From Prosthecobacter sp. (GTDB lineage Bacteria > Verrucomicrobiota > Verrucomicrobiia > Verrucomicrobiales > Verrucomicrobiaceae): a DNA stretch of 64,000 nt. The translations under genes and the position numbers were made by a program. Where the stretch lies: contig JABARQ010000004.1 of NCBI GenBank assembly GCA_019186985.1, positions 1 to 64,000 on the forward strand. The letters are read 5' to 3'. Under the pieces are notes generated by a model, which was not told where the DNA came from, ran no database searches, and saw nothing but the letters and a program-made list of their open reading frames with translations. Shown here in pieces: positions 1-64,000 of the stretch. Within the stretch, counting starts at the first letter, position 1; each line of letters starts with the position of its first letter.

Positions 1-106
1 CAATGGTAAAAGGCGACCGGGGAGGCGGAGTTGGCGGGAGCCTTGAGGCGTCTGAGGCGCATGCACCCAGGTAACCAAAACGGCAGAACTGGCAACCTTT
101 TTCTCG

Positions 107-127
107 ATAAAGGGACAGACCCTTTAT
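107..127. repeat. Perfect short inverted repeat at left edge
   Basis: Eight-base arms ATAAAGGG and CCCTTTAT flank the 5-base spacer ACAGA, so the core reads GGGACAGACCC. No T-run follows on either strand, so it is not an obvious intrinsic terminator. It lies downstream of the terminator of the minus-strand gene ending at 178. Bases 1-106 hold no gene I can support. Confidence 0.4.
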
Positions 128-130
128 AAA

Positions 131-166
131 GAAAACAAAAAAAGCCGCACGACATCGTGCGGCTTT
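131..166 (-). terminator. Rho-independent terminator
   Basis: Arms 141-152 and 155-166 are perfectly complementary (12 bp, core GCCGCACGA). On the minus strand they are followed at once by a T-rich tract (complement of 131-143). It starts 11 bp beyond the stop codon of the DUF1549/DUF1553 gene, so it closes that transcript and possibly the whole minus-strand block upstream. Confidence 0.9.
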
Positions 167-177
167 GAAGCTTAAAC

Positions 178-3051
178 TCAGTGATTGAAATAGAACTCCT
201 TCGAGTTCATCAGGGCCCAGAAGGTGTCTTCAAGGGCGGCCTGGCGCTGATCAGGGGCACTGGCAAGGGTCTGCTGGATGGCGCTCCATTCCTTGTCCTT
301 GGGCATGCGCCCAAAGACTCGCAGGTAAAGGTCCTCGACGATCTCGCGGTCGGTCTTTTTCTCAGCAATCAACTTTGCCACCACCCTGCCCTGCTTGATG
401 CGATCATTGACGGCGTCGCCATTCATCAGATGAAGGGCCTGCGACAGCGTGGGCTCCATCTTGACTTCGCAGGAGCAGACGGATTCGCGCTTGGCACGCC
501 CGAAGGTGGTCAGGAAATAATTGCTGACAGCACCATCGGCGATCTGCACGGCGCGGGCGCCGAGGGGCAGGCCCTGGAACTTGTTCGGCGTCTCGGTGAT
601 CTGCGAGATGGCATCGAGCAGGATCTCGGCGCGCACACGGCGGACGAGGGCATGGGAGAAGTTGCGCTTGTCGCCCGCATTGGTTTCATTGACCTTCGTG
701 CTGCGCTGGTAGGTCATGGAGGTGCAGATGTCCTTCACGAAGCGGCGGAAGTCGTACTTGTACTCCGTCAGCTTGCCCGCCAGCGCGGTGAGCAGCTCGG
801 GGTTCGACGGCGGATTGGAGACACGCACATCGTCCACGGGGTCAACGATCCCGACGCCAAAGAAGTGCGCCCAGACGATGTTGGAGATGTTACGGGCAAA
901 GAAGGGGTTTTTCGGTGAGGCGATCCACTCAGCCAGCACCTTGCGACGGTCTTCCCCGGGCTTGATCTCCGGCTCCTCTCCACCAAGGAACTTCGGCTTC
1001 ATGACAGCGTTGGTCAGGAAGTGGCGTGACTCGCCGCCCTTGCTGTTATAAATGATGACCTCCTGGGGGTCGTCGGTGGGCTTGCGGCCGATCTGGCTGA
1101 AGAAGGCCTTGAAGCCGTAGTAGTCATCCATCGTCCAACGGTCAAAGGGATGGTTGTGGCACTGGGCGCACTGGATGCGCATGCCCATGAACACCTGGGC
1201 GACGTTCTCGGTCAGCTTGAGCTGGTCGAGCTCGGTCTGATAGAAGTTGACCGCCGGGTTGGAAACCGTGCCGCCCGTGGAGGAGACCAGCTCCTTGACG
1301 ATCTCGTCCAGGGGGATGTTCTTGCCGATCCGTTCGGCGATCCAGTTGTAATAAAGCAGGGCGTTCTTGTAGAAGGGCGGCTGGTTGTTGTTGCCGGCGA
1401 TGCCGGAGCGGATCTGCAGAAGCTCGGCCCATTTCATCACCCACAGTTCGGTGAACTCCTTGCGCTGGGTGAGGCTGTCGATCAGGAGCTCGCGCTTCTT
1501 CGGATTCTGATCGGCCAGGAAGGCGCGGATCTCGGCGGGCGGCGGATAGATGCCGATCACATCGATGTAGGCGCGGCGGACGTACTCCTCGTCGCTGCAG
1601 ATTCCGCTGGGCAGGATGCGCAGCTTGTGGAGGTTTTCGTTCACCAGCTGGTCGATGTAGTTGGTCTCCGCCACCTTGGGCCGCTCGTACTGGAGCTTGT
1701 CCGGGATCACCAGCACCTGGGAGGTGACGCTGTAGACGTCAAAGCGCGCCAGCATGAAGGCCACGCCGCGGTCACCGCTGGTCACCAGCCCCTGCTTGTC
1801 GATGGAAGCCGTCGGATCGTTGTTCGACATGAAAAGGGCCAGCTTTGTCACGTCGCGGTCGGTGCCGTCCGAATAGGTGGCCTTGACGGTGATCTGCTGG
1901 GTGTTGCCGGCGCCTTCGAGAACGATCTGCTTTGGAAAAACCTCGATGCCGGTGACCTTGGCATAACCCGGGGCATCGTTGGCAGCACCGTTGCTGATCC
2001 ACTCAAGCACGGTCTTGTTATACTCCGAATCAGGCTCGTAGCATTGGTTGCCGGAATGCGGCACGGCACCCACGGCCTTTTCCACAAGGGTGGACTCCTC
2101 GGGGATGGCCAGGTTGATGCGGCGTCCGACCATCTCACGGGTCAGGCGCGTGTAATCGCCATCCGGATCCATGCCGAAGAGGCTCAGGCGGAAGCCGTCC
2201 TTGCCGCGTGCAGCCCCATGGCAGCCGCCCTGGTTGCAACCGCCGCGCAGCCAGACCGGCATCACGTCGAGGTGATAGGACACCGGGCGGTCCTTTTTGC
2301 CGTCCTTGACGGCGACGACAGCCTTGACGGTCTGACCTCCAACATTCGCGATGATCTCGGTGGAGCCGGCGTCGGACACGGGCTTCAGCACATCCCCCTC
2401 AAGCTTCGCCACATTGCCGTCGGCGACGCGCAGGTTGGAAAAACGCGTGACATCACGCGTCGTGGCGTCGTTGAAAGTGGCCATCACGACCACGCGATGG
2501 AAGTCGCGGGCGGTTTCCAGGGAGTATTTGTCCGGAAAAATCTCCACCTTGGTGAGCTGGGGCAGCTTTTGGTTCAGGGCCGCCATGGCCTTGAGTTCTT
2601 CAGGCGACTTGTAGCGCAGGGCGACACCCTGGGGCCACCTGGCACCTTCCGCCACCCACTGCTTGAGCAGGGCGACTTCGTCAGCCTTCAGCGGACCGCC
2701 CTTGGGAGGCATGATGTCGTCATGATCAGCGGCCAGTACGATGCGCTTGATGATGCTGCTTTCGTCAGGCTTGCCAGGAACGAGGGCCGAGCCTCCTTCA
2801 CCTCCCTTGATCATGGCCTCCGCCGTGTGCATCAGCAGGTCACCCTTCACCTTGGAGGGGTTGTGGCATTCGAGGCACCTGGCTTCCAGGACAGACTGAA
2901 CCCGGGCAAAATCCACGCCCGCTGTAGCAGGTGCGGGAGCTGGAGCCTGAGCGGCGGCAGCAGGCGCAGGGGCCGGATTGGCGAGTCCAAGGCTGGCGGC
3001 GCCAAGAAAAGCTGAACCAATCAAGAGTGTCTGACGGAGGGGGGATGTCAT
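178..3051 (-). CDS. Cytochrome-c-like / DUF1549-DUF1553 domain protein
   Basis: A 957-residue exported protein of the planctomycete/verrucomicrobial cytochrome type. It starts with a Sec-type signal peptide and an Ala/Pro-rich linker. A haem-binding motif CLECH at residues 59-63 begins a PSCyt1-like domain. A second cysteine region (CNQGGCHG) precedes a BIG2-like Ig domain (around TYSDGTDRDVTK). The DUF1549 region starts near NYIDQLV and contains CAQCHNHPFDRW, and DUF1553 forms the C-terminus. These proteins are usually encoded next to DUF1501 partners and are thought to act in the periplasm on polysaccharides or in electron transfer; their chemistry is not established. Here the DUF1501 genes are distant (16.3 and 58.8 kb). 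The ATG at 3051 has no Shine-Dalgarno-like sequence. A strong terminator follows the stop. Confidence 0.93.
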   Translation of the reverse strand: MTSPLRQTLLIGSAFLGAASLGLANPAPAPAAAAQAPAPAPATAGVDFARVQSVLEARCLECHNPSKVKGDLLMHTAEAMIKGGEGGSALVPGKPDESSIIKRIVLAADHDDIMPPKGGPLKADEVALLKQWVAEGARWPQGVALRYKSPEELKAMAALNQKLPQLTKVEIFPDKYSLETARDFHRVVVMATFNDATTRDVTRFSNLRVADGNVAKLEGDVLKPVSDAGSTEIIANVGGQTVKAVVAVKDGKKDRPVSYHLDVMPVWLRGGCNQGGCHGAARGKDGFRLSLFGMDPDGDYTRLTREMVGRRINLAIPEESTLVEKAVGAVPHSGNQCYEPDSEYNKTVLEWISNGAANDAPGYAKVTGIEVFPKQIVLEGAGNTQQITVKATYSDGTDRDVTKLALFMSNNDPTASIDKQGLVTSGDRGVAFMLARFDVYSVTSQVLVIPDKLQYERPKVAETNYIDQLVNENLHKLRILPSGICSDEEYVRRAYIDVIGIYPPPAEIRAFLADQNPKKRELLIDSLTQRKEFTELWVMKWAELLQIRSGIAGNNNQPPFYKNALLYYNWIAERIGKNIPLDEIVKELVSSTGGTVSNPAVNFYQTELDQLKLTENVAQVFMGMRIQCAQCHNHPFDRWTMDDYYGFKAFFSQIGRKPTDDPQEVIIYNSKGGESRHFLTNAVMKPKFLGGEEPEIKPGEDRRKVLAEWIASPKNPFFARNISNIVWAHFFGVGIVDPVDDVRVSNPPSNPELLTALAGKLTEYKYDFRRFVKDICTSMTYQRSTKVNETNAGDKRNFSHALVRRVRAEILLDAISQITETPNKFQGLPLGARAVQIADGAVSNYFLTTFGRAKRESVCSCEVKMEPTLSQALHLMNGDAVNDRIKQGRVVAKLIAEKKTDREIVEDLYLRVFGRMPKDKEWSAIQQTLASAPDQRQAALEDTFWALMNSKEFYFNH

Positions 3052-3116
3052 GGGGGGATAACAACGGTCGTTAGCTTCATCCTACGTCTCCAGGAGGGGA
3101 TTTTTCACAAAACTGG

Positions 3117-3152
3117 AAAAAAGACCGTTCACCCTCCCTCAGCCCCAGGGAG
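3117..3152 (-). terminator. Possible weak terminator
   Basis: Hairpin arms CTCCCT (3134-3139) and AGGGAG (3147-3152) are followed on the minus strand by a six-T run (complement of 3117-3122). Ten bases separate the stem from the T-run, so termination would be inefficient. It sits just past the DUF2238 gene stop and before the next minus-strand gene. Confidence 0.3.
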
Positions 3153-3167
3153 TTACTTCTCCACGAT

Positions 3168-3866
3168 TCAGAGGGGTGTTTCCTTCAGGAAGCCATCCCC
3201 AGGTGCCTTGACTCGCCAGCTTTCAGCCCATTCCCTGGCAAAATCACGTTGCCAGCGCAGGTTGACCAATGCGGTGATCAGCATGGCCAGCAGGGCTCCG
3301 AGGGCTGCCAGGGCCATGTCCTTGTGGGCATCCCACCCATCGCCCTGGGTGCCCAGGTAAGCCGCCCCGGTTTCCCCTCCGAGCACCTCTGCCGCCAGCC
3401 ATTCGATGAGTTCGTAGAGGAGGGAGGTGGACATGGTCAGGTCCAGCGGCAGGAAATAGCCCCAGAAGCCCCGCACCTGGGCGATCCTGAGGAAAATTTC
3501 CCGCACAGGGTAGGCCAGCAGCAACCCATAGAGAAAGTGCACCAGCCTGTCGAAGTGGTTGCGATGCCATCCCATGCAGTCGTTCAAGGAGCGGCCCGTG
3601 AGCTTCGCCCACCAGGCATCGTACGGCACTTCTGAGTAGGTATAATGAGCGCCGACCTGGTGCAGCATCATGAACAGGAAGATCAGCACCCAGGAGAGCC
3701 GGGAAAAGAGCCGATGCCTGCGGGCGGCCAGGAGAATGGGCACTGCAGCCAGCACCAGCACATTTTCCAGCACCCAGTCGGTACGATGCCATGGGTTGAT
3801 GCCCAGGCCCAGCCAGACCAGGGCAAAGGCGAGCATCAGCCGGTCGACCAGGTGGTTGTAGCTCAT
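3168..3866 (-). CDS. DUF2238 (YjdF-like) integral membrane protein
   Basis: A 232-residue polytopic protein with about six hydrophobic segments. The conserved middle (HQVGAHYTYSEVPYD, then NHFDRLVHFLYGLL, then LYELIEWLAAE) and the late GTQGDGWDAHKDM block are the pattern of the DUF2238/YjdF inner-membrane family. The conserved Asp, His and Glu residues lie in or beside membrane segments. The molecular function of the family is unknown. It lies 54 bp downstream of ftsW in the same direction and may be read through from the dcw operon, but nothing ties it to cell division. Confidence 0.88.
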   Translation of the reverse strand: MSYNHLVDRLMLAFALVWLGLGINPWHRTDWVLENVLVLAAVPILLAARRHRLFSRLSWVLIFLFMMLHQVGAHYTYSEVPYDAWWAKLTGRSLNDCMGWHRNHFDRLVHFLYGLLLAYPVREIFLRIAQVRGFWGYFLPLDLTMSTSLLYELIEWLAAEVLGGETGAAYLGTQGDGWDAHKDMALAALGALLAMLITALVNLRWQRDFAREWAESWRVKAPGDGFLKETPL

Positions 3867-3920
3867 GCCATCAAGAACGTTTGAGGCAGGCGGAATCCAG
3901 CAGCAGGAAGCCGGAGAGCA

Positions 3921-5096
3921 TCAGAGCTGGGGCGTCCAGCGGCGGTTGCGACGGATGACCGGCAGGTCGCTCCAGCTCAGGTGAACCCCCTGGCGATGAA
4001 TGTTGATCAGGATGCCGACGGCCATCATCGCCGCAAGAAGGCTGGAGCCGCCATAGCTCACAAAAGGAAGCGGCAGCCCCTTGTTAGGCAGCAGCGCGGT
4101 GGTCACGCCCATGTTCAGAAGCGCCTCCAGGCCGATCAGGAACGTCAGTCCAAATCCAAGCAGCTTGCCAAAGCGGTTGGGCGCGTAGGCGCTGATGCAC
4201 ATGCCTGAGAAGACCAGGATCACAAAGGCCGCCACGGTGGCGAGGGTGCCCCAGAGCCCGAGTTCCTCGCCCACCATGGGAAAGATGAAGTCGGTGTGCG
4301 CCTCGGGCAGGTAGGAGAGCTTCATGCGGCCCTCGCCCAGCCCGCGTCCCTCCAGTCCGCCCGAGCCAAAGGCCAGCCACGAGACCCACTGCTGCAGGCC
4401 GATGCCGTCCTTGAATTTTTCCAGGTTGAGCACGGCCAGGATGCGGTCCATGCGGTTGGGGGCGAAATAGACGCCCGCAAGCAGGGCTGCAAAGGCCGAG
4501 CCCATGATGAAGGCAAGGTAGCGAAAACGTGTTCCGGCGACGAACATGATGCCGGTGCCGACCACGGCGGCGACGCAGGCGTTGCCCAGGTCCACCTCCC
4601 CGCCGATCAGCAGGACGACGGCACCCAGCACGGCCCCGGGCAGCAGCAGGCCGTGTTTCAGCGTCCGTTCAAGATCCTGGTGGGCGGCAAACCATCCGGC
4701 CAGGGCCATGACGAGGGCGACCTTGGCGAATTCCGACGGCTGCACGCTGATCCCGGGGAGGCCGATCCAGCGGGCAGCGCCACCTGCACGGACGGCGAGC
4801 AGCGGTTCCCAGCCGAAGAATTTGGCCAGATGCCATTCATAGCAGAGCAGCAGCCCCGCGCCCGTGACGCCAAGCACCCACCAGCGCCAGTGGTACCATC
4901 GGTTGAAGTCAGTCAGCGCCATCGTCAGGCATGCGGCGACGGAGACGCCCACCCAGAGGGCCTGCTTCCAGAGCGTCACATACTCCTCCCCCCTGCCCTC
5001 CTCCGTGAAGTAGCTGGTGCTCGCAAGCATGGTGATGCCCAGCCCCGTCAGGAGCGCCGCCATGAGGATGAGAAACAGGATGGAGCGTTTGGCCAT
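3921..5096 (-). CDS. ftsW: FtsW/RodA/SpoVE-family peptidoglycan glycosyltransferase
   Basis: A 391-residue SEDS-family membrane protein that polymerises lipid II into glycan strands together with a class B PBP. About ten hydrophobic segments are visible. The family signature near the C-terminus reads PNKGLPLPFVSYGGSS, and the GEVDLGNA and EAHTDFIFPMVGEELG blocks are typical. I assign ftsW rather than rodA because it is the last wall gene of a dcw operon that also holds ftsI. It is transcribed from the rsmH side, 74 bp after the LysM gene. Unlike most dcw clusters, murG and murC do not follow it. Confidence 0.92.
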   Translation of the reverse strand: MAKRSILFLILMAALLTGLGITMLASTSYFTEEGRGEEYVTLWKQALWVGVSVAACLTMALTDFNRWYHWRWWVLGVTGAGLLLCYEWHLAKFFGWEPLLAVRAGGAARWIGLPGISVQPSEFAKVALVMALAGWFAAHQDLERTLKHGLLLPGAVLGAVVLLIGGEVDLGNACVAAVVGTGIMFVAGTRFRYLAFIMGSAFAALLAGVYFAPNRMDRILAVLNLEKFKDGIGLQQWVSWLAFGSGGLEGRGLGEGRMKLSYLPEAHTDFIFPMVGEELGLWGTLATVAAFVILVFSGMCISAYAPNRFGKLLGFGLTFLIGLEALLNMGVTTALLPNKGLPLPFVSYGGSSLLAAMMAVGILINIHRQGVHLSWSDLPVIRRNRRWTPQL

Positions 5097-5170
5097 GGAA
5101 ATGGATTGATGGGTCGTTCAGGAGCCCGGCAGACCGGGCATCCAGGCATGAAGCCCGGATGCACCACGCC

Positions 5171-6307
5171 TTACTTGGCCGGAATCACCAGCTTCATGCC
5201 GTCCCGGAGGGATTCAGGCCTGGCGATCTTGTTGGCAGCCTGAAGCGCCTTGACCGTGGTGCCGTTGCGAATGGCGATGCTGTAAAGCGTCTCGCCCGGC
5301 TTGACCGTGTAGGACCTGGTCTTTGCAACGGCCTCAGGCTGCTTCTTCCTGGCAGCAGGCGCCTTTTCATTGATGGAAGGAAGGTTGTTGCGCGACACCG
5401 GGATGGCCTTGGGGACCTCCGCCTCCTTTTGAGCAACCGGCTTCGGCGTCACCTTCGGTTCTGGCCTGGCGGGAGGCGGCGCCTCCTCAGCCTTCGGCAG
5501 CTCCTGCTTCTTCACTTCAGGGGAGGGAGCCGGGGCCGGAGGGGCTTCCACGACACTTTTCGGAGCTTCAGCCTTCACGGCCGGCTCGCCCGAAGCCTCC
5601 TGGGTGACGACGGACGGCGGGGCCTCCTGCACGCTTGCCGTGACCATCGCGGCGTCGCCTGCACCCGGCGTCGGTGCGAGTTCATTCTCAATCGTCGGAC
5701 TGAAGGAGAAGGTCTGCTCACCAGGCACGGTGAGCGCCATGGGAGCCTCGGCGGCCGCGATGCTCGTGGCGGGCGCGGCGGATGTCACAACCGGTGGCTC
5801 GCCGTTCACCCCGGCCACGCCGAGGCCGACTGCCTTCACGACCGGCTGCTTCGGATAACGAATGATGCTGTTGTTCTCGAGCTGGGTGCCCTTGTCGAGC
5901 ATGTTCATGCGGATCAGCACCTCCTCGGTCACGCCCAGCTTCTTCGCCACGCTGGCGATGCTGTCACCGCTCTTCCATTCATAGGTGGCGCAGTCCTCGA
6001 TCGGGATCTGAGCGGCGAGGTCGGAGGCGTTCACCGCAGGCGGCGGCAGCGCGCTGGGCGTGGTGCTTGCGCTCGTGCTGGAAACCATGGCGGGAGCCGG
6101 CGCGTCCTCGCCGTTGAGCCAGTCATAGACGATGATGCCACCGATCACCACGATGTGGATGAGCAGCATCACGAAGAACATCCTGGCCATGCCGGAGTTC
6201 GGCTCGTGCTGGTTCCACTCCGCCTCCTGGTTGACCATGGCGACGTTGTGCTTGTACTTTTCAATCTCCGCGAGATTGATCATCAGTCGGTTTGTCTTCT
6301 TTTTCAT
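5171..6307 (-). CDS. Membrane-anchored protein with two LysM domains
   Basis: I choose the ATG at 6307 (378 residues). An upstream in-frame ATG at 6379 would overlap murD and adds an unconserved leader. The protein has a basic cytoplasmic N-terminus, one transmembrane helix at about 43-62, a LysM domain at about 102-150 (YEWKSGDSIASVAKKLGVT), a long Pro/Ala/Glu-rich spacer, and a second LysM at the C-terminus (YTVKPGETLYSIAIRNGTT). LysM binds GlcNAc-containing glycans, so the protein probably spans from the inner membrane into the peptidoglycan. Its place between murD and ftsW suggests a role in wall assembly or septation. No catalytic domain is visible. Confidence 0.88.
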   Translation of the reverse strand: MKKKTNRLMINLAEIEKYKHNVAMVNQEAEWNQHEPNSGMARMFFVMLLIHIVVIGGIIVYDWLNGEDAPAPAMVSSTSASTTPSALPPPAVNASDLAAQIPIEDCATYEWKSGDSIASVAKKLGVTEEVLIRMNMLDKGTQLENNSIIRYPKQPVVKAVGLGVAGVNGEPPVVTSAAPATSIAAAEAPMALTVPGEQTFSFSPTIENELAPTPGAGDAAMVTASVQEAPPSVVTQEASGEPAVKAEAPKSVVEAPPAPAPSPEVKKQELPKAEEAPPPARPEPKVTPKPVAQKEAEVPKAIPVSRNNLPSINEKAPAARKKQPEAVAKTRSYTVKPGETLYSIAIRNGTTVKALQAANKIARPESLRDGMKLVIPAK

Positions 6308-6365
6308 GGTGTGCTCGGGTGCGGTTGGTCTTGTGAAAAATCTGGAGAAAGGGTGTGACGGAGGC

Positions 6366-7697
6366 TCAGGCCAGTGCATTCGCGGCCAGGCGGAAGGCCT
6401 CGCCCCGCTGCCCGTAGCCGGTGTACATGTCGAAGGACGAGGTGCCCGGGCTCAGGATGATGCTGTCGCCAGGCAGTGAGAGCTCAGCGGCGGCCCGCAC
6501 CGCCTCGTCCATGTCCGCAGCCAGGCGGCACGGCAGCAGGTCGGCAAAGGTGTCGTGAAGGGACTGCCTGATCTCGCCAATGAGCACCATGGCACGGACC
6601 TGGCCGTTCAACCTCGCGCGCAGCGGCGTGTAATCGAGCCCCTTCTCCTTGCCGCCGGCGATCAGGACGATGGGGCGGTCCATGGAGCCGATGCAGGCTT
6701 CCAGGGCGTGCAGGTTGGTGGCCTTGGAGTCGTTGATGTATTCGCGTTCGTTGAGCACGCGCACCAGCTCGCAGCGATGTTTCGGCGGCTCGTAGCTGGA
6801 GACGGCGCGGACGGCGTCCTCAGGGGCCACGCCATGGACCTGGCAGGCCAGCATGGCCGCAAGGATGTTCTCCATGTTGTGCCTGCCACGCAGGCGGATG
6901 GAGGAGGCATCACCGGCCTTTCTTCCATTCACCCGGAACTCACCGTTGGCATAGGTGGCGTCCGCCTCCAGTCCGTAGGCGGAGAAGCTGACGCGCCGGG
7001 CCCGCCCCGTGGACACGGATTCGCCCGCGCGAACGATGGCGACATCCTCCTCAGTGACGTTTTCAAAGATGCGCGCCTTGGCGGCGAAATACTCGGCCAT
7101 GCCCGGATAGCGGTCGAGGTGGTCCGGGGCGAAGTTCAGCCAGATGGAGGCCCGCGCCCTGAAGTTCCGGATGGTTTCAAGCTGAAAGCTGCTGATCTCC
7201 AGCGAAAGCACGTCATGGCGCACGCCGGAAGCAACAACCTCGCTCAACGACATGCCATGGTTGCCGCAGGGAATGGAACGCCTTCCGCAGGCCTCGAAGA
7301 TGTGGGCGATGAGCTCCGTGCAGGTGCTCTTGCCGTTCGTGCCGGTGATGCCGACCATCGGCATGTCCGTCAGGTTGAAGGCGAACTCCATCTCCCCTTC
7401 AAGGGGCACGCCGGCGTCGGTGAACTTCCTCGGCAGCGGCCAGCCTGCATCCAGGCCTGGACTGATGATCACACGCTGGAACAGGCCCGGGGTGACGGCA
7501 AACTCCGCAGCATCCCTGCCGGAGACCGTCTGAAAGCCTTCGGCATGCAGCCTGTCGAGCGCCGCCTTGATCTTCACGGGGTCGCCTTCGTCAAGGACCG
7601 TCACCTCCGCCCCGTGCAGGCGGGCGAGGCGCGCCGCCCCCAGGCCGCTGCGTCCGGCGCCGAGGATGGCAAAGTGTTGTCCCTGGAAGGAGGTCAT
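6366..7697 (-). CDS. murD: UDP-N-acetylmuramoyl-L-alanine:D-glutamate ligase
   Basis: Cytoplasmic Mur ligase adding D-Glu to UDP-MurNAc-L-Ala. The protein starts with a Rossmann-like GAGRSGLGAA segment, carries the ATP P-loop GTNGKST, the Mur-ligase NFAPDHLDRY segment and the late INDSKATN motif characteristic of MurD. The ATG at 7697 gives 443 residues, a normal length, and leaves 2 bp after the mraY stop. A TTG two codons earlier is possible. It is part of the tightly packed dcw operon. Confidence 0.95.
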   Translation of the reverse strand: MTSFQGQHFAILGAGRSGLGAARLARLHGAEVTVLDEGDPVKIKAALDRLHAEGFQTVSGRDAAEFAVTPGLFQRVIISPGLDAGWPLPRKFTDAGVPLEGEMEFAFNLTDMPMVGITGTNGKSTCTELIAHIFEACGRRSIPCGNHGMSLSEVVASGVRHDVLSLEISSFQLETIRNFRARASIWLNFAPDHLDRYPGMAEYFAAKARIFENVTEEDVAIVRAGESVSTGRARRVSFSAYGLEADATYANGEFRVNGRKAGDASSIRLRGRHNMENILAAMLACQVHGVAPEDAVRAVSSYEPPKHRCELVRVLNEREYINDSKATNLHALEACIGSMDRPIVLIAGGKEKGLDYTPLRARLNGQVRAMVLIGEIRQSLHDTFADLLPCRLAADMDEAVRAAAELSLPGDSIILSPGTSSFDMYTGYGQRGEAFRLAANALA

Positions 7698-7699
7698 GT

Positions 7700-8899
7700 T
7701 CAACGAAGCTTGAGGGTCGCGAGGCCGAGCAGCGCAAAGAAGAGGGAGAGGATCCAGAAGCGGACGATGACCTGGTTTTCATGCCAGCCGCCGAGCTCGA
7801 AATGATGATGAATGGGCGCCATGCGGAAGACGCGCCTGCCGCGCTTCTTGAAGCTGACGACCTGGATGATGACGCTCAGCGCCTCCATCACAAACACGCC
7901 GCCGACGAGGGCGAGGACGATCTCCTGACGGCAGGCGATGGCGATGCTGGCGATGCAGCCGCCGAGGGCCAGCGAGCCGGTGTCGCCCATGAACATCTTC
8001 GCCGGGTGGGCGTTGAACCAGAGGAAGCCCACGCAGGATCCCGCCAGGGCCATGGCCACGATGGGGATCTCGTTGGCCAGCGAATGATGAGGCACGCCGA
8101 GATACTCCGAATAAAGCGCGCTGCCCGAGACATAGCCGAAGGCGGTGTAGGCCACCGCGGTGGTGAGGCTGCAGCCCGTGGCAAGGCCGTCGAGGCCGTC
8201 CGTCAGGTTCACCGCATTCGACGCGCCGACAATGATGAGGGCGAACATGGCCACGGCAAGGATGCTCATGTCATTGATGACCGGCCCCTTGTAGAAGGGC
8301 AGGAAGAGCGCGCGCAGCGTGGAATCCCCGCCCAGTTCGGCAAAGGCCGTCCGTCCCGCCTTTTCAGCGGCATCAAGCGTGACATCACTGGGCACCAGGT
8401 AGCAGAAGACAAAAGCCGTGACGAGGGCCACGCCCGTCTGCCAGACCAGCTTCTTCCGGGCGCTGACGCCCTTGGAGTTCTTCTTGCTGATCTTCAGGTA
8501 GTCGTCCTGGAAGCCGAGCGCACCGAGGCCGATGGTGCAGAACAGGATGTTCCAGACCATGATGTTGTCCCACTTCGCCCAGATCAGGGTGGAGATGACG
8601 ATCGTCCCCAGGATGAGGATCCCGCCCATGGTCGGCGTGCCCGCCTTCTTGCCGTGAAGCTCGAACAGCTTGTGCACCTCCTCGGCCGTGCGGATCGGCT
8701 GGCCGATCTTCAGGGAGATGAGCCTGCGGATGAGCCGCTCACCCAGCATCAGGGACAGTCCAAACGCCGTGATCGCCGCGCCTCCGGCCCGGAAGGTGTG
8801 GTACTTGAAGATGTTCAGGAGCTTGTAGATGAACGAGTCGCTGCTGATCCAGTCAGCGGCCTCAAGCCAGTTCCTGAGTTCGTAGAGCCAGTAAATCAT
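7700..8899 (-). CDS. mraY: Phospho-N-acetylmuramoyl-pentapeptide-transferase
   Basis: Polytopic enzyme making lipid I from UDP-MurNAc-pentapeptide and undecaprenyl phosphate. The diagnostic motifs are present: FQDDYLK, NAVNLTDGLDGLA, FMGDTGSLALG and the MraY-specific HHHFELGGW. At 399 residues it is slightly longer than usual owing to a loop around residues 170-200. Its ATG overlaps the murF stop in an ATGA junction, indicating translational coupling. Confidence 0.96.
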   Translation of the reverse strand: MIYWLYELRNWLEAADWISSDSFIYKLLNIFKYHTFRAGGAAITAFGLSLMLGERLIRRLISLKIGQPIRTAEEVHKLFELHGKKAGTPTMGGILILGTIVISTLIWAKWDNIMVWNILFCTIGLGALGFQDDYLKISKKNSKGVSARKKLVWQTGVALVTAFVFCYLVPSDVTLDAAEKAGRTAFAELGGDSTLRALFLPFYKGPVINDMSILAVAMFALIIVGASNAVNLTDGLDGLATGCSLTTAVAYTAFGYVSGSALYSEYLGVPHHSLANEIPIVAMALAGSCVGFLWFNAHPAKMFMGDTGSLALGGCIASIAIACRQEIVLALVGGVFVMEALSVIIQVVSFKKRGRRVFRMAPIHHHFELGGWHENQVIVRFWILSLFFALLGLATLKLR

Positions 8900-10251
8900 G
8901 CGTTCTGAAAATGGTGAAGGACCTTCTCCATGCCTGCGGAGCGGCTGCCCTTGAGCAGCACGGCGTCTCCGGGCCGCAGCAGCTCCTTCAGGTGGGCCGA
9001 GCAGGCCTCATGGGTGCCGAAGTTGCGCGACTCACACGGCGCGGCGGCCCCGCTGATCATCGCAGCCTCCTCACCCACGGTGAGAACCGCATCGAGCTTC
9101 AAGCCGGCGGCATGGCGGCCAACCGCCTGATGCCCCTCGGCCGCATGAGGCCCAAGCTCGCCCATGCGGCCGAGCACGGCGATCTTGCGCCCGGCATTCC
9201 GCAGGGCGGCGAGGGCGTTCAGCCCGGCCTTCATCGAATCCGGATTGGCATTGTAGGAGTCGTCGATGAACAGGATGCCGGCGATGGACTTGGTCTCCAT
9301 GCGGCCTGAGGTCAGCCGGGAGCCGCGCAGGGCCTCCGCAATGTCCGCAGGCGCAATCCCATGAGCCCAGCCCATGCAGGCCGCGAGCGCGGCGTTGCCG
9401 ACCATGTGCTCACCGATGACGGGAAGGAAGGTCTCAACGACCTCGCCGCTGAAGTCGAGCTTGAACGCCGTGCCCTCAGCACCGGCGCGAAGGTCGAACG
9501 CGCGCACATCGCCCACGCCCGTTCCCGCCCGGTAAACCGTGGCCTGGCAATGACGGGCGATGAGGTCGGTGTAGCGGTCGTTGGCGTTCAGCACGACGAC
9601 GCCTTCGCCATGCACGTTGGCCGGCAGCGTTGCCTTCTCCCAGCCAATCGCATCCTGGCTGCCAAGATGCTCGATGTGCGCCATGCCGACGTTGGTGACG
9701 ATCGCGGCGTCGGGCAGCGCGATGTCCACCAGCGTCTTGATCTCGCCGGCATGGTTCATGCCCATCTCGACAACACCGCACTCGTCGCACTCCTCCAGGC
9801 TGAGCAGGGTCAGCGGAACACCGATGTGGTTGTTGAGGTTGCCGGTCGTGGCGCGTGTCTGGAACCGGCAGGCCATGACGACCGCGGCGAGGTCCTTGGT
9901 GGACGTCTTGCCGTTGCTGCCGGTCAGTCCAACGATGAGCGGCTGAACCATGGCGCGATAGCCGCGTGCCAGGTCCTGGAGTCCAGCAAGCGTGTCATCG
10001 ACCTCGATCATCACGCATTCATCCGATGCCTCCGCACGTCCTTTTTGAACCAGGCAGGCAGTGGCGCCGGAGGCCATCACCTGAGGCAGGAAGTCATGCG
10101 CGTCAAAACGCTCGCCCTTCAACGCCACAAACAGGTCACCCGGCCGCACCTGGCGCGAATCCGTGACGACGCGCGACACGGTCCGGCCGTCACGCGCGGC
10201 AACGGTGCCGTTCGCAAGGCTGGCGAGCGTCTGGAGGTCGAGGGGCTTCAT
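8896..10251 (-). CDS. murF: UDP-MurNAc-tripeptide:D-alanyl-D-alanine ligase
   Basis: Adds D-Ala-D-Ala to the UDP-MurNAc tripeptide. The 451-residue protein has the N-terminal uridine-binding domain (VTDSRQVRPGDLFVALKG), the P-loop GLTGSNGKTSTKD, the NNHIGVPLTLL segment specific to MurF, and the C-terminal domain starting around DDSYNANPDSM. It overlaps murE and mraY by 4 bp each, so the three are probably translated as a coupled block. Confidence 0.96.
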   Translation of the reverse strand: MKPLDLQTLASLANGTVAARDGRTVSRVVTDSRQVRPGDLFVALKGERFDAHDFLPQVMASGATACLVQKGRAEASDECVMIEVDDTLAGLQDLARGYRAMVQPLIVGLTGSNGKTSTKDLAAVVMACRFQTRATTGNLNNHIGVPLTLLSLEECDECGVVEMGMNHAGEIKTLVDIALPDAAIVTNVGMAHIEHLGSQDAIGWEKATLPANVHGEGVVVLNANDRYTDLIARHCQATVYRAGTGVGDVRAFDLRAGAEGTAFKLDFSGEVVETFLPVIGEHMVGNAALAACMGWAHGIAPADIAEALRGSRLTSGRMETKSIAGILFIDDSYNANPDSMKAGLNALAALRNAGRKIAVLGRMGELGPHAAEGHQAVGRHAAGLKLDAVLTVGEEAAMISGAAAPCESRNFGTHEACSAHLKELLRPGDAVLLKGSRSAGMEKVLHHFQNA

Positions 10252-11888
10252 CGGCGTGGAGGAGGGCGGCGGTCGTCCGAGGAACGGCCGTAGCCCGGAC
10301 GGTCGGGCCGGTCTTGAAAACGAGGGCGGCGGGGCGGCGGGGCGGGCATGCCTCCTTCGCGGGCCTGACGTTCAGCCTCACGCAGGGCCTCGCGTTCCTT
10401 GCGCTCGACATCACGGTCACTGACGATCTTGCTGAGGAGCTGGCGCACGACACGGCGGTCATCAAAGGAGTGCTTCACGCCGTTGACCTCCTGATAATCC
10501 TCATGCCCCTTGCCGGCGATGACGACGATGTCGCCCTCGCGCGCATTTTCGAGCGCCGCCCGGATGGCTTCACGCCGGTCCACGATGGCGGCGTGGCTTT
10601 TCGGACGGGCGAAGCCCTTCACGGCGTCGGCGATGATGGACTCGGGCTTCTCGCTGCGCGGATTGTCGCTGGTGACGATGCAGATGTCGCTGCCGGCCTC
10701 GGCGGCCTGGGCCATCTTGGGACGCTTGGTGCGGTCGCGGTCGCCGCCGCAGCCGAAGACCGTGATGATGCGGCGCGGCTTGAGCGCCCTGGCCGCCTTG
10801 AGGACGTTGCTGATGGCGTCAGGCGTGTGGGCGTAGTCGACAAAGACCTGGAAGCGGCTGTTGTCGCCGGTGACGCGTTCGAGGCGGCCCGGAACCTGGG
10901 GCGCCGACTTGAGGCTGTTGATGGTTTCACGCAGGTTGAGCCCGGCTGAATGCGCGGCCGCGATGGCGCCGAGGGCGTTGTAAATGTTGAAGTCCCCGAT
11001 GAGCGGCAGGCGGACGAGGAAGGAGCGGCCCTTCACCTCCAGCTCAAAGGTCGAGCCGGTCATGTCATAGCGAGGGTTGACCGCGCGGTAGTCGGCGCCG
11101 ACACCGAAGCCGAACTTCAGCACGCGGCCGGTGCCTTCGTAGCGCTGGATGAGCTTGCGGCCCCAGGCGTCGTCAAGATTGACCACGATGCCGCCCTTGG
11201 GCTGGGAGGCGATCATTTCAAACAGGCGCACCTTGGCCACGAAGTACTCCTCCATGGTGTGATGATAATCGAGGTGGTCCTGAGTCAGGTTGGTGAAGAC
11301 ACCGGCGGTGAACGTCAGGCCGAAGACACGGTCCTGATCCAGGGCATGGGAGCTGACCTCCAGCGCGCAGGCCTTGCAGCCGTTGTCGCGCATCTGGGCG
11401 AGCAGGTCCTGGATCTCCAGGGACTCCGGTGTCGTGTGCGTGGCCGGAACCTGCCTGCCGCCGACGTCATAGACAACCGTGCCGAGAAGCCCGCAGCGCT
11501 TCTGACCCGCGTTCATGAGGTGATGCAGAAGGAAGGCAGTGGTGGTCTTGCCGTTCGTGCCGGTGACCCCAAGCAGGGCGAGCTTCCGTGCCGGAAAGTC
11601 ATGAAGCGCCGCGGCCGCCTGGGCGAGCGCGATGCGTGAATGCTTCACATGCACCCAGGGCACCGGGCAGTCGTCGGGAGGGGCCTGTTCGGCGATGATG
11701 GCCGCGGCTCCGGCGGCAATGGCCTTGCCGATGTAGTCGTGACCGTCCGATGTCGAGCCGCGCAGGGCGACGAAGGCGGTTCCCGGCGCAACCTTGCGGG
11801 AGTCGTAGGCGAGCGTGTTGATCCTTGTGTCCAGGCTACCGCTGGTCACGGGCTTTTCAAGATGGGCGATGAGTTCGCGTAGTGTCAT
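10248..11888 (-). CDS. murE: UDP-MurNAc-L-Ala-D-Glu:diamino acid ligase
   Basis: Mur ligase adding the third stem residue. Motifs seen are the N-terminal DSRKVAPGTAFVALRG, the P-loop TGTNGKTTT, and TSDNPRSEKP. DNPR is the signature for meso-diaminopimelate rather than lysine, so the wall is predicted to be DAP-type. The protein is 546 residues, about 50 longer than usual: after the expected C-terminus it carries a charged tail ending in an Arg/Pro-rich segment (residues about 495-546). That tail overlaps the start of murF by 4 bp. Confidence 0.95.
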   Translation of the reverse strand: MTLRELIAHLEKPVTSGSLDTRINTLAYDSRKVAPGTAFVALRGSTSDGHDYIGKAIAAGAAAIIAEQAPPDDCPVPWVHVKHSRIALAQAAAALHDFPARKLALLGVTGTNGKTTTAFLLHHLMNAGQKRCGLLGTVVYDVGGRQVPATHTTPESLEIQDLLAQMRDNGCKACALEVSSHALDQDRVFGLTFTAGVFTNLTQDHLDYHHTMEEYFVAKVRLFEMIASQPKGGIVVNLDDAWGRKLIQRYEGTGRVLKFGFGVGADYRAVNPRYDMTGSTFELEVKGRSFLVRLPLIGDFNIYNALGAIAAAHSAGLNLRETINSLKSAPQVPGRLERVTGDNSRFQVFVDYAHTPDAISNVLKAARALKPRRIITVFGCGGDRDRTKRPKMAQAAEAGSDICIVTSDNPRSEKPESIIADAVKGFARPKSHAAIVDRREAIRAALENAREGDIVVIAGKGHEDYQEVNGVKHSFDDRRVVRQLLSKIVSDRDVERKEREALREAERQAREGGMPAPPPRRPRFQDRPDRPGYGRSSDDRRPPPRR

Positions 11889-11898
11889 TAAGGTGGGG

Positions 11899-13806
11899 TT
11901 ATTCCTGATCGCCTCCTTCGAGGGCGAGCGGACGGCTGGGGCGAACGGAAAGCTGCTTGAGGACCTCTGAGGCGATCTCCCCGAAGATTGGAGCCGCCAC
12001 CTTCCCGCCGCCTATGGCGGTCTTGTCCTCGCATTTAGGATAATCAAGCACAACCACGCAGACGATCTTCGGATCCTTCGCGGGCGCGAAGCCGGCGAAG
12101 GAGGTGATCCACTGGCCTTCGGGATAGCCGCCCTTCCTGAGCAGCCTGCCCTTCTTGTCATAAACGGGGTTATGCTCAGGATCGTAACGGCGGGTGGTGC
12201 CGGTCTTTCCGGCAGCTTCGAGACCTTCAAACCTGGCACGGCTGCCGGTGCCCTCCTCGACGACCAGCTGGAGCAGCTCACGCATGGTCTGGGCCGTCTG
12301 GCCCTTGCAGACATGCCCGGCCACCTGCGGGGGCATGACCTCCACCTTGCGCCCGCCGTCGCTGACGACGCGGTCGATCAGGCGGGGCTTCATGAGGATG
12401 CCGCCGTTGGCGATGGCGCCGTAGGCCATGGCCATCTGGATGGGCGTGCAGTTGACCTCATAGCCGATGGGGAAGCGCGAGTAGGTGGCGTTGGACCAGC
12501 CCTTCTGGCTGTCATTCACATAGCCGCGGCTTTCGCCGTTGAGCTCGATGCCGGTTGGGCGGCCGAAGCCGAAGGCCTTCACATACTCGATGAACTTCTC
12601 CTGGCCGAGCTTCTTGAAGACCTTGAAGGTTCCGATGTTGCTCGAGTGCTTGAAGATGTCCGTCACGGGCACCACGCCCTGCCGCTTGAGGTCGTGCAGG
12701 GGCACCCGGAAGACGGGGTCGGTGTAGTCGCCCAGCTCGCAGTCAAAGGTGGAGCGGGTCGTGATGCGGCCCGTGTCGAGGGCGCCGGTGAAGGCGACGA
12801 TCTTGAAGGTGGAGCCGGGCTCGTAGGGCTCGTAGATGGCGAGGTTCTTCCAGTTGGTGGAGCCTGGGGCGCCGCGGTCATGATCCGGCCGGAAGCTCAT
12901 GGCCAGGATGGAGCCGTCCCTGACGTCGGTGACGACGGCCATGATCTTGTTAGGCCGCCACTGCAGGCTGGCCTGCTCGACGATGTGATCCACGGCGTCC
13001 TGGACGGCCATGTCGATGGTCAGGTGGATGTCCCGGCCGTGCACCGGGTTCTTGATCTCGCCCCGGTAGAGGGGGAGCTCACGTCCGGACTTGTCATGCT
13101 CGACCTCAACGCTGCCGGGCACGCCCCGCAGCACCTGCTCCTGGGTTTTTTCAACGCCGCGCACCCCGCCCCTGCCATCCTCGACGCCGCCGACGATCAG
13201 CGCCAGGCGGTTCTCCGTAGGGTAATGACGGCGGATGGTGGAGTTGACGTAGACGCCTCGGATGTGATGAGCGGCCAGCAGCGCCTTCCATTCCTTGGCC
13301 TGGTCCTCCGTCATCTTCTCCGCCAGCACCTCGATCTGCTCCTTCGAACGAATCCTGGCCAGCGCCTGCTCCCTGCTGAGGCCGAGCTTCGGGGCGATCT
13401 TGTCCGCGATGTGCTCCTGGTAGGAGGCGACGATCTGATCCTTGGTCAGGCCGACGGTTGAGGGAAACGAATACTTCGCCTCCCGCATCTCGGCGATGGC
13501 GAGGCGGGCGGTGAGCAGCTCGTGCAGATGCACCCGGTTGGTGCTGAGGTCGAAGATCTCCTCGTCGTAGGCCAGGTAGCGGCCGCTCAGGTCCTTGATG
13601 GAGCCGCGCTGGGCGGGCAGCGGGCGTGTCTCGCGAAACTTTCTGGAAGCCTCCTCGGCCAGGGCGGGGCCGCGCTTGAGATGCAGGTCATACAGCCGCC
13701 AGGAGACGGCCGAGAAGCCGAGCGTGAGCGCGCAGGTCGCCACGGCCATGCGGCCGACGAGAGGGCGGTCAAGGCGGATCTGACGATGGTTGGGAGGAGG
13801 CATCAT
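11899..13806 (-). CDS. ftsI: Class B penicillin-binding protein, septal transpeptidase
   Basis: A 635-residue division transpeptidase with a short basic N-terminus, one membrane anchor at about residues 22-42, a PBP dimerisation domain, and the transpeptidase domain. The three active-site motifs are present: SxxK in PGSTFKI, SxN in HSSNIGT, and KTG in AGKTGTTRR. There is no PASTA domain. The start is ATGATG at 13806, whose first codon overlaps the ftsL stop. It should act with FtsW encoded at the distal end of the operon. Confidence 0.94.
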   Translation of the reverse strand: MMPPPNHRQIRLDRPLVGRMAVATCALTLGFSAVSWRLYDLHLKRGPALAEEASRKFRETRPLPAQRGSIKDLSGRYLAYDEEIFDLSTNRVHLHELLTARLAIAEMREAKYSFPSTVGLTKDQIVASYQEHIADKIAPKLGLSREQALARIRSKEQIEVLAEKMTEDQAKEWKALLAAHHIRGVYVNSTIRRHYPTENRLALIVGGVEDGRGGVRGVEKTQEQVLRGVPGSVEVEHDKSGRELPLYRGEIKNPVHGRDIHLTIDMAVQDAVDHIVEQASLQWRPNKIMAVVTDVRDGSILAMSFRPDHDRGAPGSTNWKNLAIYEPYEPGSTFKIVAFTGALDTGRITTRSTFDCELGDYTDPVFRVPLHDLKRQGVVPVTDIFKHSSNIGTFKVFKKLGQEKFIEYVKAFGFGRPTGIELNGESRGYVNDSQKGWSNATYSRFPIGYEVNCTPIQMAMAYGAIANGGILMKPRLIDRVVSDGGRKVEVMPPQVAGHVCKGQTAQTMRELLQLVVEEGTGSRARFEGLEAAGKTGTTRRYDPEHNPVYDKKGRLLRKGGYPEGQWITSFAGFAPAKDPKIVCVVVLDYPKCEDKTAIGGGKVAAPIFGEIASEVLKQLSVRPSRPLALEGGDQE

Positions 13807-14156
13807 GACGTGCTGGGCTTGGCCTGGGCGACGGTTTTGGCGGCGGGGACGGGCTTCAGGCGGATGATCGACCGGGTCTGCGGGTTGATCTTCTGAAGCC
13901 AGGTGCCCTTGGCCTGAAGCAGCGGCTGCACCCTGGCACCGTCGAGCATCTGGTCGATCTTCCGCTCGAGGCTGGTGATCTCGATGTCGAGGAGCTTCGT
14001 CTCCTGCTCCACCAGGCGCTGCTGCTCGGCGAGGGCGGCGATGCGGTTCTTGTTCACGACCACGCTCAGGGCCGCCAGCAGCACGGCCGCGCAGATGACC
14101 AGGACCGCGGTGACAACCGGCAGCCCGATCTTGTTACGATATTGGTTACGCTTCAT
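13803..14156 (-). CDS. ftsL: FtsL-like small bitopic division protein
   Basis: A 117-residue protein with a basic N-terminus (MKRNQYRNK), one transmembrane helix (about 12-33), then a heptad-rich stretch (about 35-75: NKNRIAALAEQQ...LLDIEITSLERKID) predicted to be a coiled coil. This is the architecture of FtsL/DivIC. The identity rests on topology and on position between rsmH and ftsI, since FtsL sequences diverge quickly. The ATG at 14156 overlaps the rsmH stop (ATGA). A longer frame extends upstream inside rsmH but is only its out-of-frame shadow. Confidence 0.8.
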   Translation of the reverse strand: MKRNQYRNKIGLPVVTAVLVICAAVLLAALSVVVNKNRIAALAEQQRLVEQETKLLDIEITSLERKIDQMLDGARVQPLLQAKGTWLQKINPQTRSIIRLKPVPAAKTVAQAKPSTS

Positions 14157-15109
14157 GCCGGCAGGCGCTCGGCGGCGCGCAGGCGCGCGCTTCGGGCGCG
14201 GGGGTTGGCCTGCAGCTCCGTCTCCGAGGCCTCCAGGGGCTTCTTCGTGATCAGCTTCAGGCAGTGGTTCGGATTCAGTTTTTGAGCGGGCCATTCGGGG
14301 CGGTCGATGAAGGGGGCGGCGTAGTTCTGGAAGGCGTGCTTGACGATGCGGTCCTCGATGCTGTGGAAGGTGATGACCACGAGGCGCGCGCCCGGCTTCA
14401 GCCACCTCGGGGCCTGGGCGAGGAATTCGCGCAGGGCGGGCAGCTCGGCGTTCACCTCGCAGCGCAGCGCCTGGAAGGTCAGCGTGGCAGGGTGCTTCTT
14501 GCCGTGCTTCGGACAGACGCGGGCGATCATTTCCGCAAGCTGAAGGGTGCTTGTGAAGGGCTTCCTGACACGGTCCTGGCAGATCGCCCGGGCGATCCTC
14601 CGCGCGTTCTGCTCCTCGGCATTTTCACGCAGGATGCGCTCGATGTCCTCCTGCTGCCAGGTGTTCACGATGTCTGCGGCGGTCAGCGGCGACATCATGT
14701 CCATGCGCATGTCCAGAGGGCCGTCCTTGGCAAAGGAGAAGCCACGTTCGGCGGCGTCAAGATGGCGGCTGCTGACCCCGATGTCGATCAGCATGCCGTC
14801 GAGCCCTCCCACACCCGCCTCGGAAAGCACGGAGGCAAAGTTGCGGAAGTTGCCCTTCAACGCACAAAACCTGCTTCCATAGGAAGCCAGCCGGGCACGA
14901 GCGTAGGCGAGGGCTTCATCATCCTGATCCATGGCCACGATGTCCGCCCCGTGCTGGAGCAGTGCCTCGGTATGGCCGCCACCTCCCAGGGTGCCGTCAA
15001 AAATGAGCTTCCCAGGAGCGGGCAGCAGGGCGTCAAGCACCTCCTGCAACAGCACCGGCTGATGGTAGAAAGGCAGGTTTCGGGAACTGGATGAAGGGTC
15101 TTCTGGCAT
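14153..15109 (-). CDS. rsmH: 16S rRNA (cytosine(1402)-N(4))-methyltransferase
   Basis: SAM-dependent methyltransferase of the ribosomal decoding centre, the usual first or second dcw gene. Motifs are FDGTLGGGGHTEALL (SAM binding), LIDIGVSSRHLD, DMRMD and TFHSIEDRIVK. The start at 15109 gives 318 residues and is supported by a GGAGGAGGAAAG Shine-Dalgarno 9-12 bases upstream. The frame stays open to 15325, but those 72 residues are unlike the family. No mraZ gene precedes it. Confidence 0.95.
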   Translation of the reverse strand: MPEDPSSSSRNLPFYHQPVLLQEVLDALLPAPGKLIFDGTLGGGGHTEALLQHGADIVAMDQDDEALAYARARLASYGSRFCALKGNFRNFASVLSEAGVGGLDGMLIDIGVSSRHLDAAERGFSFAKDGPLDMRMDMMSPLTAADIVNTWQQEDIERILRENAEEQNARRIARAICQDRVRKPFTSTLQLAEMIARVCPKHGKKHPATLTFQALRCEVNAELPALREFLAQAPRWLKPGARLVVITFHSIEDRIVKHAFQNYAAPFIDRPEWPAQKLNPNHCLKLITKKPLEASETELQANPRARSARLRAAERLPA

Positions 15110-15118
15110 GTCGGGCTT

Positions 15119-15130
15119 CTTTCCTCCTCC
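15119..15130 (-). promoter_or_regulatory. Ribosome binding site of rsmH
   Basis: The minus strand reads GGAGGAGGAAAG just upstream of the ATG at 15109. It is one of the few strong Shine-Dalgarno sequences in the window, and it decides the rsmH start against a longer in-frame alternative. Confidence 0.7.
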
Positions 15131-15490
15131 CTGCGGTTGCTGTCTCTGCGCCAGGGACCCCCGCCCCCAGGGCATGAGGTCATCCATGGCATCGTTCGCA
15201 TCAAACCAGGGCCAGGTGCCAACCTGGAAAAACTCGCATAACCCTGTCCAGGCCCGCCTCATCCCCATGGACATCCCGGGCGGCAACGCGAGAGGCGCGG
15301 CGAACGGAGCACAGGCGGGAGACATGGCTTGAGTTTGGGAGGTTGATGCAATTATTGATTTTACAGCATTTATTTTTCCAAAACCTAAACATTTTGGAGA
15401 GCTTAATTACATAACTAGCGCCATTGCATCAATCATAGATTTCAGCCATCCATGGATTTTTGATAATTCGGCAAGGGCAGGCCTTTAAAA

Positions 15491-15510
15491 ATATGTTCTT
15501 TTGAACATAT
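15491..15510. promoter_or_regulatory. LexA-type operator (TGTTC-N4-GAACA)
   Basis: A perfect 20-bp palindrome with 8-base arms ATATGTTC and GAACATAT around TTTT. Its core, 15494-15507, matches exactly the 14-bp motif TGTTC-N4-GAACA reported as the LexA operator of Verrucomicrobia. It lies 103 bp before the YebC-family ATG (15611) and about 385 bp before the rsmH ATG on the other strand. It overlaps the region where a -35 for the TAATAA at 15518 would sit, a position suited to repression. Confidence 0.65.
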
Positions 15511-15610
15511 CCCCTGCTAATAACCTGAAAGAGACTGGCAAAAGCCCGTCTCCCATCTTGCCAAAGCTGGCTCATTGCCCTCTCATGGCATCTCACTTTT
15601 TACAACACTC

Positions 15611-16336
15611 ATGGGCGCTCAATGGAAACAGAAATGGCGGGAACTGGCCGCTGATCAGAAAGGCAAGATCGTCGGCAAGCTGACGCGGGAAATTCAGGTG
15701 GCCGCCCGGCTGGGGGGAGCTGATCCTGACCTGAACGCCCGGCTTTACGCCGCCATCACCGCCGCCAGGAAGCAGAGCGTCACCCGCGACTCCATCGAAC
15801 GCGCCATCGCCAAGGGCAGCGGCATCGGCGGCGAACCCGTGAACTACCAGACGGTGGTTTTTGAAGGCTTCGCACCGCACCGTGTGCCGGTGATGGTGGA
15901 ATGCCTGACCGACAACAACAACCGCACCTCCTCCGAGATCAAGGTCCTGTTCAAGGCCGGCAGCATAGGGACCCCGGGCTCCGTGGCCTGGATGTTCGAG
16001 CACTGCGGGCTGGTCGAGGCCCAGCACAGCGACAAGTCGCTCGACATCGAAGTGGCCGCGCTGGAAGCCGAGGCGGACAATGTGGAGCCCCTGGAGCTGG
16101 ATGAAGATGAGGCGGCAGGACATATCGGCGCGCGCTTTTTCTGCGCCATATCCAGCCTGGACACCGTGACCAAGGCGCTGAAGGCGGCGGGATGGAACGT
16201 CACGACCTCCGAACTGCACTATCACCCGAAGGACTGCCCGGAGCTGACCGAGGCCCAGCGCGAGGAGGTGACCGCATTCCTTCAGAGCCTCGACGGACAT
16301 GCCGACGTGCACCGGGTCTACGCAGCGATGAAGTAG
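15611..16336 (+). CDS. YebC/PmpR-family (YeeN-like) protein
   Basis: A 241-residue protein of the YebC/TACO1 family. The N-terminus (MGAQWKQKW, then GKLTREIQVAARLGGADPD) replaces the usual AGHSKWANIK start. The central blocks IERAIAKGSG, VVFEGFAPHRVPVMVECLTDNNNRT and GTPGSVAWMFEHCG are typical. Family members were long called transcriptional regulators, and recent work links them to translation and relief of ribosome stalling. The ATG at 15611 is preferred over an upstream in-frame start at 15575 because family similarity begins there. A LexA-type box lies 103 bp upstream. The gene is convergent with a DUF1501 gene. Confidence 0.9.
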   Translation: MGAQWKQKWRELAADQKGKIVGKLTREIQVAARLGGADPDLNARLYAAITAARKQSVTRDSIERAIAKGSGIGGEPVNYQTVVFEGFAPHRVPVMVECLTDNNNRTSSEIKVLFKAGSIGTPGSVAWMFEHCGLVEAQHSDKSLDIEVAALEAEADNVEPLELDEDEAAGHIGARFFCAISSLDTVTKALKAAGWNVTTSELHYHPKDCPELTEAQREEVTAFLQSLDGHADVHRVYAAMK

Positions 16337-16354
16337 GCCTGCCCCGCTCAGGCC
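16336..16354. other. Hairpin between convergent stops
   Basis: Arms GGCCTG (16336-16341) and CAGGCC (16349-16354) bridge the stop codons of the YebC-family gene and the DUF1501 gene. No T-run follows on either strand, so a terminator role is only possible. Confidence 0.25.
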
Positions 16355-17778
16355 AGCATCTGGGGAACCAGCTCGCCATGAACATTGGTTAGGCGCATGT
16401 CGAGGCCCTGGAAGCGCACCGCCAGCTTTGTATGCTCAAAGCCGAGCAGGTGCAGCAGCGTGGCGTGCAGGTCATGCACATGCACCGCGTCCTGGGTGAC
16501 GTTGAAGCCGAACTCATCGCTTTGACCAAGCGTGATGCCCGGCTTCATGCCACCGCCGGCAAACCACATGGTGAAGGCGTTGGGGTGATGGTCGCGCCCG
16601 TCGCTGCCGCCCTGTACCATGGGAGTGCGGCCAAACTCTCCGCCCCAGATGACCAGCGTGTCCTCCAAAAGGCCGCGCTGCTTCAGGTCACGCACCAGGG
16701 CGGCGCAGGGCTGGTCGGTCAGGCCGCACTGCTGCTTCAATCCGTTGACGAGGCCGCCGTGATGATCCCAGGCCTCGTGAAAAAGCTGCACAAAACGCAC
16801 GCCGCGCTCCACCAGCCGGCGGGCGAGCAGGCAGTTGTTGGCAAACGAGGCCTCGCCAGGCTTTGCGCCATACATTTCCAGGATGTGCTTCGGTTCCTGG
16901 GAAAGGTCCATGACCTCAGGCGCCGTCTGCTGCATCCGGTAAGCCAGCTCGAAGCTGTTGATCCGCGCGGCAATCTCCGGGTCACCGACGGTGCCGAGGC
17001 GCTCCTCATTGAGCTGCTTCAATGCATCCAGGGTCTGCCGCTGCGTCCTGTCGGTGACACCCTTCGGATTGCTCAGGTAGAGCACCGGCTCGCCGCTGCT
17101 GCGGAAGGGCACGCCCTGGTAGACCGTCGGCAGGAAGCCGCAGCCAAAGTTCGACAGGCCGCCGCTCGGCCCCTTCTGGCCGCTCTGCATGACGACATAG
17201 CCGGGAAGGTCCTGGTTCTCCGTGCCCAGGCCGTACAAAGTCCAGGCCCCAAAGCTCGGCCTGCCAAAGATCTGTGAACCCGTGCTCATCAGAATCTGCG
17301 CCGGCGCATGGTTGAAGGCGTCCGTCTTCATTGAGCGCACGATGGTCAGGTCGTCCGCAATCTTTGAAAGGTGCGGCAGAAGCTCGCTGATCTCCGCACC
17401 GCTGCGGCCATGGCGCGCAAACTTGAACTTTGGGCCAAGGAGGCGGCTGTTGGGATTGATGAAGGCGGCGCGGTAGCCCTTGAGCAGATCCGCAGGAGGC
17501 AGCCTGCCGTCCCACTTCGCCAGCTCAGGCTTGTTGTCGAACAGCTCCAGATGGCTGGGGGCGCCTCCCATGAAAAGGTAGATCACCCTCTTGGCCCTGG
17601 CCGGGTAGTGCGGACGTTTGTCCGCAAGCGGGCCGGCTGAGGCTGGGGCGGCAAATCCCTGGGAGCGCATCAGGTCCATCGCGGCCAGCGAGGCCATGCC
17701 GACCCCGCATTCCTGGAAGAACCAGCGGCGGGTGAGGTGGCGGGCGTGCTCGGACCGGATTTCGGAGGAAAGGTTCAT
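16348..17778 (-). CDS. DUF1501 domain protein (sulfatase-like fold)
   Basis: A 476-residue protein. A twin-arginine-like N-terminus (HLTRRWFFQECGVGMASLA) suggests Tat export. DUF1501 motifs include RVIYLFMGGAPSHLELFDNKP, FVQLFHEAWDHHGGL, VIWGGEFGRTPMVQG and GRDHHPNAFTMWFAGGG. The family resembles the alkaline phosphatase/sulfatase superfamily in fold, but its substrate is unknown. It usually sits beside a DUF1549/DUF1553 cytochrome gene, yet here the only one in view is 13 kb away. The ATG at 17778 is chosen because the frame upstream lacks signal-like sequence. Confidence 0.92.
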   Translation of the reverse strand: MNLSSEIRSEHARHLTRRWFFQECGVGMASLAAMDLMRSQGFAAPASAGPLADKRPHYPARAKRVIYLFMGGAPSHLELFDNKPELAKWDGRLPPADLLKGYRAAFINPNSRLLGPKFKFARHGRSGAEISELLPHLSKIADDLTIVRSMKTDAFNHAPAQILMSTGSQIFGRPSFGAWTLYGLGTENQDLPGYVVMQSGQKGPSGGLSNFGCGFLPTVYQGVPFRSSGEPVLYLSNPKGVTDRTQRQTLDALKQLNEERLGTVGDPEIAARINSFELAYRMQQTAPEVMDLSQEPKHILEMYGAKPGEASFANNCLLARRLVERGVRFVQLFHEAWDHHGGLVNGLKQQCGLTDQPCAALVRDLKQRGLLEDTLVIWGGEFGRTPMVQGGSDGRDHHPNAFTMWFAGGGMKPGITLGQSDEFGFNVTQDAVHVHDLHATLLHLLGFEHTKLAVRFQGLDMRLTNVHGELVPQMLA

Positions 17779-17892
17779 GGCTCTCGGAAAGTATCGCCAA
17801 GGCATTCGCAAGACTCCAGCACCGTCTTTCCAACCAAGTGCACAAGCCATGCCGGAGGGTTGAATGCTTCATGAGCCCCCTGCCTGCATGGA

Positions 17893-18972
17893 TCAATCAG
17901 GCAGGATCACCACGTCGGAGGGGGCGGCCGACACGCAGACACGCTCGGAGGAGGGCATGCGGAGGCGGCGGGGATTCGTCTCGCAGATGATCAGCCGCTG
18001 ACCACCCTCCATCTCCAGCGCATACTGGACCATCGCGCCCAGGTAGGTCGTGTCCACGACATGGCCGGGGAACAGGTTCGGGGAACCTGGAGCCACGTCC
18101 AGGCTGCACGCCTCCGGCCTAACCGAAAGCATGACCCTGGCTCCCGGTGCGGGAATCCAGTCCTGCAAGGTCGGCCTGGCATGCAGCCGTCCGAAGGCCG
18201 TCTGCACGACCGCTAAACCCTGGCCGGCCGCCGGCTCGGCCACGGTTCCCGGAATCAAGTTGGTCTCGCCGATGAACCCGGCCACCATCTTGTCCGCCGG
18301 ATTTCTGTAGACCTGCTCGGGCGTGCCCGTCTGCACCAGCCTGCCTGATTCCATGACCGCCAGACGGTCGGCCATGCTCAGGGCCTCGTCGCGGTCGTGG
18401 GTGACATAGACCGCCGTGAGGCCGAACTCCTTGCAGATGCGCCGGATCTCGGAGCGCATTTCCTGACGCAGCTTCGCATCCAGGTTGGACAGCGGCTCAT
18501 CAAGCAGCAGGCAGCGCGGCCTGACGACCAGCGCCCGGGCCAGGGCGACGCGCTGCTGCTGGCCGCCGGACAGCTGCGAGATGCGGCGGCCGCCCAGCCC
18601 GCCCAGGTGCACAAGCTCCAGGACCTCGGCCGCGCGGCGCTCAATCTCCGCCCTCGGCCTGCCCTGCTCCTCCAGGCCGAAGGCGATGTTCTGGGTCACG
18701 GTCAGGTGAGGCCAGAGGGCGTAGCTTTGAAACATCATGCCGGTGCCGCGCCTGTGGGCGGGCAGGCGCGTGACGTCCTCATCACCAAAGCGGATGGTTC
18801 CGGCGTCGGGCTGGTGAAAGCCCGCGAGGTGACGCAGCAGCGTGGTCTTGCCACAGCCGCTCGGCCCGAGGAGGAAGAAGAGCTCGCCCCTGGCGATGTC
18901 GAGGCTCACGTCCTGGAGCACCGGCAGCGAACCAAATCTTTTGCAAAGGCCTTGGATGGAGATGGGGACCAT
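17893..18972 (-). CDS. ABC transporter ATP-binding protein (PotA/FbpC type)
   Basis: A 359-residue importer-type ATPase. It has Walker A GPSGCGKTT, Q-loop FQSYALWPH, signature LSGGQQQR, Walker B CLLLDEP, H-loop VTHD, and a C-terminal TOBE-like domain (from about residue 245). This architecture fits CUT1-, polyamine- or iron-type importers. No permease or binding protein is encoded nearby, so the substrate cannot be told. It lies 9 bp downstream of the kinase-like ATPase gene, which suggests an operon. Confidence 0.92.
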   Translation of the reverse strand: MVPISIQGLCKRFGSLPVLQDVSLDIARGELFFLLGPSGCGKTTLLRHLAGFHQPDAGTIRFGDEDVTRLPAHRRGTGMMFQSYALWPHLTVTQNIAFGLEEQGRPRAEIERRAAEVLELVHLGGLGGRRISQLSGGQQQRVALARALVVRPRCLLLDEPLSNLDAKLRQEMRSEIRRICKEFGLTAVYVTHDRDEALSMADRLAVMESGRLVQTGTPEQVYRNPADKMVAGFIGETNLIPGTVAEPAAGQGLAVVQTAFGRLHARPTLQDWIPAPGARVMLSVRPEACSLDVAPGSPNLFPGHVVDTTYLGAMVQYALEMEGGQRLIICETNPRRLRMPSSERVCVSAAPSDVVILPD

Positions 18973-18981
18973 GGTCGTGCG

Positions 18982-19638
18982 TCAGCGCCGGGGCTTCGGA
19001 CGCCTCCTGCCCTGGCGCGGCGGGGCGGCGTCATGCGCGCACTGAAGCTCGGTGACGATGCCTTCCAGGACAGCCAGGGCGAAGGAGATCTTCTTGAAGA
19101 AGGACGGGTTGTGAGGAACCAGGATGAACCGGGGATGCCGGCTCCAGAGCGAATACAGCCCACGGTCGAGCTGCACCGCCTGCTCCTGGGTTTCGTTGCG
19201 GATCGGGTTGCCCCCTTCGATGCCCATGCCGCCGACCGCCGCGCTTTCGAAGAAGATGACCGCGTCGTAACGCTGAAGCTCCTCGTCGAGGCTGGTCTCG
19301 AGCTCCTCGAAAAAGCCGTCGGATTCCCCGGGCCAGTAGGCAGCGCCGTCCACCGTGCCGCGGTCGCAGAGCAGCACCCGGTCAGGAAACAAGGCCGCCT
19401 GGACGTCCTCCAGGTTGCGCTGGACGTGATAGATGGCGCGCTGCGCCGCATGAACGGCCAGCGGTTCATGGACGCGCGGAAAGCCCCCCGTGAAGACCAT
19501 GGTCGCCGCCTCGGGCACCATGGCCACGCGGTCGCCCATCTCGCGTCGGAACAGGTCGGCGGCGGTGGTTTTGCCGCCTCCCGGGCCGCCGGTGAGGACA
19601 ATGCGGCAGTGGCCGTTGCGTGTTGCTTTTTTTCTCAT
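18982..19638 (-). CDS. AAA_28-type P-loop ATPase / nucleotide-kinase-like protein
   Basis: A 218-residue P-loop protein with Walker A TGGPGGGKTT, an early VPEAATMVFTGGFP block, a CDRGTVDGAAYW motif after strand 3, and a hydrophobic strand DAVIFFESAA. This resembles the AAA_28 family, predicted NTP-binding kinases related to NadR-type kinases and Ttd14. The function is unknown. The ATG at 19638 is preferred to an upstream TTG at 19662. The C-terminus is basic (QGRRRPKPRR). It heads a two-gene unit with the ABC ATPase and is divergent from a glycosyltransferase. Confidence 0.8.
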   Translation of the reverse strand: MRKKATRNGHCRIVLTGGPGGGKTTAADLFRREMGDRVAMVPEAATMVFTGGFPRVHEPLAVHAAQRAIYHVQRNLEDVQAALFPDRVLLCDRGTVDGAAYWPGESDGFFEELETSLDEELQRYDAVIFFESAAVGGMGIEGGNPIRNETQEQAVQLDRGLYSLWSRHPRFILVPHNPSFFKKISFALAVLEGIVTELQCAHDAAPPRQGRRRPKPRR

Positions 19639-19823
19639 GTGTCTCTCAGGGATCGATCTCAATCATGGTTAGTCACCGGAGGTGCCGGACGCCCGCCCCT
19701 CCCCGCCAGTCTGCCAGCCCTGCGATTCCTGGCAACGACCATTCTGATCACACGCAGGAATCAGCGGTTGCAGGCCGGGGGCTTTTTCGGGAAAAGGACG
19801 GAAGTGACCTCAAGGCAGCCCCA

Positions 19824-20975
19824 GTGACCCCTCCCCCCACCATCGTCTTCATCCAGAAATCCGCAGGCCGCGGCGGCGCCAAGAGCCGTCTGCTGGACAC
19901 GCTGGGGGCCTTGAAACACGGAGCGGACTGCAGGCTGCTCGTCGTGTGCTCCGAGGAGGGCGAGTTCACCCGCCATTGTTCCGGCATCGGCGTGCCGGTG
20001 CTTCTCCACGGGCTTCCCGAATGGCGGAAGCTGAAAGGCCGCCTGACTTTTGGTTCGGCCATGCGTTCACTCGCCGCACGCCTGGCAGGGCAGGACGTCC
20101 GCTGGGTGGTCAGCAATGAAATGTGGTGGGCGCCTCATGCCGCCGCCCTGGCGTCAAGGATCGGCGCCAGGTCCGCCGCCATTCTTCGCGACGGCATCGC
20201 CGACGCCGTGAAAGGCAGGAAGTACCGGCTGCATCGCTGCGACCTCATCCTGCCTCTTTCACGCCAGATCGAACGCGGGCTGGAGGAGGACCCCGGATTG
20301 AAAAGCCGCTCCCGTCTCTTCCATGACGGGCTCATCCTGCCGCCGCAAAGGCCGGAGTCCGCAGCGCTTCTGGACGCCGCCATGCACCAAGTGAACCCGC
20401 AGGTGAGGCGCTGGCTGCTGGTCATCGGCCGCGTCCAGCCGCGGAAACGCCAGGAGGACGCCGTGCGCACCCTGAAGGCGCTGATGGAGCTCGGACACCA
20501 GGACCTCGGCCTGCTCGTCGCCGGCGACTGCGATGCAGACTACGAGCCGGTCATGCGCTCAACCCTGCAGGAATGCGATGTCACGGACCGAGTGGTCATG
20601 CTCGGCAACTTCACCGACATCCGTTCGCTCTTCGCCCGTGCCGACGCCTGCCTTCTCACCAGCCTGCGGGAGGCCCTGCCCGGCTCGGTCATTGAATCCT
20701 TCCTCTCCGGAAAACCCTGCTTCATGTATCCCTGCGAAGGAGCCGAGGACATCTTCGGGCCTCACCAGCAGCAGTTTGTCAGCGCCGCGTTCGAGCCACG
20801 GATGCTGGCGGAGAAGATGGACCGGCTGCTGAGGAAACCCGACGTCCTGGCCGCCGAAACCAGCGCACTTCAGGCACGCGCTCGCTCGCTCTTCTCCATT
20901 GACGCCCATCTGCGGAGCCTGGCAGGCCTTCTGGGCATCGGATTAAAAACCCCGGCCACCTCCACGGAGCCATGA
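19824..20975 (+). CDS. GT4-like glycosyltransferase
   Basis: The C-terminal half is a GT-B glycosyltransferase: VIGRVQPRKRQEDAVR, then DRVVMLGNFTDIRSLFARADACLLTSLREALPGSVIES, ending with the usual EDIFGPHQQQF region. The N-terminal acceptor domain starts TIVFIQKSAGRGGAKSR. I choose the GTG at 19824 (383 residues) because the domain begins there. An upstream ATG at 19665 would add 53 low-complexity residues. The donor and acceptor are unknown. Its stop overlaps the next start (ATGA), so the two are co-translated as the opening pair of the glycan region. Confidence 0.82.
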   Translation: MTPPPTIVFIQKSAGRGGAKSRLLDTLGALKHGADCRLLVVCSEEGEFTRHCSGIGVPVLLHGLPEWRKLKGRLTFGSAMRSLAARLAGQDVRWVVSNEMWWAPHAAALASRIGARSAAILRDGIADAVKGRKYRLHRCDLILPLSRQIERGLEEDPGLKSRSRLFHDGLILPPQRPESAALLDAAMHQVNPQVRRWLLVIGRVQPRKRQEDAVRTLKALMELGHQDLGLLVAGDCDADYEPVMRSTLQECDVTDRVVMLGNFTDIRSLFARADACLLTSLREALPGSVIESFLSGKPCFMYPCEGAEDIFGPHQQQFVSAAFEPRMLAEKMDRLLRKPDVLAAETSALQARARSLFSIDAHLRSLAGLLGIGLKTPATSTEP

Positions 20976-22726
20976 ACAGAATCCTGGTGATCTACGGAGC
21001 CTTCGGCAGGCGCAGGCTGGAGCGGTCCTTCAAGGACTGGAGCAGGGCCGTCATTTATGAAAACGACGCACGAGTCCCGGAATCCATCCGCAGGCAGGCC
21101 GCGGCCGTGATTTCACCCGAGGCCACCTATCCGGGGGAGACGGTCGCCAGGCTTAACCAACAATTGGAAGACCTGCTGGACGCCTTCCTCGACGACCCTG
21201 CGCCCATGCCGGGCCTGGAGACCGGGCGTGTCTTCCGCAGCGCCTGCATGAGCATGGAGGGCATGCGCATCGTCATGCCGTGGCTGAGGGCCCTTGAGGA
21301 GGCGCGCCGAGTCGTCGCCTCCGGCCCCTTCAGCGGGATGATCATCAGCCCCGGCTGCGGGCTCTGCGTCCCCGCCTGGGAGCAGGTCGCGCTCAGCCTC
21401 GGCATCCCCGTGAGAGTGCTGGACCTCGACGCCTCCGAGCCCCCCCTGCCCTGGATGCTGCGCAGGCGGATCCAGCGATGGCATCACATGCGCGGCCGGA
21501 AACCGCCGAAGAGCCGGGCGTTCAAGCTGCCGGAATTCCAGCCCGGCGACGAACTGATGTGCGTGGACGGCCGCGTGGAGGTCATCCTTGGCGAAGCCGG
21601 GGCCGCCGCCGGATGGAAGCGCGCGCCGGCCTTCACACCCGCAGAAGACGAAGCCCTGAAGCCCCTTCAGGAAGGCTACCTCGGCTGGTGGAAGCAATGG
21701 TGGTTACGCTGGCAGCAGGCGCATGCCGCGGAAGGTCCGCTGTCACCCCATCACGCCCTGAAACGGCTGGGTGAGTGGTCGGCCCGGGAGGTCTATCCAC
21801 GCAGCCATCTGGCCCTTCAGCAGGCCCGCGAACATCTGAAACGGCTGAAGCCTGGGCGCATCCTTGTCGGCACCATGCATGGCAAGGTCGAGCTGATGTG
21901 GGTCGTGGCGGCCAGGGAGCTCGGCATCGAGGTCGGCGCCTACACGCTCGACGACGCCATTTATCCCAGGCTCTGCTTCCAGCCCGACTTTTTGTTTTTT
22001 GACGACCAGCGCCAGCAGGTCTTCGCCATCGAACGCGGCATCCCTGAAAACCGGATGGTGCCGGTGCGCACCCACCGGCTTCCCGCCGCGGCGCCACGCA
22101 CACCGGGCGTCTGCAGGCGTCCGCTCGTGGTCATCGCGGACACCTCCTATCACGGCGTCAACGCCTCCCCCTCCCCGATCATCAGCTTCTGGGCGCTTGA
22201 GGTCGTTGTTGAAGCCGCAAGGCTGCTGCCAGGCTGGGACTTCGCCTTCAAGTTTCATCCCATCAAGGAACGCCCGAAGCCGCTGTTCAACTTCGACGGC
22301 TGCCACCATCCGCACATCTACGAACGCGAAAGGCACTTCCGCTCCCTGCGTCCTCCGGCCAACGTCCGGGTCACCGCACCTGAGGAGCGTTTCTCCGACT
22401 TCATGGGCGTGGCGGATGTCGTGCTGCACATCTACTCGTATGCCGCCATCGAGGCCATGGCCGCCTCCATCCCGGCCGTCCTTCTGGCCACACGCAATGA
22501 CGATCCCAACGTGGCCTGGCGCTGCATGAGGGACGCTGGCGTGCTGCCTGTGGCGGCCGATGCCGCCGAACTGGTGCAAACCCTCAGGACATTGCACGAG
22601 GACGGCACGCAGCGGAAGCAGGTCATCGAGGCGCAGAAGCGCTTCCTGAAGGTCTTCCATCGTCCGGAGGGCACCACCCTGGCCGAGGCAACCCTTGCTC
22701 AATGGCCCTCACAGGCCCTCAGCTGA
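20972..22726 (+). CDS. Putative GT-B-like surface-glycan protein (paralogue 1)
   Basis: A 584-residue cytoplasmic protein without signal or membrane segments. I do not recognise a named family. The C-terminal half has two Rossmann-like regions (LVGTMHGKVELMWVVAARELGI and LVVIADTSYHG), a FAFKFHPIKERPKP segment and a late VLHIYSYAAIEAMAASIPAVLL stretch. These resemble the capsule/teichoic acid GT-B transferases, whose KxHP motif contacts the nucleotide donor. The N-terminal 280 residues look distinct. The same architecture recurs in the gene at 26528-28336. Overlap with the upstream GT4 gene points to the same pathway. Its 3' end overlaps the convergent GT9 gene by 28 bp. Confidence 0.6.
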   Translation: MNRILVIYGAFGRRRLERSFKDWSRAVIYENDARVPESIRRQAAAVISPEATYPGETVARLNQQLEDLLDAFLDDPAPMPGLETGRVFRSACMSMEGMRIVMPWLRALEEARRVVASGPFSGMIISPGCGLCVPAWEQVALSLGIPVRVLDLDASEPPLPWMLRRRIQRWHHMRGRKPPKSRAFKLPEFQPGDELMCVDGRVEVILGEAGAAAGWKRAPAFTPAEDEALKPLQEGYLGWWKQWWLRWQQAHAAEGPLSPHHALKRLGEWSAREVYPRSHLALQQAREHLKRLKPGRILVGTMHGKVELMWVVAARELGIEVGAYTLDDAIYPRLCFQPDFLFFDDQRQQVFAIERGIPENRMVPVRTHRLPAAAPRTPGVCRRPLVVIADTSYHGVNASPSPIISFWALEVVVEAARLLPGWDFAFKFHPIKERPKPLFNFDGCHHPHIYERERHFRSLRPPANVRVTAPEERFSDFMGVADVVLHIYSYAAIEAMAASIPAVLLATRNDDPNVAWRCMRDAGVLPVAADAAELVQTLRTLHEDGTQRKQVIEAQKRFLKVFHRPEGTTLAEATLAQWPSQALS

Positions 22727-23649
22727 CGCCACTCGTCCAGCACGGCCGAAAGCGGCACGGCGGAGGTTGGCGGCAGACGTTCCCGGGAATGATCAAAAGC
22801 GCTGACAGAGCGGTTGCGCGGAGTCGGCCAGTGCCATTTGCCCGGCGCCACGGGCCCGAAGATCACCAGCGTCGCCACGCCCATGGCCTGGGCGAGGTGG
22901 GCTGCCGAACCATCAACGCAGACCACGGCCTCCGCCCCGCCCAGCGCGTGAAGGTACTGCTTCATCGAGGTCCTGCCGGCGAGGTCCACCAGCCCGGCTG
23001 GAGCGGCGGCGGCGATGGCCGTGCAGTGTTCACGCTCAGCCTCCGAAGTCCCGCCGGTCATCACCCAGGTGATGCCCTGGGTTTCCCCGGCCTCCAAAAA
23101 CTCCTTCCAGGCCTGCACGGTCCAGAACTTCGTCGGCCAGGCCGCCGTGGGGTTGATCAGGCAGTAGCGCCAGTGCGGAAGTTCAGGATGCCGCCATTCG
23201 CCCGGCGGCAGATTCAACCGTGAAGGAGCGAACGCAGCGTCATCACCGCCAAACACCCTCCAGAAATAATGCGCCCAGTGCTCGAACAGGATGATGGGCT
23301 CCACCTTCACCTCATGGAAGATGAGCCGGTACCACCAGCGGATGCGGTTCGCATGAATCACCAGCAGCTTCTTCCGTCCCGCGCGGGTCTTCAGCGCTCC
23401 AAGCACGGCCTTGGAGCTCCAGCTCGTTGCCCAGAGTTCGTCAGGCCGCTCCTTCAAGTCCGGCCCCCAGACGGCGGCGGGCATGAGCTCAACGAGCGGA
23501 CGGAAGGACTCGCGGACAAACAACGCGCAGGGCCTGCCGTCACGCGCCGAAAGCAGCCTTGTCAGCGGTTCCAGCAGCGTCACATCCCCGAGCTGCTTGT
23601 CGCTGAGGATGGCAGTCTGGCGCGTGGCCGCATTATGGGATGAACTCAT
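22699..23649 (-). CDS. GT9-like (heptosyltransferase-type) glycosyltransferase
   Basis: A 316-residue protein resembling ADP-heptose:LPS heptosyltransferases. It has an early SDKQLGDVTLLEPL segment, a nucleotide-binding half with YCLINPTAAWPTKFWTVQAWKEFLE, VVCVDGSAAHLAQAMGVATLVIFGPVAPGKW, and a short C-terminus. The ATG at 23649 has a GGAG about 7 bases upstream. The N-terminus differs from canonical WaaC/WaaF, so the sugar is unknown. It is divergent from the SGNH hydrolase gene and convergent with the GT-B-like gene. Confidence 0.8.
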   Translation of the reverse strand: MSSSHNAATRQTAILSDKQLGDVTLLEPLTRLLSARDGRPCALFVRESFRPLVELMPAAVWGPDLKERPDELWATSWSSKAVLGALKTRAGRKKLLVIHANRIRWWYRLIFHEVKVEPIILFEHWAHYFWRVFGGDDAAFAPSRLNLPPGEWRHPELPHWRYCLINPTAAWPTKFWTVQAWKEFLEAGETQGITWVMTGGTSEAEREHCTAIAAAAPAGLVDLAGRTSMKQYLHALGGAEAVVCVDGSAAHLAQAMGVATLVIFGPVAPGKWHWPTPRNRSVSAFDHSRERLPPTSAVPLSAVLDEWRQLRACEGH

Positions 23650-23723
23650 GCCACGCTCCGATAAATGGCCGCCACGGCAGGGCAAGCGGAATGTCCCCCG
23701 TCTCAGCCGCCGTTCCTTCCATC

Positions 23724-23752
23724 TGGACAAAGGAGCACGCTCCGTCTAAGCA
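23724..23752 (+). promoter_or_regulatory. Candidate sigma-70-type promoter for the SGNH/Gfo-Idh genes
   Basis: TGGACA (23724-23729) and TAAGCA (23747-23752) are separated by 17 bp and end 14 bases before the ATG at 23767, implying a very short leader. The -10 resembles those proposed at 47198 and 50432. Confidence 0.35.
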
Positions 23753-23766
23753 CACAGGCCTGCCTC

Positions 23767-24519
23767 ATGCCGGACCGTCCCCGCACCCGCATCGCCCTCT
23801 ATGGTGACTCGCTCTCCCTGCCCCGCCCGGGAGTGGTGGTCAACGGCCAGCGCTACATCATGCGGCTTCATGACCGGCTCGAGGAACGGCTTGGCATGGT
23901 CGTCGATGTCCTGGACCGCGGCGAGGGCGGCGGCTCCATTTCCATGCTCAAGGGCCGCGTCATCCACGACAAGGGCTACTACAAGGAACCCGGCTTCCTG
24001 GCCGTCATGCAGTCGGGCATCGTCGACTGCGCGCCGCGGCCCGTCGATGAATCCACGCGCGTCAGGATCAGCCGCCTGCCCTCCTTCATCCGCAAGCGGG
24101 TGATCAAGTACCTGCACAACAACCGCACCCGCCTGCTCCTCCGCCGCTTCTACGTCCGCACCAGCCCCTCGCTCTTCCTCAGCGAATACCAGGAGGCCCT
24201 GAAGTGGCTGAAGGTTCACTATGAGCACCTGTTCTGCATCAACATCTGTCCGGCGCCGGCCTCGTATGAAAAGGTGTCGCCAGGCGTGACCCGCCAGATC
24301 GCGGCCTACAACGAACTGGTCCGTGAAGCCGCCGCCTCGGCAGGCGCACGCCTGGTGGATGTCCACTCCATGATCCAGGACGGCGGTGACATTTACGAAT
24401 ACATCGTGCGCGAGGACGACCACCACATCATGCCGCGCACTCATGAATGGATCGCGGACGACATCCTCACGCAGCTTGGCACGGAAACCCTGCCATCCAC
24501 CCATCCCTCCCGAGCATGA
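23767..24519 (+). CDS. SGNH/GDSL-type hydrolase
   Basis: A 250-residue protein with the block I motif RIALYGDSLSLPRP (GDS nucleophile), a conserved Asn-containing stretch near FCINICPAPASYEKV, and a late EDDHHIMPRTHEWIAD with the DxxH pair. SGNH enzymes of this size in glycan loci are usually acyl- or acetyl-esterases or O-acyltransferase partners. It lacks a signal peptide, so a cytoplasmic substrate is implied. The ATG at 23767 begins the family similarity. The stop overlaps the next ATG (ATGA), coupling it to a Gfo/Idh oxidoreductase. Confidence 0.8.
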   Translation: MPDRPRTRIALYGDSLSLPRPGVVVNGQRYIMRLHDRLEERLGMVVDVLDRGEGGGSISMLKGRVIHDKGYYKEPGFLAVMQSGIVDCAPRPVDESTRVRISRLPSFIRKRVIKYLHNNRTRLLLRRFYVRTSPSLFLSEYQEALKWLKVHYEHLFCINICPAPASYEKVSPGVTRQIAAYNELVREAAASAGARLVDVHSMIQDGGDIYEYIVREDDHHIMPRTHEWIADDILTQLGTETLPSTHPSRA

Positions 24520-25529
24520 TCAAAGCAGCAGTCATTGGAGTCGGCCGCATGGGCCGCAAGCATGGAAAGGCCCTCAAGGCCGCAGGCCTCGAACTCTGCG
24601 GCGTCGCCGACGGGCTCGATGCCTCGCTGCAGGCCGCCCGCGACGAACTGTCCCTCACCCCCGGCCAGTGCTTCCAGGATCCGCTCGAGATGATCCGCAC
24701 TGTGAAGCCTGGCTTCCTCTGTGTCGCCACCACCGCGACCAGCCACGCCGACCTGACCTGCCAGGCGGCGGAGATGGGCGTGCGCCACATTCTTTGCGAA
24801 AAGCCGATGGCCACCTCCGCGGCCGACTGCGAACGCATGATCGCCACCTGCGAAAAACATGGCGTCACCCTCGGCGTCAACCATCAGATGCGCTTCATCT
24901 CCCAGTACATGCGGCCGAAGGAGGTCGTCGAATCCGAGGCGCTGGGCGGCTTCTGCGGCCTGCATGTGATCGCCGGCAACTGCGGTCTCGCCATGAACGG
25001 CACGCACTTTGTCGAACTCATGCGCCTCATGGCCGGTCCCGCCGAGGAGGTCACGGCCTGGTTCTCACCCGACATCACGCCGAACCCGCGCGGACCTGAG
25101 TTTGAAGACCGCGCCGGCTTCATCCGCGTGCGCACCACGACGGGGAAGCGCCTGCACGTCGAAGCCACCTCCGACCAGGGCCACGGGCTGCTTCTGTGCT
25201 ACTCCGGACGCAACGGCCAGGTGGTCGTGGACATGCTGACCGGCTGGATGCGCGTGAACTGCCGCAAGGAGGAGCACCGGGCCAAACCAACAACGTTGTA
25301 CGGACTGCCCTGGGATTCGTGGGAGGAGAAGCTGGTCATGACCGATGTCGAGACGGCCACCCAGAAGGTGATCGAGCACATGCTCGCCGGCTCAGGTTAT
25401 CCCAACGGACAGGACGCCATGCATTCCGTCAGGACGCTGGTGGCCGCCCATGCCTCCGCAGCGCTCGGCGGAGTTCCCGTTCCCCTCGACCAGCCTGCCT
25501 GGCATGAGCACCGCTTCCCCTGGGCCTGA
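24516..25529 (+). CDS. Gfo/Idh/MocA-family sugar oxidoreductase
   Basis: A 337-residue NAD(P)-dependent oxidoreductase. It has an N-terminal Rossmann motif AVIGVGRMGRKHGKAL, the EKPMAT motif (catalytic Lys region) at about residue 95, GVNHQMRF, and a C-terminal alpha/beta substrate domain. Such enzymes oxidise or reduce sugar or sugar-nucleotide hydroxyls. Two lie in tandem here, 22 bp apart, and together with the upstream SGNH hydrolase probably belong to a sugar-modifying step. No signal peptide is seen, unlike the family member at 62.8 kb. Confidence 0.9.
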   Translation: MIKAAVIGVGRMGRKHGKALKAAGLELCGVADGLDASLQAARDELSLTPGQCFQDPLEMIRTVKPGFLCVATTATSHADLTCQAAEMGVRHILCEKPMATSAADCERMIATCEKHGVTLGVNHQMRFISQYMRPKEVVESEALGGFCGLHVIAGNCGLAMNGTHFVELMRLMAGPAEEVTAWFSPDITPNPRGPEFEDRAGFIRVRTTTGKRLHVEATSDQGHGLLLCYSGRNGQVVVDMLTGWMRVNCRKEEHRAKPTTLYGLPWDSWEEKLVMTDVETATQKVIEHMLAGSGYPNGQDAMHSVRTLVAAHASAALGGVPVPLDQPAWHEHRFPWA

Positions 25530-25551
25530 AACAGCACCCCTCCTTTGATGC

Positions 25552-26526
25552 ATGAGCGCAGACTCCCCCCATTCATCCCCTGACCTTCCACGCCCCCTGA
25601 ACGTGGCCTTTGTCGGAGCCGGACCGACTGGCAGGGCCCACGTCCAGGCCTTCAGGGACGTGCCCGGCGTTCGTCTGGCCGGCATCATGAACCGCTCACG
25701 CGCCAAGGCCGAGGCGGCGGCAGCCGAGCTTGGGATTGAATCCGTCAACGACAGCATCGCCGAACTTTATGACAAGACCCGCGCCGACCTGGTCGTCGTG
25801 ACCGTCTCCATCCTTTCGGCCCGCGCCGTGCTTCAGGAATGCCTGGCTCATCCCTGGGCCATCCTGGTGGAAAAGCCGCCGGGCATTGACATGACCGAGG
25901 CCGAGGACCTGCTGTCGGAGGCAAGGCGCCGGGGCGCACGCATCTATGTCGCCATGAACCGCCGCGCCATGTCATCAACACGCCAGGTCATCGATGACCT
26001 TGCCGACAATGCCGAGCGCCGGTTCATCCAGGTCTGCGGACAGGAGGACTGTGAACGGCTCGCCACCGTGCATCCGCCCGAGGTGGTCTCACGGGCCATG
26101 TTCGCGAACTCCATCCACTGCATCGACTACCTGCGAATCTTCGGACGCGGTGAGATCACGGACATCCGGGTGGCCGGCCGCTGGGACCCCGTGGCAAAGA
26201 CACCCGTCTCCGCATGGATCACCTTCAGCAGCGGCGACATCGGCTCCTACATCGGCGTGTGGAACGCACCGTCGCCCTGGTCAGTCTCGGTCACCACCGC
26301 CTCGCGACGCTGGGAGATGCGCCCGCTGGAAAAGGCGGCGCTGCAGCTTCGAGGCCAGTTCACCCTGACGCCGCACGAGCCGCATGAGTGGGACAAGCTC
26401 TACAAGCCCGGCTTCCGCTGGCAGGCCGGACAGGTCGCGCGTGCCGTCTCCGGCCTGCCCAGCCAGGCCGTGACGCTGGAGGACGCCGTGGCCACCATGG
26501 ACCTCATCGCCAGGATCTACTCCTGA
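25552..26526 (+). CDS. Gfo/Idh/MocA-family oxidoreductase
   Basis: A 324-residue protein with the Rossmann motif VAFVGAGPTGRAHVQAF, the EKPPGIDMTEAEDL motif in place of EKP(M/L), and AMNRRAMSST. Substrate unknown. Overall similarity to its upstream neighbour is low outside the NAD-binding half, so this is not a recent duplication. Its stop lies one base from the stop of the convergent 602-residue gene, leaving no room for a terminator. Confidence 0.88.
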   Translation: MSADSPHSSPDLPRPLNVAFVGAGPTGRAHVQAFRDVPGVRLAGIMNRSRAKAEAAAAELGIESVNDSIAELYDKTRADLVVVTVSILSARAVLQECLAHPWAILVEKPPGIDMTEAEDLLSEARRRGARIYVAMNRRAMSSTRQVIDDLADNAERRFIQVCGQEDCERLATVHPPEVVSRAMFANSIHCIDYLRIFGRGEITDIRVAGRWDPVAKTPVSAWITFSSGDIGSYIGVWNAPSPWSVSVTTASRRWEMRPLEKAALQLRGQFTLTPHEPHEWDKLYKPGFRWQAGQVARAVSGLPSQAVTLEDAVATMDLIARIYS

Positions 26527-26527
26527 G

Positions 26528-28336
26528 TCACTGTTCAAGGCAGGGCATCGTTGCGGCCCTCCTGGCGGCCTCGTTGATGCCTTCGGAGATGCTCACCCTG
26601 GAAGCCCAGAAATAATCGTCCTGATAGCGGTGCTGCTGGCGGATGTGCTCCTGCCTGAACTCCCTGGAGTCCGCGAGACGACGAAGCATGCCGACCAGAT
26701 CCTCCACCGTGTCGGCCTGCAGGGTCTGCATCCAGTCCTGCATGTCCGGGAAGGTGATCGACTCCGGGGCGTGACGGCTGAGGAAGACCACGGGAATGCC
26801 GAAGTGGAAAGCCTCCTGGCCGGTGAGTGAAATCGTGTTCAGCAGCACGGCCGTCTGCCTCAGGCAGTCCTGCATGTCCGCCTCGGGGGGGATCAGCGAG
26901 AAGTTGCGAGGAGGCCGCAGTGACCGGATGAAGTCCGTCTTGATCCGCACCTCCGTCTCATCCATGCCCAGGAAGCTGCGCTGCTCGGACTTGGGAACGC
27001 GCAGCGGATGAAACTTCACCTTGAAGTCATAGTCAGGCAGACGCCGTGCGGCCTCGATCAAAAGCCGGTAGAGCCGCAGCCCCTCCTGAGGGTCGTTCAT
27101 CAGGCTCATGGAGTCCGCCAGCAGGGCCATCGGGCGCCGCGACTTGAACGAGGCCTCCGTCTCCGCCTCCGTGCGCCGAGGCTCCGCCGGAATGCGGTGG
27201 CAGCGGACATCGATGATGCGTTCGACCGGATAACCCGCTTTAAGGACACGGGAAAGGCCGCGTGCCCCGTCGAGCAGCAGAAAGTCCGGGCAGTAGGTGA
27301 TCATGGGGTCCGCCAGACAGTCATAGGTGTAGCCTGCCACCGGAATGCCGAGGTCGGCGGCGGCCAGGCACCAGATGACCTCTTCCTCGTTGATCTGCGT
27401 ATCGGCGATGATCAGCGAGGGCCTGTGTTCCTCCAGCCAGGCCCTGGCCTTCGCCTTCAAGGCCATCCAGCGTGGATAGACCTGGGTGGTATAATGGGCG
27501 CCCATCTCCTCGAACACCTCCCTGAATGTACCGAGGAAAGGCTCGGCCCCGGGCTTGCAGCCAGGCAGCAGCACCTCACGCTCCCAGGCCTTCCACCAGT
27601 CCGCAAAGCGTGCCTTCTCCGGCTCCATGACACCCGCGTCCGGCTCGCCCAGATCCTCCAGCGAGGCGTTGATGATGCGAAAGTCTGGCAGCTTCTCCTC
27701 AAGCATCAGCAGGTGGCGCATCCGCCTTGTCACGCACACCGCCAGGGGCAGGCCTTGCTCGTCACGGGCAGGCCTCGCGTCCCTTGCCGCCACCGTGACG
27801 GACTTCGCCTTGTTTTTGCTGATCCTCTTGCAGCGCCATCTCTCAATCCTTCGCGCCAGCGTCCTGCCACGCCATTCCGGTTCAAGCACCACGGTTTCAA
27901 GATTGTTTTCCCGCGCCACCTCCTTCCAGAAGCCGAAGTTCACTCCGCTGCCCGCGGTGATCACGATGCGGTCAAACTTGAAGCGCCTCCAGAGGCTGTC
28001 ACGCACCCTGGAATTGACGATCCGGGTGAAGCAAAAATCCTGAAATCCACCCACCAGCGCCGCCTTGCGCATCACGCTGTCCCCCGGCCTGTCGCCAAGC
28101 TCGGGGCGATGCCTCAGAAAATGGGACATCAGACGCGCGACGTCACCACGCACGATCTCAATCTCCTCGTAGCTGACGAAGTCAGCCGGCTTCAGCCAGG
28201 CGGTCGCCTGGGGAACGCTGGCCCGGTCAAGCAGCGTGTCGTACTCCAGCATCACCAGCCCGCCCTTCTCGCCCGCGAGCTGACGCTTCATGGCCTTCGG
28301 AGCCAGGGCGCCCGTGATGAAGAGGGTCAGGGACAT
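26528..28336 (-). CDS. Putative GT-B-like surface-glycan protein (paralogue 2)
   Basis: A 602-residue protein sharing its architecture with the 584-residue gene at 20972. A unique N-terminal half is followed by SLIIADTQINEEEVIWCLAAADLGIPVAGYTYD, PDFLLLDGARG, a FKVKFHPLRVPKSEQ segment, IRSLRPPRNFSLIP and a C-terminal LLNTISLTGQEAFHFGIPVVFLSRH. The FKxHP segment and the late E-containing helix resemble GT-B capsule transferases. It is the last gene of the 18-gene minus-strand operon, 4 bp after the acetyltransferase gene. It probably handles the finished sugar or glycan; this is inference from context. Confidence 0.6.
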   Translation of the reverse strand: MSLTLFITGALAPKAMKRQLAGEKGGLVMLEYDTLLDRASVPQATAWLKPADFVSYEEIEIVRGDVARLMSHFLRHRPELGDRPGDSVMRKAALVGGFQDFCFTRIVNSRVRDSLWRRFKFDRIVITAGSGVNFGFWKEVARENNLETVVLEPEWRGRTLARRIERWRCKRISKNKAKSVTVAARDARPARDEQGLPLAVCVTRRMRHLLMLEEKLPDFRIINASLEDLGEPDAGVMEPEKARFADWWKAWEREVLLPGCKPGAEPFLGTFREVFEEMGAHYTTQVYPRWMALKAKARAWLEEHRPSLIIADTQINEEEVIWCLAAADLGIPVAGYTYDCLADPMITYCPDFLLLDGARGLSRVLKAGYPVERIIDVRCHRIPAEPRRTEAETEASFKSRRPMALLADSMSLMNDPQEGLRLYRLLIEAARRLPDYDFKVKFHPLRVPKSEQRSFLGMDETEVRIKTDFIRSLRPPRNFSLIPPEADMQDCLRQTAVLLNTISLTGQEAFHFGIPVVFLSRHAPESITFPDMQDWMQTLQADTVEDLVGMLRRLADSREFRQEHIRQQHRYQDDYFWASRVSISEGINEAARRAATMPCLEQ

Positions 28337-28340
28337 GGCT

Positions 28341-29000
28341 TCAAACGCTGCGGAAGACCGTGTCATGAATCACCGGGCGTTTCTCGATGATCCGGATGTT
28401 GGGAGTGCGTCCGACGACCGTGCAGCCGGAGGGCACCTTTTCATTCACCAGCAGGCTGCCGGCGCCGATGCAGACATTGTCACCGATCTCACAGGCGCCG
28501 ATGACGGCGGACTGGGCGCACAGGATGACACGGGAGCCGATCACCGGATACTCGCCCCCCCGGTTGCCGAGGGTGCAGCCCTGCATGACCACCAGCGGCC
28601 CCCGGTAGGTGGCACGGCCGATCACGCTCCCCACCGGATGAGCCAGCCAGCAGGCCCAGGGAAGCTCGACCTGATGATAGAGGTCGAGCCCGTGCAGGGC
28701 CTTGTTCAGCAGGTAGGACTTGTCGGCCAGGTCACGAAGGCCAGCCCTGCCCGCCTCATGCCCGAGCCGGTAAAGCAAAAGGGCGTACTGATCACCGTGA
28801 AGATGGTTCAGCCTCACCTGCCCGTCCTTCCAGAATCCCGGGTTGTGATAATGGGACAGGCCGTCCTCAAACGCCGGGAGCAGCCCATCCAAAAGCGTGA
28901 CAACGGTCTCCGCGTCCACGTCACCGCCATCGGGGAAGAACTGGTTGATCTGCCGGGCGACGTAGGCCCCGAGCCGGGGAATGGGGAGCGAGGTCAGCAT
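28341..29000 (-). CDS. Serine-O-acetyltransferase-like hexapeptide protein
   Basis: A 219-residue left-handed beta-helix acyltransferase of the CysE type. The helical N-terminal part (LNKALHGLDLYHQVELPWACWLAHPVGSVIGRA) leads into hexapeptide repeats (YPVIGSRVILCAQSAVIGACEIGDNVCIGAGSLLVNEKVPSG). His residues of the CysE active site appear in DLYHQVELP and LAHPVGS. No cysteine synthase is nearby, so sugar O- or N-acetylation is more likely. A paralogue is at 47219. The ATG at 29000 follows AAGGA; a longer start at 29024 overlaps the previous gene. Confidence 0.8.
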   Translation of the reverse strand: MLTSLPIPRLGAYVARQINQFFPDGGDVDAETVVTLLDGLLPAFEDGLSHYHNPGFWKDGQVRLNHLHGDQYALLLYRLGHEAGRAGLRDLADKSYLLNKALHGLDLYHQVELPWACWLAHPVGSVIGRATYRGPLVVMQGCTLGNRGGEYPVIGSRVILCAQSAVIGACEIGDNVCIGAGSLLVNEKVPSGCTVVGRTPNIRIIEKRPVIHDTVFRSV

Positions 29001-29007
29001 AAATCCT

Positions 29008-31134
29008 TCAGCAGACAAGGTCATGACGGCGCAGCAGCGCCAGGCTTTCCTCCACGGACTCCGCGGAGGCGTTGCAGCGGGCGGCGATGGCGGCCACGTC
29101 CTGGCGGCCGTCAATCTGGTCCATGATGCTGAAAAAATGCCGGTGCAGCTCCGGCTGGGCCGTGGGGTCGATGTGGATGCCGTAGCGGGAGCAGAAGACC
29201 TCGCCCCTGAACTTCGGCAGCGGAATCCCGTTCGACTCCCAGGCGTCGATCATCTTCATGACCAGGTCCACGCTGGCGTCGAGATGGGGCCGGGAGACAT
29301 GGGCGACATCGTCCAGGCTGGAGTGATATTCCCGGTAGGGCCAGTCCGGATGGCTGCGTGGCAGCACGCGTGAAAGAGACAGCATCGGCACTCGCAGGCC
29401 GGGGCCGTTGAACTGGCGTTCGTCATTGCCGATCACCTGGCGGAAGGGGGCGCTCCAGCCGTCCGGCGCATGTTTTTCAAAGGCCGCCTTCAGGCAGCGC
29501 GCCGCCGGGGTGGATTCATCAAACGGCATTTGCAGGGCCGGTGCGTTCGGCAGGCTCAGCATCTCCAGGAACAGGCCTCCATGCAGGTCGGGCATCAGAT
29601 GCGGATGCCGGGAAAGCCAGGCCGCCGAACCCACGGTTTCGGGAAGAATGAGCAGCCGGTAGGTGTAACGCAGGCCCCTGCGGGCAAGCAGCCGCCGCAT
29701 CACCTCGATGCCAGTGACGACTCCGCTCAGGTCATCCGCCGCCTGGGCCGGATGGCAAAGGTGTGCGCACAGGACAAACGAGGCGCCTGAACGGCCCTTG
29801 GCGACGACTTCGCCGACCTTGAGATGGCCATGGCTGGTGTCTGTGCGGATCACCACCCGATACTCGGCATCGGTGAGCGCATCGCGCTGAAGCTGCGTGC
29901 AGCAGAGCCCCCAGTCACGCTGGTAGTATTTGAAGGCAAAAGGCACGGCGTCCTCAAGGCGGGGATGCACATGCAGGTGCCGCATCAGCTCATTGCGGCC
30001 GACCACTCCCTCGAAGGGCATGGAGTAGGACATGACATGCAGGGGATGATCCCTGTCGGAGAAAAGCACACGGCCGTCCAGAGTCTGGAGCGAGGCCTCA
30101 CGGCAGGTCCATCGTTCCGGCACCAGCCAGGTCGAACACTCCGTGCCGCTGGCAAACTCGTGGATCGTCATCGGCACCTGCCCGGCAAGGGCGTTGAGCG
30201 CGATGTCATAGTCCTGCGAGACGATCTCGCGACGCAGCGGCGTCAGGGCCTCGATCATCTGCATCGGCGTCGCCCCTGAAGGCAGCGAAACCTCCGTCGC
30301 CGGCAGGTTGGTTCGCGCATCCTCCAGCGCCACCAGCTCGGCTTCGCTCAGTGGCGGCCCCTTGGCGGAAAGCCATGGATCAGCCTGGAAGGCCTCAAGG
30401 CCAAGCCGGGTGTACTCGGCGCAGCCAATGACGCAGACCTCACCCCGCCCGACCTTCGCCGACAGGCAGAGCCCTCGGTCACGGGCCAGCTTTTCCAGGG
30501 GCACTCCATTGGGCGCGCAGTTGTCCTGACGAGGTGCGCAGGAGTACGTCCAGGTCTGCCGGCTCTCAATGCCGTTGATCCGCACGTTGCCGGTGAAGAG
30601 CTTGCGAAAGCGGAAGGGCACGCCCGCCTTCTCCTCGATGTAATGACGGAAGGTGGCCCAGAACAGGCCGAGGCCGATCATGACGACCTTGCCACCGCCC
30701 TCCGCCAGCCGGTCATAGATGCTGCCAGGCCCGTAGCAGGTGCGCGGCAGGTCGGACAGCAGGGCCTGCGCCTTCGGGCCGATGCCGCTGACCGCGAGCA
30801 TCGGGTCGGCGGAACGCAGCGCCCCGGGCAGCAGGCGCGCATGCTCGGTGAAGTCTCCTAACGTTGAAGGTGTCAGCGCCGGGTCAAAGGTCTCGCCCTT
30901 GCCGATCGAGTAGGAGTAGGTGGGGACGAGCACGGTGCCCTTCGGGCCCACGGCCTCCATGAGGGCATCCAGGGCGGTCGAACAGGCGTCGGGCATGGAC
31001 CTGCCCCGCTCCGGATAGCCGAGCCTGCCGAGGCTGGCATGAACGAAGACCACGTCGCCCTCGACAACACCGGCGGCTCGCAGGGCCTGGACGAGTCCGG
31101 CCTGCGTGTAATGATGCGTCACAGGAGGCGTCAT
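29008..31134 (-). CDS. Fusion: AAC(3)-type N-acetyltransferase + DUF4910/M28-like aminopeptidase
   Basis: A 708-residue two-part protein. Residues 1 to about 270 match the aminoglycoside N3-acetyltransferase family (VFVHASLGRLGYPERG, GPKGTVLVPTYSYS, SIYDRLAEGGGKVVMIGLG), CoA-dependent N-acyltransferases also found in nonulosonic-acid clusters. From about 290 it matches the DUF2172/DUF4910 zinc-aminopeptidase-like family: SYSMPFEGVVGRNEL, then HLCHPAQAADDLSGVVTG and ILPETVGSAAWL. A small winged-helix-like segment ends it (DGRQDVAAIAARCNASAESVEE). The two activities are normally separate. It sits between the methyltransferase and a hexapeptide acetyltransferase, with 4-bp overlap on the methyltransferase side. 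A drug-resistance role is unlikely; amino-sugar acylation or deacylation fits better. Confidence 0.82.
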   Translation of the reverse strand: MTPPVTHHYTQAGLVQALRAAGVVEGDVVFVHASLGRLGYPERGRSMPDACSTALDALMEAVGPKGTVLVPTYSYSIGKGETFDPALTPSTLGDFTEHARLLPGALRSADPMLAVSGIGPKAQALLSDLPRTCYGPGSIYDRLAEGGGKVVMIGLGLFWATFRHYIEEKAGVPFRFRKLFTGNVRINGIESRQTWTYSCAPRQDNCAPNGVPLEKLARDRGLCLSAKVGRGEVCVIGCAEYTRLGLEAFQADPWLSAKGPPLSEAELVALEDARTNLPATEVSLPSGATPMQMIEALTPLRREIVSQDYDIALNALAGQVPMTIHEFASGTECSTWLVPERWTCREASLQTLDGRVLFSDRDHPLHVMSYSMPFEGVVGRNELMRHLHVHPRLEDAVPFAFKYYQRDWGLCCTQLQRDALTDAEYRVVIRTDTSHGHLKVGEVVAKGRSGASFVLCAHLCHPAQAADDLSGVVTGIEVMRRLLARRGLRYTYRLLILPETVGSAAWLSRHPHLMPDLHGGLFLEMLSLPNAPALQMPFDESTPAARCLKAAFEKHAPDGWSAPFRQVIGNDERQFNGPGLRVPMLSLSRVLPRSHPDWPYREYHSSLDDVAHVSRPHLDASVDLVMKMIDAWESNGIPLPKFRGEVFCSRYGIHIDPTAQPELHRHFFSIMDQIDGRQDVAAIAARCNASAESVEESLALLRRHDLVC

Positions 31135-32294
31135 GCGGCGGCTTCGGCGAGCTTCAGTTCAAGCAGCAGCCAGACTGGAAACTCGCTGGCAAAGGCGGCG
31201 TCACGCTGCGGGACATGCGGATCCTCACGGCTCGATGCGGGCTCCTCGACGCCCGTGATGACAAAGCCGGACTCCAGGAAGGGCCGTGCCAGCACGCTGA
31301 GCGGCGGGTTGATGCGCCAGTGCGTGTGAAGATACTCGGTCATCACCGTGAAGGGCCTCGCGGGATCACCCAGCCAGGGCTGCACATAGAAGACCGGGTG
31401 CGGCTCCAGGGACAGGAAGGTGCCGCCGGGCTTCAGCAGCCGCTTCACATCGGCGATGAAGCCGTCGAGATCGAGCGGCTTGCCGGGCTCATACGGCACG
31501 AAATAAAACAGCAGCGCATCGCTCATGTAGATGCAGTCGAAGGATGCCGCAGGCAGGGCGTCAAGGGCGCCCGGCGTGTTCAGGTCCAGCACCTGGAAGG
31601 TGGCGTCACCCTCCGCACGTTCCGTGGCGAGGCGGATGTATTCTTCGTTAGGGTCGACCCCGAGCACGCTGGCACCAAGTCGCGCCATCTTCTGGGCGAT
31701 GGTACCGGCTCCGCATCCAAGGTCCAGCACACGCATCCCCGGCTTCATGCGCCTGGGCAGCCATTCATCCAGGAAGCGGTCCTGCACCGCGCCGTAGAGG
31801 TTGTCCTTGCGGATGGCGGAGAGGTCCGGGGTGAACTTCTGCTGAAGCCACCAGGCGGCCGGATCACGTCGCTCAAAGGCGATGAGCTGCTGGCCGAGCT
31901 GCTGGTGATAGGTGCCGAAGCGCTGACGGTCGAGCAGCGATTTCTTGAAGTCAAAACGCGCGCGGTAGGCATCAAGATCATCAATGACCAGGCACTGGTC
32001 CTTCAGCAGCTTCAGCAAGGCTGGATGATCCACGATTTCCGGTTCGCCCCAGGTGGCTGCGTCGCGCTTGTAACGTGATGGATCGGCCAGCAGGCCGTCG
32101 ATGTGGGAGAACCTCCAGATCTTCCAGACGCGGTAGGTCTGCGCAGTGGCGTTGTCCGGATCGGCCAAAACCGTCATCACCTCGGGTCCCACGCCGAGAC
32201 ACTGGCGGGTGTGGACGTTCATGAGCACCCAGCGGTCCGGGTGCGACGCCGGGGATTCCAGGAAGGAGATGAGGTCCGGGCAGGGCTGGCTCAT
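31131..32294 (-). CDS. SAM-dependent methyltransferase with unusual N-terminal domain
   Basis: A 387-residue protein. The class I methyltransferase domain spans about 185-380: motif I VLDLGCGAGTIAQKMA, motif II LGVDPNEEYIRLA, and a DCIYMSDALLFYF motif IV region, then SLEPHP. The first 120 residues are a separate domain (LMNVHTRQCLGVGPEVMTVL, then KIWRFSHIDGLLADP) resembling small PqqD-like peptide-recognition folds only loosely. Overlaps of 4 bp with the ACP gene upstream and with the AAC(3) fusion downstream show tight coupling. The methyl acceptor is unknown: it may be an ACP-bound acyl group or the sugar. Confidence 0.82.
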   Translation of the reverse strand: MSQPCPDLISFLESPASHPDRWVLMNVHTRQCLGVGPEVMTVLADPDNATAQTYRVWKIWRFSHIDGLLADPSRYKRDAATWGEPEIVDHPALLKLLKDQCLVIDDLDAYRARFDFKKSLLDRQRFGTYHQQLGQQLIAFERRDPAAWWLQQKFTPDLSAIRKDNLYGAVQDRFLDEWLPRRMKPGMRVLDLGCGAGTIAQKMARLGASVLGVDPNEEYIRLATERAEGDATFQVLDLNTPGALDALPAASFDCIYMSDALLFYFVPYEPGKPLDLDGFIADVKRLLKPGGTFLSLEPHPVFYVQPWLGDPARPFTVMTEYLHTHWRINPPLSVLARPFLESGFVITGVEEPASSREDPHVPQRDAAFASEFPVWLLLELKLAEAAA

Positions 32295-32542
32295 GCGGCG
32301 GCGCGAAGTTTTTCAATCACCTGGACAAGGCCGCCGACGGTCTGGAACTGCTCCGACTGCATGTCATCGGCTTCAAAGCGGATGCCGAAGCTGTCCTCGA
32401 AATGGGAGATCATGTCGATGATGCCCATGCTGTCGATGACCTTGGCGTCGAGGTAGGCGCAGGCGAGCTTTTCCTGCTCCGTGGAGCCGGGAAGGCCGCC
32501 GCGGGAGTCGAAGAATTCGAGGACGGTTTGAGTGACGTTCAT
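32291..32542 (-). CDS. Acyl carrier protein
   Basis: An 83-residue acidic protein with the phosphopantetheine attachment site at Ser38 in VIDSMGIIDMI, followed by HFEDSFGIRFEADD, the helix II-III pattern of ACPs. It is a dedicated, non-FabD-linked ACP, since no fatty acid synthesis genes are near. The ATG at 32542 is chosen because the ACP fold begins there; an upstream GTG at 32575 adds 11 residues. It overlaps the methyltransferase gene by 4 bp. The AMP-forming ligase five genes upstream is the natural candidate for loading it. Confidence 0.9.
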   Translation of the reverse strand: MNVTQTVLEFFDSRGGLPGSTEQEKLACAYLDAKVIDSMGIIDMISHFEDSFGIRFEADDMQSEQFQTVGGLVQVIEKLRAAA

Positions 32543-32552
32543 GGGAGGAGGA

Positions 32553-33215
32553 TCAGCGTTCGATGGCAATGACACGGGCCGGAGCGCCGTCGGAGCCGAG
32601 AATGTTCAACGGCAGCACGACGAGTTCGACCTCGGGGCGGGACAACTGGCGGAGGTTCGTGCAGTATTCAACAAAGACGACGCCCGCTCCCAGCATGATT
32701 TTGTGCAGGGGCGAATCCTTGGGGCCGGTGCGGCCGTTGTCGGGGCTGTCCACCTGGGGCGTGTCCATGGCGAGCACCCGCACGCCGCGCTCCACCAGCC
32801 AGTGACCGGCCTCCTCGGTGATGTAGGGCTGGTCGGTGTAGTACTTCATCGTGCCCCAGTGGTCGGACCAGTCAAAGCGAAGAATGAGACGCTCGGGCCG
32901 CTCATCGCCGAGCCTCTGCCTGAAGTCCTCGACGCCAAACTCCTGCTTGGGCAGGGTGACGGGCGTGAAGTTGAGCACGCGCGCCGGCCCCACCAGCCAC
33001 TCCAGCTTGATCTGATCAATGGTTGGGCCGTTGGGGATGAAATGACGTGGCGCGTCGATGTGGGTGCCGCAGTGCGTGCCCATGGATATCTTGCGTGTCT
33101 CGCGGTTTTCAATCCCGAAGCGGCCGAGCTGGGTGATCTCCACGACGGGATGCCAGTGAACGGGGAAGGTCGTCATGCCTTCGTGGATGGGATAGCTGAG
33201 GTCGATGATGCGCAT
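32553..33215 (-). CDS. Cyclase-family metal hydrolase (kynurenine-formamidase-like)
   Basis: A 220-residue protein of the PF04199 cyclase family. The metal-binding signature HCGTHIDAPRHF (HxGTHxDxPxH) is intact, and DLSYPIHEGMTTFPV and VLAMDTPQVDSPD are typical. Members hydrolyse N-formylkynurenine, isatin or cyclic imides and lactams. In this operon, which also encodes a formyltransferase, a deformylase- or amidohydrolase-like role is conceivable but unproven. No kynurenine pathway gene is present. Confidence 0.86.
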   Translation of the reverse strand: MRIIDLSYPIHEGMTTFPVHWHPVVEITQLGRFGIENRETRKISMGTHCGTHIDAPRHFIPNGPTIDQIKLEWLVGPARVLNFTPVTLPKQEFGVEDFRQRLGDERPERLILRFDWSDHWGTMKYYTDQPYITEEAGHWLVERGVRVLAMDTPQVDSPDNGRTGPKDSPLHKIMLGAGVVFVEYCTNLRQLSRPEVELVVLPLNILGSDGAPARVIAIER

Positions 33216-33219
33216 GGGG

Positions 33220-34197
33220 TCAGGAGGCGGATGGCTTGGGGGCGAATTGACGGCGGATCTTGGCCGGGGTTCCGGCGGCGAGCGAATAGGGCGGAACGTC
33301 CTCCTTCACCACGGAATGCGCCGCCACGACGGCGTGCCTGCCGATGGTCACGCCTTCGAGGATGGAGCAGCGGATGCCAATCCAGACATGATCGCCAATC
33401 TTCACCGGCCTGCCCTTCGTGGGCGGCAGCAGCACGGGCGGAAGCTCCACCTCTTCGAAGATGTGATGGCAGTCGGAGACAAACAGGTCGGAGGCGGTCA
33501 TCACATGCCGGCCAAACTCAACCGACTGCGTGCAGATGATGAAGTAGCGGTCGCCGAGCGTCGTGCCGTCGCCGAGGTAAAGGTCGGCCGGCCGATCCTC
33601 ATCCCAGCCGGTGAAGTCGAAGGAGCCGGCAAGCTCCGGATAGTGCTGGCGAGCCAGTTTTCCACAGGCCCCGCCAAAGGCCTTTTTGGGCAGCATGACG
33701 ATCTTGCCATAACGGCCGAAGCTGACCCAGTTGCCGATGCTGATGCACTCCGGGAACGAGATCTCGCAGGGTGTTCGAATCTTCGACATCGTGCCGAAGC
33801 AGCGGAAGCAGTCCTTGGCCTCCTCGGGGAGCACGGCGAAGGAGCCGTCTTCGATCAGGCTGCGCTTTTTCGCATTCACGGCGGCGGCATGACGGCCGGA
33901 GATTTCCTCCAGGACGACCCGCCCGTCACCGCCCAGCGGCAGCCAGCCCGAACGGACGATTTCAACTTCGGCAGGAGCGCCAAGCTCCACCAAGGCGCGG
34001 GACACATCAGCGCGAAGAAGGCGGACATCGTCTGCCTTGTCGCCGAGGAATTCCGCCAGCAGCACAGGTGTTGGAGGGTTTCCGCCCTCGACGGCAGGCT
34101 CCTGAAACCAGGCCATGCGGGCGGTTTGAAAATGTGGAAAGCGCCCGGCAAGGGCCATGAGGCACTTGTCATCATAAGGGTGGCCGGGCTGGGACAT
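33220..34197 (-). CDS. Hexapeptide-repeat acyltransferase with novel N-terminal extension
   Basis: A 325-residue protein. From about residue 140 it is a left-handed beta-helix acyltransferase (CISIGNWVSFGRYGKIV, IGDHVWIGIRCSILEGVTIGRHAVVAAHSVVKEDVPP, then AAGTPAKIRR), close to the WbbJ/maltose-acetyltransferase group. The catalytic-type His lies in VSDCHHIFEE. The first 130 residues are not recognised and may recognise a carrier or sugar. It follows the VOC gene by 9 bp and precedes the cyclase gene by 4 bp. Confidence 0.82.
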   Translation of the reverse strand: MSQPGHPYDDKCLMALAGRFPHFQTARMAWFQEPAVEGGNPPTPVLLAEFLGDKADDVRLLRADVSRALVELGAPAEVEIVRSGWLPLGGDGRVVLEEISGRHAAAVNAKKRSLIEDGSFAVLPEEAKDCFRCFGTMSKIRTPCEISFPECISIGNWVSFGRYGKIVMLPKKAFGGACGKLARQHYPELAGSFDFTGWDEDRPADLYLGDGTTLGDRYFIICTQSVEFGRHVMTASDLFVSDCHHIFEEVELPPVLLPPTKGRPVKIGDHVWIGIRCSILEGVTIGRHAVVAAHSVVKEDVPPYSLAAGTPAKIRRQFAPKPSAS

Positions 34198-34206
34198 GAT
34201 GAGGGT

Positions 34207-34977
34207 TTATCTGAGTGTCTGGAAGATTTCAACCATGACGCCATCCGGCCCCTGGATCAGGTCCAGCAGCATCGGCTTGCCGCCGATCTCCTCCTCCATG
34301 GTTCCGGTGGAGGCCTTGGCCCCGCCTTTTCCAAAGATCCGTTCGCGGTCCTTTTCGAACTGCGTGCTGACCATGGACAGCACCCGGAAGCCCGGACCAT
34401 CAAGCAGGGCAGGCGCGGATTCCTGAACGGGAAGCAGCAGCAGCCCTGCGCGCCACTGAGGCATCAGGCTGGGAAACTCCAGCAGCACGGCATCAGGCAC
34501 GGGCGGTGGCAGGCTGGAACGGCGAAAGCCGAAGCCCGCCTCCCAGAACCGGCTGGCGGCAGCCAAGTCCGTGACACGGTGAACGATCAGGCTGGGCCGG
34601 GGCGCCTCCTCTGAAACCCACAAAGGACTGGTCAGACCTTCGATCCAAAGCTCACTCACCCCGGGCAAGGGCGAGGGACGCACGTCGACAGCCCTGTCCA
34701 ACCATTCACCTTTGGGCAGGATGACCTGCAGCGGTGCGGGCAGGTCTGAGGGAGACGGTTCCGAGTAATGAATCAGCTCCAGCGGCGTGCCTGAGGGTGC
34801 GTTCAGAAAAACCAGGGAAAGCTCTTCCGAAGCCGTGCAAAGAAACGGCTTCTTGCCGGCAAAGACAGGCAGGTGATGCTGCTCAAAACGGAGCTGCCAG
34901 TCCATCGACTCGAACAACGCACGATCTCGGGCCGCATCCGTGCTGCCCAGCACAATGTGACTGACGCCGAGAATCAT
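34207..34977 (-). CDS. VOC (glyoxalase/dioxygenase-fold) superfamily protein
   Basis: A 256-residue protein with two VOC-like modules: ILGVSHIVLGSTDAARDRALFESMDWQLRFEQH at the start and SLIVHRVTDLAAASRFWEAGFGFRR from about residue 125. The second module ends with a GVMVEIFQTLR metal-ligand-like Glu. The family includes dioxygenases, isomerases and bleomycin-binding proteins, so the reaction cannot be predicted. Overlap of 4 bp with the AMP-forming ligase gene suggests they act on the same intermediate. Confidence 0.75.
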   Translation of the reverse strand: MILGVSHIVLGSTDAARDRALFESMDWQLRFEQHHLPVFAGKKPFLCTASEELSLVFLNAPSGTPLELIHYSEPSPSDLPAPLQVILPKGEWLDRAVDVRPSPLPGVSELWIEGLTSPLWVSEEAPRPSLIVHRVTDLAAASRFWEAGFGFRRSSLPPPVPDAVLLEFPSLMPQWRAGLLLLPVQESAPALLDGPGFRVLSMVSTQFEKDRERIFGKGGAKASTGTMEEEIGGKPMLLDLIQGPDGVMVEIFQTLR

Positions 34978-36557
34978 GCCTGGGTCATCAGCAGCGTCCT
35001 GACCTCGCGGTTGAGGATCTTGCCAGTGCTGCCGAGCGGAAACTCCTCAACCTGTCTCAGCCGGGTCGGCACGGCGGCCTGGGCCAGGAGCCTGCGGCAG
35101 TGGGTAAGGATGTCCGACTGCTCGTCGGCAAGCAGCAATCCGGGCTTCAGACGCAGCGCCGCCGCCACTTCCTCACCGTAAAAGTCATGCGGAATGCCCA
35201 CCACCACGGCATCCTCCACGGACGGATGGTTCAGCAGCACCTCCCGGATGCCGCGCGGGCTGAGGTTCTGGCCGCCGCGGATGATGAGGTCCTTCTTGCG
35301 GCCGGTGATGAAGACATCGCCGTCGGCGTCGATGAGCCCGATGTCGCCGGTCGGGAACCATGCGGCTTCATCCAGCGTCTGGACCTTCAGGCTTTCGGCA
35401 TCGAGATAGCCGAGCATCCGGCAGCGGGTTCGGGCCATCAGCTCACCCTCGGATCCTGCGGCGGATTGAAACACTCCTTGTTCATCCGCCACCGCGAGTT
35501 CGACGCCCTCCAGCAGGCGGCCGACGGCGTTTTCCTTCCTGGGATGGGAGGGCGTGTTGGCGCAGAGGATGAGCAGTTCGGAAAGGCCGTAGCTCTCCAT
35601 GCATTCGACGCCGTAACGCGCCTCGAAGTCCTTCTTCAGCTTCAGGGCCAGCGGCGCGGTGCCGACACAGACCGCCCTCACGTTTTCGCGGCAGTAGCGG
35701 TGGCCGTCCTGGTCACGGTCCATGCGCAGCAGCGAGGCCATCATGGTGGGAGAGAGCCAGAGCGTGTTCGCCTGGTGGTCCTTCACGGGCTTCCAGAAGT
35801 TCAGGATCGTCTGCGCGGTGAAGGCGCAGGTGAGCACGACGCTGGAGCCAGCCATGAAGGGCGACATGAGCGTGTTCAGGTAGCCGCTGCTGTAGGCCAT
35901 CGGCCAGAGGTGCAGGAAGCGGTGGTCCGGGCCAAAGCCCATGGCCTTGTTGAAGGCGAGGGCGTTGCCAAACTCCGAGCGAACGCAGTGCACGACGCCC
36001 TTGGGCATGCCAGTGGTGCCGGAGGTGAACAGGATCAGCAGCAGGTCGTCATCCGACACGCCGGCCAGCGGCGTGATGCCGGCATCCGGCTTCACCGAAT
36101 CCAGGGTCCAGGTCTGCTCGGCATCCTCGGGATGGAAGCTCTGCTCCTGGCCGAGCGACACACGCACCTGGCGCAGCGAGGGCATTTTCTGCGTGGCCTG
36201 GAGGACAATGGAACGGGTGCAACGTGAGAAGAGCACCAGTCGTACGCCGCTGTGCTCCAGGATGTAGGTGATCTCGCTGGTATGCAGAGCCTGGTTCACC
36301 GGCACGGCCACGGCTCCGATGAAGAGGCAGCCGAAGTAGAAGGCGACAAACTCCGCCGAGTTCGCCAGCAGCAGGCCGACACGGTCGCCCTTGCCCACGC
36401 CCTCGGCCTTCAGCAGAGAGGCGGCACGCAGGCCCCAGTCATGCATTTGGGCGAAGGTCCAGGTCCGCTGGGTCATGGACTCAATGAGGAAGACGCGGTC
36501 CGGATCCCTCCGGAAAACGGCTTCGATCTGGCGGACGATGGCGTCGGAGTCAGGCAT
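34974..36557 (-). CDS. AMP-forming acyl-CoA/acyl-ACP ligase
   Basis: A 527-residue ANL-superfamily adenylating enzyme. It has the P-loop ILFTSGTTGMPKGV, the A5-like region ESYGLSELL, the A7 FPTGDIGLIDADGDVFITGRKKDLIIRGG and the catalytic Lys segment PLGSTGKILNREV near the C-terminus. It activates a carboxylic acid as acyl-AMP and transfers it to CoA or phosphopantetheine. The stand-alone ACP downstream is a likely acceptor. The acid is unknown. It lies 30 bp after the 752-residue gene. Confidence 0.92.
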   Translation of the reverse strand: MPDSDAIVRQIEAVFRRDPDRVFLIESMTQRTWTFAQMHDWGLRAASLLKAEGVGKGDRVGLLLANSAEFVAFYFGCLFIGAVAVPVNQALHTSEITYILEHSGVRLVLFSRCTRSIVLQATQKMPSLRQVRVSLGQEQSFHPEDAEQTWTLDSVKPDAGITPLAGVSDDDLLLILFTSGTTGMPKGVVHCVRSEFGNALAFNKAMGFGPDHRFLHLWPMAYSSGYLNTLMSPFMAGSSVVLTCAFTAQTILNFWKPVKDHQANTLWLSPTMMASLLRMDRDQDGHRYCRENVRAVCVGTAPLALKLKKDFEARYGVECMESYGLSELLILCANTPSHPRKENAVGRLLEGVELAVADEQGVFQSAAGSEGELMARTRCRMLGYLDAESLKVQTLDEAAWFPTGDIGLIDADGDVFITGRKKDLIIRGGQNLSPRGIREVLLNHPSVEDAVVVGIPHDFYGEEVAAALRLKPGLLLADEQSDILTHCRRLLAQAAVPTRLRQVEEFPLGSTGKILNREVRTLLMTQA

Positions 36558-36587
36558 GAAGTCGAGTAGGTTGGTCTTCAGGCGGAA

Positions 36588-38846
36588 TCAGCGCCCGGCC
36601 TCATTCCGGATGTGGGAGGCGAGAATTTTCTGGCCGACATCGTCCACGCGCTTGTGCAGCCATCCCAGGGCGCCGCCGAGGCGGTTGAAGACGGTGCTGA
36701 CGATCCCGATGGTATCGAGCGTCCGGGCCTGGTTCTGCACAGCCTGGTCCTCGGCAAGCAGCCTCACCAGCTGATCGCGGGTGGAGAGGTAGCGCTCGGC
36801 GATGGCCTGCACCAGGCGTGGCCGAGGCTGGCGGGTGTTGTCACCGGTGAGGTAGATGTTCACCGCCGGGTTGAGCTGCTCAAACTCATCGGGATCGAGC
36901 GGACGCAGACGGTAGTTCAGTCGGCTGTGACGGCGCTCCTGCGCGGCGAGAGCGAGAAGCTCCTTCAAGTCGCGGTCGAGAAGCTGCAGGAACTGGCGTG
37001 CGAGCACCTCCATGAAGGGTCCTTCCTCGGTCGCCTCCTGGAGGAACCAGTTGGTGCCCTGCTGGTCCTTGTTGAAGCCGGCGAACTCCAGGAAGGTCGT
37101 GGAATCGAAGCCTGACAGGCGCAGGCCTGCGGCGATCTCGACGATGGAAAGGGTGCGGTCATCCAGGCGGGCCAGCAGGTAGCCGGCCATGGCGGCGGCA
37201 CCGGCGGGCTCAGGCTTGCGCACATGGCTGCACAGATGCGCCACCTTTTGCTCCATCGTCATGCCGGCGAACTGCGGCAGGCTGGCGGCTCGATGCATGT
37301 CATCCGCGTAAATCAGCGCCTGGGCGAGGGGGTTGAGCGTGTGGGTGGCCGGGTGAAAGGTCTCCTTGCCCATGAAGGGGCCGTTGCCGGTCATGCTGGC
37401 CTTGAGAATCTCATAGCAACGGTTGCCGTTGGCATAGGAGCTTGAACCCAGGCCAACGTAGGCGGTGCCACGGCCGGAAAGATGCCGCTCGACCACCACT
37501 CCCAGGAGCTGGGCCAGGGACTGGAGGTTGGCGAGGTCGAAGACGCCGTGAATGCGGGTGGGGATGTCCTTGCCGAGCTGCTGACGGCTCAGTAAGGAGT
37601 CGATGGCCGGGAAGGTGGCCTTGAGGTCGGCACGGATGGAGGCGCTGAGGCAGGAGGGGTTGCGAAGCTGCAGGTCGGCCAGAACGGCGGCGGCCAGCGC
37701 GGCGCCGATGGAGGCCTGGTTCCAGGTGGAGATAGCCGCTGTGTCATTGCGCGGCAGTGTTTCATCCAGCATGACCAGGTAGCCGGTCATCAGGCCGAAC
37801 AAACCGCCTTCCACACCGCTGCGGACGACCACTCGGCCGTTTTCGACGGAGCAGCCCAGGGAGCGCAGCGTGTAGCACACCTTTTCATCCGCCAGGAGCT
37901 GGTCGGTCGTGCAGCGGCGTTCGCGGGCCACATCGGCCAGCGAGTTGGCCAGCAGGTTCTGCATTTCATCACCGCTCTGAGGGTTGGTGGGGAAGAAATA
38001 CCCGCCAGCATCCAGCGCGTCCTTGAGGGCGCCGGGGTCGCGCTGCTTGCGGTTGATGTAGGTGTGCAGGACGGTCAGCGGCGGCTGCTCCTGCTCCAGC
38101 GAGCGGAGGTGCTCGGTCTTCTCCGCGTTCATGAAGTCCGCCTGCTCATCCGGGCACCAGATGATCAGCCAGCCTTCATCGTCGTTGAGGATGGTGAAGT
38201 CGCGACCAGCGAGCGTGACCGGCTTTTTCTGCATGAAGCGCAGCGCCTCATGGAGGGAGATGCCCATGTTGGAGGACGTGGAGCAGACGACCGGCCGGGC
38301 GGCATACACTTTCCAGATGGCCAGGGATTCGAGGTCGATGCCATCCAGCTGCTCCGGAGTCAGCGCAGCCAGTTCGGCATCGGTGAAGATCAGGCTGGCC
38401 TGTCCATCGGCTCCGCGCACCTTTCGGGAACGCAGGAAGGCCAGGGTGTCGGCACGGCGCGAATCAGGGGTGGCTTTCTGCAGGCGGCGCAGCTCCTTCA
38501 GGATGTGCTCGCCCAGCAGGCCCAGGCCGTTGAAGCATTTTACACAGCTGCCGTAGTCCTTCCAGCCGCGCAGAAAGCGGATGCGGCGGCCGGTGACCAG
38601 ACCGGCCACGGGCGCGTCGAAGATGAGGTTGTCGTGCGTCTTGTCATAGGGCAGAAGGCTCGCGTTGTGGTCGACCCGGGGCTTGACCCCGAGCTTGCGG
38701 GCCAGGCGAGCCGTGAACACGGCCAGGTCCATGGGCTCCAGACTCTCCGCATCGCGCTCTTTGCCAATGATCACAAGGCCCTGGTCGGCCTGCGTGGTTT
38801 CATCAAGACCGGGAATGGAGGTGTGGAGGTAGTAAGATTTCGACAT
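36588..38846 (-). CDS. Unrecognised 752-residue protein
   Basis: A large soluble protein with no signal peptide or membrane helix that I can see. I recognise no family. Visible features are a CVKCF pair at about residues 101-105, a C-S-T-S-S-N segment after AIWKVYAARP, a Gly-rich GVEGGLFGLMTGYL stretch, GLGSSSYANGNRCYE, and a C-terminal third rich in Leu/Arg/Glu helices. Base composition and codon usage look like those of the neighbours. It lies 12 bp after the GDH-like gene and 30 bp before the ligase gene, so it belongs to the operon. An enzyme or a scaffold are both possible. Confidence 0.85.
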   Translation of the reverse strand: MSKSYYLHTSIPGLDETTQADQGLVIIGKERDAESLEPMDLAVFTARLARKLGVKPRVDHNASLLPYDKTHDNLIFDAPVAGLVTGRRIRFLRGWKDYGSCVKCFNGLGLLGEHILKELRRLQKATPDSRRADTLAFLRSRKVRGADGQASLIFTDAELAALTPEQLDGIDLESLAIWKVYAARPVVCSTSSNMGISLHEALRFMQKKPVTLAGRDFTILNDDEGWLIIWCPDEQADFMNAEKTEHLRSLEQEQPPLTVLHTYINRKQRDPGALKDALDAGGYFFPTNPQSGDEMQNLLANSLADVARERRCTTDQLLADEKVCYTLRSLGCSVENGRVVVRSGVEGGLFGLMTGYLVMLDETLPRNDTAAISTWNQASIGAALAAAVLADLQLRNPSCLSASIRADLKATFPAIDSLLSRQQLGKDIPTRIHGVFDLANLQSLAQLLGVVVERHLSGRGTAYVGLGSSSYANGNRCYEILKASMTGNGPFMGKETFHPATHTLNPLAQALIYADDMHRAASLPQFAGMTMEQKVAHLCSHVRKPEPAGAAAMAGYLLARLDDRTLSIVEIAAGLRLSGFDSTTFLEFAGFNKDQQGTNWFLQEATEEGPFMEVLARQFLQLLDRDLKELLALAAQERRHSRLNYRLRPLDPDEFEQLNPAVNIYLTGDNTRQPRPRLVQAIAERYLSTRDQLVRLLAEDQAVQNQARTLDTIGIVSTVFNRLGGALGWLHKRVDDVGQKILASHIRNEAGR

Positions 38847-38858
38847 CGGGAGCGGAAA

Positions 38859-40106
38859 CTAGCGGGACAGAGCGGCGCCGAGACGTTCCAGGGCCAGCAG
38901 CTGGGCGGCCACGGCGAGGGAGACGTTTCGGGAAGCGGCACATTGGAGCATGGATTGAGCCGTGGCAATCATTCGCGTGTCCAGACGGGCATGCGCCTCC
39001 TCGGCCGTCCACAGGGCGCCGCCGCGGTTTTGAGCCCATTCGAAGTGGCTCATCGTGATGCCGCCGGCGTTGACGACCACGTCGGGGATGATTTCGATGC
39101 CCCGGCCGGTGACCGTGCCCTCGGCGTCCGGGCAGATGGGACCGTTGGCGATTTCCATGATCATCCGGCACTGTAGACGGGCGGCAAGCTCTGCGGTGAT
39201 CTGGCCGGCGGTGGCCGCCGGGATGATGATGTCGGCCTTCACGGCAAGCACTTCCTGGGCGGAGACCGGCCCGGCCCCCGGGACCTGAAGCCCAGCCAAA
39301 TCTTTGCCAGCCGTTTTGGCGTCCCAGAGCATCTCGGCATCCAGGCCTTCGGCCCGCTGCCAGCCGCCGGAGGAATCCGCCGCACCGACCAGACGCAGAC
39401 CGTTCTTTTGCAACACCCGGGCCAGGTGCCCCCCCGCGCTGCCATAGCCCTGGACGGCGAAGGTCATGCCCTCAGGCTTCTGGCCGCGCTGGCTGAGAAT
39501 TTCGCGCAGCACGTTCCAGGCGCCGCGTGCGGTGGCACCGGGCCGGCCGGGAATGCCGCCCAGGGCCGGCGGCTTGCCGTTGATGGCGCCGGGGATGCAG
39601 GCGCGACGCGTCAGGTTGAACTGATCCGCCATCCAGCCCATGACCTTCGCATCGGTGCCGAGGTCAGGGGAAAGGATGTCCACATCCGGCCCGACATCCT
39701 CGCCCAGGGCGTTCAGGTAGCCGCGGGCGAGCTGTTCGACCTCACGCGTGGAAAGCTTCTTCGGGTCCACGCAGACACCACCGGCGGCACCGCCGTGGGG
39801 CAGGCCGTTGACGGCGCACTTCAACAGCAGGCGGAAGGCCAGGCCGGTCAGGTCCTCCTCACTGGTCGCCGGATGAAATCGCACCCCGCCCTTGGTCGGG
39901 CCGAAGCAGTCGGAGTAACGCAGCCGCCAGCCGGTGAACAGGCACAGGCCGCCATCGTCCATGCGCACGGGCAGCGTGAAGCGGCGCACGGTCTTCGGCT
40001 GCGTCAGGCGCAGCTTCACGTCCTCAGGCAGGCCGGACATGGCCAGGGCGGAGGCAAAGCGGGTGCCGCCGAGCTTTTGAAAAACTGGATCGATCGTTTC
40101 GGGCAT
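38859..40106 (-). CDS. Glu/Leu/Phe/Val dehydrogenase-like protein lacking the catalytic Lys
   Basis: A 415-residue GLFV dehydrogenase homologue. The substrate domain keeps Lys72 (PTKGGVRFHP), Lys96 (LLLKCAV) and Asp148 (LSPDLGT), and the NAD domain has GYGSAGG at 220-226. The active-site signature GGxKGG reads GGAAGG: Ala108 (codon GCC at 39783-39785) replaces the catalytic lysine. AAG/AAA to GCC needs at least two changes, so a simple read error is unlikely. Amination/deamination chemistry should be lost or altered. It sits in the nonulosonic-acid operon, 25 bp after the SpsF gene, where no standard GDH is expected. Confidence 0.9.
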   Translation of the reverse strand: MPETIDPVFQKLGGTRFASALAMSGLPEDVKLRLTQPKTVRRFTLPVRMDDGGLCLFTGWRLRYSDCFGPTKGGVRFHPATSEEDLTGLAFRLLLKCAVNGLPHGGAAGGVCVDPKKLSTREVEQLARGYLNALGEDVGPDVDILSPDLGTDAKVMGWMADQFNLTRRACIPGAINGKPPALGGIPGRPGATARGAWNVLREILSQRGQKPEGMTFAVQGYGSAGGHLARVLQKNGLRLVGAADSSGGWQRAEGLDAEMLWDAKTAGKDLAGLQVPGAGPVSAQEVLAVKADIIIPAATAGQITAELAARLQCRMIMEIANGPICPDAEGTVTGRGIEIIPDVVVNAGGITMSHFEWAQNRGGALWTAEEAHARLDTRMIATAQSMLQCAASRNVSLAVAAQLLALERLGAALSR

Positions 40107-40131
40107 GGGGGACGGTCTTCTTCTTGCCTTG

Positions 40132-40890
40132 TTATTTCACCTTTTGTTCGGCGCTGTACTTCTGCTCCACGTTGGCGTTCAGCGAGGCAAGCTCGGGCCG
40201 CTGCTCCAGCAGCGCCAGCACCTCCGCCGTGGTGATCAGATGATCCGGCCTCCAGAGGCTGTTGTAGACAGTCTCCACAAACTCCCAGTCCTCGGGCGTG
40301 TCCACCGTCCAGCGGAAGCGCGACAGGTCCGCGTCATTGACCCAGGACAGGGCGCGGAACTTCTCCGGATGATGGTAGAAATGCGGCGTGACGTGCTCAC
40401 GCTCGTTCGGCAGGTGCGCCTCCTGGAAGTTCCTCGCCAGGGCCCTGGCCGTGAAGATCTCGGTGTCCAGGCCCCGAGGAAAACGGCGCTCGAAGACGCT
40501 GCTCATGAAGTCGGCGGGCGGGTCCTCCTGAAGCGCCGCATGGAAACGCTCCAGCATCGCGTCGCACACCACCGGGTCATAGAGCGGACAGTCGCCGGTG
40601 ATGCGAACGATGACATCGGCGCCCGCTGCCTGGGCCGTGCCATGGTAACGAGCGAGCACGTCCTCCTCGCTTCCGCGGAAGCAACGGTAGCCAAGGCGCT
40701 CCACCTCGGCGGCCAGGGCGTCGTTTTCCGGGTTCGTCGAGGTGGCCAGCCAGACTTCATCGATCCGCTTCACGGAGGCCGCACGCTGCAGCACGTGGCC
40801 GATCATGCTGAGCCCGCAGAGTGGGCGGAGCACCTTGCCGGCGAGACGTTGCGAGCCCATGCGGGCCTGGATGATGGCGATGGTCTTCAT
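40132..40890 (-). CDS. SpsF-type cytidylyltransferase (probable CMP-pseudaminic acid synthetase)
   Basis: A 252-residue nucleotidyltransferase with the start TIAIIQARMGSQRLAGKVL and ITGDCPLYDP, matching SpsF. In Bacillus sps operons SpsC-G correspond to pseudaminic acid genes, SpsF being the cytidylyltransferase. Placement one base from pseI and downstream of pseB, pseC and pseG-H supports the same role. A second, NeuA-like cytidylyltransferase is at 48.9 kb in the divergent operon, so each operon seems to have its own. Confidence 0.82.
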   Translation of the reverse strand: MKTIAIIQARMGSQRLAGKVLRPLCGLSMIGHVLQRAASVKRIDEVWLATSTNPENDALAAEVERLGYRCFRGSEEDVLARYHGTAQAAGADVIVRITGDCPLYDPVVCDAMLERFHAALQEDPPADFMSSVFERRFPRGLDTEIFTARALARNFQEAHLPNEREHVTPHFYHHPEKFRALSWVNDADLSRFRWTVDTPEDWEFVETVYNSLWRPDHLITTAEVLALLEQRPELASLNANVEQKYSAEQKVK

Positions 40891-41958
40891 TCAAGGATGG
40901 GGTTGGGCGCCTTCAACCAGGTCCCAGGAAAGGGGGGTGCCGCGTTCCACCGCCACCCGCGCCCGGGCTCCCAGCACCTGCTCCAGATGCTTCGGATGCA
41001 GGCCGTGGGCGGGACGGATCACGCGGACGTTTTCAGGGGTGAAGGCCTCCCCGGCGGCGATGTCGGCCACGGCGAAGAGCGAACGGCGGAAGACGCGGCT
41101 CTTCATCTCCTTGGGGGAGACTTCGTAGTTCACCCGGCCCAGGGCCTGTTCGGTGACGCGGATGGCGTCCACCATTTCGCGGAACTCCCCCGGCTCCATG
41201 CTGAAGGCGGAGTCGGGGCCGGGCGTGGCGCGGGAAAGCGTGAAATGTTTCTCCACGACACAGGCGCCGAGGGCCACCGCCGCCACGGCCACCGTGCTGC
41301 CCAGCGTGTGGTCGCTGAGGCCGACGGGCGTCTGAAAACGCACCGCCATGTCCTGGATCGTGCGCAGGTCCATTTCATCCGGCGAAGCCGGGTAGGCGCT
41401 GGTGCATTTCAGCAGAACCAGGGGGCCGCTGCCGGCCGAACGAAGGGTTTCGACCGCCTCGCTGACCTCCTCCAGCGTGGACATGCCGGTGGACATGATG
41501 ACGGGCTTCTTGGTGGCTGCGATCTTCCGCAGCAGCGGCAGGTCCACGAGCTCAAAGGAGGCGACCTTGTGAACCGGCACGTCCATGGCTTCGAGGAAGT
41601 CCACCGCACTGGCGTCAAAGGGCGTGGAGAAGAAGTCCATGCCGAGGTCGTTGGCGATCTTCTTCAGCCTCGGCTGCCAGTCCCAGGGCATGTAGGCCTC
41701 CTGGTAGAGGTCATGCAGCGTGCGGCCGTCCCAGAGCGTGCCGCCGCCAATGAGAAAGGGCGGCTTGTCGCTGGCGATGGTCATGGTGTCCGCCGTGTAG
41801 GTCTGAACCTTCACCGCGTCAGCACCGGCTTCCTTCATCGCCTCGATGATGCGCACGGTAAGGTCGAAGTCCTGGCCGTGGTTCGCCGAAAGCTCGGCGA
41901 TGATGTAGGTGGGATGTCCGGGTCCCACCGGACGGTTGCCGATCTTGAAGTCCATCAT
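40891..41958 (-). CDS. pseI: Pseudaminic acid synthase
   Basis: A 355-residue NeuB-family enzyme condensing a 2,4-diacetamido-trideoxy-altrose with phosphoenolpyruvate. It has the start TYIIAELSANHGQDFD, VKVQTYTADTMT, the PseI-type LWDGRTLHDLYQEAYMPWDW, STPFDASAVDFLEAMDVPVHKVASFEL, and a C-terminal SAF (antifreeze-like) domain from about 290. The NeuB-like protein of the divergent operon has a different signature, separating the two pathways. The ATGATG start overlaps the PIG-L gene. Confidence 0.92.
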   Translation of the reverse strand: MMDFKIGNRPVGPGHPTYIIAELSANHGQDFDLTVRIIEAMKEAGADAVKVQTYTADTMTIASDKPPFLIGGGTLWDGRTLHDLYQEAYMPWDWQPRLKKIANDLGMDFFSTPFDASAVDFLEAMDVPVHKVASFELVDLPLLRKIAATKKPVIMSTGMSTLEEVSEAVETLRSAGSGPLVLLKCTSAYPASPDEMDLRTIQDMAVRFQTPVGLSDHTLGSTVAVAAVALGACVVEKHFTLSRATPGPDSAFSMEPGEFREMVDAIRVTEQALGRVNYEVSPKEMKSRVFRRSLFAVADIAAGEAFTPENVRVIRPAHGLHPKHLEQVLGARARVAVERGTPLSWDLVEGAQPHP

Positions 41959-42638
41959 TGAATTTCTCGCACAAGTTCAAACGCCTCCGCCGCCCCGACT
42001 CCCACAACGCTGCCCCAGCGGTGCGCGATGGCCCGCAGCGCCTCGGGCGAGCGAGGGTGCGGAAAGGCGCGCGTCTCGCTTTCATACACCTGCATGGCGG
42101 CGATTTTTGTCTCCAGGGTCCCGGCGATGTCAAAGAACACGCTGGGATGAAAACGCGGCTCGAAGCGCTGGAACGACCACTCCGTCGAGGAGGCGACTTC
42201 ATAGGCATACAGGCGGCGGACGCAACGACCCGCCATCGGCCGGGTGGCGGTCAGCGTGGCGCGGTAGGTGATGACATGATCCATGTTCAAATCACCGCCA
42301 TGCTGGGTGAACACCGTGTCCGGCCGCACCCGCTCGATTTCACGCTCGATGGCCTGGGTGACGTCCAGCAGCGGCACGGTGTCCATCTTCTGATCAGGAA
42401 AACCCAGCACCTTCACGGAAGCGGCGCCGACGAGCTTTCCAGCACGTTCGGCGCGCTCATGATGGACGCTCAGGGCGGCGGCGGCCTGGCTGCTGTCGAA
42501 ATCCGGCCGTGAGGTCAGGCCGTTGGCGAGGATGATGATGTGCACCCCGACACCATCCGCCGACAGCCGGGCCATCGTTCCGCCGCAGCCCAGCACCTCA
42601 TCATCCGGATGGGCGGCGATCACGAGGACGTTCTTCAT
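41955..42638 (-). CDS. PIG-L/LmbE-family deacetylase
   Basis: A 227-residue zinc-dependent N-deacetylase. The signature AAHPDDEVLGCGGTMARL is complete, with a second metal His in MDHVITYR. Relatives deacetylate GlcNAc-PI, GlcNAc-inositol (MshB) and amino sugars. It is translationally coupled to the formyltransferase gene upstream and to pseI downstream (4-bp overlaps). The likely role is to free an amino group on a pseudaminic acid intermediate so that it can be re-acylated. Confidence 0.9.
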   Translation of the reverse strand: MKNVLVIAAHPDDEVLGCGGTMARLSADGVGVHIIILANGLTSRPDFDSSQAAAALSVHHERAERAGKLVGAASVKVLGFPDQKMDTVPLLDVTQAIEREIERVRPDTVFTQHGGDLNMDHVITYRATLTATRPMAGRCVRRLYAYEVASSTEWSFQRFEPRFHPSVFFDIAGTLETKIAAMQVYESETRAFPHPRSPEALRAIAHRWGSVVGVGAAEAFELVREIQ

Positions 42639-43354
42639 GGGGCTGGAGTGGAGGCGTTGGGAGAAGGGCGCGTGACCTTCACGTCGGCCACAAGCCGCCC
42701 ATCATAGAGAGCGGCGCGGGTGAACTCAAGGCGGAAGCCGCCATGCTCGATGAAGGCATGGGGATAGCCCTCGGCATCCAGCATGCGGATGAAGTCATGC
42801 AGGGCGCCAAGGTCCGGCAGGTCCGCCGGGATGGCGCTCTGCTCCGGGCGACGGCGCTTGAAGATGACCGGTTCACCGCCCTGGGGCTCCGGCTCCGGCC
42901 CGGTGCGGATCATCTCCTCGATGATCTCCGCCGAAAGCCGGCCCGCACGCAGGAAGATCTCCTCGGCACCGCCCTCCAGGCTCAACGATTTTTTGGCATA
43001 GACAGGGCCGGCGTCCATCTCATGCACCATGCGCAGCGCCGTCAGCCTCGTCTCGCGATGGCCGCGCTGGATGAGATTCTGAAGGGGCGAGCCTCCACGT
43101 CCATAAGGCACGTCGGTCATGTGAAAGCAGACGCATTCATATGCGTCCAGCCACTCATCCGGCACACGCATCGACCAGTGCAGGAAGAAGATGTAGCGCG
43201 GCTTCGGCGACTCCTGGAGCAGGGTCGCGAGCTCCTCCACCGATCCGGCAAAATCCCACTTTCCCGGAAGGGACTGCAGCCGTTCCGCAAACAGCACGCG
43301 GTTCCAAGGGCGGCTGCCGGCGACGATGTAACGGGGGAGGTCAGAAGAACTCAT
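42635..43354 (-). CDS. Formyltransferase-family protein (sugar N-formyltransferase-like)
   Basis: A 239-residue protein like methionyl-tRNA formyltransferase and sugar N-formyltransferases. The active-site region reads CFHMTDVPYGRGGSPLQNLI, keeping the catalytic His of the N-x-H motif but with Cys in place of Asn, followed by TALRMVHEMDAGPVYAK with the conserved Asp. The ATG at 43354 overlaps the pseG-H gene by 14 bp; the longer open frame upstream is a shadow of that gene. Beside a deacetylase in a Pse operon, N-formylation of an amino sugar is the likely function. Confidence 0.83.
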   Translation of the reverse strand: MSSSDLPRYIVAGSRPWNRVLFAERLQSLPGKWDFAGSVEELATLLQESPKPRYIFFLHWSMRVPDEWLDAYECVCFHMTDVPYGRGGSPLQNLIQRGHRETRLTALRMVHEMDAGPVYAKKSLSLEGGAEEIFLRAGRLSAEIIEEMIRTGPEPEPQGGEPVIFKRRRPEQSAIPADLPDLGALHDFIRMLDAEGYPHAFIEHGGFRLEFTRAALYDGRLVADVKVTRPSPNASTPAP

Positions 43355-44846
43355 GGCGTGACAGATGGTAGCCGACGACCTTGCCACCGTGCATCTCCTT
43401 TTCTCCGACGCAGCGGAACCCGGCGCGGGCGAAGGTCCGTTGCGAGGCCTTGTTGGCCGCCTTGATCCAGGCCTGCACATGCATCCATCGAGGATCCTCA
43501 AACAGCAGGCTGAGCCCCAGACGGAGCACGGCGGAGGCATAACCACGGCCGCGCATGGCCGGAGCCACGCTGATGTCCACGACGACCTCGTCGCCTTCGC
43601 CTTCAAAGCGCACCTGCCCGACGGGCGTTTCCGATCCGTCCACGATGACGGCAATGAGACAGCCGGGATCCACCAGACGGCGTTCGAACCAGGACTGATG
43701 CCCCTCCCAGGGGATGGGCTCCGTGTTGAAGGCGGATGCACGCACTTCAGGATCGTTCACCCATTCCCAGAGCAGCCTGGAATCGGCCTGGGTGGCTCGT
43801 CTTGCCTTCAGGGGATGATGCAGCATGGCCTCGATCACCCGGGCCGCCCCCTGTCCGTCCACCAGGCACCTGCCCAGCATCGACATCCGGGACCGGCGGG
43901 CCTGGTCATTCAGAAGGCCGGTGATGCGTGACAGTGAATCCGCTGCAGGAAAGTCCTCATGCCAGCCCAGCACCTCGGCGACGCCAAGCTCCTGCAGCCT
44001 GGCCGCCACACCGCGCTGATTGTCGGCGGTGATGATCAGCAGCATCGGCAGCCCGAGGCAGGCGAGCTCCCAGCAGCTGCTGCCTGAGGCCGAAATCGCG
44101 ACACCGGCCCGGCTCATCAGCTCCGGAAGATTCGGCGGATTGACCAGAAGCTCGATCTCATGCGGCCCGGCGGAAAGCTGCCGGAGGTTTTCCAGATGAG
44201 GGTTGGCCGAACCCACGATGATTTTCAGCCTGAGTCTGCGGCCCTCCATTCCGGCCAGCAGCTCGACAACCTTGCGCGTCACGTTGTCGGGATCGCCTCC
44301 GCCAAGCGTGACCAGGATTTCCACCGCCTCCTCAGGCTCTGTCCCGCGCCGGTCATGCCACTCCAGGAACTCACGCCGCAGAAGGGCATGATGAGAGCCG
44401 GCCAGCAGCCTTTTCACCTTCGGATACATGGCTTCCGAGGCATAGGCGTTCTGGTTCAGCACAATGTCGGCCGCCGAAAGATCCTGCACTGCCAGGTCAT
44501 CCAGAACAAGCAGCCGGATGCCACCATCCTTGACTGCCGCCAGGTAGTCCGGAGACAAATGATAACCGTCCGCCACCATCCAGAAAAGCCCTGCCTCATC
44601 GGCCAGTGAAGCCACCTCGCGCGCCTCCTCCAGACTGCCGGCCTCATGCCTCGGCCTGACGATCTGCAGCCCCTCCTGCAAGAGCCGCCCAAGCAGTTCC
44701 GGGGCCTCGGCATGTGTGTAGAGCACCACGTCGCCCCCACGTTTTTTCCAGGCCTGGGCGAGCGCCAGGCAGCGCATCACATGACCGATGCCCATGCGGG
44801 CTCCCGCGTCCGCCCGGATGCCGAGAGCTGGAAAGGCGTGGCTCAT
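43341..44846 (-). CDS. PseG-PseH fusion: UDP-sugar hydrolase + GNAT N-acetyltransferase
   Basis: A 501-residue bifunctional protein. Residues 1 to about 335 match PseG, the GT-B-like hydrolase releasing UDP from UDP-2,4-diacetamido-trideoxy-altrose: GIRADAGARMGIGHVMRCLALA (predicted catalytic His22), LVTLGGGDPDNVT, VAISASGSSCWELACLGLPMLLI. Residues about 345-500 form a GNAT domain (ISVAPAMRGRGYASAVLRLG, then NKASQRTFARAGF) corresponding to PseH, which N-acetylates C4. In Campylobacter and Helicobacter the two are separate. The fusion order is reversed with respect to the pathway (PseH acts before PseG). Confidence 0.92.
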   Translation of the reverse strand: MSHAFPALGIRADAGARMGIGHVMRCLALAQAWKKRGGDVVLYTHAEAPELLGRLLQEGLQIVRPRHEAGSLEEAREVASLADEAGLFWMVADGYHLSPDYLAAVKDGGIRLLVLDDLAVQDLSAADIVLNQNAYASEAMYPKVKRLLAGSHHALLRREFLEWHDRRGTEPEEAVEILVTLGGGDPDNVTRKVVELLAGMEGRRLRLKIIVGSANPHLENLRQLSAGPHEIELLVNPPNLPELMSRAGVAISASGSSCWELACLGLPMLLIITADNQRGVAARLQELGVAEVLGWHEDFPAADSLSRITGLLNDQARRSRMSMLGRCLVDGQGAARVIEAMLHHPLKARRATQADSRLLWEWVNDPEVRASAFNTEPIPWEGHQSWFERRLVDPGCLIAVIVDGSETPVGQVRFEGEGDEVVVDISVAPAMRGRGYASAVLRLGLSLLFEDPRWMHVQAWIKAANKASQRTFARAGFRCVGEKEMHGGKVVGYHLSRHEFF

Positions 44847-44852
44847 GAGGCT

Positions 44853-46025
44853 TCAAACGCCAGCGGCGGTGATCAGTGCGTTTTTCACCCGGACGACATC
44901 CTCATCCGTCATCGCCGGGAACATCGGCAGGGTGATCGCCTCCTCGTAATAACGCTCCGACTCCGGGAACATGCCCTTCGCAAAGCCGAGCTTCTGATAG
45001 TCCGGCTGAAGGTGCACCGGGATGTAGTGGACGTTCACGCCGATGCCCTGGGCACGCAGGCTGTCAAAGACTTCACGGCGGCTGCGGCGGATCTCGCCCA
45101 GGTTCAGGCGGATCATGTAAAGATGCCAGCCGCTGATGCCTCGAGGGTCACGGGCCAGGGGCCGCAGGGGCAGCCCGGCAAGTTCACGGTCATAGAGGTC
45201 GGCGATCTCACGCCGCCGCCGCGCGAAGGTCTCCAGGCGGGTCATCTGGCTGGCTCCAAGCGCCGCCTGGAGGTCGGTCATGCGGTAGTTGAAGCCCAGC
45301 TCAAGCTGCTCGTAATACCAGCCGCCATGGGATTCGCCGACCATGCGGCCCGCCTCACGCGTGATGCCGTGGGTGCGCAGCAGGCCGATGCGCCAGGCCA
45401 CCTCAGGATCATTGGTGGTGATCATGCCGCCCTCGCCGCTGGTGATGATCTTCACCGGATGAAAGCTGTGCGAGGCCGCGTCGGACCAGTCGCAGCCGCC
45501 GATCCTGCGGCCTTCAAACTCACCCCCCAGGGCATGTGCCGCGTCCTCCAGGATCTTGAAGCCGTACTTCTGGCCCAGGGCATGGATGCGCGGCATGTCG
45601 CAGGACTGGCCGGCGAAATGCACGGGCACGACGACCCTGGGCAGCGCGCCCGCCTTTTCCGCCTGAACCAACTTTGCTTCCAGGCGTTCTGGGCACATGA
45701 GGACGGTGCCGGGATCGACGTCCACAAAGTCAACCTTCGCGCCGCAGTATCGCCCGGCGTTGGCCGAGGCGACGAAGGTGATGGGCGAGGTCCACAGGCG
45801 GTCGCCATGCCCCAGGCCGAGGGCCTTGGCGGCGCAGTGCAGCGTGGCGGTGCCGTTGGCCATGGCAATGCCGTGCCTGGCGCCGCAAAAGTCGCTGACG
45901 GCTTTCTCAAACCTTCCAATCGCAGGCCCCTGGGTGAGGAAGTCCGACTTCAGCACCTCGACGACGGCGGCGATGTCGGCTTCGTCGATGCTCTGGCGGC
46001 CGTAGGGGAGGAAGGGGGCGCTCAT
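44853..46025 (-). CDS. pseC: UDP-4-amino-4,6-dideoxy-altrose transaminase (PseC type)
   Basis: A 390-residue PLP-dependent DegT/DnrJ/EryC1 aminotransferase. The PLP lysine lies in SFHPVKIITSGEGGM. The start LPYGRQSIDEADIAAVVEVLKSDFLTQGPAI and ANGTATLHCAAKALG are typical of PseC. It transfers an amino group to C4 of the keto sugar produced by PseB. The ATG at 46025 overlaps the pseB stop; an upstream extension is out-of-frame pseB. Confidence 0.93.
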   Translation of the reverse strand: MSAPFLPYGRQSIDEADIAAVVEVLKSDFLTQGPAIGRFEKAVSDFCGARHGIAMANGTATLHCAAKALGLGHGDRLWTSPITFVASANAGRYCGAKVDFVDVDPGTVLMCPERLEAKLVQAEKAGALPRVVVPVHFAGQSCDMPRIHALGQKYGFKILEDAAHALGGEFEGRRIGGCDWSDAASHSFHPVKIITSGEGGMITTNDPEVAWRIGLLRTHGITREAGRMVGESHGGWYYEQLELGFNYRMTDLQAALGASQMTRLETFARRRREIADLYDRELAGLPLRPLARDPRGISGWHLYMIRLNLGEIRRSRREVFDSLRAQGIGVNVHYIPVHLQPDYQKLGFAKGMFPESERYYEEAITLPMFPAMTDEDVVRVKNALITAAGV

Positions 46026-47092
46026 GCAGCCGCGGTGAAGGTCGGGTCGCAGTGCTTGCGGATGAGGTCGCGGATCTGCTCCACGGACAGCCACTCGGTG
46101 TTTCTGCCCGAGTTGTAGGAGAAGCCGGCGGGAACAGGGGCACCCTTGTGGGCCTCGCAGTAGCGCTTCATCAGGTCCGCCGCCGCATGGCCGTAGAGCA
46201 TCGGCACGATGATGTAGTGACGGTTGGTCTCGATGGTCTGGAGGGCGTCCGTCTCCGTGATCATCTCCTCGTGGATTTTTTCACCGGGGCGGATGCCGAC
46301 GACGGGGTGCTCGCACTCCGGGCCGATGGCGGCGGCCACGTCGCCGATGCGGTAGGACGGGATGCGCGGCACGAAGATCTCGCCGCCGAGGGCGTGGTTG
46401 AGGGCGTGGAAGACGAGGTCCACCCCCTCCTCCAGGGTGATGTTGAACCGGGTCATCTGCATGTCCGTGATCGGCAGCACGCCGGTCTTGCGCCTCTCCA
46501 GGAAGAAGGGGATGACCGAGCCGCGCGAGCCCATGACGTTGCCATAACGAACAACGCTGAAACGGATGTCGTGGAAGCCGCGGACGTTGTTGGCGGCGAT
46601 GAAGAGCTTGTCGGAGCAGAGCTTGGTGGCGCCGTAGAGGTTGATGGGGGCGGCGGCCTTGTCCGTGGAGAGGGCCACGACGTTCCTCACCTTGGCGTCC
46701 AGGCAGGCCTGGATGACGTTTTCGGCGCCAAGCACGTTGGTCTTGATGCACTCGAAGGGGTTGTATTCGGCGGTCGGCACCTGCTTCAGGGCGGCGGCAT
46801 GGATGACGGTGTCGATGCCCTCCATCGCATGAGTCAGGCGCTCGCGGTCCCGGACGTCGCCGATGAAGAAGCGCACCCGGCGGTCGGTGAAGCGCTGGGC
46901 CATTTCAAACTGCTTCAACTCATCCCTGGAATAGACGACCACGCGCTTGACCTCAGGATGGGTGAGCAGGCGGGTGATGCACTTGTGGCCGAAGGAGCCG
47001 GTGCCACCGGTGACGAGGATGCTTTGGGCGTTTAACACGAGCGGGTCGGGAGCAGATGAGGATGAATGCTCCGGCACAGGATGTCCGGGCAT
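46022..47092 (-). CDS. pseB: UDP-GlcNAc 4,6-dehydratase (5-inverting)
   Basis: First enzyme of pseudaminic acid synthesis, an extended SDR. It has the Rossmann motif LVTGGTGSFGHKC, SRDELKQFEMAQ, IHAAALKQVPTAEYNPFE, the TDKAAAPINLYGATK active site (T-D-K and Y-x3-K) and SVVRYGNVMGSRGSVIPFF. The ATG at 47092 gives 356 residues, slightly long for PseB. A GTG at 47038 gives 338 and fits the family start as well. The open frame beyond 47092 is not coding. It is the first gene of the 18-gene operon. Confidence 0.92.
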   Translation of the reverse strand: MPGHPVPEHSSSSAPDPLVLNAQSILVTGGTGSFGHKCITRLLTHPEVKRVVVYSRDELKQFEMAQRFTDRRVRFFIGDVRDRERLTHAMEGIDTVIHAAALKQVPTAEYNPFECIKTNVLGAENVIQACLDAKVRNVVALSTDKAAAPINLYGATKLCSDKLFIAANNVRGFHDIRFSVVRYGNVMGSRGSVIPFFLERRKTGVLPITDMQMTRFNITLEEGVDLVFHALNHALGGEIFVPRIPSYRIGDVAAAIGPECEHPVVGIRPGEKIHEEMITETDALQTIETNRHYIIVPMLYGHAAADLMKRYCEAHKGAPVPAGFSYNSGRNTEWLSVEQIRDLIRKHCDPTFTAAA

Positions 47093-47218
47093 GAGCGGCG
47101 ACACTTGTCCGCGAAAGAAAAGCTGGCAAGTCGGAAATCCCTGCTGGTGCCCGCAGCGCTCCAGGCCATGAGGATTTGACGCGGCGCTCCTGCTTCGTAG
47201 CCATGCCAGCTTCTTCCC
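47093..47218. promoter_or_regulatory. Divergent promoter region between the two nonulosonic-acid operons
   Basis: The 126 bp between pseB (minus) and the acetyltransferase gene (plus) must drive both operons. Arms AAGCTGGCA (47120-47128) and TGCCAGCTT (47204-47212) form an inverted repeat 75 bp apart, which could be a looping operator pair. On the minus strand TTGCCA at about 47125-47130 is a possible -35 for pseB, with no good -10. Confidence 0.45.
47176..47203 (+). promoter_or_regulatory. Candidate promoter of the plus-strand nonulosonic-acid operon
   Basis: TTGACG (47176-47181), 16-bp spacer, TAGCCA (47198-47203). The ATG follows 15 bases later, so the 5' leader would be only about 8-10 bases. 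The element resembles the one at 50409-50437. Confidence 0.4.
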
Positions 47219-47917
47219 ATGCCCTTCCCCGCCCCGGACACAAGCCCTCCCCTGGTCATCGAGATCGGCAGGGAGCGCCTGTCCGCCCTGACCGCGCGCC
47301 AGCTGGGCAGCTTGTTTGAATATGATCCGGCGGCGGACCAGGCCGCCCTGGAACATGGGATCAACGAGGCCTTGGAGCGCTGCCGTGCCTGCTTTTCCCG
47401 CAACCTGAACAAGTACTTTCACAAGGAAGGCCAGTGCCGCTTCAACCCCTTCCACTCCGGTCAATACTGCATCTACCTCTATTACCTGGGCCATTCCCTC
47501 GCCAGGGCGGGAGCGCTCAGTCTGGCGGACCGGGTTTATTACCTGAACCGCGCGCTCAACGGGGTGGATTTGTTTCATCAGGTGCATCTGCCCGAGGTCT
47601 TCTGCGTCGAACATCCGCTGGGTGCCGTCATCGGCAGGGCGCAGATCGGCAATTACTTCTTCTTTGCCCAGGGGGTCACCGTCGGCGGCAACAAGGGCGC
47701 CTACCCCGTCATCGGCAGCCGGGTCACCCTGCTCTCCAACTCCAAGGTCGTCGGCGGCTCGGTGATTGGTGACAACGTGATCCTGGCCGCCAACAGCTAC
47801 GTCAAGGATACGGTCATCCCGCCCAACTCCATCGTCTTCGGCCAGGACCGCAGCCTGGTGATCAAGAAAAACCCCGGGGGCCTGACGGCTGAGCTATTTG
47901 ACTTTTCGCCCGCATGA
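47219..47917 (+). CDS. Serine-O-acetyltransferase-like hexapeptide protein (paralogue)
   Basis: A 232-residue CysE-type acyltransferase clearly related to the 219-residue protein at 28341. Shared landmarks are GQYCIYLYYLGH, LADRVYYLNRALNGVDLFHQVHLP, HPLGAVIGRA, GAYPVIGSRV and IGDNVILAANS. Hexapeptide turns run from about residue 130 to 205. Paralogues thus occupy the start of the plus operon and the end of the minus operon. No cysteine genes are near, so acetylation of a sugar or an alcohol is likelier than of serine. It overlaps the next gene by 4 bp. Confidence 0.82.
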   Translation: MPFPAPDTSPPLVIEIGRERLSALTARQLGSLFEYDPAADQAALEHGINEALERCRACFSRNLNKYFHKEGQCRFNPFHSGQYCIYLYYLGHSLARAGALSLADRVYYLNRALNGVDLFHQVHLPEVFCVEHPLGAVIGRAQIGNYFFFAQGVTVGGNKGAYPVIGSRVTLLSNSKVVGGSVIGDNVILAANSYVKDTVIPPNSIVFGQDRSLVIKKNPGGLTAELFDFSPA

Positions 47918-48876
47918 ATTCAGCAGCCACGCCTTCAGCCCGCCAGCCCAGGGTGCTGATCATCGGCCTCGGCTCGATCGGCAAAAGACACCTCGCGCTG
48001 CTGAATGAACTTGGCTGCGACACCGCCGCCTGCACGCATCATGCGGTCCCTGAGGCACGCTGCTTCACCTGCCTGGAGGAGGCCCTGCAGGTGCATCAGC
48101 CTGAAAAGGTGCTGATTGCCAGCGCCACCTCCGATCATTATTCGACCCTGCGCCGGTTGAAAAACCTGGGCGTCACCGCCGATCTGCTCATCGAAAAGCC
48201 CTTGTTCAGCCGCCCGGATGAAAGCCAGCCCCAGGACGTTCGGCAGCGCATCCATGTGGCCTACAATCTGCGTTTTCACCCTGCGGTGCTGGCCCTGCGC
48301 CAGGCGCTCCAGAAGGAGGAACCGGTGTCCGCCCAGCTATACGTCGGCATGCACCTGTCCACCTGGCGGCCTGACCGCGACTACCGGACCACCTATTCGG
48401 CTTCCAAAGCCCAGGGAGGGGGTGTGCTGCGCGACCTCAGCCACGAGCTCGACCTCGGCCTCTGGCTCTTCGGCCCCTGGAAACGTCTCGTCGCTCACGG
48501 CGGCCATTTCAGCGAGCTGGAGATCGAGACCGAGGACACCGTCAGCCTGCTCTGGGAGTCCGAACGCTGCCCCAAGGTCGGCGTCGAGATCAACTACCTC
48601 GACCGCGCCCCGCGCCGCTCCATCCTCGTCCACACACGCAGCCACACCTGGGAGGTGGACATGCTCGGCTGCCGGCTGCTCTGCGACGGTCAGGTGAACC
48701 AGTCCTGGACCCTCGAACGCAACACCACCTATCTCGCCCAGGACCACGCCTGGCTTCGAGGCGAACACGACATCCTTTGCAGCTTTACCGAAGGGCTGGA
48801 CGTCCTGCGCATGATCCAGGCCGCTGAAAACTCCATCTCCAGCCAGGACTGGATCCGACCTCAACCGCTCACATGA
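47914..48876 (+). CDS. Gfo/Idh/MocA-family oxidoreductase
   Basis: A 320-residue NAD-dependent oxidoreductase. The Rossmann start reads VLIIGLGSIGKRHLALL, the EKP motif is LLIEKPLFSRPDE, then AYNLRFHPAVLALR and GGGVLRDLSHELDL with the catalytic-type His. Genes of this kind (PtmF) occur in the Campylobacter legionaminic acid locus next to a CMP-sugar synthetase and an SDR, the same company as here. The exact step is unknown. Coupled by 4-bp overlaps on both sides. Confidence 0.88.
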   Translation: MNSAATPSARQPRVLIIGLGSIGKRHLALLNELGCDTAACTHHAVPEARCFTCLEEALQVHQPEKVLIASATSDHYSTLRRLKNLGVTADLLIEKPLFSRPDESQPQDVRQRIHVAYNLRFHPAVLALRQALQKEEPVSAQLYVGMHLSTWRPDRDYRTTYSASKAQGGGVLRDLSHELDLGLWLFGPWKRLVAHGGHFSELEIETEDTVSLLWESERCPKVGVEINYLDRAPRRSILVHTRSHTWEVDMLGCRLLCDGQVNQSWTLERNTTYLAQDHAWLRGEHDILCSFTEGLDVLRMIQAAENSISSQDWIRPQPLT

Positions 48877-49586
48877 AGAAGATCATCTGCACCGTCTGCG
48901 TCCGCGGTGGTTCCAAAGGAGTGCCCGGCAAAAACATCCGTCCCATGCTGGGCGTGCCGCTGCTTCACCACACGCTGCGCCAGGCGGTGGCAAGCGGCGT
49001 CTTCAACGCCATCGCCGTCAGCAGCGACTCCCCTGAAATCCTCGACTGCGCCTCCCAGATCCCGGGCGTGATTCCCCTCCGGCGCCCCGATGAACTCGCC
49101 ACCGACACCGCAGGCAAGGTGCCGGCCATCAGGCACGCCATGCTGGAGGCCGAAAAGGCCGCCGGATTCACCTGTGACATCGAGGTGGACCTCGACGTGA
49201 CCTCGCCGCTTCGCAGTCCTGAAGACATCCGCAACGCCGTGGCCATGCTGGAGGAAAAGGGCGCCCCAAACCTGCTCACCGCCATGCATTCGCGCCGCTC
49301 CCCCTATTTCAACCTGCTCGAAAAGGATGCCGAAGGCGAATTTCGCACGGCGAAAAGGCTGCCCGGCGGCGTGTTCCGCCGTCAGGACGCCCCTCAGTGC
49401 TACGACATGAACGCCTCCATCTACGTCTGGCGGCGGGAGGTGCTGATGGCGGACACCACACTTTATCATCCGGGCACGGCCCTCTACATCATGCCGGAGG
49501 AACGCTCCTGGGACATCGACAGCGAGATGGACTGGGCCGTCGTGGAACTGCTCATGAAACGCCAACAGGAAAAGGCCAGCGCATGA
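48873..49586 (+). CDS. Acylneuraminate cytidylyltransferase (CMP-nonulosonic acid synthetase, NeuA/LegF/PtmB type)
   Basis: A 237-residue enzyme activating a nonulosonic acid with CTP. The nucleotide-binding start CTVCVRGGSKGVPGKNIRPM, the LDVTSPLRSPEDI motif, and YDMNASIYVWRREVL are family hallmarks. The RGGSKGVPGKN motif is the NeuA form, different from SpsF at 40132. With the following SDR and NeuB/NeuC genes it most resembles PtmB (LegF). Coupled to both neighbours by ATGA overlaps. Confidence 0.9.
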   Translation: MKKIICTVCVRGGSKGVPGKNIRPMLGVPLLHHTLRQAVASGVFNAIAVSSDSPEILDCASQIPGVIPLRRPDELATDTAGKVPAIRHAMLEAEKAAGFTCDIEVDLDVTSPLRSPEDIRNAVAMLEEKGAPNLLTAMHSRRSPYFNLLEKDAEGEFRTAKRLPGGVFRRQDAPQCYDMNASIYVWRREVLMADTTLYHPGTALYIMPEERSWDIDSEMDWAVVELLMKRQQEKASA

Positions 49587-50383
49587 AAACCCTTGCCGAA
49601 CTTGCCAGTCTCAAGGGCCGCGTGGCCCTCATCACCGGCGGAGCCGGACATCTCGGCTCGGCCATGGCCGAAGCCCTCGGCGAAAATGGCGCCACGGTCT
49701 GCCTGCTAGACCTGAACGAAGACCGCTGCCGTTCCCGTGTGTCCGAACTGGAAGCCGGGGGAGCCAGCGCCTTTTACGTCGCTGCCGACCTCTCCGATGC
49801 CGAGGGCACCCGTGCCGCCGTCCGTGAAGCCGCCGCCAGGCATGGCCGGCTCGACATCATCATCCACGCCGCCTCGCTTGTCGGCACGGACAAGGTCACC
49901 GGCTGGGCCGTGCCCTTTGAGTCCCAGAGCCTGGAAGCCTGGCAGATGGCCATGCGGGTCGGCCTCGATCCAGCCTTCACCCTCCTCCAGGAAGCCCGAC
50001 CTTTCCTGGAAGCCTCGGGCCATGGCTCGGTCATCTTCGTGTCCTCCATCTACGGCCTCGTGGCCCCGGACAACTCCCTTTACGAAGGCACCCAGATGCA
50101 GACCCCCTCCGCCTACAGCGCGGTCAAGGGTGCCCTCAACCAGCTGACCCGCCACTTCGCCGCCCTGCTCGCCCCCAAAGTGCGCGTCAACGCACTCACC
50201 CCGGGAGGCATCTGGCGCGGGCAGAGCGAATCCTTTGTCGAGCGCTATGAACGCCGCACCCCGATGCGGCGCATGGGACGTGAGGAGGATTTCAAAGGGG
50301 CGGCCGCCTTCCTGGCCAGCGACCTTTCCGCCTATGTCACCGGCCACAACCTCGTGGTGGACGGCGGCTGGACGGCCTGGTGA
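49583..50383 (+). CDS. SDR-family oxidoreductase (PtmA-like)
   Basis: A 266-residue classical short-chain dehydrogenase. It has the cofactor motif LITGGAGHLGSAMAEAL, FVSSIYGLV (Ser), YSAVKGALNQL (Y-x3-K), and a GGIWRGQSESF lid. An SDR (PtmA) accompanies PtmB in the Campylobacter legionaminic acid locus. The start overlaps the cytidylyltransferase stop. After it comes a 63-bp gap with a promoter-like element. Confidence 0.88.
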   Translation: MKTLAELASLKGRVALITGGAGHLGSAMAEALGENGATVCLLDLNEDRCRSRVSELEAGGASAFYVAADLSDAEGTRAAVREAAARHGRLDIIIHAASLVGTDKVTGWAVPFESQSLEAWQMAMRVGLDPAFTLLQEARPFLEASGHGSVIFVSSIYGLVAPDNSLYEGTQMQTPSAYSAVKGALNQLTRHFAALLAPKVRVNALTPGGIWRGQSESFVERYERRTPMRRMGREEDFKGAAAFLASDLSAYVTGHNLVVDGGWTAW

Positions 50384-50408
50384 CCCGCCGGGGCCATGCG
50401 CTGGCAGC

Positions 50409-50437
50409 TTGTCACCTCCGTCTCCCTGCCCTAGCCT
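50409..50437 (+). promoter_or_regulatory. Candidate internal promoter before the NeuB-type gene
   Basis: TTGTCA (50409-50414), 17-bp spacer, TAGCCT (50432-50437), then TGCC. The ATG at 50447 is 9 bases after the -10, so the transcript would be nearly leaderless. Shares the TAGCC(A/T) core with 47198-47203. Confidence 0.4.
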
Positions 50438-50446
50438 TGCCGTTCA

Positions 50447-51487
50447 ATGGCCGTCACGCACCCTCTCATCACTCCCGAAAGTCCCTGCTTCATCATCGCC
50501 GAGGCAGGAGTGAATCACAACGGCAGCCTCGACCTGGCCAGACAGCTTGTCCTCAAGGCGAAGGAGGCGGGCGCGGATGCGGTGAAGTTTCAGACCTTCC
50601 AGGCCAAGCACCTGGTGACCGCCGACGCCCCCCAGGCGGAATACCAGGCGGCGAACACCGGCAGGACCGAGAGCCAGTTTGACATGCTCAAGCGGCTCGA
50701 ACTTCCCCTGGAGGCCTTTGCCGAACTGAACCGTTTCTGCCAGGAAACAGGCATCCTCTTCATGTCCACGGCGTTTGATGAGGAGAGCGCCGACTTCCTC
50801 CACCAGCTGGGCATGCCGGTCTTCAAGATCCCCTCCGGTGAGCTGACCAACCTGCCCCTGCTCCAGCACATCGCCCGTTTCGGCAGGCCCATGATTGTCT
50901 CCACCGGCATGGGCACCCTGGATGAGGTCGCCGAAGCCGTGGAGGCCATCCGTGCCTGCGGCAACGACGACATCACCGTCCTCCACTGCGTCTCCAACTA
51001 CCCGGCCCCGCCGGAGTCGGTGAACCTGCGCGCCATGGCCGCCATGCAGGCCGCCCTCGGAGTCCCCGTCGGTTATTCCGACCACACCATGGGCATCGAA
51101 GCCTCCGTGACCGCCGTCGCCGCCGGCGCCCGGGTGATTGAAAAGCATTTCACGCTCGACTGCGCCATGCCCGGCCCGGACCACAAGGCCTCCCTGGAGC
51201 CGGCGGACCTCGCGGAGATGGTCCGCGCCATCCGCCGCGTCGAGGTCCTGCTTGGCACAGGCCTCAAGCAGCCGAGCGACGCCGAACTCGCAGTGGCAAA
51301 GATTGTTCGGCGCAGCGTGGTGGCGCGCCGCAGCATCCCCGCCGGAACCCTCGTCACCTCGGAGATGCTGGTCCTGAGACGGCCCGGCACCGGCATTCCT
51401 CCCGCACGCCTTCCCGAGGTGCCCGGCAGGACCGCACGCGTGGACATCGCCGAAGGCTGCCTCATCCAGTGGGAGGACCTGGCATGA
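50447..51487 (+). CDS. NeuB-family nonulosonic acid synthase (LegI/NeuB/PtmC type)
   Basis: A 346-residue PEP-condensing synthase. The start CFIIAEAGVNHNGSLDLARQL, VKFQTFQAKHLVT, ESQFDMLKRLELP, STAFDEESADFL and VFKIPSGELTN are the NeuB/LegI pattern, distinct from the PseI pattern at 40.9 kb. A SAF domain closes the protein (from about 285). The product could be N-acetylneuraminic or di-N-acetyllegionaminic acid; gene company favours the legionaminic type. It overlaps the NeuC gene by 4 bp. Confidence 0.92.
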   Translation: MAVTHPLITPESPCFIIAEAGVNHNGSLDLARQLVLKAKEAGADAVKFQTFQAKHLVTADAPQAEYQAANTGRTESQFDMLKRLELPLEAFAELNRFCQETGILFMSTAFDEESADFLHQLGMPVFKIPSGELTNLPLLQHIARFGRPMIVSTGMGTLDEVAEAVEAIRACGNDDITVLHCVSNYPAPPESVNLRAMAAMQAALGVPVGYSDHTMGIEASVTAVAAGARVIEKHFTLDCAMPGPDHKASLEPADLAEMVRAIRRVEVLLGTGLKQPSDAELAVAKIVRRSVVARRSIPAGTLVTSEMLVLRRPGTGIPPARLPEVPGRTARVDIAEGCLIQWEDLA

Positions 51488-52647
51488 GATCGGTGGCCGT
51501 GGTCAGCGTCGGCCGCTCCGACTACAGCATCTACCGCCCGCTGCTACGGCGGCTCGCCGGCCATCAGGAGGTCGAACTGCGTGTCCTCGCCTCCGGCATG
51601 CACCTGGAGGAACGCTTCGGCATGACGGTGAACCTGGTCAAAAAGGACGGTTTTCCCGTCAGCGCCCGTGTTCCCATGCTCCAGGCGGAGGACACGCCCG
51701 AGGCTGTCGCCAGGGCCATGGGCGCAGGCGTCACCGGCTTCGCAGGGGTCTTCGCCAGCAGCCGCCCCGACCTGCTCGTGGTTCTCGGCGACCGCTATGA
51801 GATGTTTGCCGCCGCCCTGGCCGCCGTCCCCTTCAACATCCCCATCCTTCACCTCCACGGCGGCGAACTGAGCGAAGGGGCCATGGACGACCGCCTCCGC
51901 CACGGCCTGACTAAAATGAGTCATCTGCACGGAGTCGCCACCGAGACCTACCGACGCCGTGTCATCCAGCTCGGTGAGGAACCCTGGCGCGTGACCTGCT
52001 GCGGCGCGCTTTCCCTGGACAACCTCCTGTCCCTCCAGCGGCTGCCGCGCAGCGAGCTGGAAAGAAGGTTCCAGCTCGACCTTTCCACACCGCCGCTGCT
52101 CGTGACGCTGCATCCGACGACGAGCGAGTTTGAAGCCGCCGGCCCCCAGGCTGACGCCCTGCTGGACGCCCTCCGCCAGGCTGGCAGGCCCGTCATCTTC
52201 ACCATGCCCAACGCCGACATGGCCGGCACCGTGATCCGCGAACGAATTGTGCGTTTCTGCGACACGAACCCGTCGGCGCGCTGGGTCGAAAACTTCGGCC
52301 CCGAAGGCTACTTCTCCATCCTTGGTGAAGTCGGCGCAATGATCGGCAATTCCTCCAGCGGCCTGCTTGAGGCGCCGTCCTTCGCCCTGCCCGTGGTGAA
52401 CATCGGCAGCCGACAGAAAGGCAGGCTGCGGGCGGCCAATGTCATCGACGTACCTGAGTTCGCCCCCGATGCCATCCTCGCCGCCCTTCAAAAGGCCCTG
52501 ACACCGGAGTTCCGCGCCATCGCCGCAGGTCATGAGACCTTCTTCGGCGACGGCCATGCCTCGGAAAAGCTGCTGGAGCTGATCGTCCGGACTCCGCTCG
52601 ACCACCGGCTTCTCGACAAGACCTTCCACGACCTTCCTCAGTCATGA
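51484..52647 (+). CDS. NeuC/LegG-type UDP-sugar 2-epimerase (hydrolysing)
   Basis: A 387-residue GT-B-fold epimerase/hydrolase. The motifs are VSVGRSDYSIYRPLLRRL, LVVLGDRYEMFAAALAA, IPILHLHGGELSEGAMDD (conserved Asp/Glu), LVTLHPTTSEF, and IGNSSSGLLEAPSFALPVVNIGSRQKGR. It makes ManNAc, or the 2,4-diacetamido equivalent for legionaminic acid, for the adjacent synthase. The ATG at 51484 overlaps the previous stop. Confidence 0.93.
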   Translation: MRSVAVVSVGRSDYSIYRPLLRRLAGHQEVELRVLASGMHLEERFGMTVNLVKKDGFPVSARVPMLQAEDTPEAVARAMGAGVTGFAGVFASSRPDLLVVLGDRYEMFAAALAAVPFNIPILHLHGGELSEGAMDDRLRHGLTKMSHLHGVATETYRRRVIQLGEEPWRVTCCGALSLDNLLSLQRLPRSELERRFQLDLSTPPLLVTLHPTTSEFEAAGPQADALLDALRQAGRPVIFTMPNADMAGTVIRERIVRFCDTNPSARWVENFGPEGYFSILGEVGAMIGNSSSGLLEAPSFALPVVNIGSRQKGRLRAANVIDVPEFAPDAILAALQKALTPEFRAIAAGHETFFGDGHASEKLLELIVRTPLDHRLLDKTFHDLPQS

Positions 52648-53267
52648 AAACCGTCCTCATCGGCGCCGGCGGCCACGGCCGAGTGCTCATGGAAGCCCTG
52701 CTTCCGGTCCGCTTCGATGCCATCCTCGACTCCCACCCCGGCCTGGAGAAGGTTTTCGGCGTGCCGGTCATCGGCGGTGATGACAAGCTGGCCCAGCTCG
52801 CAGGCCTCGGCTTCACCCATTTTGTGATCGGTGTCGGTTCCGCCCGATGCTGCACGCTGCGGGCAAGGCTTTTCCGGGAGGCTCTGGCCGCCGGCCTGCA
52901 GCCGCTCACCATCACCCATGCCACCGCCTGGACTTCTCCAAGCTCCGAAATCGCCGCAGGATGCCAGTTCCTTCCCAGGGCCGTGGTTCACACCCGGGCA
53001 AGGCTGGAGGCCAATGTCCTCGTCAACACGGCCGCAGTCGTCGAGCACGACTGCCACATCGGCGCCCATTCCCACATTGCCACGGGCGCCCTCATCTGTG
53101 GCAATGTCATGATCGGTGAATCCTGCCACATCGGCGCCGGTGCCGTGATCCGACAGGGCCTCAGGCTTGGCAGCGGCTGCCTCGTCGCCGCAGGGGCCGT
53201 GGTGGTGAAGGACGTCGAAGACGGGCAGACCGTCCTCGGCGTACCTGCGCGTCCCCAGAATGATTGA
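52644..53267 (+). CDS. NeuD/PglD-family sugar acyltransferase
   Basis: A 207-residue protein with an N-terminal Rossmann-like domain (VLIGAGGHGRVLMEALL) and a left-handed beta-helix (EANVLVNTAAVVEHDCHIGAHSHIATGALICGNVMIGE; catalytic-type His in EHDCHIG). PglD/PerB relatives N-acetylate 4-amino sugars; NeuD relatives O-acetylate sialic acid. In this operon, which has no separate LegH, it could supply the missing C4 N-acetyltransferase. Last gene of the seven-gene operon. Confidence 0.88.
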   Translation: MKTVLIGAGGHGRVLMEALLPVRFDAILDSHPGLEKVFGVPVIGGDDKLAQLAGLGFTHFVIGVGSARCCTLRARLFREALAAGLQPLTITHATAWTSPSSEIAAGCQFLPRAVVHTRARLEANVLVNTAAVVEHDCHIGAHSHIATGALICGNVMIGESCHIGAGAVIRQGLRLGSGCLVAAGAVVVKDVEDGQTVLGVPARPQND

Positions 53268-53283
53268 GAAAACCGAGCCAGGA

Positions 53284-53311
53284 TTGCACCGCCCGCTTCC
53301 GGGACTATGGA
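53284..53311 (+). promoter_or_regulatory. Candidate promoter of the tyrosine phosphatase gene
   Basis: TTGCAC (53284-53289), 16-bp spacer, TATGGA (53306-53311), located 26 bases before the ATG at 53338 in the 70-bp gap after the NeuD-like gene. Confidence 0.35.
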
Positions 53312-53337
53312 CGGACCAAAACCAGACCACCTTTGTG

Positions 53338-53820
53338 ATGGATTCAAAATTCCGCCTGCTCTTTGTCTGCCTCGGCAACATCTGCCGCTCTCCGGCCGCT
53401 GAAGGCGTCATGCGCCGGCTGGTGGAGGAAACCGGGCTCGGGGACCGCATCGAAATCGACTCGGCGGGCACCGCTGGATGGCACGAAGGCAAGCGCTCCG
53501 ACCCTCGCATGAGAAAGGCCTCCGCAAGGCGGGGCCTCGACCTCACGCATCTGGCCCGTCAGGTCCGACGCACGGACCTGGCTGAATTCGACCTCGTGCT
53601 CGCCATGGACAGGCAGAACCTTGCAGACCTGCTCGCCCTGGATGCCGCCGGACTTTATCCGGCCAGGATCCGCCTCCTCTGTGAATTCTGCACGCGGCAC
53701 GAAGCTCATGAAGTACCCGACCCCTACTACGGCGGGGAGGAAGGCTTCGAGCATGTGCTTGACCTCCTGGAGGATGCCTGCACCGGGCTGCTGGATCATG
53801 TGCGGTCGCGGATTTCCTGA
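53338..53820 (+). CDS. Low-molecular-weight protein-tyrosine phosphatase
   Basis: A 160-residue enzyme with the CX5R active site at residues 11-17 (VCLGNICRSP) and the general-acid loop VPDPYYGGEEGF near the C-terminus. In many bacteria such enzymes (Wzb, Etp) dephosphorylate the tyrosine kinase that governs polysaccharide export. No Wzc-type kinase is in the window, but the place beside the glycan island suggests such a role. The ATG at 53338 is chosen because the protein fold begins there. Confidence 0.92.
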   Translation: MDSKFRLLFVCLGNICRSPAAEGVMRRLVEETGLGDRIEIDSAGTAGWHEGKRSDPRMRKASARRGLDLTHLARQVRRTDLAEFDLVLAMDRQNLADLLALDAAGLYPARIRLLCEFCTRHEAHEVPDPYYGGEEGFEHVLDLLEDACTGLLDHVRSRIS

Positions 53821-53880
53821 TTCACCCCGGCCCTGCTCCGCCCTTGCCCTTGCCTGCGGATGGGGGAAAGTCCGGGCATC

Positions 53881-55518
53881 ATGAGCGACTCACCTTCTGA
53901 CAATCCCCCGACGCCTCCCAGGCAGCCGCCGTCGCCGGATGAAATCTCCCGCAAGCTGGAGGACTTCATCAAGAACAGCCTCGGCGGCCAGGTCGTCTTT
54001 TCACGGTTCGAACCCCACAACCTCGCCTCCCAGCCGCCCGAACCCGAATCCGACGACAGCGCCCCGGAACCTGAAAAGATCGGCGCAGCCTTCGACTTCC
54101 GCCACCGGCCGGCCGACATCAAGGCGCACCTGGACCGCTATGTGATCCGCCAGGACGAGGCCAAGAAGGTGCTCGCCACCGCCGTCTGCGATCATTACAA
54201 CCATGCCCGGATGCTGCGTGAAAACGACACCGACAAGGCATCACCAGCGCTGGAGTTCACCAAGCAGAACGTGCTCATCAGCGGCCCCACCGGCGTCGGC
54301 AAGACCTACCTCGTCAAGCACATCGCCGACCTCATCGGCGTGCCCTTCGTGAAGGCCGACGCCACCAAGTTCAGCGAGACCGGTTATGTCGGCGCCGATG
54401 TGGACGACCTCGTCCGCGACCTCGTCGCCAAGGCCGGCGGCAACATCGAGCTCGCCGAGCACGGCATCATCTACCTGGACGAGATCGACAAGCTCGCCAC
54501 CGGCGGCGAAGGCCGCATCGGCCGCGATGTCAGCGGGCGCGGCGTGCAGACGGCCCTGCTGAAGCTGATGGAGGAGACCGAGGTGCCGCTTTATGCGCAG
54601 AACGACTTCCGCAGCCAGATGAAGATGATGTTCGACATGCGCCAGGGCAGGAACGCCGGCCGTGAGACCATCAACACACGCAACATCCTGTTCATCGTCA
54701 GCGGCGCCTTCTCCGGCATCGAGAAGATCATCGAGAAGCGCCAGGCCAAGGCCACCATCGGCTTCGGCGCGGCCCTGGCGGAAAAGCCGAGCACGGAGGA
54801 CCTGCTGCGTCAGGCCACCACCCGCGACTTCATCGACTACGGCTTTGAGGCCGAATTCATCGGCCGCCTGCCCGTGCGCGTTTTCTGCGACCCCCTGGAC
54901 GCCGGCGACCTCTTCCAGATCATGAAGAACAGCGAGGGCAGCCTGATCCGGCAGTATGAGCGCGAGTTCCATGCCTATGGCGTGCAGGCCGTGTTTGAAG
55001 ACGAGGCACTGCGCCTGGTGGCGGAAAGGGCCGTGGAGGAAAAAACCGGTGCCCGCGGCCTCGTCACCGCCTGGGAGAAGGTGCTGCGCGACTTCAAGTT
55101 CGAGCTGCCAAGCCTCGGCCTGCCCGGCCTCCGCATCGACGCGGATCTGATCACGCGCCCGAAGGCCGCCCTGGATAACTGCCGGAGCGAGGCCGAGAAG
55201 ATGCAGACCGACGTCAGGGCCGACGAGGTGCGCGCCTTCGCCGCCCGCTTTGCCGAACAAACAGGTTATCATCTGGAGTTCGAGCCCGCCGCCGTGGCCG
55301 CCCTGGTCCAGCGCGCCCGCCGTGAAGGCAGCGCTGTCGAACCGATGTGCGCCCGCCTCTTCAAGGACTTCCCCTTTGGTCTCCAACTCGTCTCACGCAG
55401 CACAGGCCGGGTGAAGTTTATGCTTGATCGAAGCGCCGTGGATGCGCCAGACAAGTACCTGAGCGACCTCATCGTCCAGTCCTACCGCCAGCCCGAAGCC
55501 CCCCAGAATGAACCGTAA
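53881..55518 (+). CDS. ClpX-like AAA+ unfoldase without zinc-binding domain
   Basis: A 545-residue AAA+ ATPase of the ClpX clade. It has Walker A GPTGVGKT (about 136), the pore loop GYVG (about 168), Walker [12 protein letters not shown], an IGFGA segment (about 293) corresponding to the IGF loop that docks ClpP, and the sensor-2 motif GARGL. The first 80 residues are Pro-rich and acidic and contain no Cys pairs, so the N-terminal zinc domain of canonical ClpX is absent. There is also an extra C-terminal region of about 120 residues. No clpP is nearby. It is probably an accessory ClpX paralogue with other adaptors or substrates. Confidence 0.88.
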
Positions 55519-55930
55519 CCGCGCCACCGTCCTCTTCATCGGCGTCCTCGTCTGCGCCCCCCTGCTGGCGCTGTATCAATTTGGCGTCTTTCCCGAGACG
55601 GCGCGCTGGCTTGGCACACGCCTCCCCCGCCTGCTCGTGCTGCCTGAAGCAGCGCTGAAGGCATCCCTGCCCCTCCAGTACGGCTTCTACACCCTGCTCG
55701 CCTTTGTCAGCGCCTGGCTTGGCATGGAGCTGGAGGCGGCCTGGAAGAAGTACCTCTTCCTCCTCGGCCTGGTCTTCCTGGTGCTGCTGCTGACACCGGT
55801 GCTTGCACTCAACGGCGTGCTGTTTGAGCCCTTCTCAGGCATCCTGGCCTCCTGCTTCGCCATGCTCATCGGCGTGATGGCCGGAGACCGCCCCGCTGCG
55901 ACCAAGGCGGGGGAAAAGCCCGCCGCCTGA
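55508..55930 (+). CDS. Small integral membrane protein
   Basis: A 140-residue protein with about four hydrophobic helices (near 7-27, 57-75, 82-102 and 108-128) and an Ala/Lys-rich cytoplasmic tail. I do not recognise a family. The start overlaps the ClpX-like gene by 11 bp, so it is probably co-translated with it, as a possible membrane partner or substrate. Its stop abuts the stop of the convergent lipoate-ligase-like gene. Confidence 0.75.
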
Positions 55931-56626
55931 TCAGCCAAGCAGGTCCTCGCGGTCGGACATCCACTGGGGAAGGGAGAACCGTTTCGCCGCCAGCTCCGAG
56001 GCACGCAGGAGAACGTCGGGCGGCGCCTCACGCACCACGGAAACCTCAGAAGCCAGCCGCCCCGCCCAACCTAACCAAAAGTTTGGCTGGATCACCACAT
56101 GCTGGACGCTTCCCTGGTGCAGCAGGCCAAGCCTGCCACGCCTCTGCCCGGCACCCGCCACCTTCACCCCGTCCCTGAGAACATCGTGAAGCGCCGGCGC
56201 CGTGAAGCAAAGCGGCCCCTCGATGACGTCCTCCGGAAGCGTGAGCCTGCAGCCAGGGCTTCCCCCGGCGTCCAGGGCCTCCGCAAGCGAGCCATGAATC
56301 AGCCGGTAGCTCTCCACCGCCGAGACCTGCGCCCAGGGATGGCATGAGGGAACGATGAGGGAGTAGGTGTGGTCGGCCTCATGCATCACCACGCCGCCGC
56401 CGGTCCATCGCCGCACCACCGGCCAGGCTGGCAGCGCCTCCCGGATCCTGGCCAGGTTCTGCGCATAACCAATCGTGACCGTCGGACGGTCCCAGGTGTA
56501 GACCCGCAGCACCGGCATCGTCGCCTGCTCCAGCCAGGCCTGGTCGACCGCCATGTTCATCGCCCCGTCGTGGGCGACGTCGAGGTGAAGGATGATCTGG
56601 GAAAAGAAGGGCGGATGAACGGGCAC
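55931..56626 (-). CDS. Lipoate-protein ligase A-like protein (BPL/LplA/LipB family)
   Basis: About 231 residues if started at the GTG at 56626. Motifs are MNMAVDQAWLEQ, PTVTIGYAQNL, VVRRWTGGGVVMHEADHTYSLI (RRxTGGG lipoyl-AMP loop) and VAGAGQRRGRLGLLHQGSV, with the catalytic Lys of KVAG present. It should ligate lipoate or octanoate to a carrier. The frame is open far upstream to 57565, but the extra sequence is antisense to the next gene and not family-like. An ATG at 56560 would cut the first strand. The start is uncertain. Confidence 0.78.
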   Translation of the reverse strand: MPVHPPFFSQIILHLDVAHDGAMNMAVDQAWLEQATMPVLRVYTWDRPTVTIGYAQNLARIREALPAWPVVRRWTGGGVVMHEADHTYSLIVPSCHPWAQVSAVESYRLIHGSLAEALDAGGSPGCRLTLPEDVIEGPLCFTAPALHDVLRDGVKVAGAGQRRGRLGLLHQGSVQHVVIQPNFWLGWAGRLASEVSVVREAPPDVLLRASELAAKRFSLPQWMSDREDLLG

Positions 56627-56777
56627 GGCCTGACCATGCGCAGGACAGGGCCGCGTGTCATCGAAGGAATTCAGCCGCACCGTCCACCCGCGCACTGTTC
56701 TGAACAATTCCTTGTTACCGGCCCGGACATGCCCCGTTAAGCCGGAGACCCACGTTCCATCGCAACTCCTTCCACCC

Positions 56778-57287
56778 ATGCTCTTCTCCACCGTCCTCAC
56801 CTGGCTGCTCATCGCCGCCGCCTTCGTCATCTCACTTCCCGCGCTCTGGCTCTTCGCCCAGGGGTTCTGGCCGGAGAAAACCGCCCGCCTCCGCAGCGTC
56901 GCCTCCGCAGGCCTGTTGAAAAGCTTCCTGCTCGGCCTGGCGCCGCTGATCGGTGGCACGATCCTGATCGCCATCCTTTCCAAGCTTCCCAAGATGGGCG
57001 CCCTCTCCGTGCTCGTCGGCGGAGCGCTCATCACCTGGGGATTTCTCGGCGCCGCCGGCATCGCCTCCGTCGTCGGTTCGCGGCTCTGGCCCGACGCCCT
57101 GCCCTGCCGGCAGGTGCGGCTCGGCGGACTGACCCTCGTCTGCTGCGCGCTTCTTCCCATCGTTGGCTGGGCGGTGATTCTTCCTCTCATCGCCATCATC
57201 GGCTGGGGCATCCAGGTGCGTTCCTGGTTTGTGAAGGCACCGGCGGACATCGGCTCATCACAACCACCCCTGCCGCCCGCAGCCTGA
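56778..57287 (+). CDS. Integral membrane protein of unknown function
   Basis: A 169-residue polytopic protein with about four hydrophobic stretches and a short hydrophilic tail. No motif is recognised. The ATG at 56778 starts directly with the first helix. It lies 6 bp before the DUF1800 gene and may share its transcript. The 150 bp upstream contain TGTTC and GAACA half-sites with a one-base spacer (56696-56706), which does not fit the LexA spacing. Confidence 0.75.
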   Translation: MLFSTVLTWLLIAAAFVISLPALWLFAQGFWPEKTARLRSVASAGLLKSFLLGLAPLIGGTILIAILSKLPKMGALSVLVGGALITWGFLGAAGIASVVGSRLWPDALPCRQVRLGGLTLVCCALLPIVGWAVILPLIAIIGWGIQVRSWFVKAPADIGSSQPPLPPAA

Positions 57288-57293
57288 ACGTTC

Positions 57294-58757
57294 ATGAAAA
57301 CTTCACGCCGGCATTTCCTCGCCACGTCGGCGCTTGGCCTGAGCTCCTGCGACCGTCTGGTGCCCCTGGTGAACCGGGAGCTTTTCGACGAAGGCATCCC
57401 CTCCAAGCTCCCGCCGCCACCTGCGGGCGCGGAGATCGACCCGGATTTCCACCTCCTCTCCCGCGCGGCCTTCGGCCCCTGGCCAGGTGATGTCTGGCGC
57501 GTCAAAAAAATGGGCCGCGAAGCCTGGCTGGAGGAGCAGCTCCATCCGGAACGCATCCGTGACACCGCCTGCGACCTGAGGGCGGAGCGCTTTGAAAGCC
57601 TCTACTTTGCAGCCGGTGACGCCTATGAATGGCGCAAGCCCGTGCTGCGCGACGAAATAACCCGCCACACCCTGCTGCGGGCCGTCTACAGCAGACGGCA
57701 GCTTTTTGAAGTGATGGTCGAGTTCTGGACCGACCACCTCAACATCGACCTCGAAAAGGGCGACTGCATCCACCTGAAGCCCAGCGACGACCGCGACGTC
57801 ATCCGCCGTCATGCGCTCGGAAGCTTCCACGACCTCGTCCGCGCCTCCGCCCTGTCGCCCGCCATGCTGGTGTACCTCGACGGCAGGTCGAACAAGGTGC
57901 GCAGGGACAGCGACGACAAGCCTAACGAAAACTATGCCCGCGAGCTGATGGAGCTGCACACCATGGGCGTGCACGGCGGCTACACCCAGCAGGACGTGCT
58001 CGAGGCGGCCCGCTGCCTGAGCGGCTGGACCTTTGACCGCAGCCGCTTCTGGGCCCTGAACCAGGGCGAGTCCTTCTTCAGGCCTGACTGGCATGACGAC
58101 GGTGAAAAGCGGGTGCTCGGGCAAATCATCCCCGCAGGCGGCGGAGCCAGGGACCTGGACCGGCTCGTGGACATCGTCTGCGGCCATCCCAGCACGGCGA
58201 AACACATCGCCACCAAGCTCTGCAAACGCTTCATCAGCATGGAGCCGCCCGCCGGCGCCGTGGACAGCGTGGCGGCGGAGTTCACCCGCACGCGCGGCGA
58301 CATCCGCTGCATGCTGCGCGTGCTGTTTGGCACGCCGGAGTTCGCGGAAAGCCGCGGCCGCCTCCTGAAACGCCCCTTCAAGTTCATGGTGAGCGCCCTG
58401 CGCGCCCTGGCCGCCGACGCCCATGCCGACAAAGCCCTGCTCGAGCCGCTTCAGCGCATGGGGCACGGCCTGTTTCAATACCCGACACCCGACGGCTATC
58501 CTGACGAGGAGCTGCCCTGGATGGGCACCCTGATGTGGCGCTGGAACTTCGCCATCGCCCTGGCGGCCGGAAAACAGAACGGCGTGCGCATCAACCTTCA
58601 CGACCTGCGCAGGCAGCTGCATTTCACCCCTTCCGGATGGTTTCCCCACCTCGTCGGCCGCGCGCCGACGGAGGCTGAGGAAAAATCGCTCAAGCCCCAG
58701 GATGAAGCCGGGCTTGTCGGCCTCATCCTGGCAAGCCCGGCCTTCCAGCGGTGTTGA
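57294..58757 (+). CDS. DUF1800 domain protein
   Basis: A 487-residue exported protein. The N-terminus SRRHFLATSALGLSSC combines a twin-arginine motif with a possible lipobox Cys. The DUF1800 core is clear: FHLLSRAAFGP, WLEEQLHPE, MVEFWTDHLNI, PNENYARELMELHTMGVHGGYTQQDV and ARCLSGWTFD. Such proteins are almost always encoded next to a DUF1501 protein, as here. Their role is not known biochemically. Confidence 0.93.
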   Translation: MKTSRRHFLATSALGLSSCDRLVPLVNRELFDEGIPSKLPPPPAGAEIDPDFHLLSRAAFGPWPGDVWRVKKMGREAWLEEQLHPERIRDTACDLRAERFESLYFAAGDAYEWRKPVLRDEITRHTLLRAVYSRRQLFEVMVEFWTDHLNIDLEKGDCIHLKPSDDRDVIRRHALGSFHDLVRASALSPAMLVYLDGRSNKVRRDSDDKPNENYARELMELHTMGVHGGYTQQDVLEAARCLSGWTFDRSRFWALNQGESFFRPDWHDDGEKRVLGQIIPAGGGARDLDRLVDIVCGHPSTAKHIATKLCKRFISMEPPAGAVDSVAAEFTRTRGDIRCMLRVLFGTPEFAESRGRLLKRPFKFMVSALRALAADAHADKALLEPLQRMGHGLFQYPTPDGYPDEELPWMGTLMWRWNFAIALAAGKQNGVRINLHDLRRQLHFTPSGWFPHLVGRAPTEAEEKSLKPQDEAGLVGLILASPAFQRC

Positions 58758-58796
58758 CCCGTTTCAGCCTGCCATGCGCAGCCCACCTCCCCAGCC

Positions 58797-59990
58797 ATGA
58801 ACCGACGCACCTTCATCTCCAGGCTCAGCCTCGCCGCCACACCGGCTCTCGCCGCCACACCCCGGGAAGAAACCCACACCCTCGTCCATGTGTTCCTGCG
58901 AGGTGGCGCGGACACGCTCAACATGTTCGTTCCCTACGCCGACGACCGCTATCACCGGCTGCGCCCCGGCCTGGCCATTCCAGCCAGGGAGGCGATCCGG
59001 CTCAACGATCATTACGCCCTGCACCCGGCGATGAAGCCGCTCGAACCCCTGTTCAAATCGGGCCGGCTAGGCGTTGTGCAGTCAGTCGGCGTGGACAACA
59101 CGAGCGGGTCACATTTCGACTGCCAGGATCAAATGGAGCATGGCGACTCCATGCATGGCTCACCCGCTGGTGGAGGCTGGCTGGGAAGGTTCCTTCGCCA
59201 GCAGGGCTCCACTTCAGCCCTGGCCGCCGTCGCCATTGGAACCGCCCTGCCGGAATCCCTGCGCGGAGCCCCTGCGGCCAGCGTGCTCGAACGCATCGGG
59301 GACATCGGCTTCAAAAACACCCAGGACGCGGACGGCATCGTCAAGGTGCTGGAAGGCATGTATGGCGGAGAGCCCGGCCTCCTCGGAAGGCGGGGCATTG
59401 AAACGCTGGAGCTCTTCAGGCGCATCTCAGCCATGCCGGGAGACGGGGGCAGCCCCGAACACGGGGCGCAATATCCCCGGGACTCCTTTGGATCCGGCCT
59501 GCGTGAAATCGCGCGGCTGATCAAGGCGGGTCTCGGGCTGCAGGTGGCCTGCATCGACCTGGGAGGATGGGACACCCATTTCTTCCAGGGCGGCACCACA
59601 GGCCCCCAGGCTGAGCGGATTCAGACACTCGCCGAAGGCCTTGCCGCCCTCGACACCGACCTCAAGGATCATCGCAACCGCTACACGGTCATGGTGGCCA
59701 CCGAGTTTGGCAGGCGCATCTATGAAAATGCCAGCCTTGGCACGGATCACGGCCGCGGCTTCGCCCTCATGGCCCTGGGCGACCGGGTGAAGGGCGGCCG
59801 GGTGCTTGGCTCATGGCCCATCCAGGCGGAGGAGGACCTCAATTTGAACACACCCGGCCCCGGAGGCCTGCATGCCGAAACGGACTACCGCGCCGTCTTT
59901 GCGGAGGTGCTGCACGCCTGCTTCGGCCCCTCAGTCGCCATGGCGAAGGTTTTTCCCCAGGCCCGCCTGCCGGCGGTCGGCCTGATGTAA
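58797..59990 (+). CDS. DUF1501 domain protein
   Basis: A 397-residue protein, partner of the upstream DUF1800 gene (39-bp gap). The N-terminus NRRTFISRLSLAATPALA looks like a Tat signal. The core has LVHVFLRGGADTLNMFVPY, DNTSGSHFDCQDQME, ACIDLGGWDTHF, and VATEFGRRIYENASLGTDHGRG. It belongs to the sulfatase/phosphatase-like DUF1501 family of unknown activity. Only weak similarity links it to the other DUF1501 protein at 16.3 kb. Confidence 0.93.
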   Translation: MNRRTFISRLSLAATPALAATPREETHTLVHVFLRGGADTLNMFVPYADDRYHRLRPGLAIPAREAIRLNDHYALHPAMKPLEPLFKSGRLGVVQSVGVDNTSGSHFDCQDQMEHGDSMHGSPAGGGWLGRFLRQQGSTSALAAVAIGTALPESLRGAPAASVLERIGDIGFKNTQDADGIVKVLEGMYGGEPGLLGRRGIETLELFRRISAMPGDGGSPEHGAQYPRDSFGSGLREIARLIKAGLGLQVACIDLGGWDTHFFQGGTTGPQAERIQTLAEGLAALDTDLKDHRNRYTVMVATEFGRRIYENASLGTDHGRGFALMALGDRVKGGRVLGSWPIQAEEDLNLNTPGPGGLHAETDYRAVFAEVLHACFGPSVAMAKVFPQARLPAVGLM

Positions 59991-60079
59991 ACGGCGGACA
60001 GGCAGCTGAGCCGCAGGATTGATGCCACAAGACCGTCCACGCATGCCAAGGCCGGCAGACTGCTCATTTCAACAGCGTC

Positions 60080-60817
60080 TCAGTCAGCATGCGCGGTCTC
60101 ACGCCTGGCACGGCGCCGACGGCTGGAGTTTCTCTCCTCATACTTCTGACGCAGCTCCTCGGAACCAGCCACCTTGTCAATGCGTTCGCAGACATTCTGC
60201 ACCATGCCGCCGGTCAGCAGTTCGGCCTTGTGGCTCATGATGAAGCGCGTCAGCCCTGAAGTCAGCACGTTCGGCCCCTGCGGGGTGGCAAACCGGACCT
60301 CCTGGTCGAAGTAGATGACGCTGCAGATCAGCGCCTCGGGAAGCTCCAGATAACGGGCCAGGGCACGGGCATGATAAGCGCTGCGCAGCACCGGGTTGGT
60401 GAATGAATGCTCCCGGCCGCCATGCACGACCGTCCAGCGATCATCCTTGGGGCCGCCGGAGATCAGGCCGCTTTCACGCTGAGGCTGGATGACAAAAACA
60501 CCCGACCGCGCCACCACGACAAACGGCAGACGTGTCAGCCCCTTGCCGTCCAGCCGGGGAAGGAAAACGTCCCGCAAAACCTGGAATTCCTCCGAAGGCA
60601 GGCGCTTCATGGATGATGAGACTGTTTTTTGCTGGGCTGAGGTGGAAGATGAGCCTGAACCTCTGCGCGAATCCGCCCGATCTTTTTTCCGGCTCCGGCG
60701 GATGAGGCCGGCCGCCAGCAGGGATGTCACAAGCAGCGCCAGAAGGCAGACGGCAAAGATGACGTGCCAGTAGGCTGATAGCAGCTCCTGGGTTAAATGG
60801 ATGATTTTATTGAGCAT
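60080..60817 (-). CDS. Membrane-anchored NERD-like protein with degenerate active site
   Basis: A 245-residue protein with one transmembrane helix at about 17-38, a basic Ser-rich linker, and a NERD-like domain from about 75 (FQVLRDVFLPRL, FVVVARSGVFVIQPQ, SGLISGGPKDDRWTVVHGG, FTNPVLRSAYHARALARYL). In typical NERD domains the core reads qiDhvvvs..GvfvIEtK. Here the Asp position is Pro98, and the E-x-K pair is Gln111-x-Gln113, so nuclease activity is not expected. Shares the minus strand with the lipoprotein gene 42 bp upstream. Confidence 0.72.
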   Translation of the reverse strand: MLNKIIHLTQELLSAYWHVIFAVCLLALLVTSLLAAGLIRRSRKKDRADSRRGSGSSSTSAQQKTVSSSMKRLPSEEFQVLRDVFLPRLDGKGLTRLPFVVVARSGVFVIQPQRESGLISGGPKDDRWTVVHGGREHSFTNPVLRSAYHARALARYLELPEALICSVIYFDQEVRFATPQGPNVLTSGLTRFIMSHKAELLTGGMVQNVCERIDKVAGSEELRQKYEERNSSRRRRARRETAHAD

Positions 60818-60859
60818 TCTCGTGCCGGGGGGAACAGGAGACAGGTGGGCCTGGCTGCG

Positions 60860-61528
60860 TCATTGCCCCTCATTGAGCGCCTCGCTCAAGGGAACAACTC
60901 CGCCAGGGGTGGGGGGTTCGGGATCAAATTCGCCACGGGCACGACGCTTCGCATCTTTCTCCTCCTTCTTGGCGTCGTCCTTGACACGGTCATGCACCTC
61001 CTTCTTCTCCTTGCTGGTGCTCGGCAGCATGTCCAGCTGCTCGTATGGCGTGTCCTTGGTGGACTTCTTCAGGGCGCTGATGCGCGGATACTCCTCGTCC
61101 ATGACTGCAATCAGCTCCTCAGGCAGACCACGCCAGATGGTGAAGATGCCGTTGTTGACGATGCCATCGATGGTCACATAGTCCACGATCGCCCCGTTCA
61201 CCATGCTCACCAGCATCTCGCCCTGCCGGGTACGCGTCACGATTTCAAGGGCATTCGCCCCCTTGAAATCCAGCTTAAGGGCCACGCCATAGGTGCCGTC
61301 TTCCGCAGGAAAGGGATGGAAGGCGATGATGCTTTTATGGGTGAATTCTGGAATAACCTTCAGGATCACCTCCCTGCCCTCGACATTTCGGCGGAAAATG
61401 CTTTTGGGCGAATCCATGTCACTGCCCTGGGAAAACACCGTAATCAGAACCTTGTCATCCTTTTTGAACGTGGAGCAGCCAGCCTGAAGTAACAGCAGGA
61501 TGGCGACGAGGGGGGCAAAATGTCGCAT
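60860..61528 (-). CDS. Putative lipoprotein
   Basis: A 222-residue protein with a lipoprotein signal ([19 protein letters not shown], lipobox LQAGC). The mature part has a beta-rich region ([16 protein letters not shown] to about residue 140) and a highly charged Lys/Glu/Arg-rich C-terminal stretch (about 165-205). No family recognised. The ATG at 61528 is set by the signal peptide; the open frame continues upstream without support. Probably co-transcribed with the NERD-like gene. Confidence 0.8.
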
Positions 61529-61562
61529 GGTCACTTGGGATAAGAACCAAATTGTCACGATA

Positions 61563-61591
61563 TTGCAACCCGGCATTCCCTGGATTGATAT
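61563..61591 (+). promoter_or_regulatory. Candidate promoter for the isomerase gene
   Basis: TTGCAA (61563-61568), 17-bp spacer, TGATAT (61586-61591), in the 155-bp divergent gap between the lipoprotein gene and the isomerase gene. It would leave a leader of roughly 85 bases. Confidence 0.3.
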
Positions 61592-61683
61592 TTCTATTGC
61601 CAATCCAACGCCGCCTTTCGAGAATCGGCGGCCTGTCGTCACCGACCCGCATCAAACCCAAACCCCTAACCCAATCATCTCAC

Positions 61684-62682
61684 ATGGGCAGACCCGTCAC
61701 CCTCTTCACCGGCCAGTGGGCCGACCTCTCCTTCGAAACCGTTGTCGAAAAAGCCAGATCCTTCGGCTATGACGGCGTCGAACTCGGCTGCTGGGGCGAC
61801 CACTTCGAGGTGGACAAGGCCGACCAGGCCTACTGCGATGCCAAGCGCGCCAAGCTGGACGCCCTGGGCATGAAGTGCTTCGCCATCTCCACCCACCTCG
61901 TCGGCCAGGCCGTCTGTGACAACATTGACCCCCGCCACGCCCAGATCCTTCCTCCTTACATCTACGGTGACGGCGACCCCGAGGGCGTCCGCCAGCGCGC
62001 CGCCGCCGAAGTGAAGAAGACCGCCCAGGCCGCCAGGCGTTTCGGCGTCAATGTCGTCAACGGCTTCACCGGAAGCAGCATCTGGCACCTCTGCTATTCC
62101 TTCCCCCCGAACCTGCCCGGCCAGATCGAGGCCGGCTACAAGGACTTTGCCAACCGCTGGGGCCCCATCTTCGACGAGTTCAAGAACCAGGGCGTGAAGT
62201 TCGCCCTTGAAGTTCATCCCACGGAGATCGCCTTCGACATCGCCAGCGCCGAACGCGCCCTCCAGGCCGTCGACTACCACCCCGCCTTCGGCTTCAACTA
62301 CGACCCGAGCCACTTCGGCTACCAGGGCGTGAACTACGAGAAGTTCATCCGCAGGTTCCCCGACCGCATCTTTCATGTGCATATGAAGGACGTCGCATGG
62401 AACCTCGGTGATGAAGCCGGTGTCTTTGGCGGCCATGTGGACTTCCACAAGCCCGCCCGCTACTGGGACTTCAAGTCCGTCGGACGAGGCGACATCAAGT
62501 TTGAGCGCATCATCCGCGCCTTGAACGACATCGGCTACAACGGCCCGCTCAGCGTCGAGTGGGAGGACGGCGCCATGGACCGCGAGTTTGGCGCCACCGA
62601 GTCCTGCGCCTATGTCAAGAGGCTGGACTTCCCGCCCAGCAAGATTGTTTTTGACGCGCAGTTCGCCGAAAACAGCAAGTAA
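61684..62682 (+). CDS. Xylose-isomerase-like TIM-barrel protein (sugar phosphate isomerase/epimerase)
   Basis: A 332-residue AP-endonuclease-2/IolE-type TIM barrel. Seen are [30 protein letters not shown] (metal Glu), [20 protein letters not shown] (metal Asp/His), [11 protein letters not shown] (metal His), and [18 protein letters not shown] (late metal Glu). Such proteins act in sugar or inositol catabolism and often neighbour Gfo/Idh/MocA enzymes, as here. Substrate unknown. The ATG at 61684 starts the fold. Confidence 0.9.
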
Positions 62683-62713
62683 CCACCGGACTTTGCCGGC
62701 TCAGTTCAGCCAG

Positions 62714-62798
62714 CAGCCCCAAGGTCTTCGGCGGGCGGATGCCCGTCATGGCCTGGGGCTGTTGATCTGATGGGGCAGGTTCAGCCAAGCAGGCTGAA
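62714..62798. repeat. Two adjacent hairpins in intergenic region
   Basis: A long hairpin has arms CAGCCCCAAGG (62714-62724) and CCTGGGGCTG (62752-62761), one bulge, around an inner GGGCGGATGCCC. It is followed by a perfect 7-bp hairpin, TTCAGCC (62780-62786) and GGCTGAA (62792-62798), with loop AAGCA. No T-run follows, so simple termination is unlikely; attenuation or mRNA processing between the isomerase and oxidoreductase genes is possible. Confidence 0.45.
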
Positions 62799-62833
62799 AG
62801 GTCCCCCGACAGCCTCACGATTACTCGATTCCT

Positions 62834-64000
62834 ATGTCCTCCGCCCTGACCCGCCGAAACTTCGTCCAGACCACCGCCGTCATCACCGCAGCCACCACCC
62901 TGAGGGCACAGCAGAAGGCGGACTCCCAGGAAACACTCCGCATCGGACTCGTCGGCTGCGGCGGCCGCGGCACCGGTGCCGCCTCCCAGGCCCTCGGCGC
63001 GGAATACAACGGAAAGCTCGTCGCCATGGCCGACGTGGACATGAAGCAGATCGACGGCAGCATCGCCTCGCTGTCCCAGAAGTTTCCGGACCGGGTGGAC
63101 GTCAAGCCTGACAAAAAGTTTGTCGGCATCGACGCCTATCAGAAGCTCATCGACAGCGGCGTGGACGTCGTCCTGCTCGCCAGCCCTCCGGGATTCCGTC
63201 CTGTTCACCTCCAGGCCGCCGTCGACGCCGGCAAGCACATCTTCTGCGAAAAGCCGATGGCTGTTGACTCCATCGGCTATCACATGGCCATGGCCGCCGT
63301 GAACAAGGCCCGCGAGAAGAAGCTCAACCTCGTCGCCGGATTCTGCTGGCGCTACAGCACCTCGCGCATCGAGGCCTTCAAGCGTGCGCTGGGCGGCGAC
63401 ATCGGAAAAATCACCAGCGTCTTCGCCACCTACCACACCGGCCCCGTCAAGCCCATGCCCCCGGCCAGCGGACGCCCCGCCGGCATGAGCGATGTCGAGT
63501 GGCAGGTCCGCAACTGGTACAATTTCTCCTGGCTCAGCGGCGACAGCCTCGTCGAACAGGCCGTGCACAGCGTTGACAAGATCTGCTGGGCCATGGGTGA
63601 CAGGCCTCCCATGAGCTGCATCGGCACCGGCGGCCGCCAGATCAAGGCCGAGGACGGCAACATCTTCGACCACTTCCACGCCGCCTACGAATGGGAGAAC
63701 GGCATCATCTGCAACATGGCCAGCCGTCAGATCAAGGGCTGCCAGGGCCACAACCAGGACATCATCCGCGGCGAAAAGGGTGCACTCATCATCGGCAAGG
63801 GCGGCGCCCCCTTCATCGACGGCCCCAAGCGCTGGCGCTTCCGCGGCGAGGAGAAAAACATGTATGACCTCGAGCACGAGGCCCTCTTCAACTCCATCCG
63901 CAAGGGCTCCGTCATCAACGACGGAGACCGCATGATGCTCTCCACGCTGGTGGCCATCATGGGGCGTGAGGCCGCCTACACCGGCCAGCTCATCACCTGG
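62834..64000 (+). CDS. Tat-exported Gfo/Idh/MocA oxidoreductase (3' end beyond window)
   Basis: The first 389 codons of a longer gene; the frame is open at the window edge. The N-terminus TRRNFVQTTAVITAATTLRAQ is a twin-arginine signal. The Rossmann motif RIGLVGCGGRGTGAAS, the EKPMAVDSIGYH motif and SLVEQAVHSVDKICWAMGD follow. Exported members of this type are abundant in Planctomycetes and Verrucomicrobia and are linked to sugar catabolism, for example glycosidases acting by oxidation. Lies 151 bp after the isomerase gene and probably shares its pathway. Confidence 0.92.
   Translation, partial: MSSALTRRNFVQTTAVITAATTLRAQQKADSQETLRIGLVGCGGRGTGAASQALGAEYNGKLVAMADVDMKQIDGSIASLSQKFPDRVDVKPDKKFVGIDAYQKLIDSGVDVVLLASPPGFRPVHLQAAVDAGKHIFCEKPMAVDSIGYHMAMAAVNKAREKKLNLVAGFCWRYSTSRIEAFKRALGGDIGKITSVFATYHTGPVKPMPPASGRPAGMSDVEWQVRNWYNFSWLSGDSLVEQAVHSVDKICWAMGDRPPMSCIGTGGRQIKAEDGNIFDHFHAAYEWENGIICNMASRQIKGCQGHNQDIIRGEKGALIIGKGGAPFIDGPKRWRFRGEEKNMYDLEHEALFNSIRKGSVINDGDRMMLSTLVAIMGREAAYTGQLITW

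Follow-up and report, generated by a model that had tools for sequence, protein, structure and literature searches.

What do ten consecutive genes, among them those for an AMP-forming ligase and a stand-alone acyl carrier protein (ACP), contribute to a pseudaminic acid operon? The question is raised by a window of 64,000 nucleotides (positions 1 to 64,000 of contig JABARQ010000004.1) from a Prosthecobacter genome of 5.88 Mb in 55 contigs. Acyl groups shape how phages, antibodies and enzymes perceive nonulosonic acids (NulOs), and, to our knowledge, the genes behind unusual NulO acyl groups are largely unassigned. A first-pass annotation proposed that the ten genes build an unusual acyl group and transfer it to a nonulosonic acid, and knew of no described pathway with such a set. 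Here, this proposal is examined by comparison of genomes, protein families, predicted structures and published gene clusters.

Organization of the locus

On the minus strand, positions 47614 to 26528 read as a single operon, from PseB through a 612-aa terminal gene, in the following order:

46022..47614, minus: PseB-type UDP-sugar dehydratase (Polysacc_synt_2); homology begins at residue 176, true start probably internal
44853..46094, minus: PseC-type DegT aminotransferase
43341..44846, minus: PseG-PseH fusion, glycosyltransferase-28-like part and GNAT
42635..43354, minus: formyltransferase-like protein (Formyl_trans_C_2); proposed start 43354, ORF extends to 43741
41955..42638, minus: PIG-L-type de-N-acetylase
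40891..41958, minus: PseI (NeuB and SAF)
40132..40890, minus: SpsF-type cytidylyltransferase (CTP_transf_3)
38859..40106, minus: GDH-like ELFV protein, catalytic lysine absent (GGAAGG, not GGxKGG)
36588..38846, minus: u752, predicted divergent fold-type II PLP-like enzyme with large extra parts
34974..36557, minus: AMP-forming ligase with TSGTTGMPKG and GKILNR motifs
34207..34977, minus: VOC-like protein, weak assignment
33220..34197, minus: hexA, hexapeptide acyltransferase
32553..33215, minus: Cyclase-family hydrolase
32291..32542, minus: ACP; ATG start at 32542, GTG at 32575 possible
31131..32294, minus: SAM methyltransferase with N-terminal extension of about 175 residues
29008..31134, minus: AAC(3)-like N-acyltransferase fused to DUF2172/DUF4910
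28341..29114, minus: hexapeptide-repeat protein, not conserved with the cassette
26528..28366, minus: terminal 612-aa protein without Pfam match; glycosyltransferase is the earlier annotation's label

All ten genes of the cassette region (28341-40106) lie on the minus strand directly after PseI and the SpsF-type protein. From spsF to the terminal gene the spacing ranges from 30 bp down to overlaps, which confirms the earlier description of a single orientation with gaps of at most 30 bp; the last hexapeptide ORF overlaps its neighbour by 107 bp unless an internal start is used. PseB, PseC, PseG, PseH, PseI and a cytidylyltransferase, the last of the CTP_transf_3/SpsF type, are all present, and the upstream formyltransferase-like and PIG-L deacetylase genes probably belong with the cassette as well.

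Two further loci were observed in the window. A second nonulosonic acid locus (47219-52647, plus strand), divergent from the pse operon, contains hexapeptide, Gfo/Idh, CTP_transf_3, SDR, NeuB and UDP-GlcNAc 2-epimerase genes, and positions 10248-11888 (minus strand) encode a protein of 546 aa in which all three domains of Mur ligases are present.

Conservation and rarity of the cassette in the order

As far as their contigs were read, the gene order is repeated in three congeners, namely Brevifollis gellanilyticus (G033, contig NZ_BKAG01000010.1), G128 and G133. In B. gellanilyticus, tblastn places the gdh-like, u752, ligase, voc-like, cyclase, ACP, methyltransferase and AAC(3)-DUF4910 genes in the order of the window, with four other genes replacing hexA. 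In G128 the region is divided between two contigs; the part fetched reads from PIG-L into u752 on one and from u752 as far as the methyltransferase on the other, with the ligase matched in two pieces. The pse, formyltransferase and PIG-L genes stand directly upstream of the cassette in both of these genomes. The contig of G133 begins at gdh and keeps the order, including hexA, with a shortened AAC(3)-DUF4910 gene (L013:9063-11594); this ORF ends soon after DUF2172, so that most of DUF4910 is missing, and adjoins a DDE transposase gene.

The cassette is rare. At E<=0.001, u752 was found in 4 of the 239 genomes of the order, its own included, and the methyltransferase (E<=1e-20) in the same four. 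Wider draws, each counting the centre genome, gave u752 in 1 of 387 genomes of its own phylum and in 1/296, 3/235 and 1/46 genomes, one of the three being a 61-residue match with a stop. Since G033, G128 and G133 were not among the matches of the 387-genome draw, that draw evidently does not contain them and says little about the genus. A scan of genome contigs yielded nine u752 loci; since it used a pair of short peptide patterns, remote relatives could have escaped it. Plasmid searches returned nothing for u752 (E limit 1e-5), hexA (1e-20) or the methyltransferase (1e-15), and only four long-chain ligases of 32-34% identity for the ligase (1e-60). No u752 relative was seen in the viral contigs scanned, and no match below E 0.001 to the u752 model of the window in a viral structure library. 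In a Verrucomicrobiaceae MAG (L024, 1360-1800), u752 is represented by no more than 147 residues (80% identity); matches to pseI and PIG-L lie on a different contig of that genome.

The cassette in other phyla

Partly or nearly whole, the cassette also occurs in a Bacteroidales MAG (L018), a Rhodospirillaceae MAG (L019) and two Myxococcota genomes (L022, in genome G245, and G946). The Bacteroidales locus combines a pse part (pseB, pseC, a cytidylyltransferase, an amidotransferase set, pseG-H and pseI) with gdh-like, u752, ligase and voc-like genes, after which the contig ends. The Rhodospirillaceae locus encodes a u752-ligase fusion, pseB, a ligase-hexapeptide protein of 855 aa, PhyH, a weak cytidylyltransferase match and a NeuB-type gene. 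Both Myxococcota genomes carry gdh-like, u752-ligase (in one frame), cyclase, ACP and AAC(3) genes. L022 also has hexA, the methyltransferase and a separate DUF4910-like gene on the other strand; G946 has a voc-like protein 29% identical to that of the window, and neither hexA nor the methyltransferase was found in the 36 kb read.

In a second type, represented by L021 (Nitrospira) and L023 (Bacteroidetes), u752 is accompanied by an ATP-grasp ligase instead of the ligase and ACP, and by an amidohydrolase, a hexapeptide protein, a DegT aminotransferase and a protein of about 300 aa, 42-62% identical between the two loci. Glycosyltransferase, aminotransferase and hexapeptide genes surround these type-2 copies.

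The u752 tree groups L021 with L023 (100/99) and places the Bacteroidales copy beside Brevifollis among the Verrucomicrobial copies (96/98). Horizontal transfer is likely, as the two Bacteroidota copies are far apart in the tree, with the reservation that MAG binning may err. The u752-ligase fusions of L019, L022 and G946 form one clade (100/99) and are therefore counted as one event. Together, these data support the view that the cassette genes behave as one unit moving between lineages.

As a separate observation, the Bacteroidales pse locus contains GATase and His_biosynth genes (HisH/HisF-like, L018:2294-5454) and a protein without Pfam match that we take to be WbpG-like, a combination suggesting an amidine group there as well.

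Proposed activation and transfer of an acyl group

Most labels of the first-pass annotation held: Pfam recovers the GDH-like/ELFV, AMP ligase, hexapeptide, cyclase, methyltransferase and AAC(3)-DUF4910 proteins, while the VOC assignment is weak and the CysE-like label rests on hexapeptide repeats. The ligase (AMP-binding, E 5e-72) carries TSGTTGMPKG, presumably the P-loop, and GKILNR, which we assume holds the C-terminal catalytic lysine. The PP-binding score of the ACP, 20.8 bits, lies exactly at the curated cut-off, and the protein is not among the five PP-binding matches of a six-frame genome search; the serine of the DSM motif is present in 6 of 6 copies inspected.

The ligase is linked with transfer and carrier functions by the 855-aa protein of L019, a ligase-hexA fusion with, as judged by eye, an ACP-like end. 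Residues 454-578 of this fusion, which follow its AMP-binding domain, are matched in BLASTP by the N-terminal ~115 residues of hexA (hexapeptide, E 5e-11) from the window (4e-5), L017 (2e-7), L016 (9e-15) and L022 (1e-4), with no match for L015. The N-terminal part of hexA may thus be a remnant of the C-terminal domain of an AMP-binding protein. In hhalign, this part gave E 0.0008, a value biased by the presence of the L019 fusion among the templates; the value was 0.52, not significant, after its removal.

The best matches of the ligase are FadD-type and oxalate-CoA ligases, and the group loaded could accordingly be fatty-acyl and lipid-like. A substituent of this sort has been proposed for the flagellar glycosylation islands of Aeromonas group II, where the authors suggest a liposugar component (PMC7874193). 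Among the cassette proteins, however, Pfam finds no ketosynthase, ketoreductase, LuxC or LuxE match, and the fold predicted for the partner protein u752 is that of PLP enzymes of amino acids; a fatty acid as the substrate therefore appears quite unlikely to us.

In Brevifollis, four genes between voc-like and cyclase replace the hexA of the window. Two encode an FkbH-like protein and a methyltransferase, a third an additional ACP (seen in translation), and the fourth is another hexA, with 36% identity. G153 has an ACP2-like gene at the corresponding place after pseI-spsF, near a contig end. These gene swaps would suit a site at which acyl modules are exchanged. According to published work, FkbH-like enzymes form glyceryl-ACP (PMC7489565), and di-O-methylglyceric derivatives of pseudaminic acid have been reported for Campylobacter flagellin (PMC3958885).

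A predicted PLP-enzyme fold for u752

No Pfam or NCBIfam model matches u752 above its cut-off, NCBIfam giving nothing for any of the eight family members, and no convincing match was obtained among PDB sequences, where hmmsearch returned none. The nearest sequence signal is Pfam PALP, at 15.1 bits against a cut-off of 35 (E 0.015), in one of the eight members (L019), where it covers the stretch with STSSNMG. In hhalign, no match was obtained to four PALP proteins of the same genome (probability 0.3%).

For the AlphaFold model of the window protein (eight sequences, pTM 0.69), the best fold-type II match in Foldseek was serine racemase, second in the list (E 0.18, probability 0.91); in VIA-align, which re-ranks Foldseek matches only, the best Z was 10.5 (rmsd 6.8 A, 273 aligned), and the 50 entries shown are by title all what we take to be fold-type II PLP enzymes. 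The model of the L023 relative, built on the same eight sequences, reached pTM 0.82. It matched threonine deaminase in Foldseek at E 5e-4 (probability 1.00), with diaminopropionate ammonia-lyase close to that, and aligned in VIA-align with threonine deaminases at Z 19.7 (4.1 A, 303 aligned) and 18.5 (2.8 A, 287 aligned); 49 of the 50 titles shown again name enzymes that we would assign to fold type II, one being uninformative.

K103 and STSSNMG (189-195) are invariant in all eight rows of the alignment and lie near strand-loop-helix junctions of the model; by analogy with the motifs of such families, they are proposed as candidates for the PLP site, K103 for its Schiff-base lysine and STSSNMG for its phosphate-binding Ser/Gly loop. 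The RidA-type gene that overlaps the start of u752 in L023 is an expected neighbour for an imine-releasing lyase. By these models, u752 is probably a fold-type II PLP enzyme distantly related to threonine deaminase. The predicted fold of the family is that of threonine deaminase, serine racemase and diaminopropionate ammonia-lyase, from which it differs in having no significant sequence match to fold-type II PLP enzymes and more than 400 residues outside the aligned part.

The GDH-like protein and other putative tailoring genes

The GDH-like protein contains ELFV domains (E 3e-53 and 5e-42) and matches archaeal-type GDH models below their cut-offs. Where the solved glutamate dehydrogenase 7mfm has GGGKGG, it has GGAAGG or GGAGGG, and the lysine is absent from all six copies aligned, the G946 copy being excluded. 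The lysine of GG.KGG is assumed here to be catalytic in glutamate dehydrogenase; the protein is therefore not called by that name. The VOC-like protein has no Pfam match, and its five-row profile reaches lactoylglutathione lyase at E 0.047. The Cyclase-family match (E 6e-34) has metal-dependent hydrolases, kynurenine formamidase and isatin hydrolase as PDB relatives, the methyltransferase is matched at E 2e-15, and the acyltransferase combines Antibiotic_NAT (4e-32) with DUF4910 (8e-54). The CysE-like gene is considered peripheral, as its label depends on hexapeptide repeats and the gene was not found in the Brevifollis and G133 stretches. A role for CysE as O-acetylserine supplier of u752 was dropped, since the gene is not conserved with the cassette.

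Association with nonulosonic acid genes

Pse or other NulO genes adjoin the cassette in the window, G033, G128, L018 and L019, and in L023 a NeuB-family gene is located about 6 kb from u752 on the same strand. The cassette thus lies beside nonulosonic acid genes in three phyla. The exception is Myxococcota: no pse match was found on the 40 kb (L022) and 36 kb (G946) read around the cassette, and pseB, pseC and pseI matches are on other contigs. At the level of whole genomes, NeuB was matched in 8 of 10 (those of the nine u752 loci and of the window), the exceptions being G133 and the Nitrospira MAG; G946 has one match as well. NeuB is common, being found in 9 of 14 control genomes, so this co-occurrence is weak evidence.

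PseI (E<=1e-90) is found in 23 of the 239 genomes of the order, among them three of the four with u752 (Fisher p 0.003, a guide only, because related genomes are not independent). It also occurs apart from the cassette: G153 encodes a PseI 89% identical to that of the window but shows no match to u752, and in four congeners (L058-L061) the genes pseB, C, G-H and I are accompanied by no PIG-L, formyltransferase or cassette. Among the 20 genomes of the order with PseI and no u752, the pse loci of nine were fetched, some on short contigs; neither PIG-L nor u752 was found in any of them, and L065 shows a formyltransferase match that is weak (25%). PIG-L is present in the pse loci of G033 and G128, which have the cassette, and of G247, which has a u752 fragment; L018, L019 and the G245 pse locus showed none. 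Independently of these patterns, a locus without the cassette (L064:17284-18375) has, next to pseB, a DUF4910-like gene in which no AAC(3) part was matched.

The first-pass interpretation is supported in part. The conserved unit, the ligase and ACP motifs and the adjacency in three phyla speak for it; the Myxococcota cassettes away from pse genes and the absence of NeuB matches in the Nitrospira MAG and G133 weaken a strict tie to pse genes. The same Myxococcota copies, and the Nitrospira relative with its NeuB-less genome, would be accommodated by a separate cluster for an amino-acid-derived small molecule that is carried next to pse genes and never attached to the sugar; ligases, ACPs, methyltransferases and N-acyltransferases are common in natural product clusters. 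Against such a cluster stand the recurrent position beside nonulosonic acid genes in three phyla and the glycosyltransferase, aminotransferase and hexapeptide genes around the type-2 copies, and no exporter, condensation or ketosynthase domain was detected by Pfam in the cassette proteins scanned. We consider it improbable.

Relation to described systems

The initial statement that no pathway with this set was known proved too strong. An ACP and an AMP-dependent synthetase, as in the cassette, are encoded between pseBC and pseFGHI in Aeromonas group II islands, with methyl- and acetyltransferases in some strains; these islands have a 3-oxoacyl-ACP reductase, luxE and luxC, for which Pfam gives no match among the cassette proteins, and the portion of the paper seen names no u752-, GDH-, cyclase- or DUF4910-like gene (PMC7874193). 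Their target is flagellin, whereas the genome of the window has no Flagellin_N match; flagellin glycosylation was rejected for this genome on that basis, the assembly being given as 96% complete.

The neighbourhood of the Clostridium acetobutylicum DUF4910 protein CA_C2195 encodes a NulO synthase, spsF, a glyoxalase, DUF4910, an aminosugar N-acetyltransferase, an ACP and an N-acetyltransferase-HAD protein, and shares DUF4910, NulO synthase, spsF, ACP and N-acyltransferase with the window (PMC4000134, Table 2). It also contains an ATP-grasp ligase, as do the type-2 u752 loci; this gene and the Maf gene have no match among the window proteins scanned, and Table 2 of that paper, which describes the system at the level of genes, includes no AMP ligase or u752-like protein (PMC4000134).

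The viosamine island of Pseudomonas syringae, with ACP, methyltransferase and sugar acetyltransferase genes, yields an N-acylated, O-methylated amino sugar, and vioR and vioM mutants were characterized with mass spectrometry; it employs KAS III and a ketoreductase for the acyl part and dTDP-viosamine as the sugar, and its gene table has no ligase or PLP lyase-like gene (PMC3927599). In Shewanella oneidensis, ATP-grasp, methyltransferase and 3-oxoacyl-ACP reductase-like genes of the sfmABCDE set are required to modify flagellin with a nonulosonic acid-like group that bears a methylated substituent; the part consulted mentions neither an ACP nor an AMP ligase, nor any gene resembling u752 (PMC3765264). 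N-formyl and N-hydroxybutyryl nonulosonic acids are mentioned in a further source (PMC6388019).

In view of these four precedents, the kind of system is not new. The exact gene set with u752 was not found in the literature searched, an absence that weighs little as most subscription journals lie outside the coverage; none of the terms searched matched the text of PMC13317340. The u752 family is named nowhere in the family, structure and literature searches.

Proposed function

We favour, at somewhat better than even confidence, the reading that the cassette serves to tailor a nonulosonic acid of the pseudaminic type with an acyl group. The PLP-dependent lyase-like u752 would act on a Ser/Thr-type amino acid and, together with the altered GDH-like, VOC-like and cyclase-family proteins, make a small carboxylic acid. 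The ligase would adenylate this acid and load the stand-alone ACP, and the methyltransferase and AAC(3)-DUF4910 protein may decorate it. HexA would then move the acyl group from the ACP to a sugar amino group, perhaps one freed by the PIG-L deacetylase, with the formyltransferase capping another amino group, and the cytidylyltransferase and glycosyltransferases would place the sugar on the cell surface. The gene set, its conservation, the fusions and the motifs are observed, and the fold of u752 is a prediction, whereas every reaction in this scheme is inferred, as are the acid itself and the atom that accepts it; support is strongest from gene fusion and conserved order, and weakest for the acid and the acceptor.

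A sub-variant compatible with this tailoring scheme, to which we give nearly an even chance, has the acyl group added at the nucleotide-sugar stage, before PseI. Enzymes of the PseC, PIG-L and hexapeptide types often act on UDP-sugars, and genes of all three types are found in the one operon.

For the family as a whole, a broader idea is put forward tentatively, as one that we think rather unlikely: u752, as an undescribed PLP enzyme family, and its lysine-less GDH-like partner may provide a novel route, by way of an imine, to a non-proteinogenic acid, which would be carried on an ACP or, in the sister branch, joined by an ATP-grasp ligase and appended to nonulosonic acids, as a new class of acyl groups on surface sugars that phyla trade as a cassette. 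The cassette provides a testable gene set and a predicted fold for a protein so far unnamed, and the two branches of the u752 tree offer different chemistries of activation, one with a ligase and an ACP, the other with an ATP-grasp enzyme.
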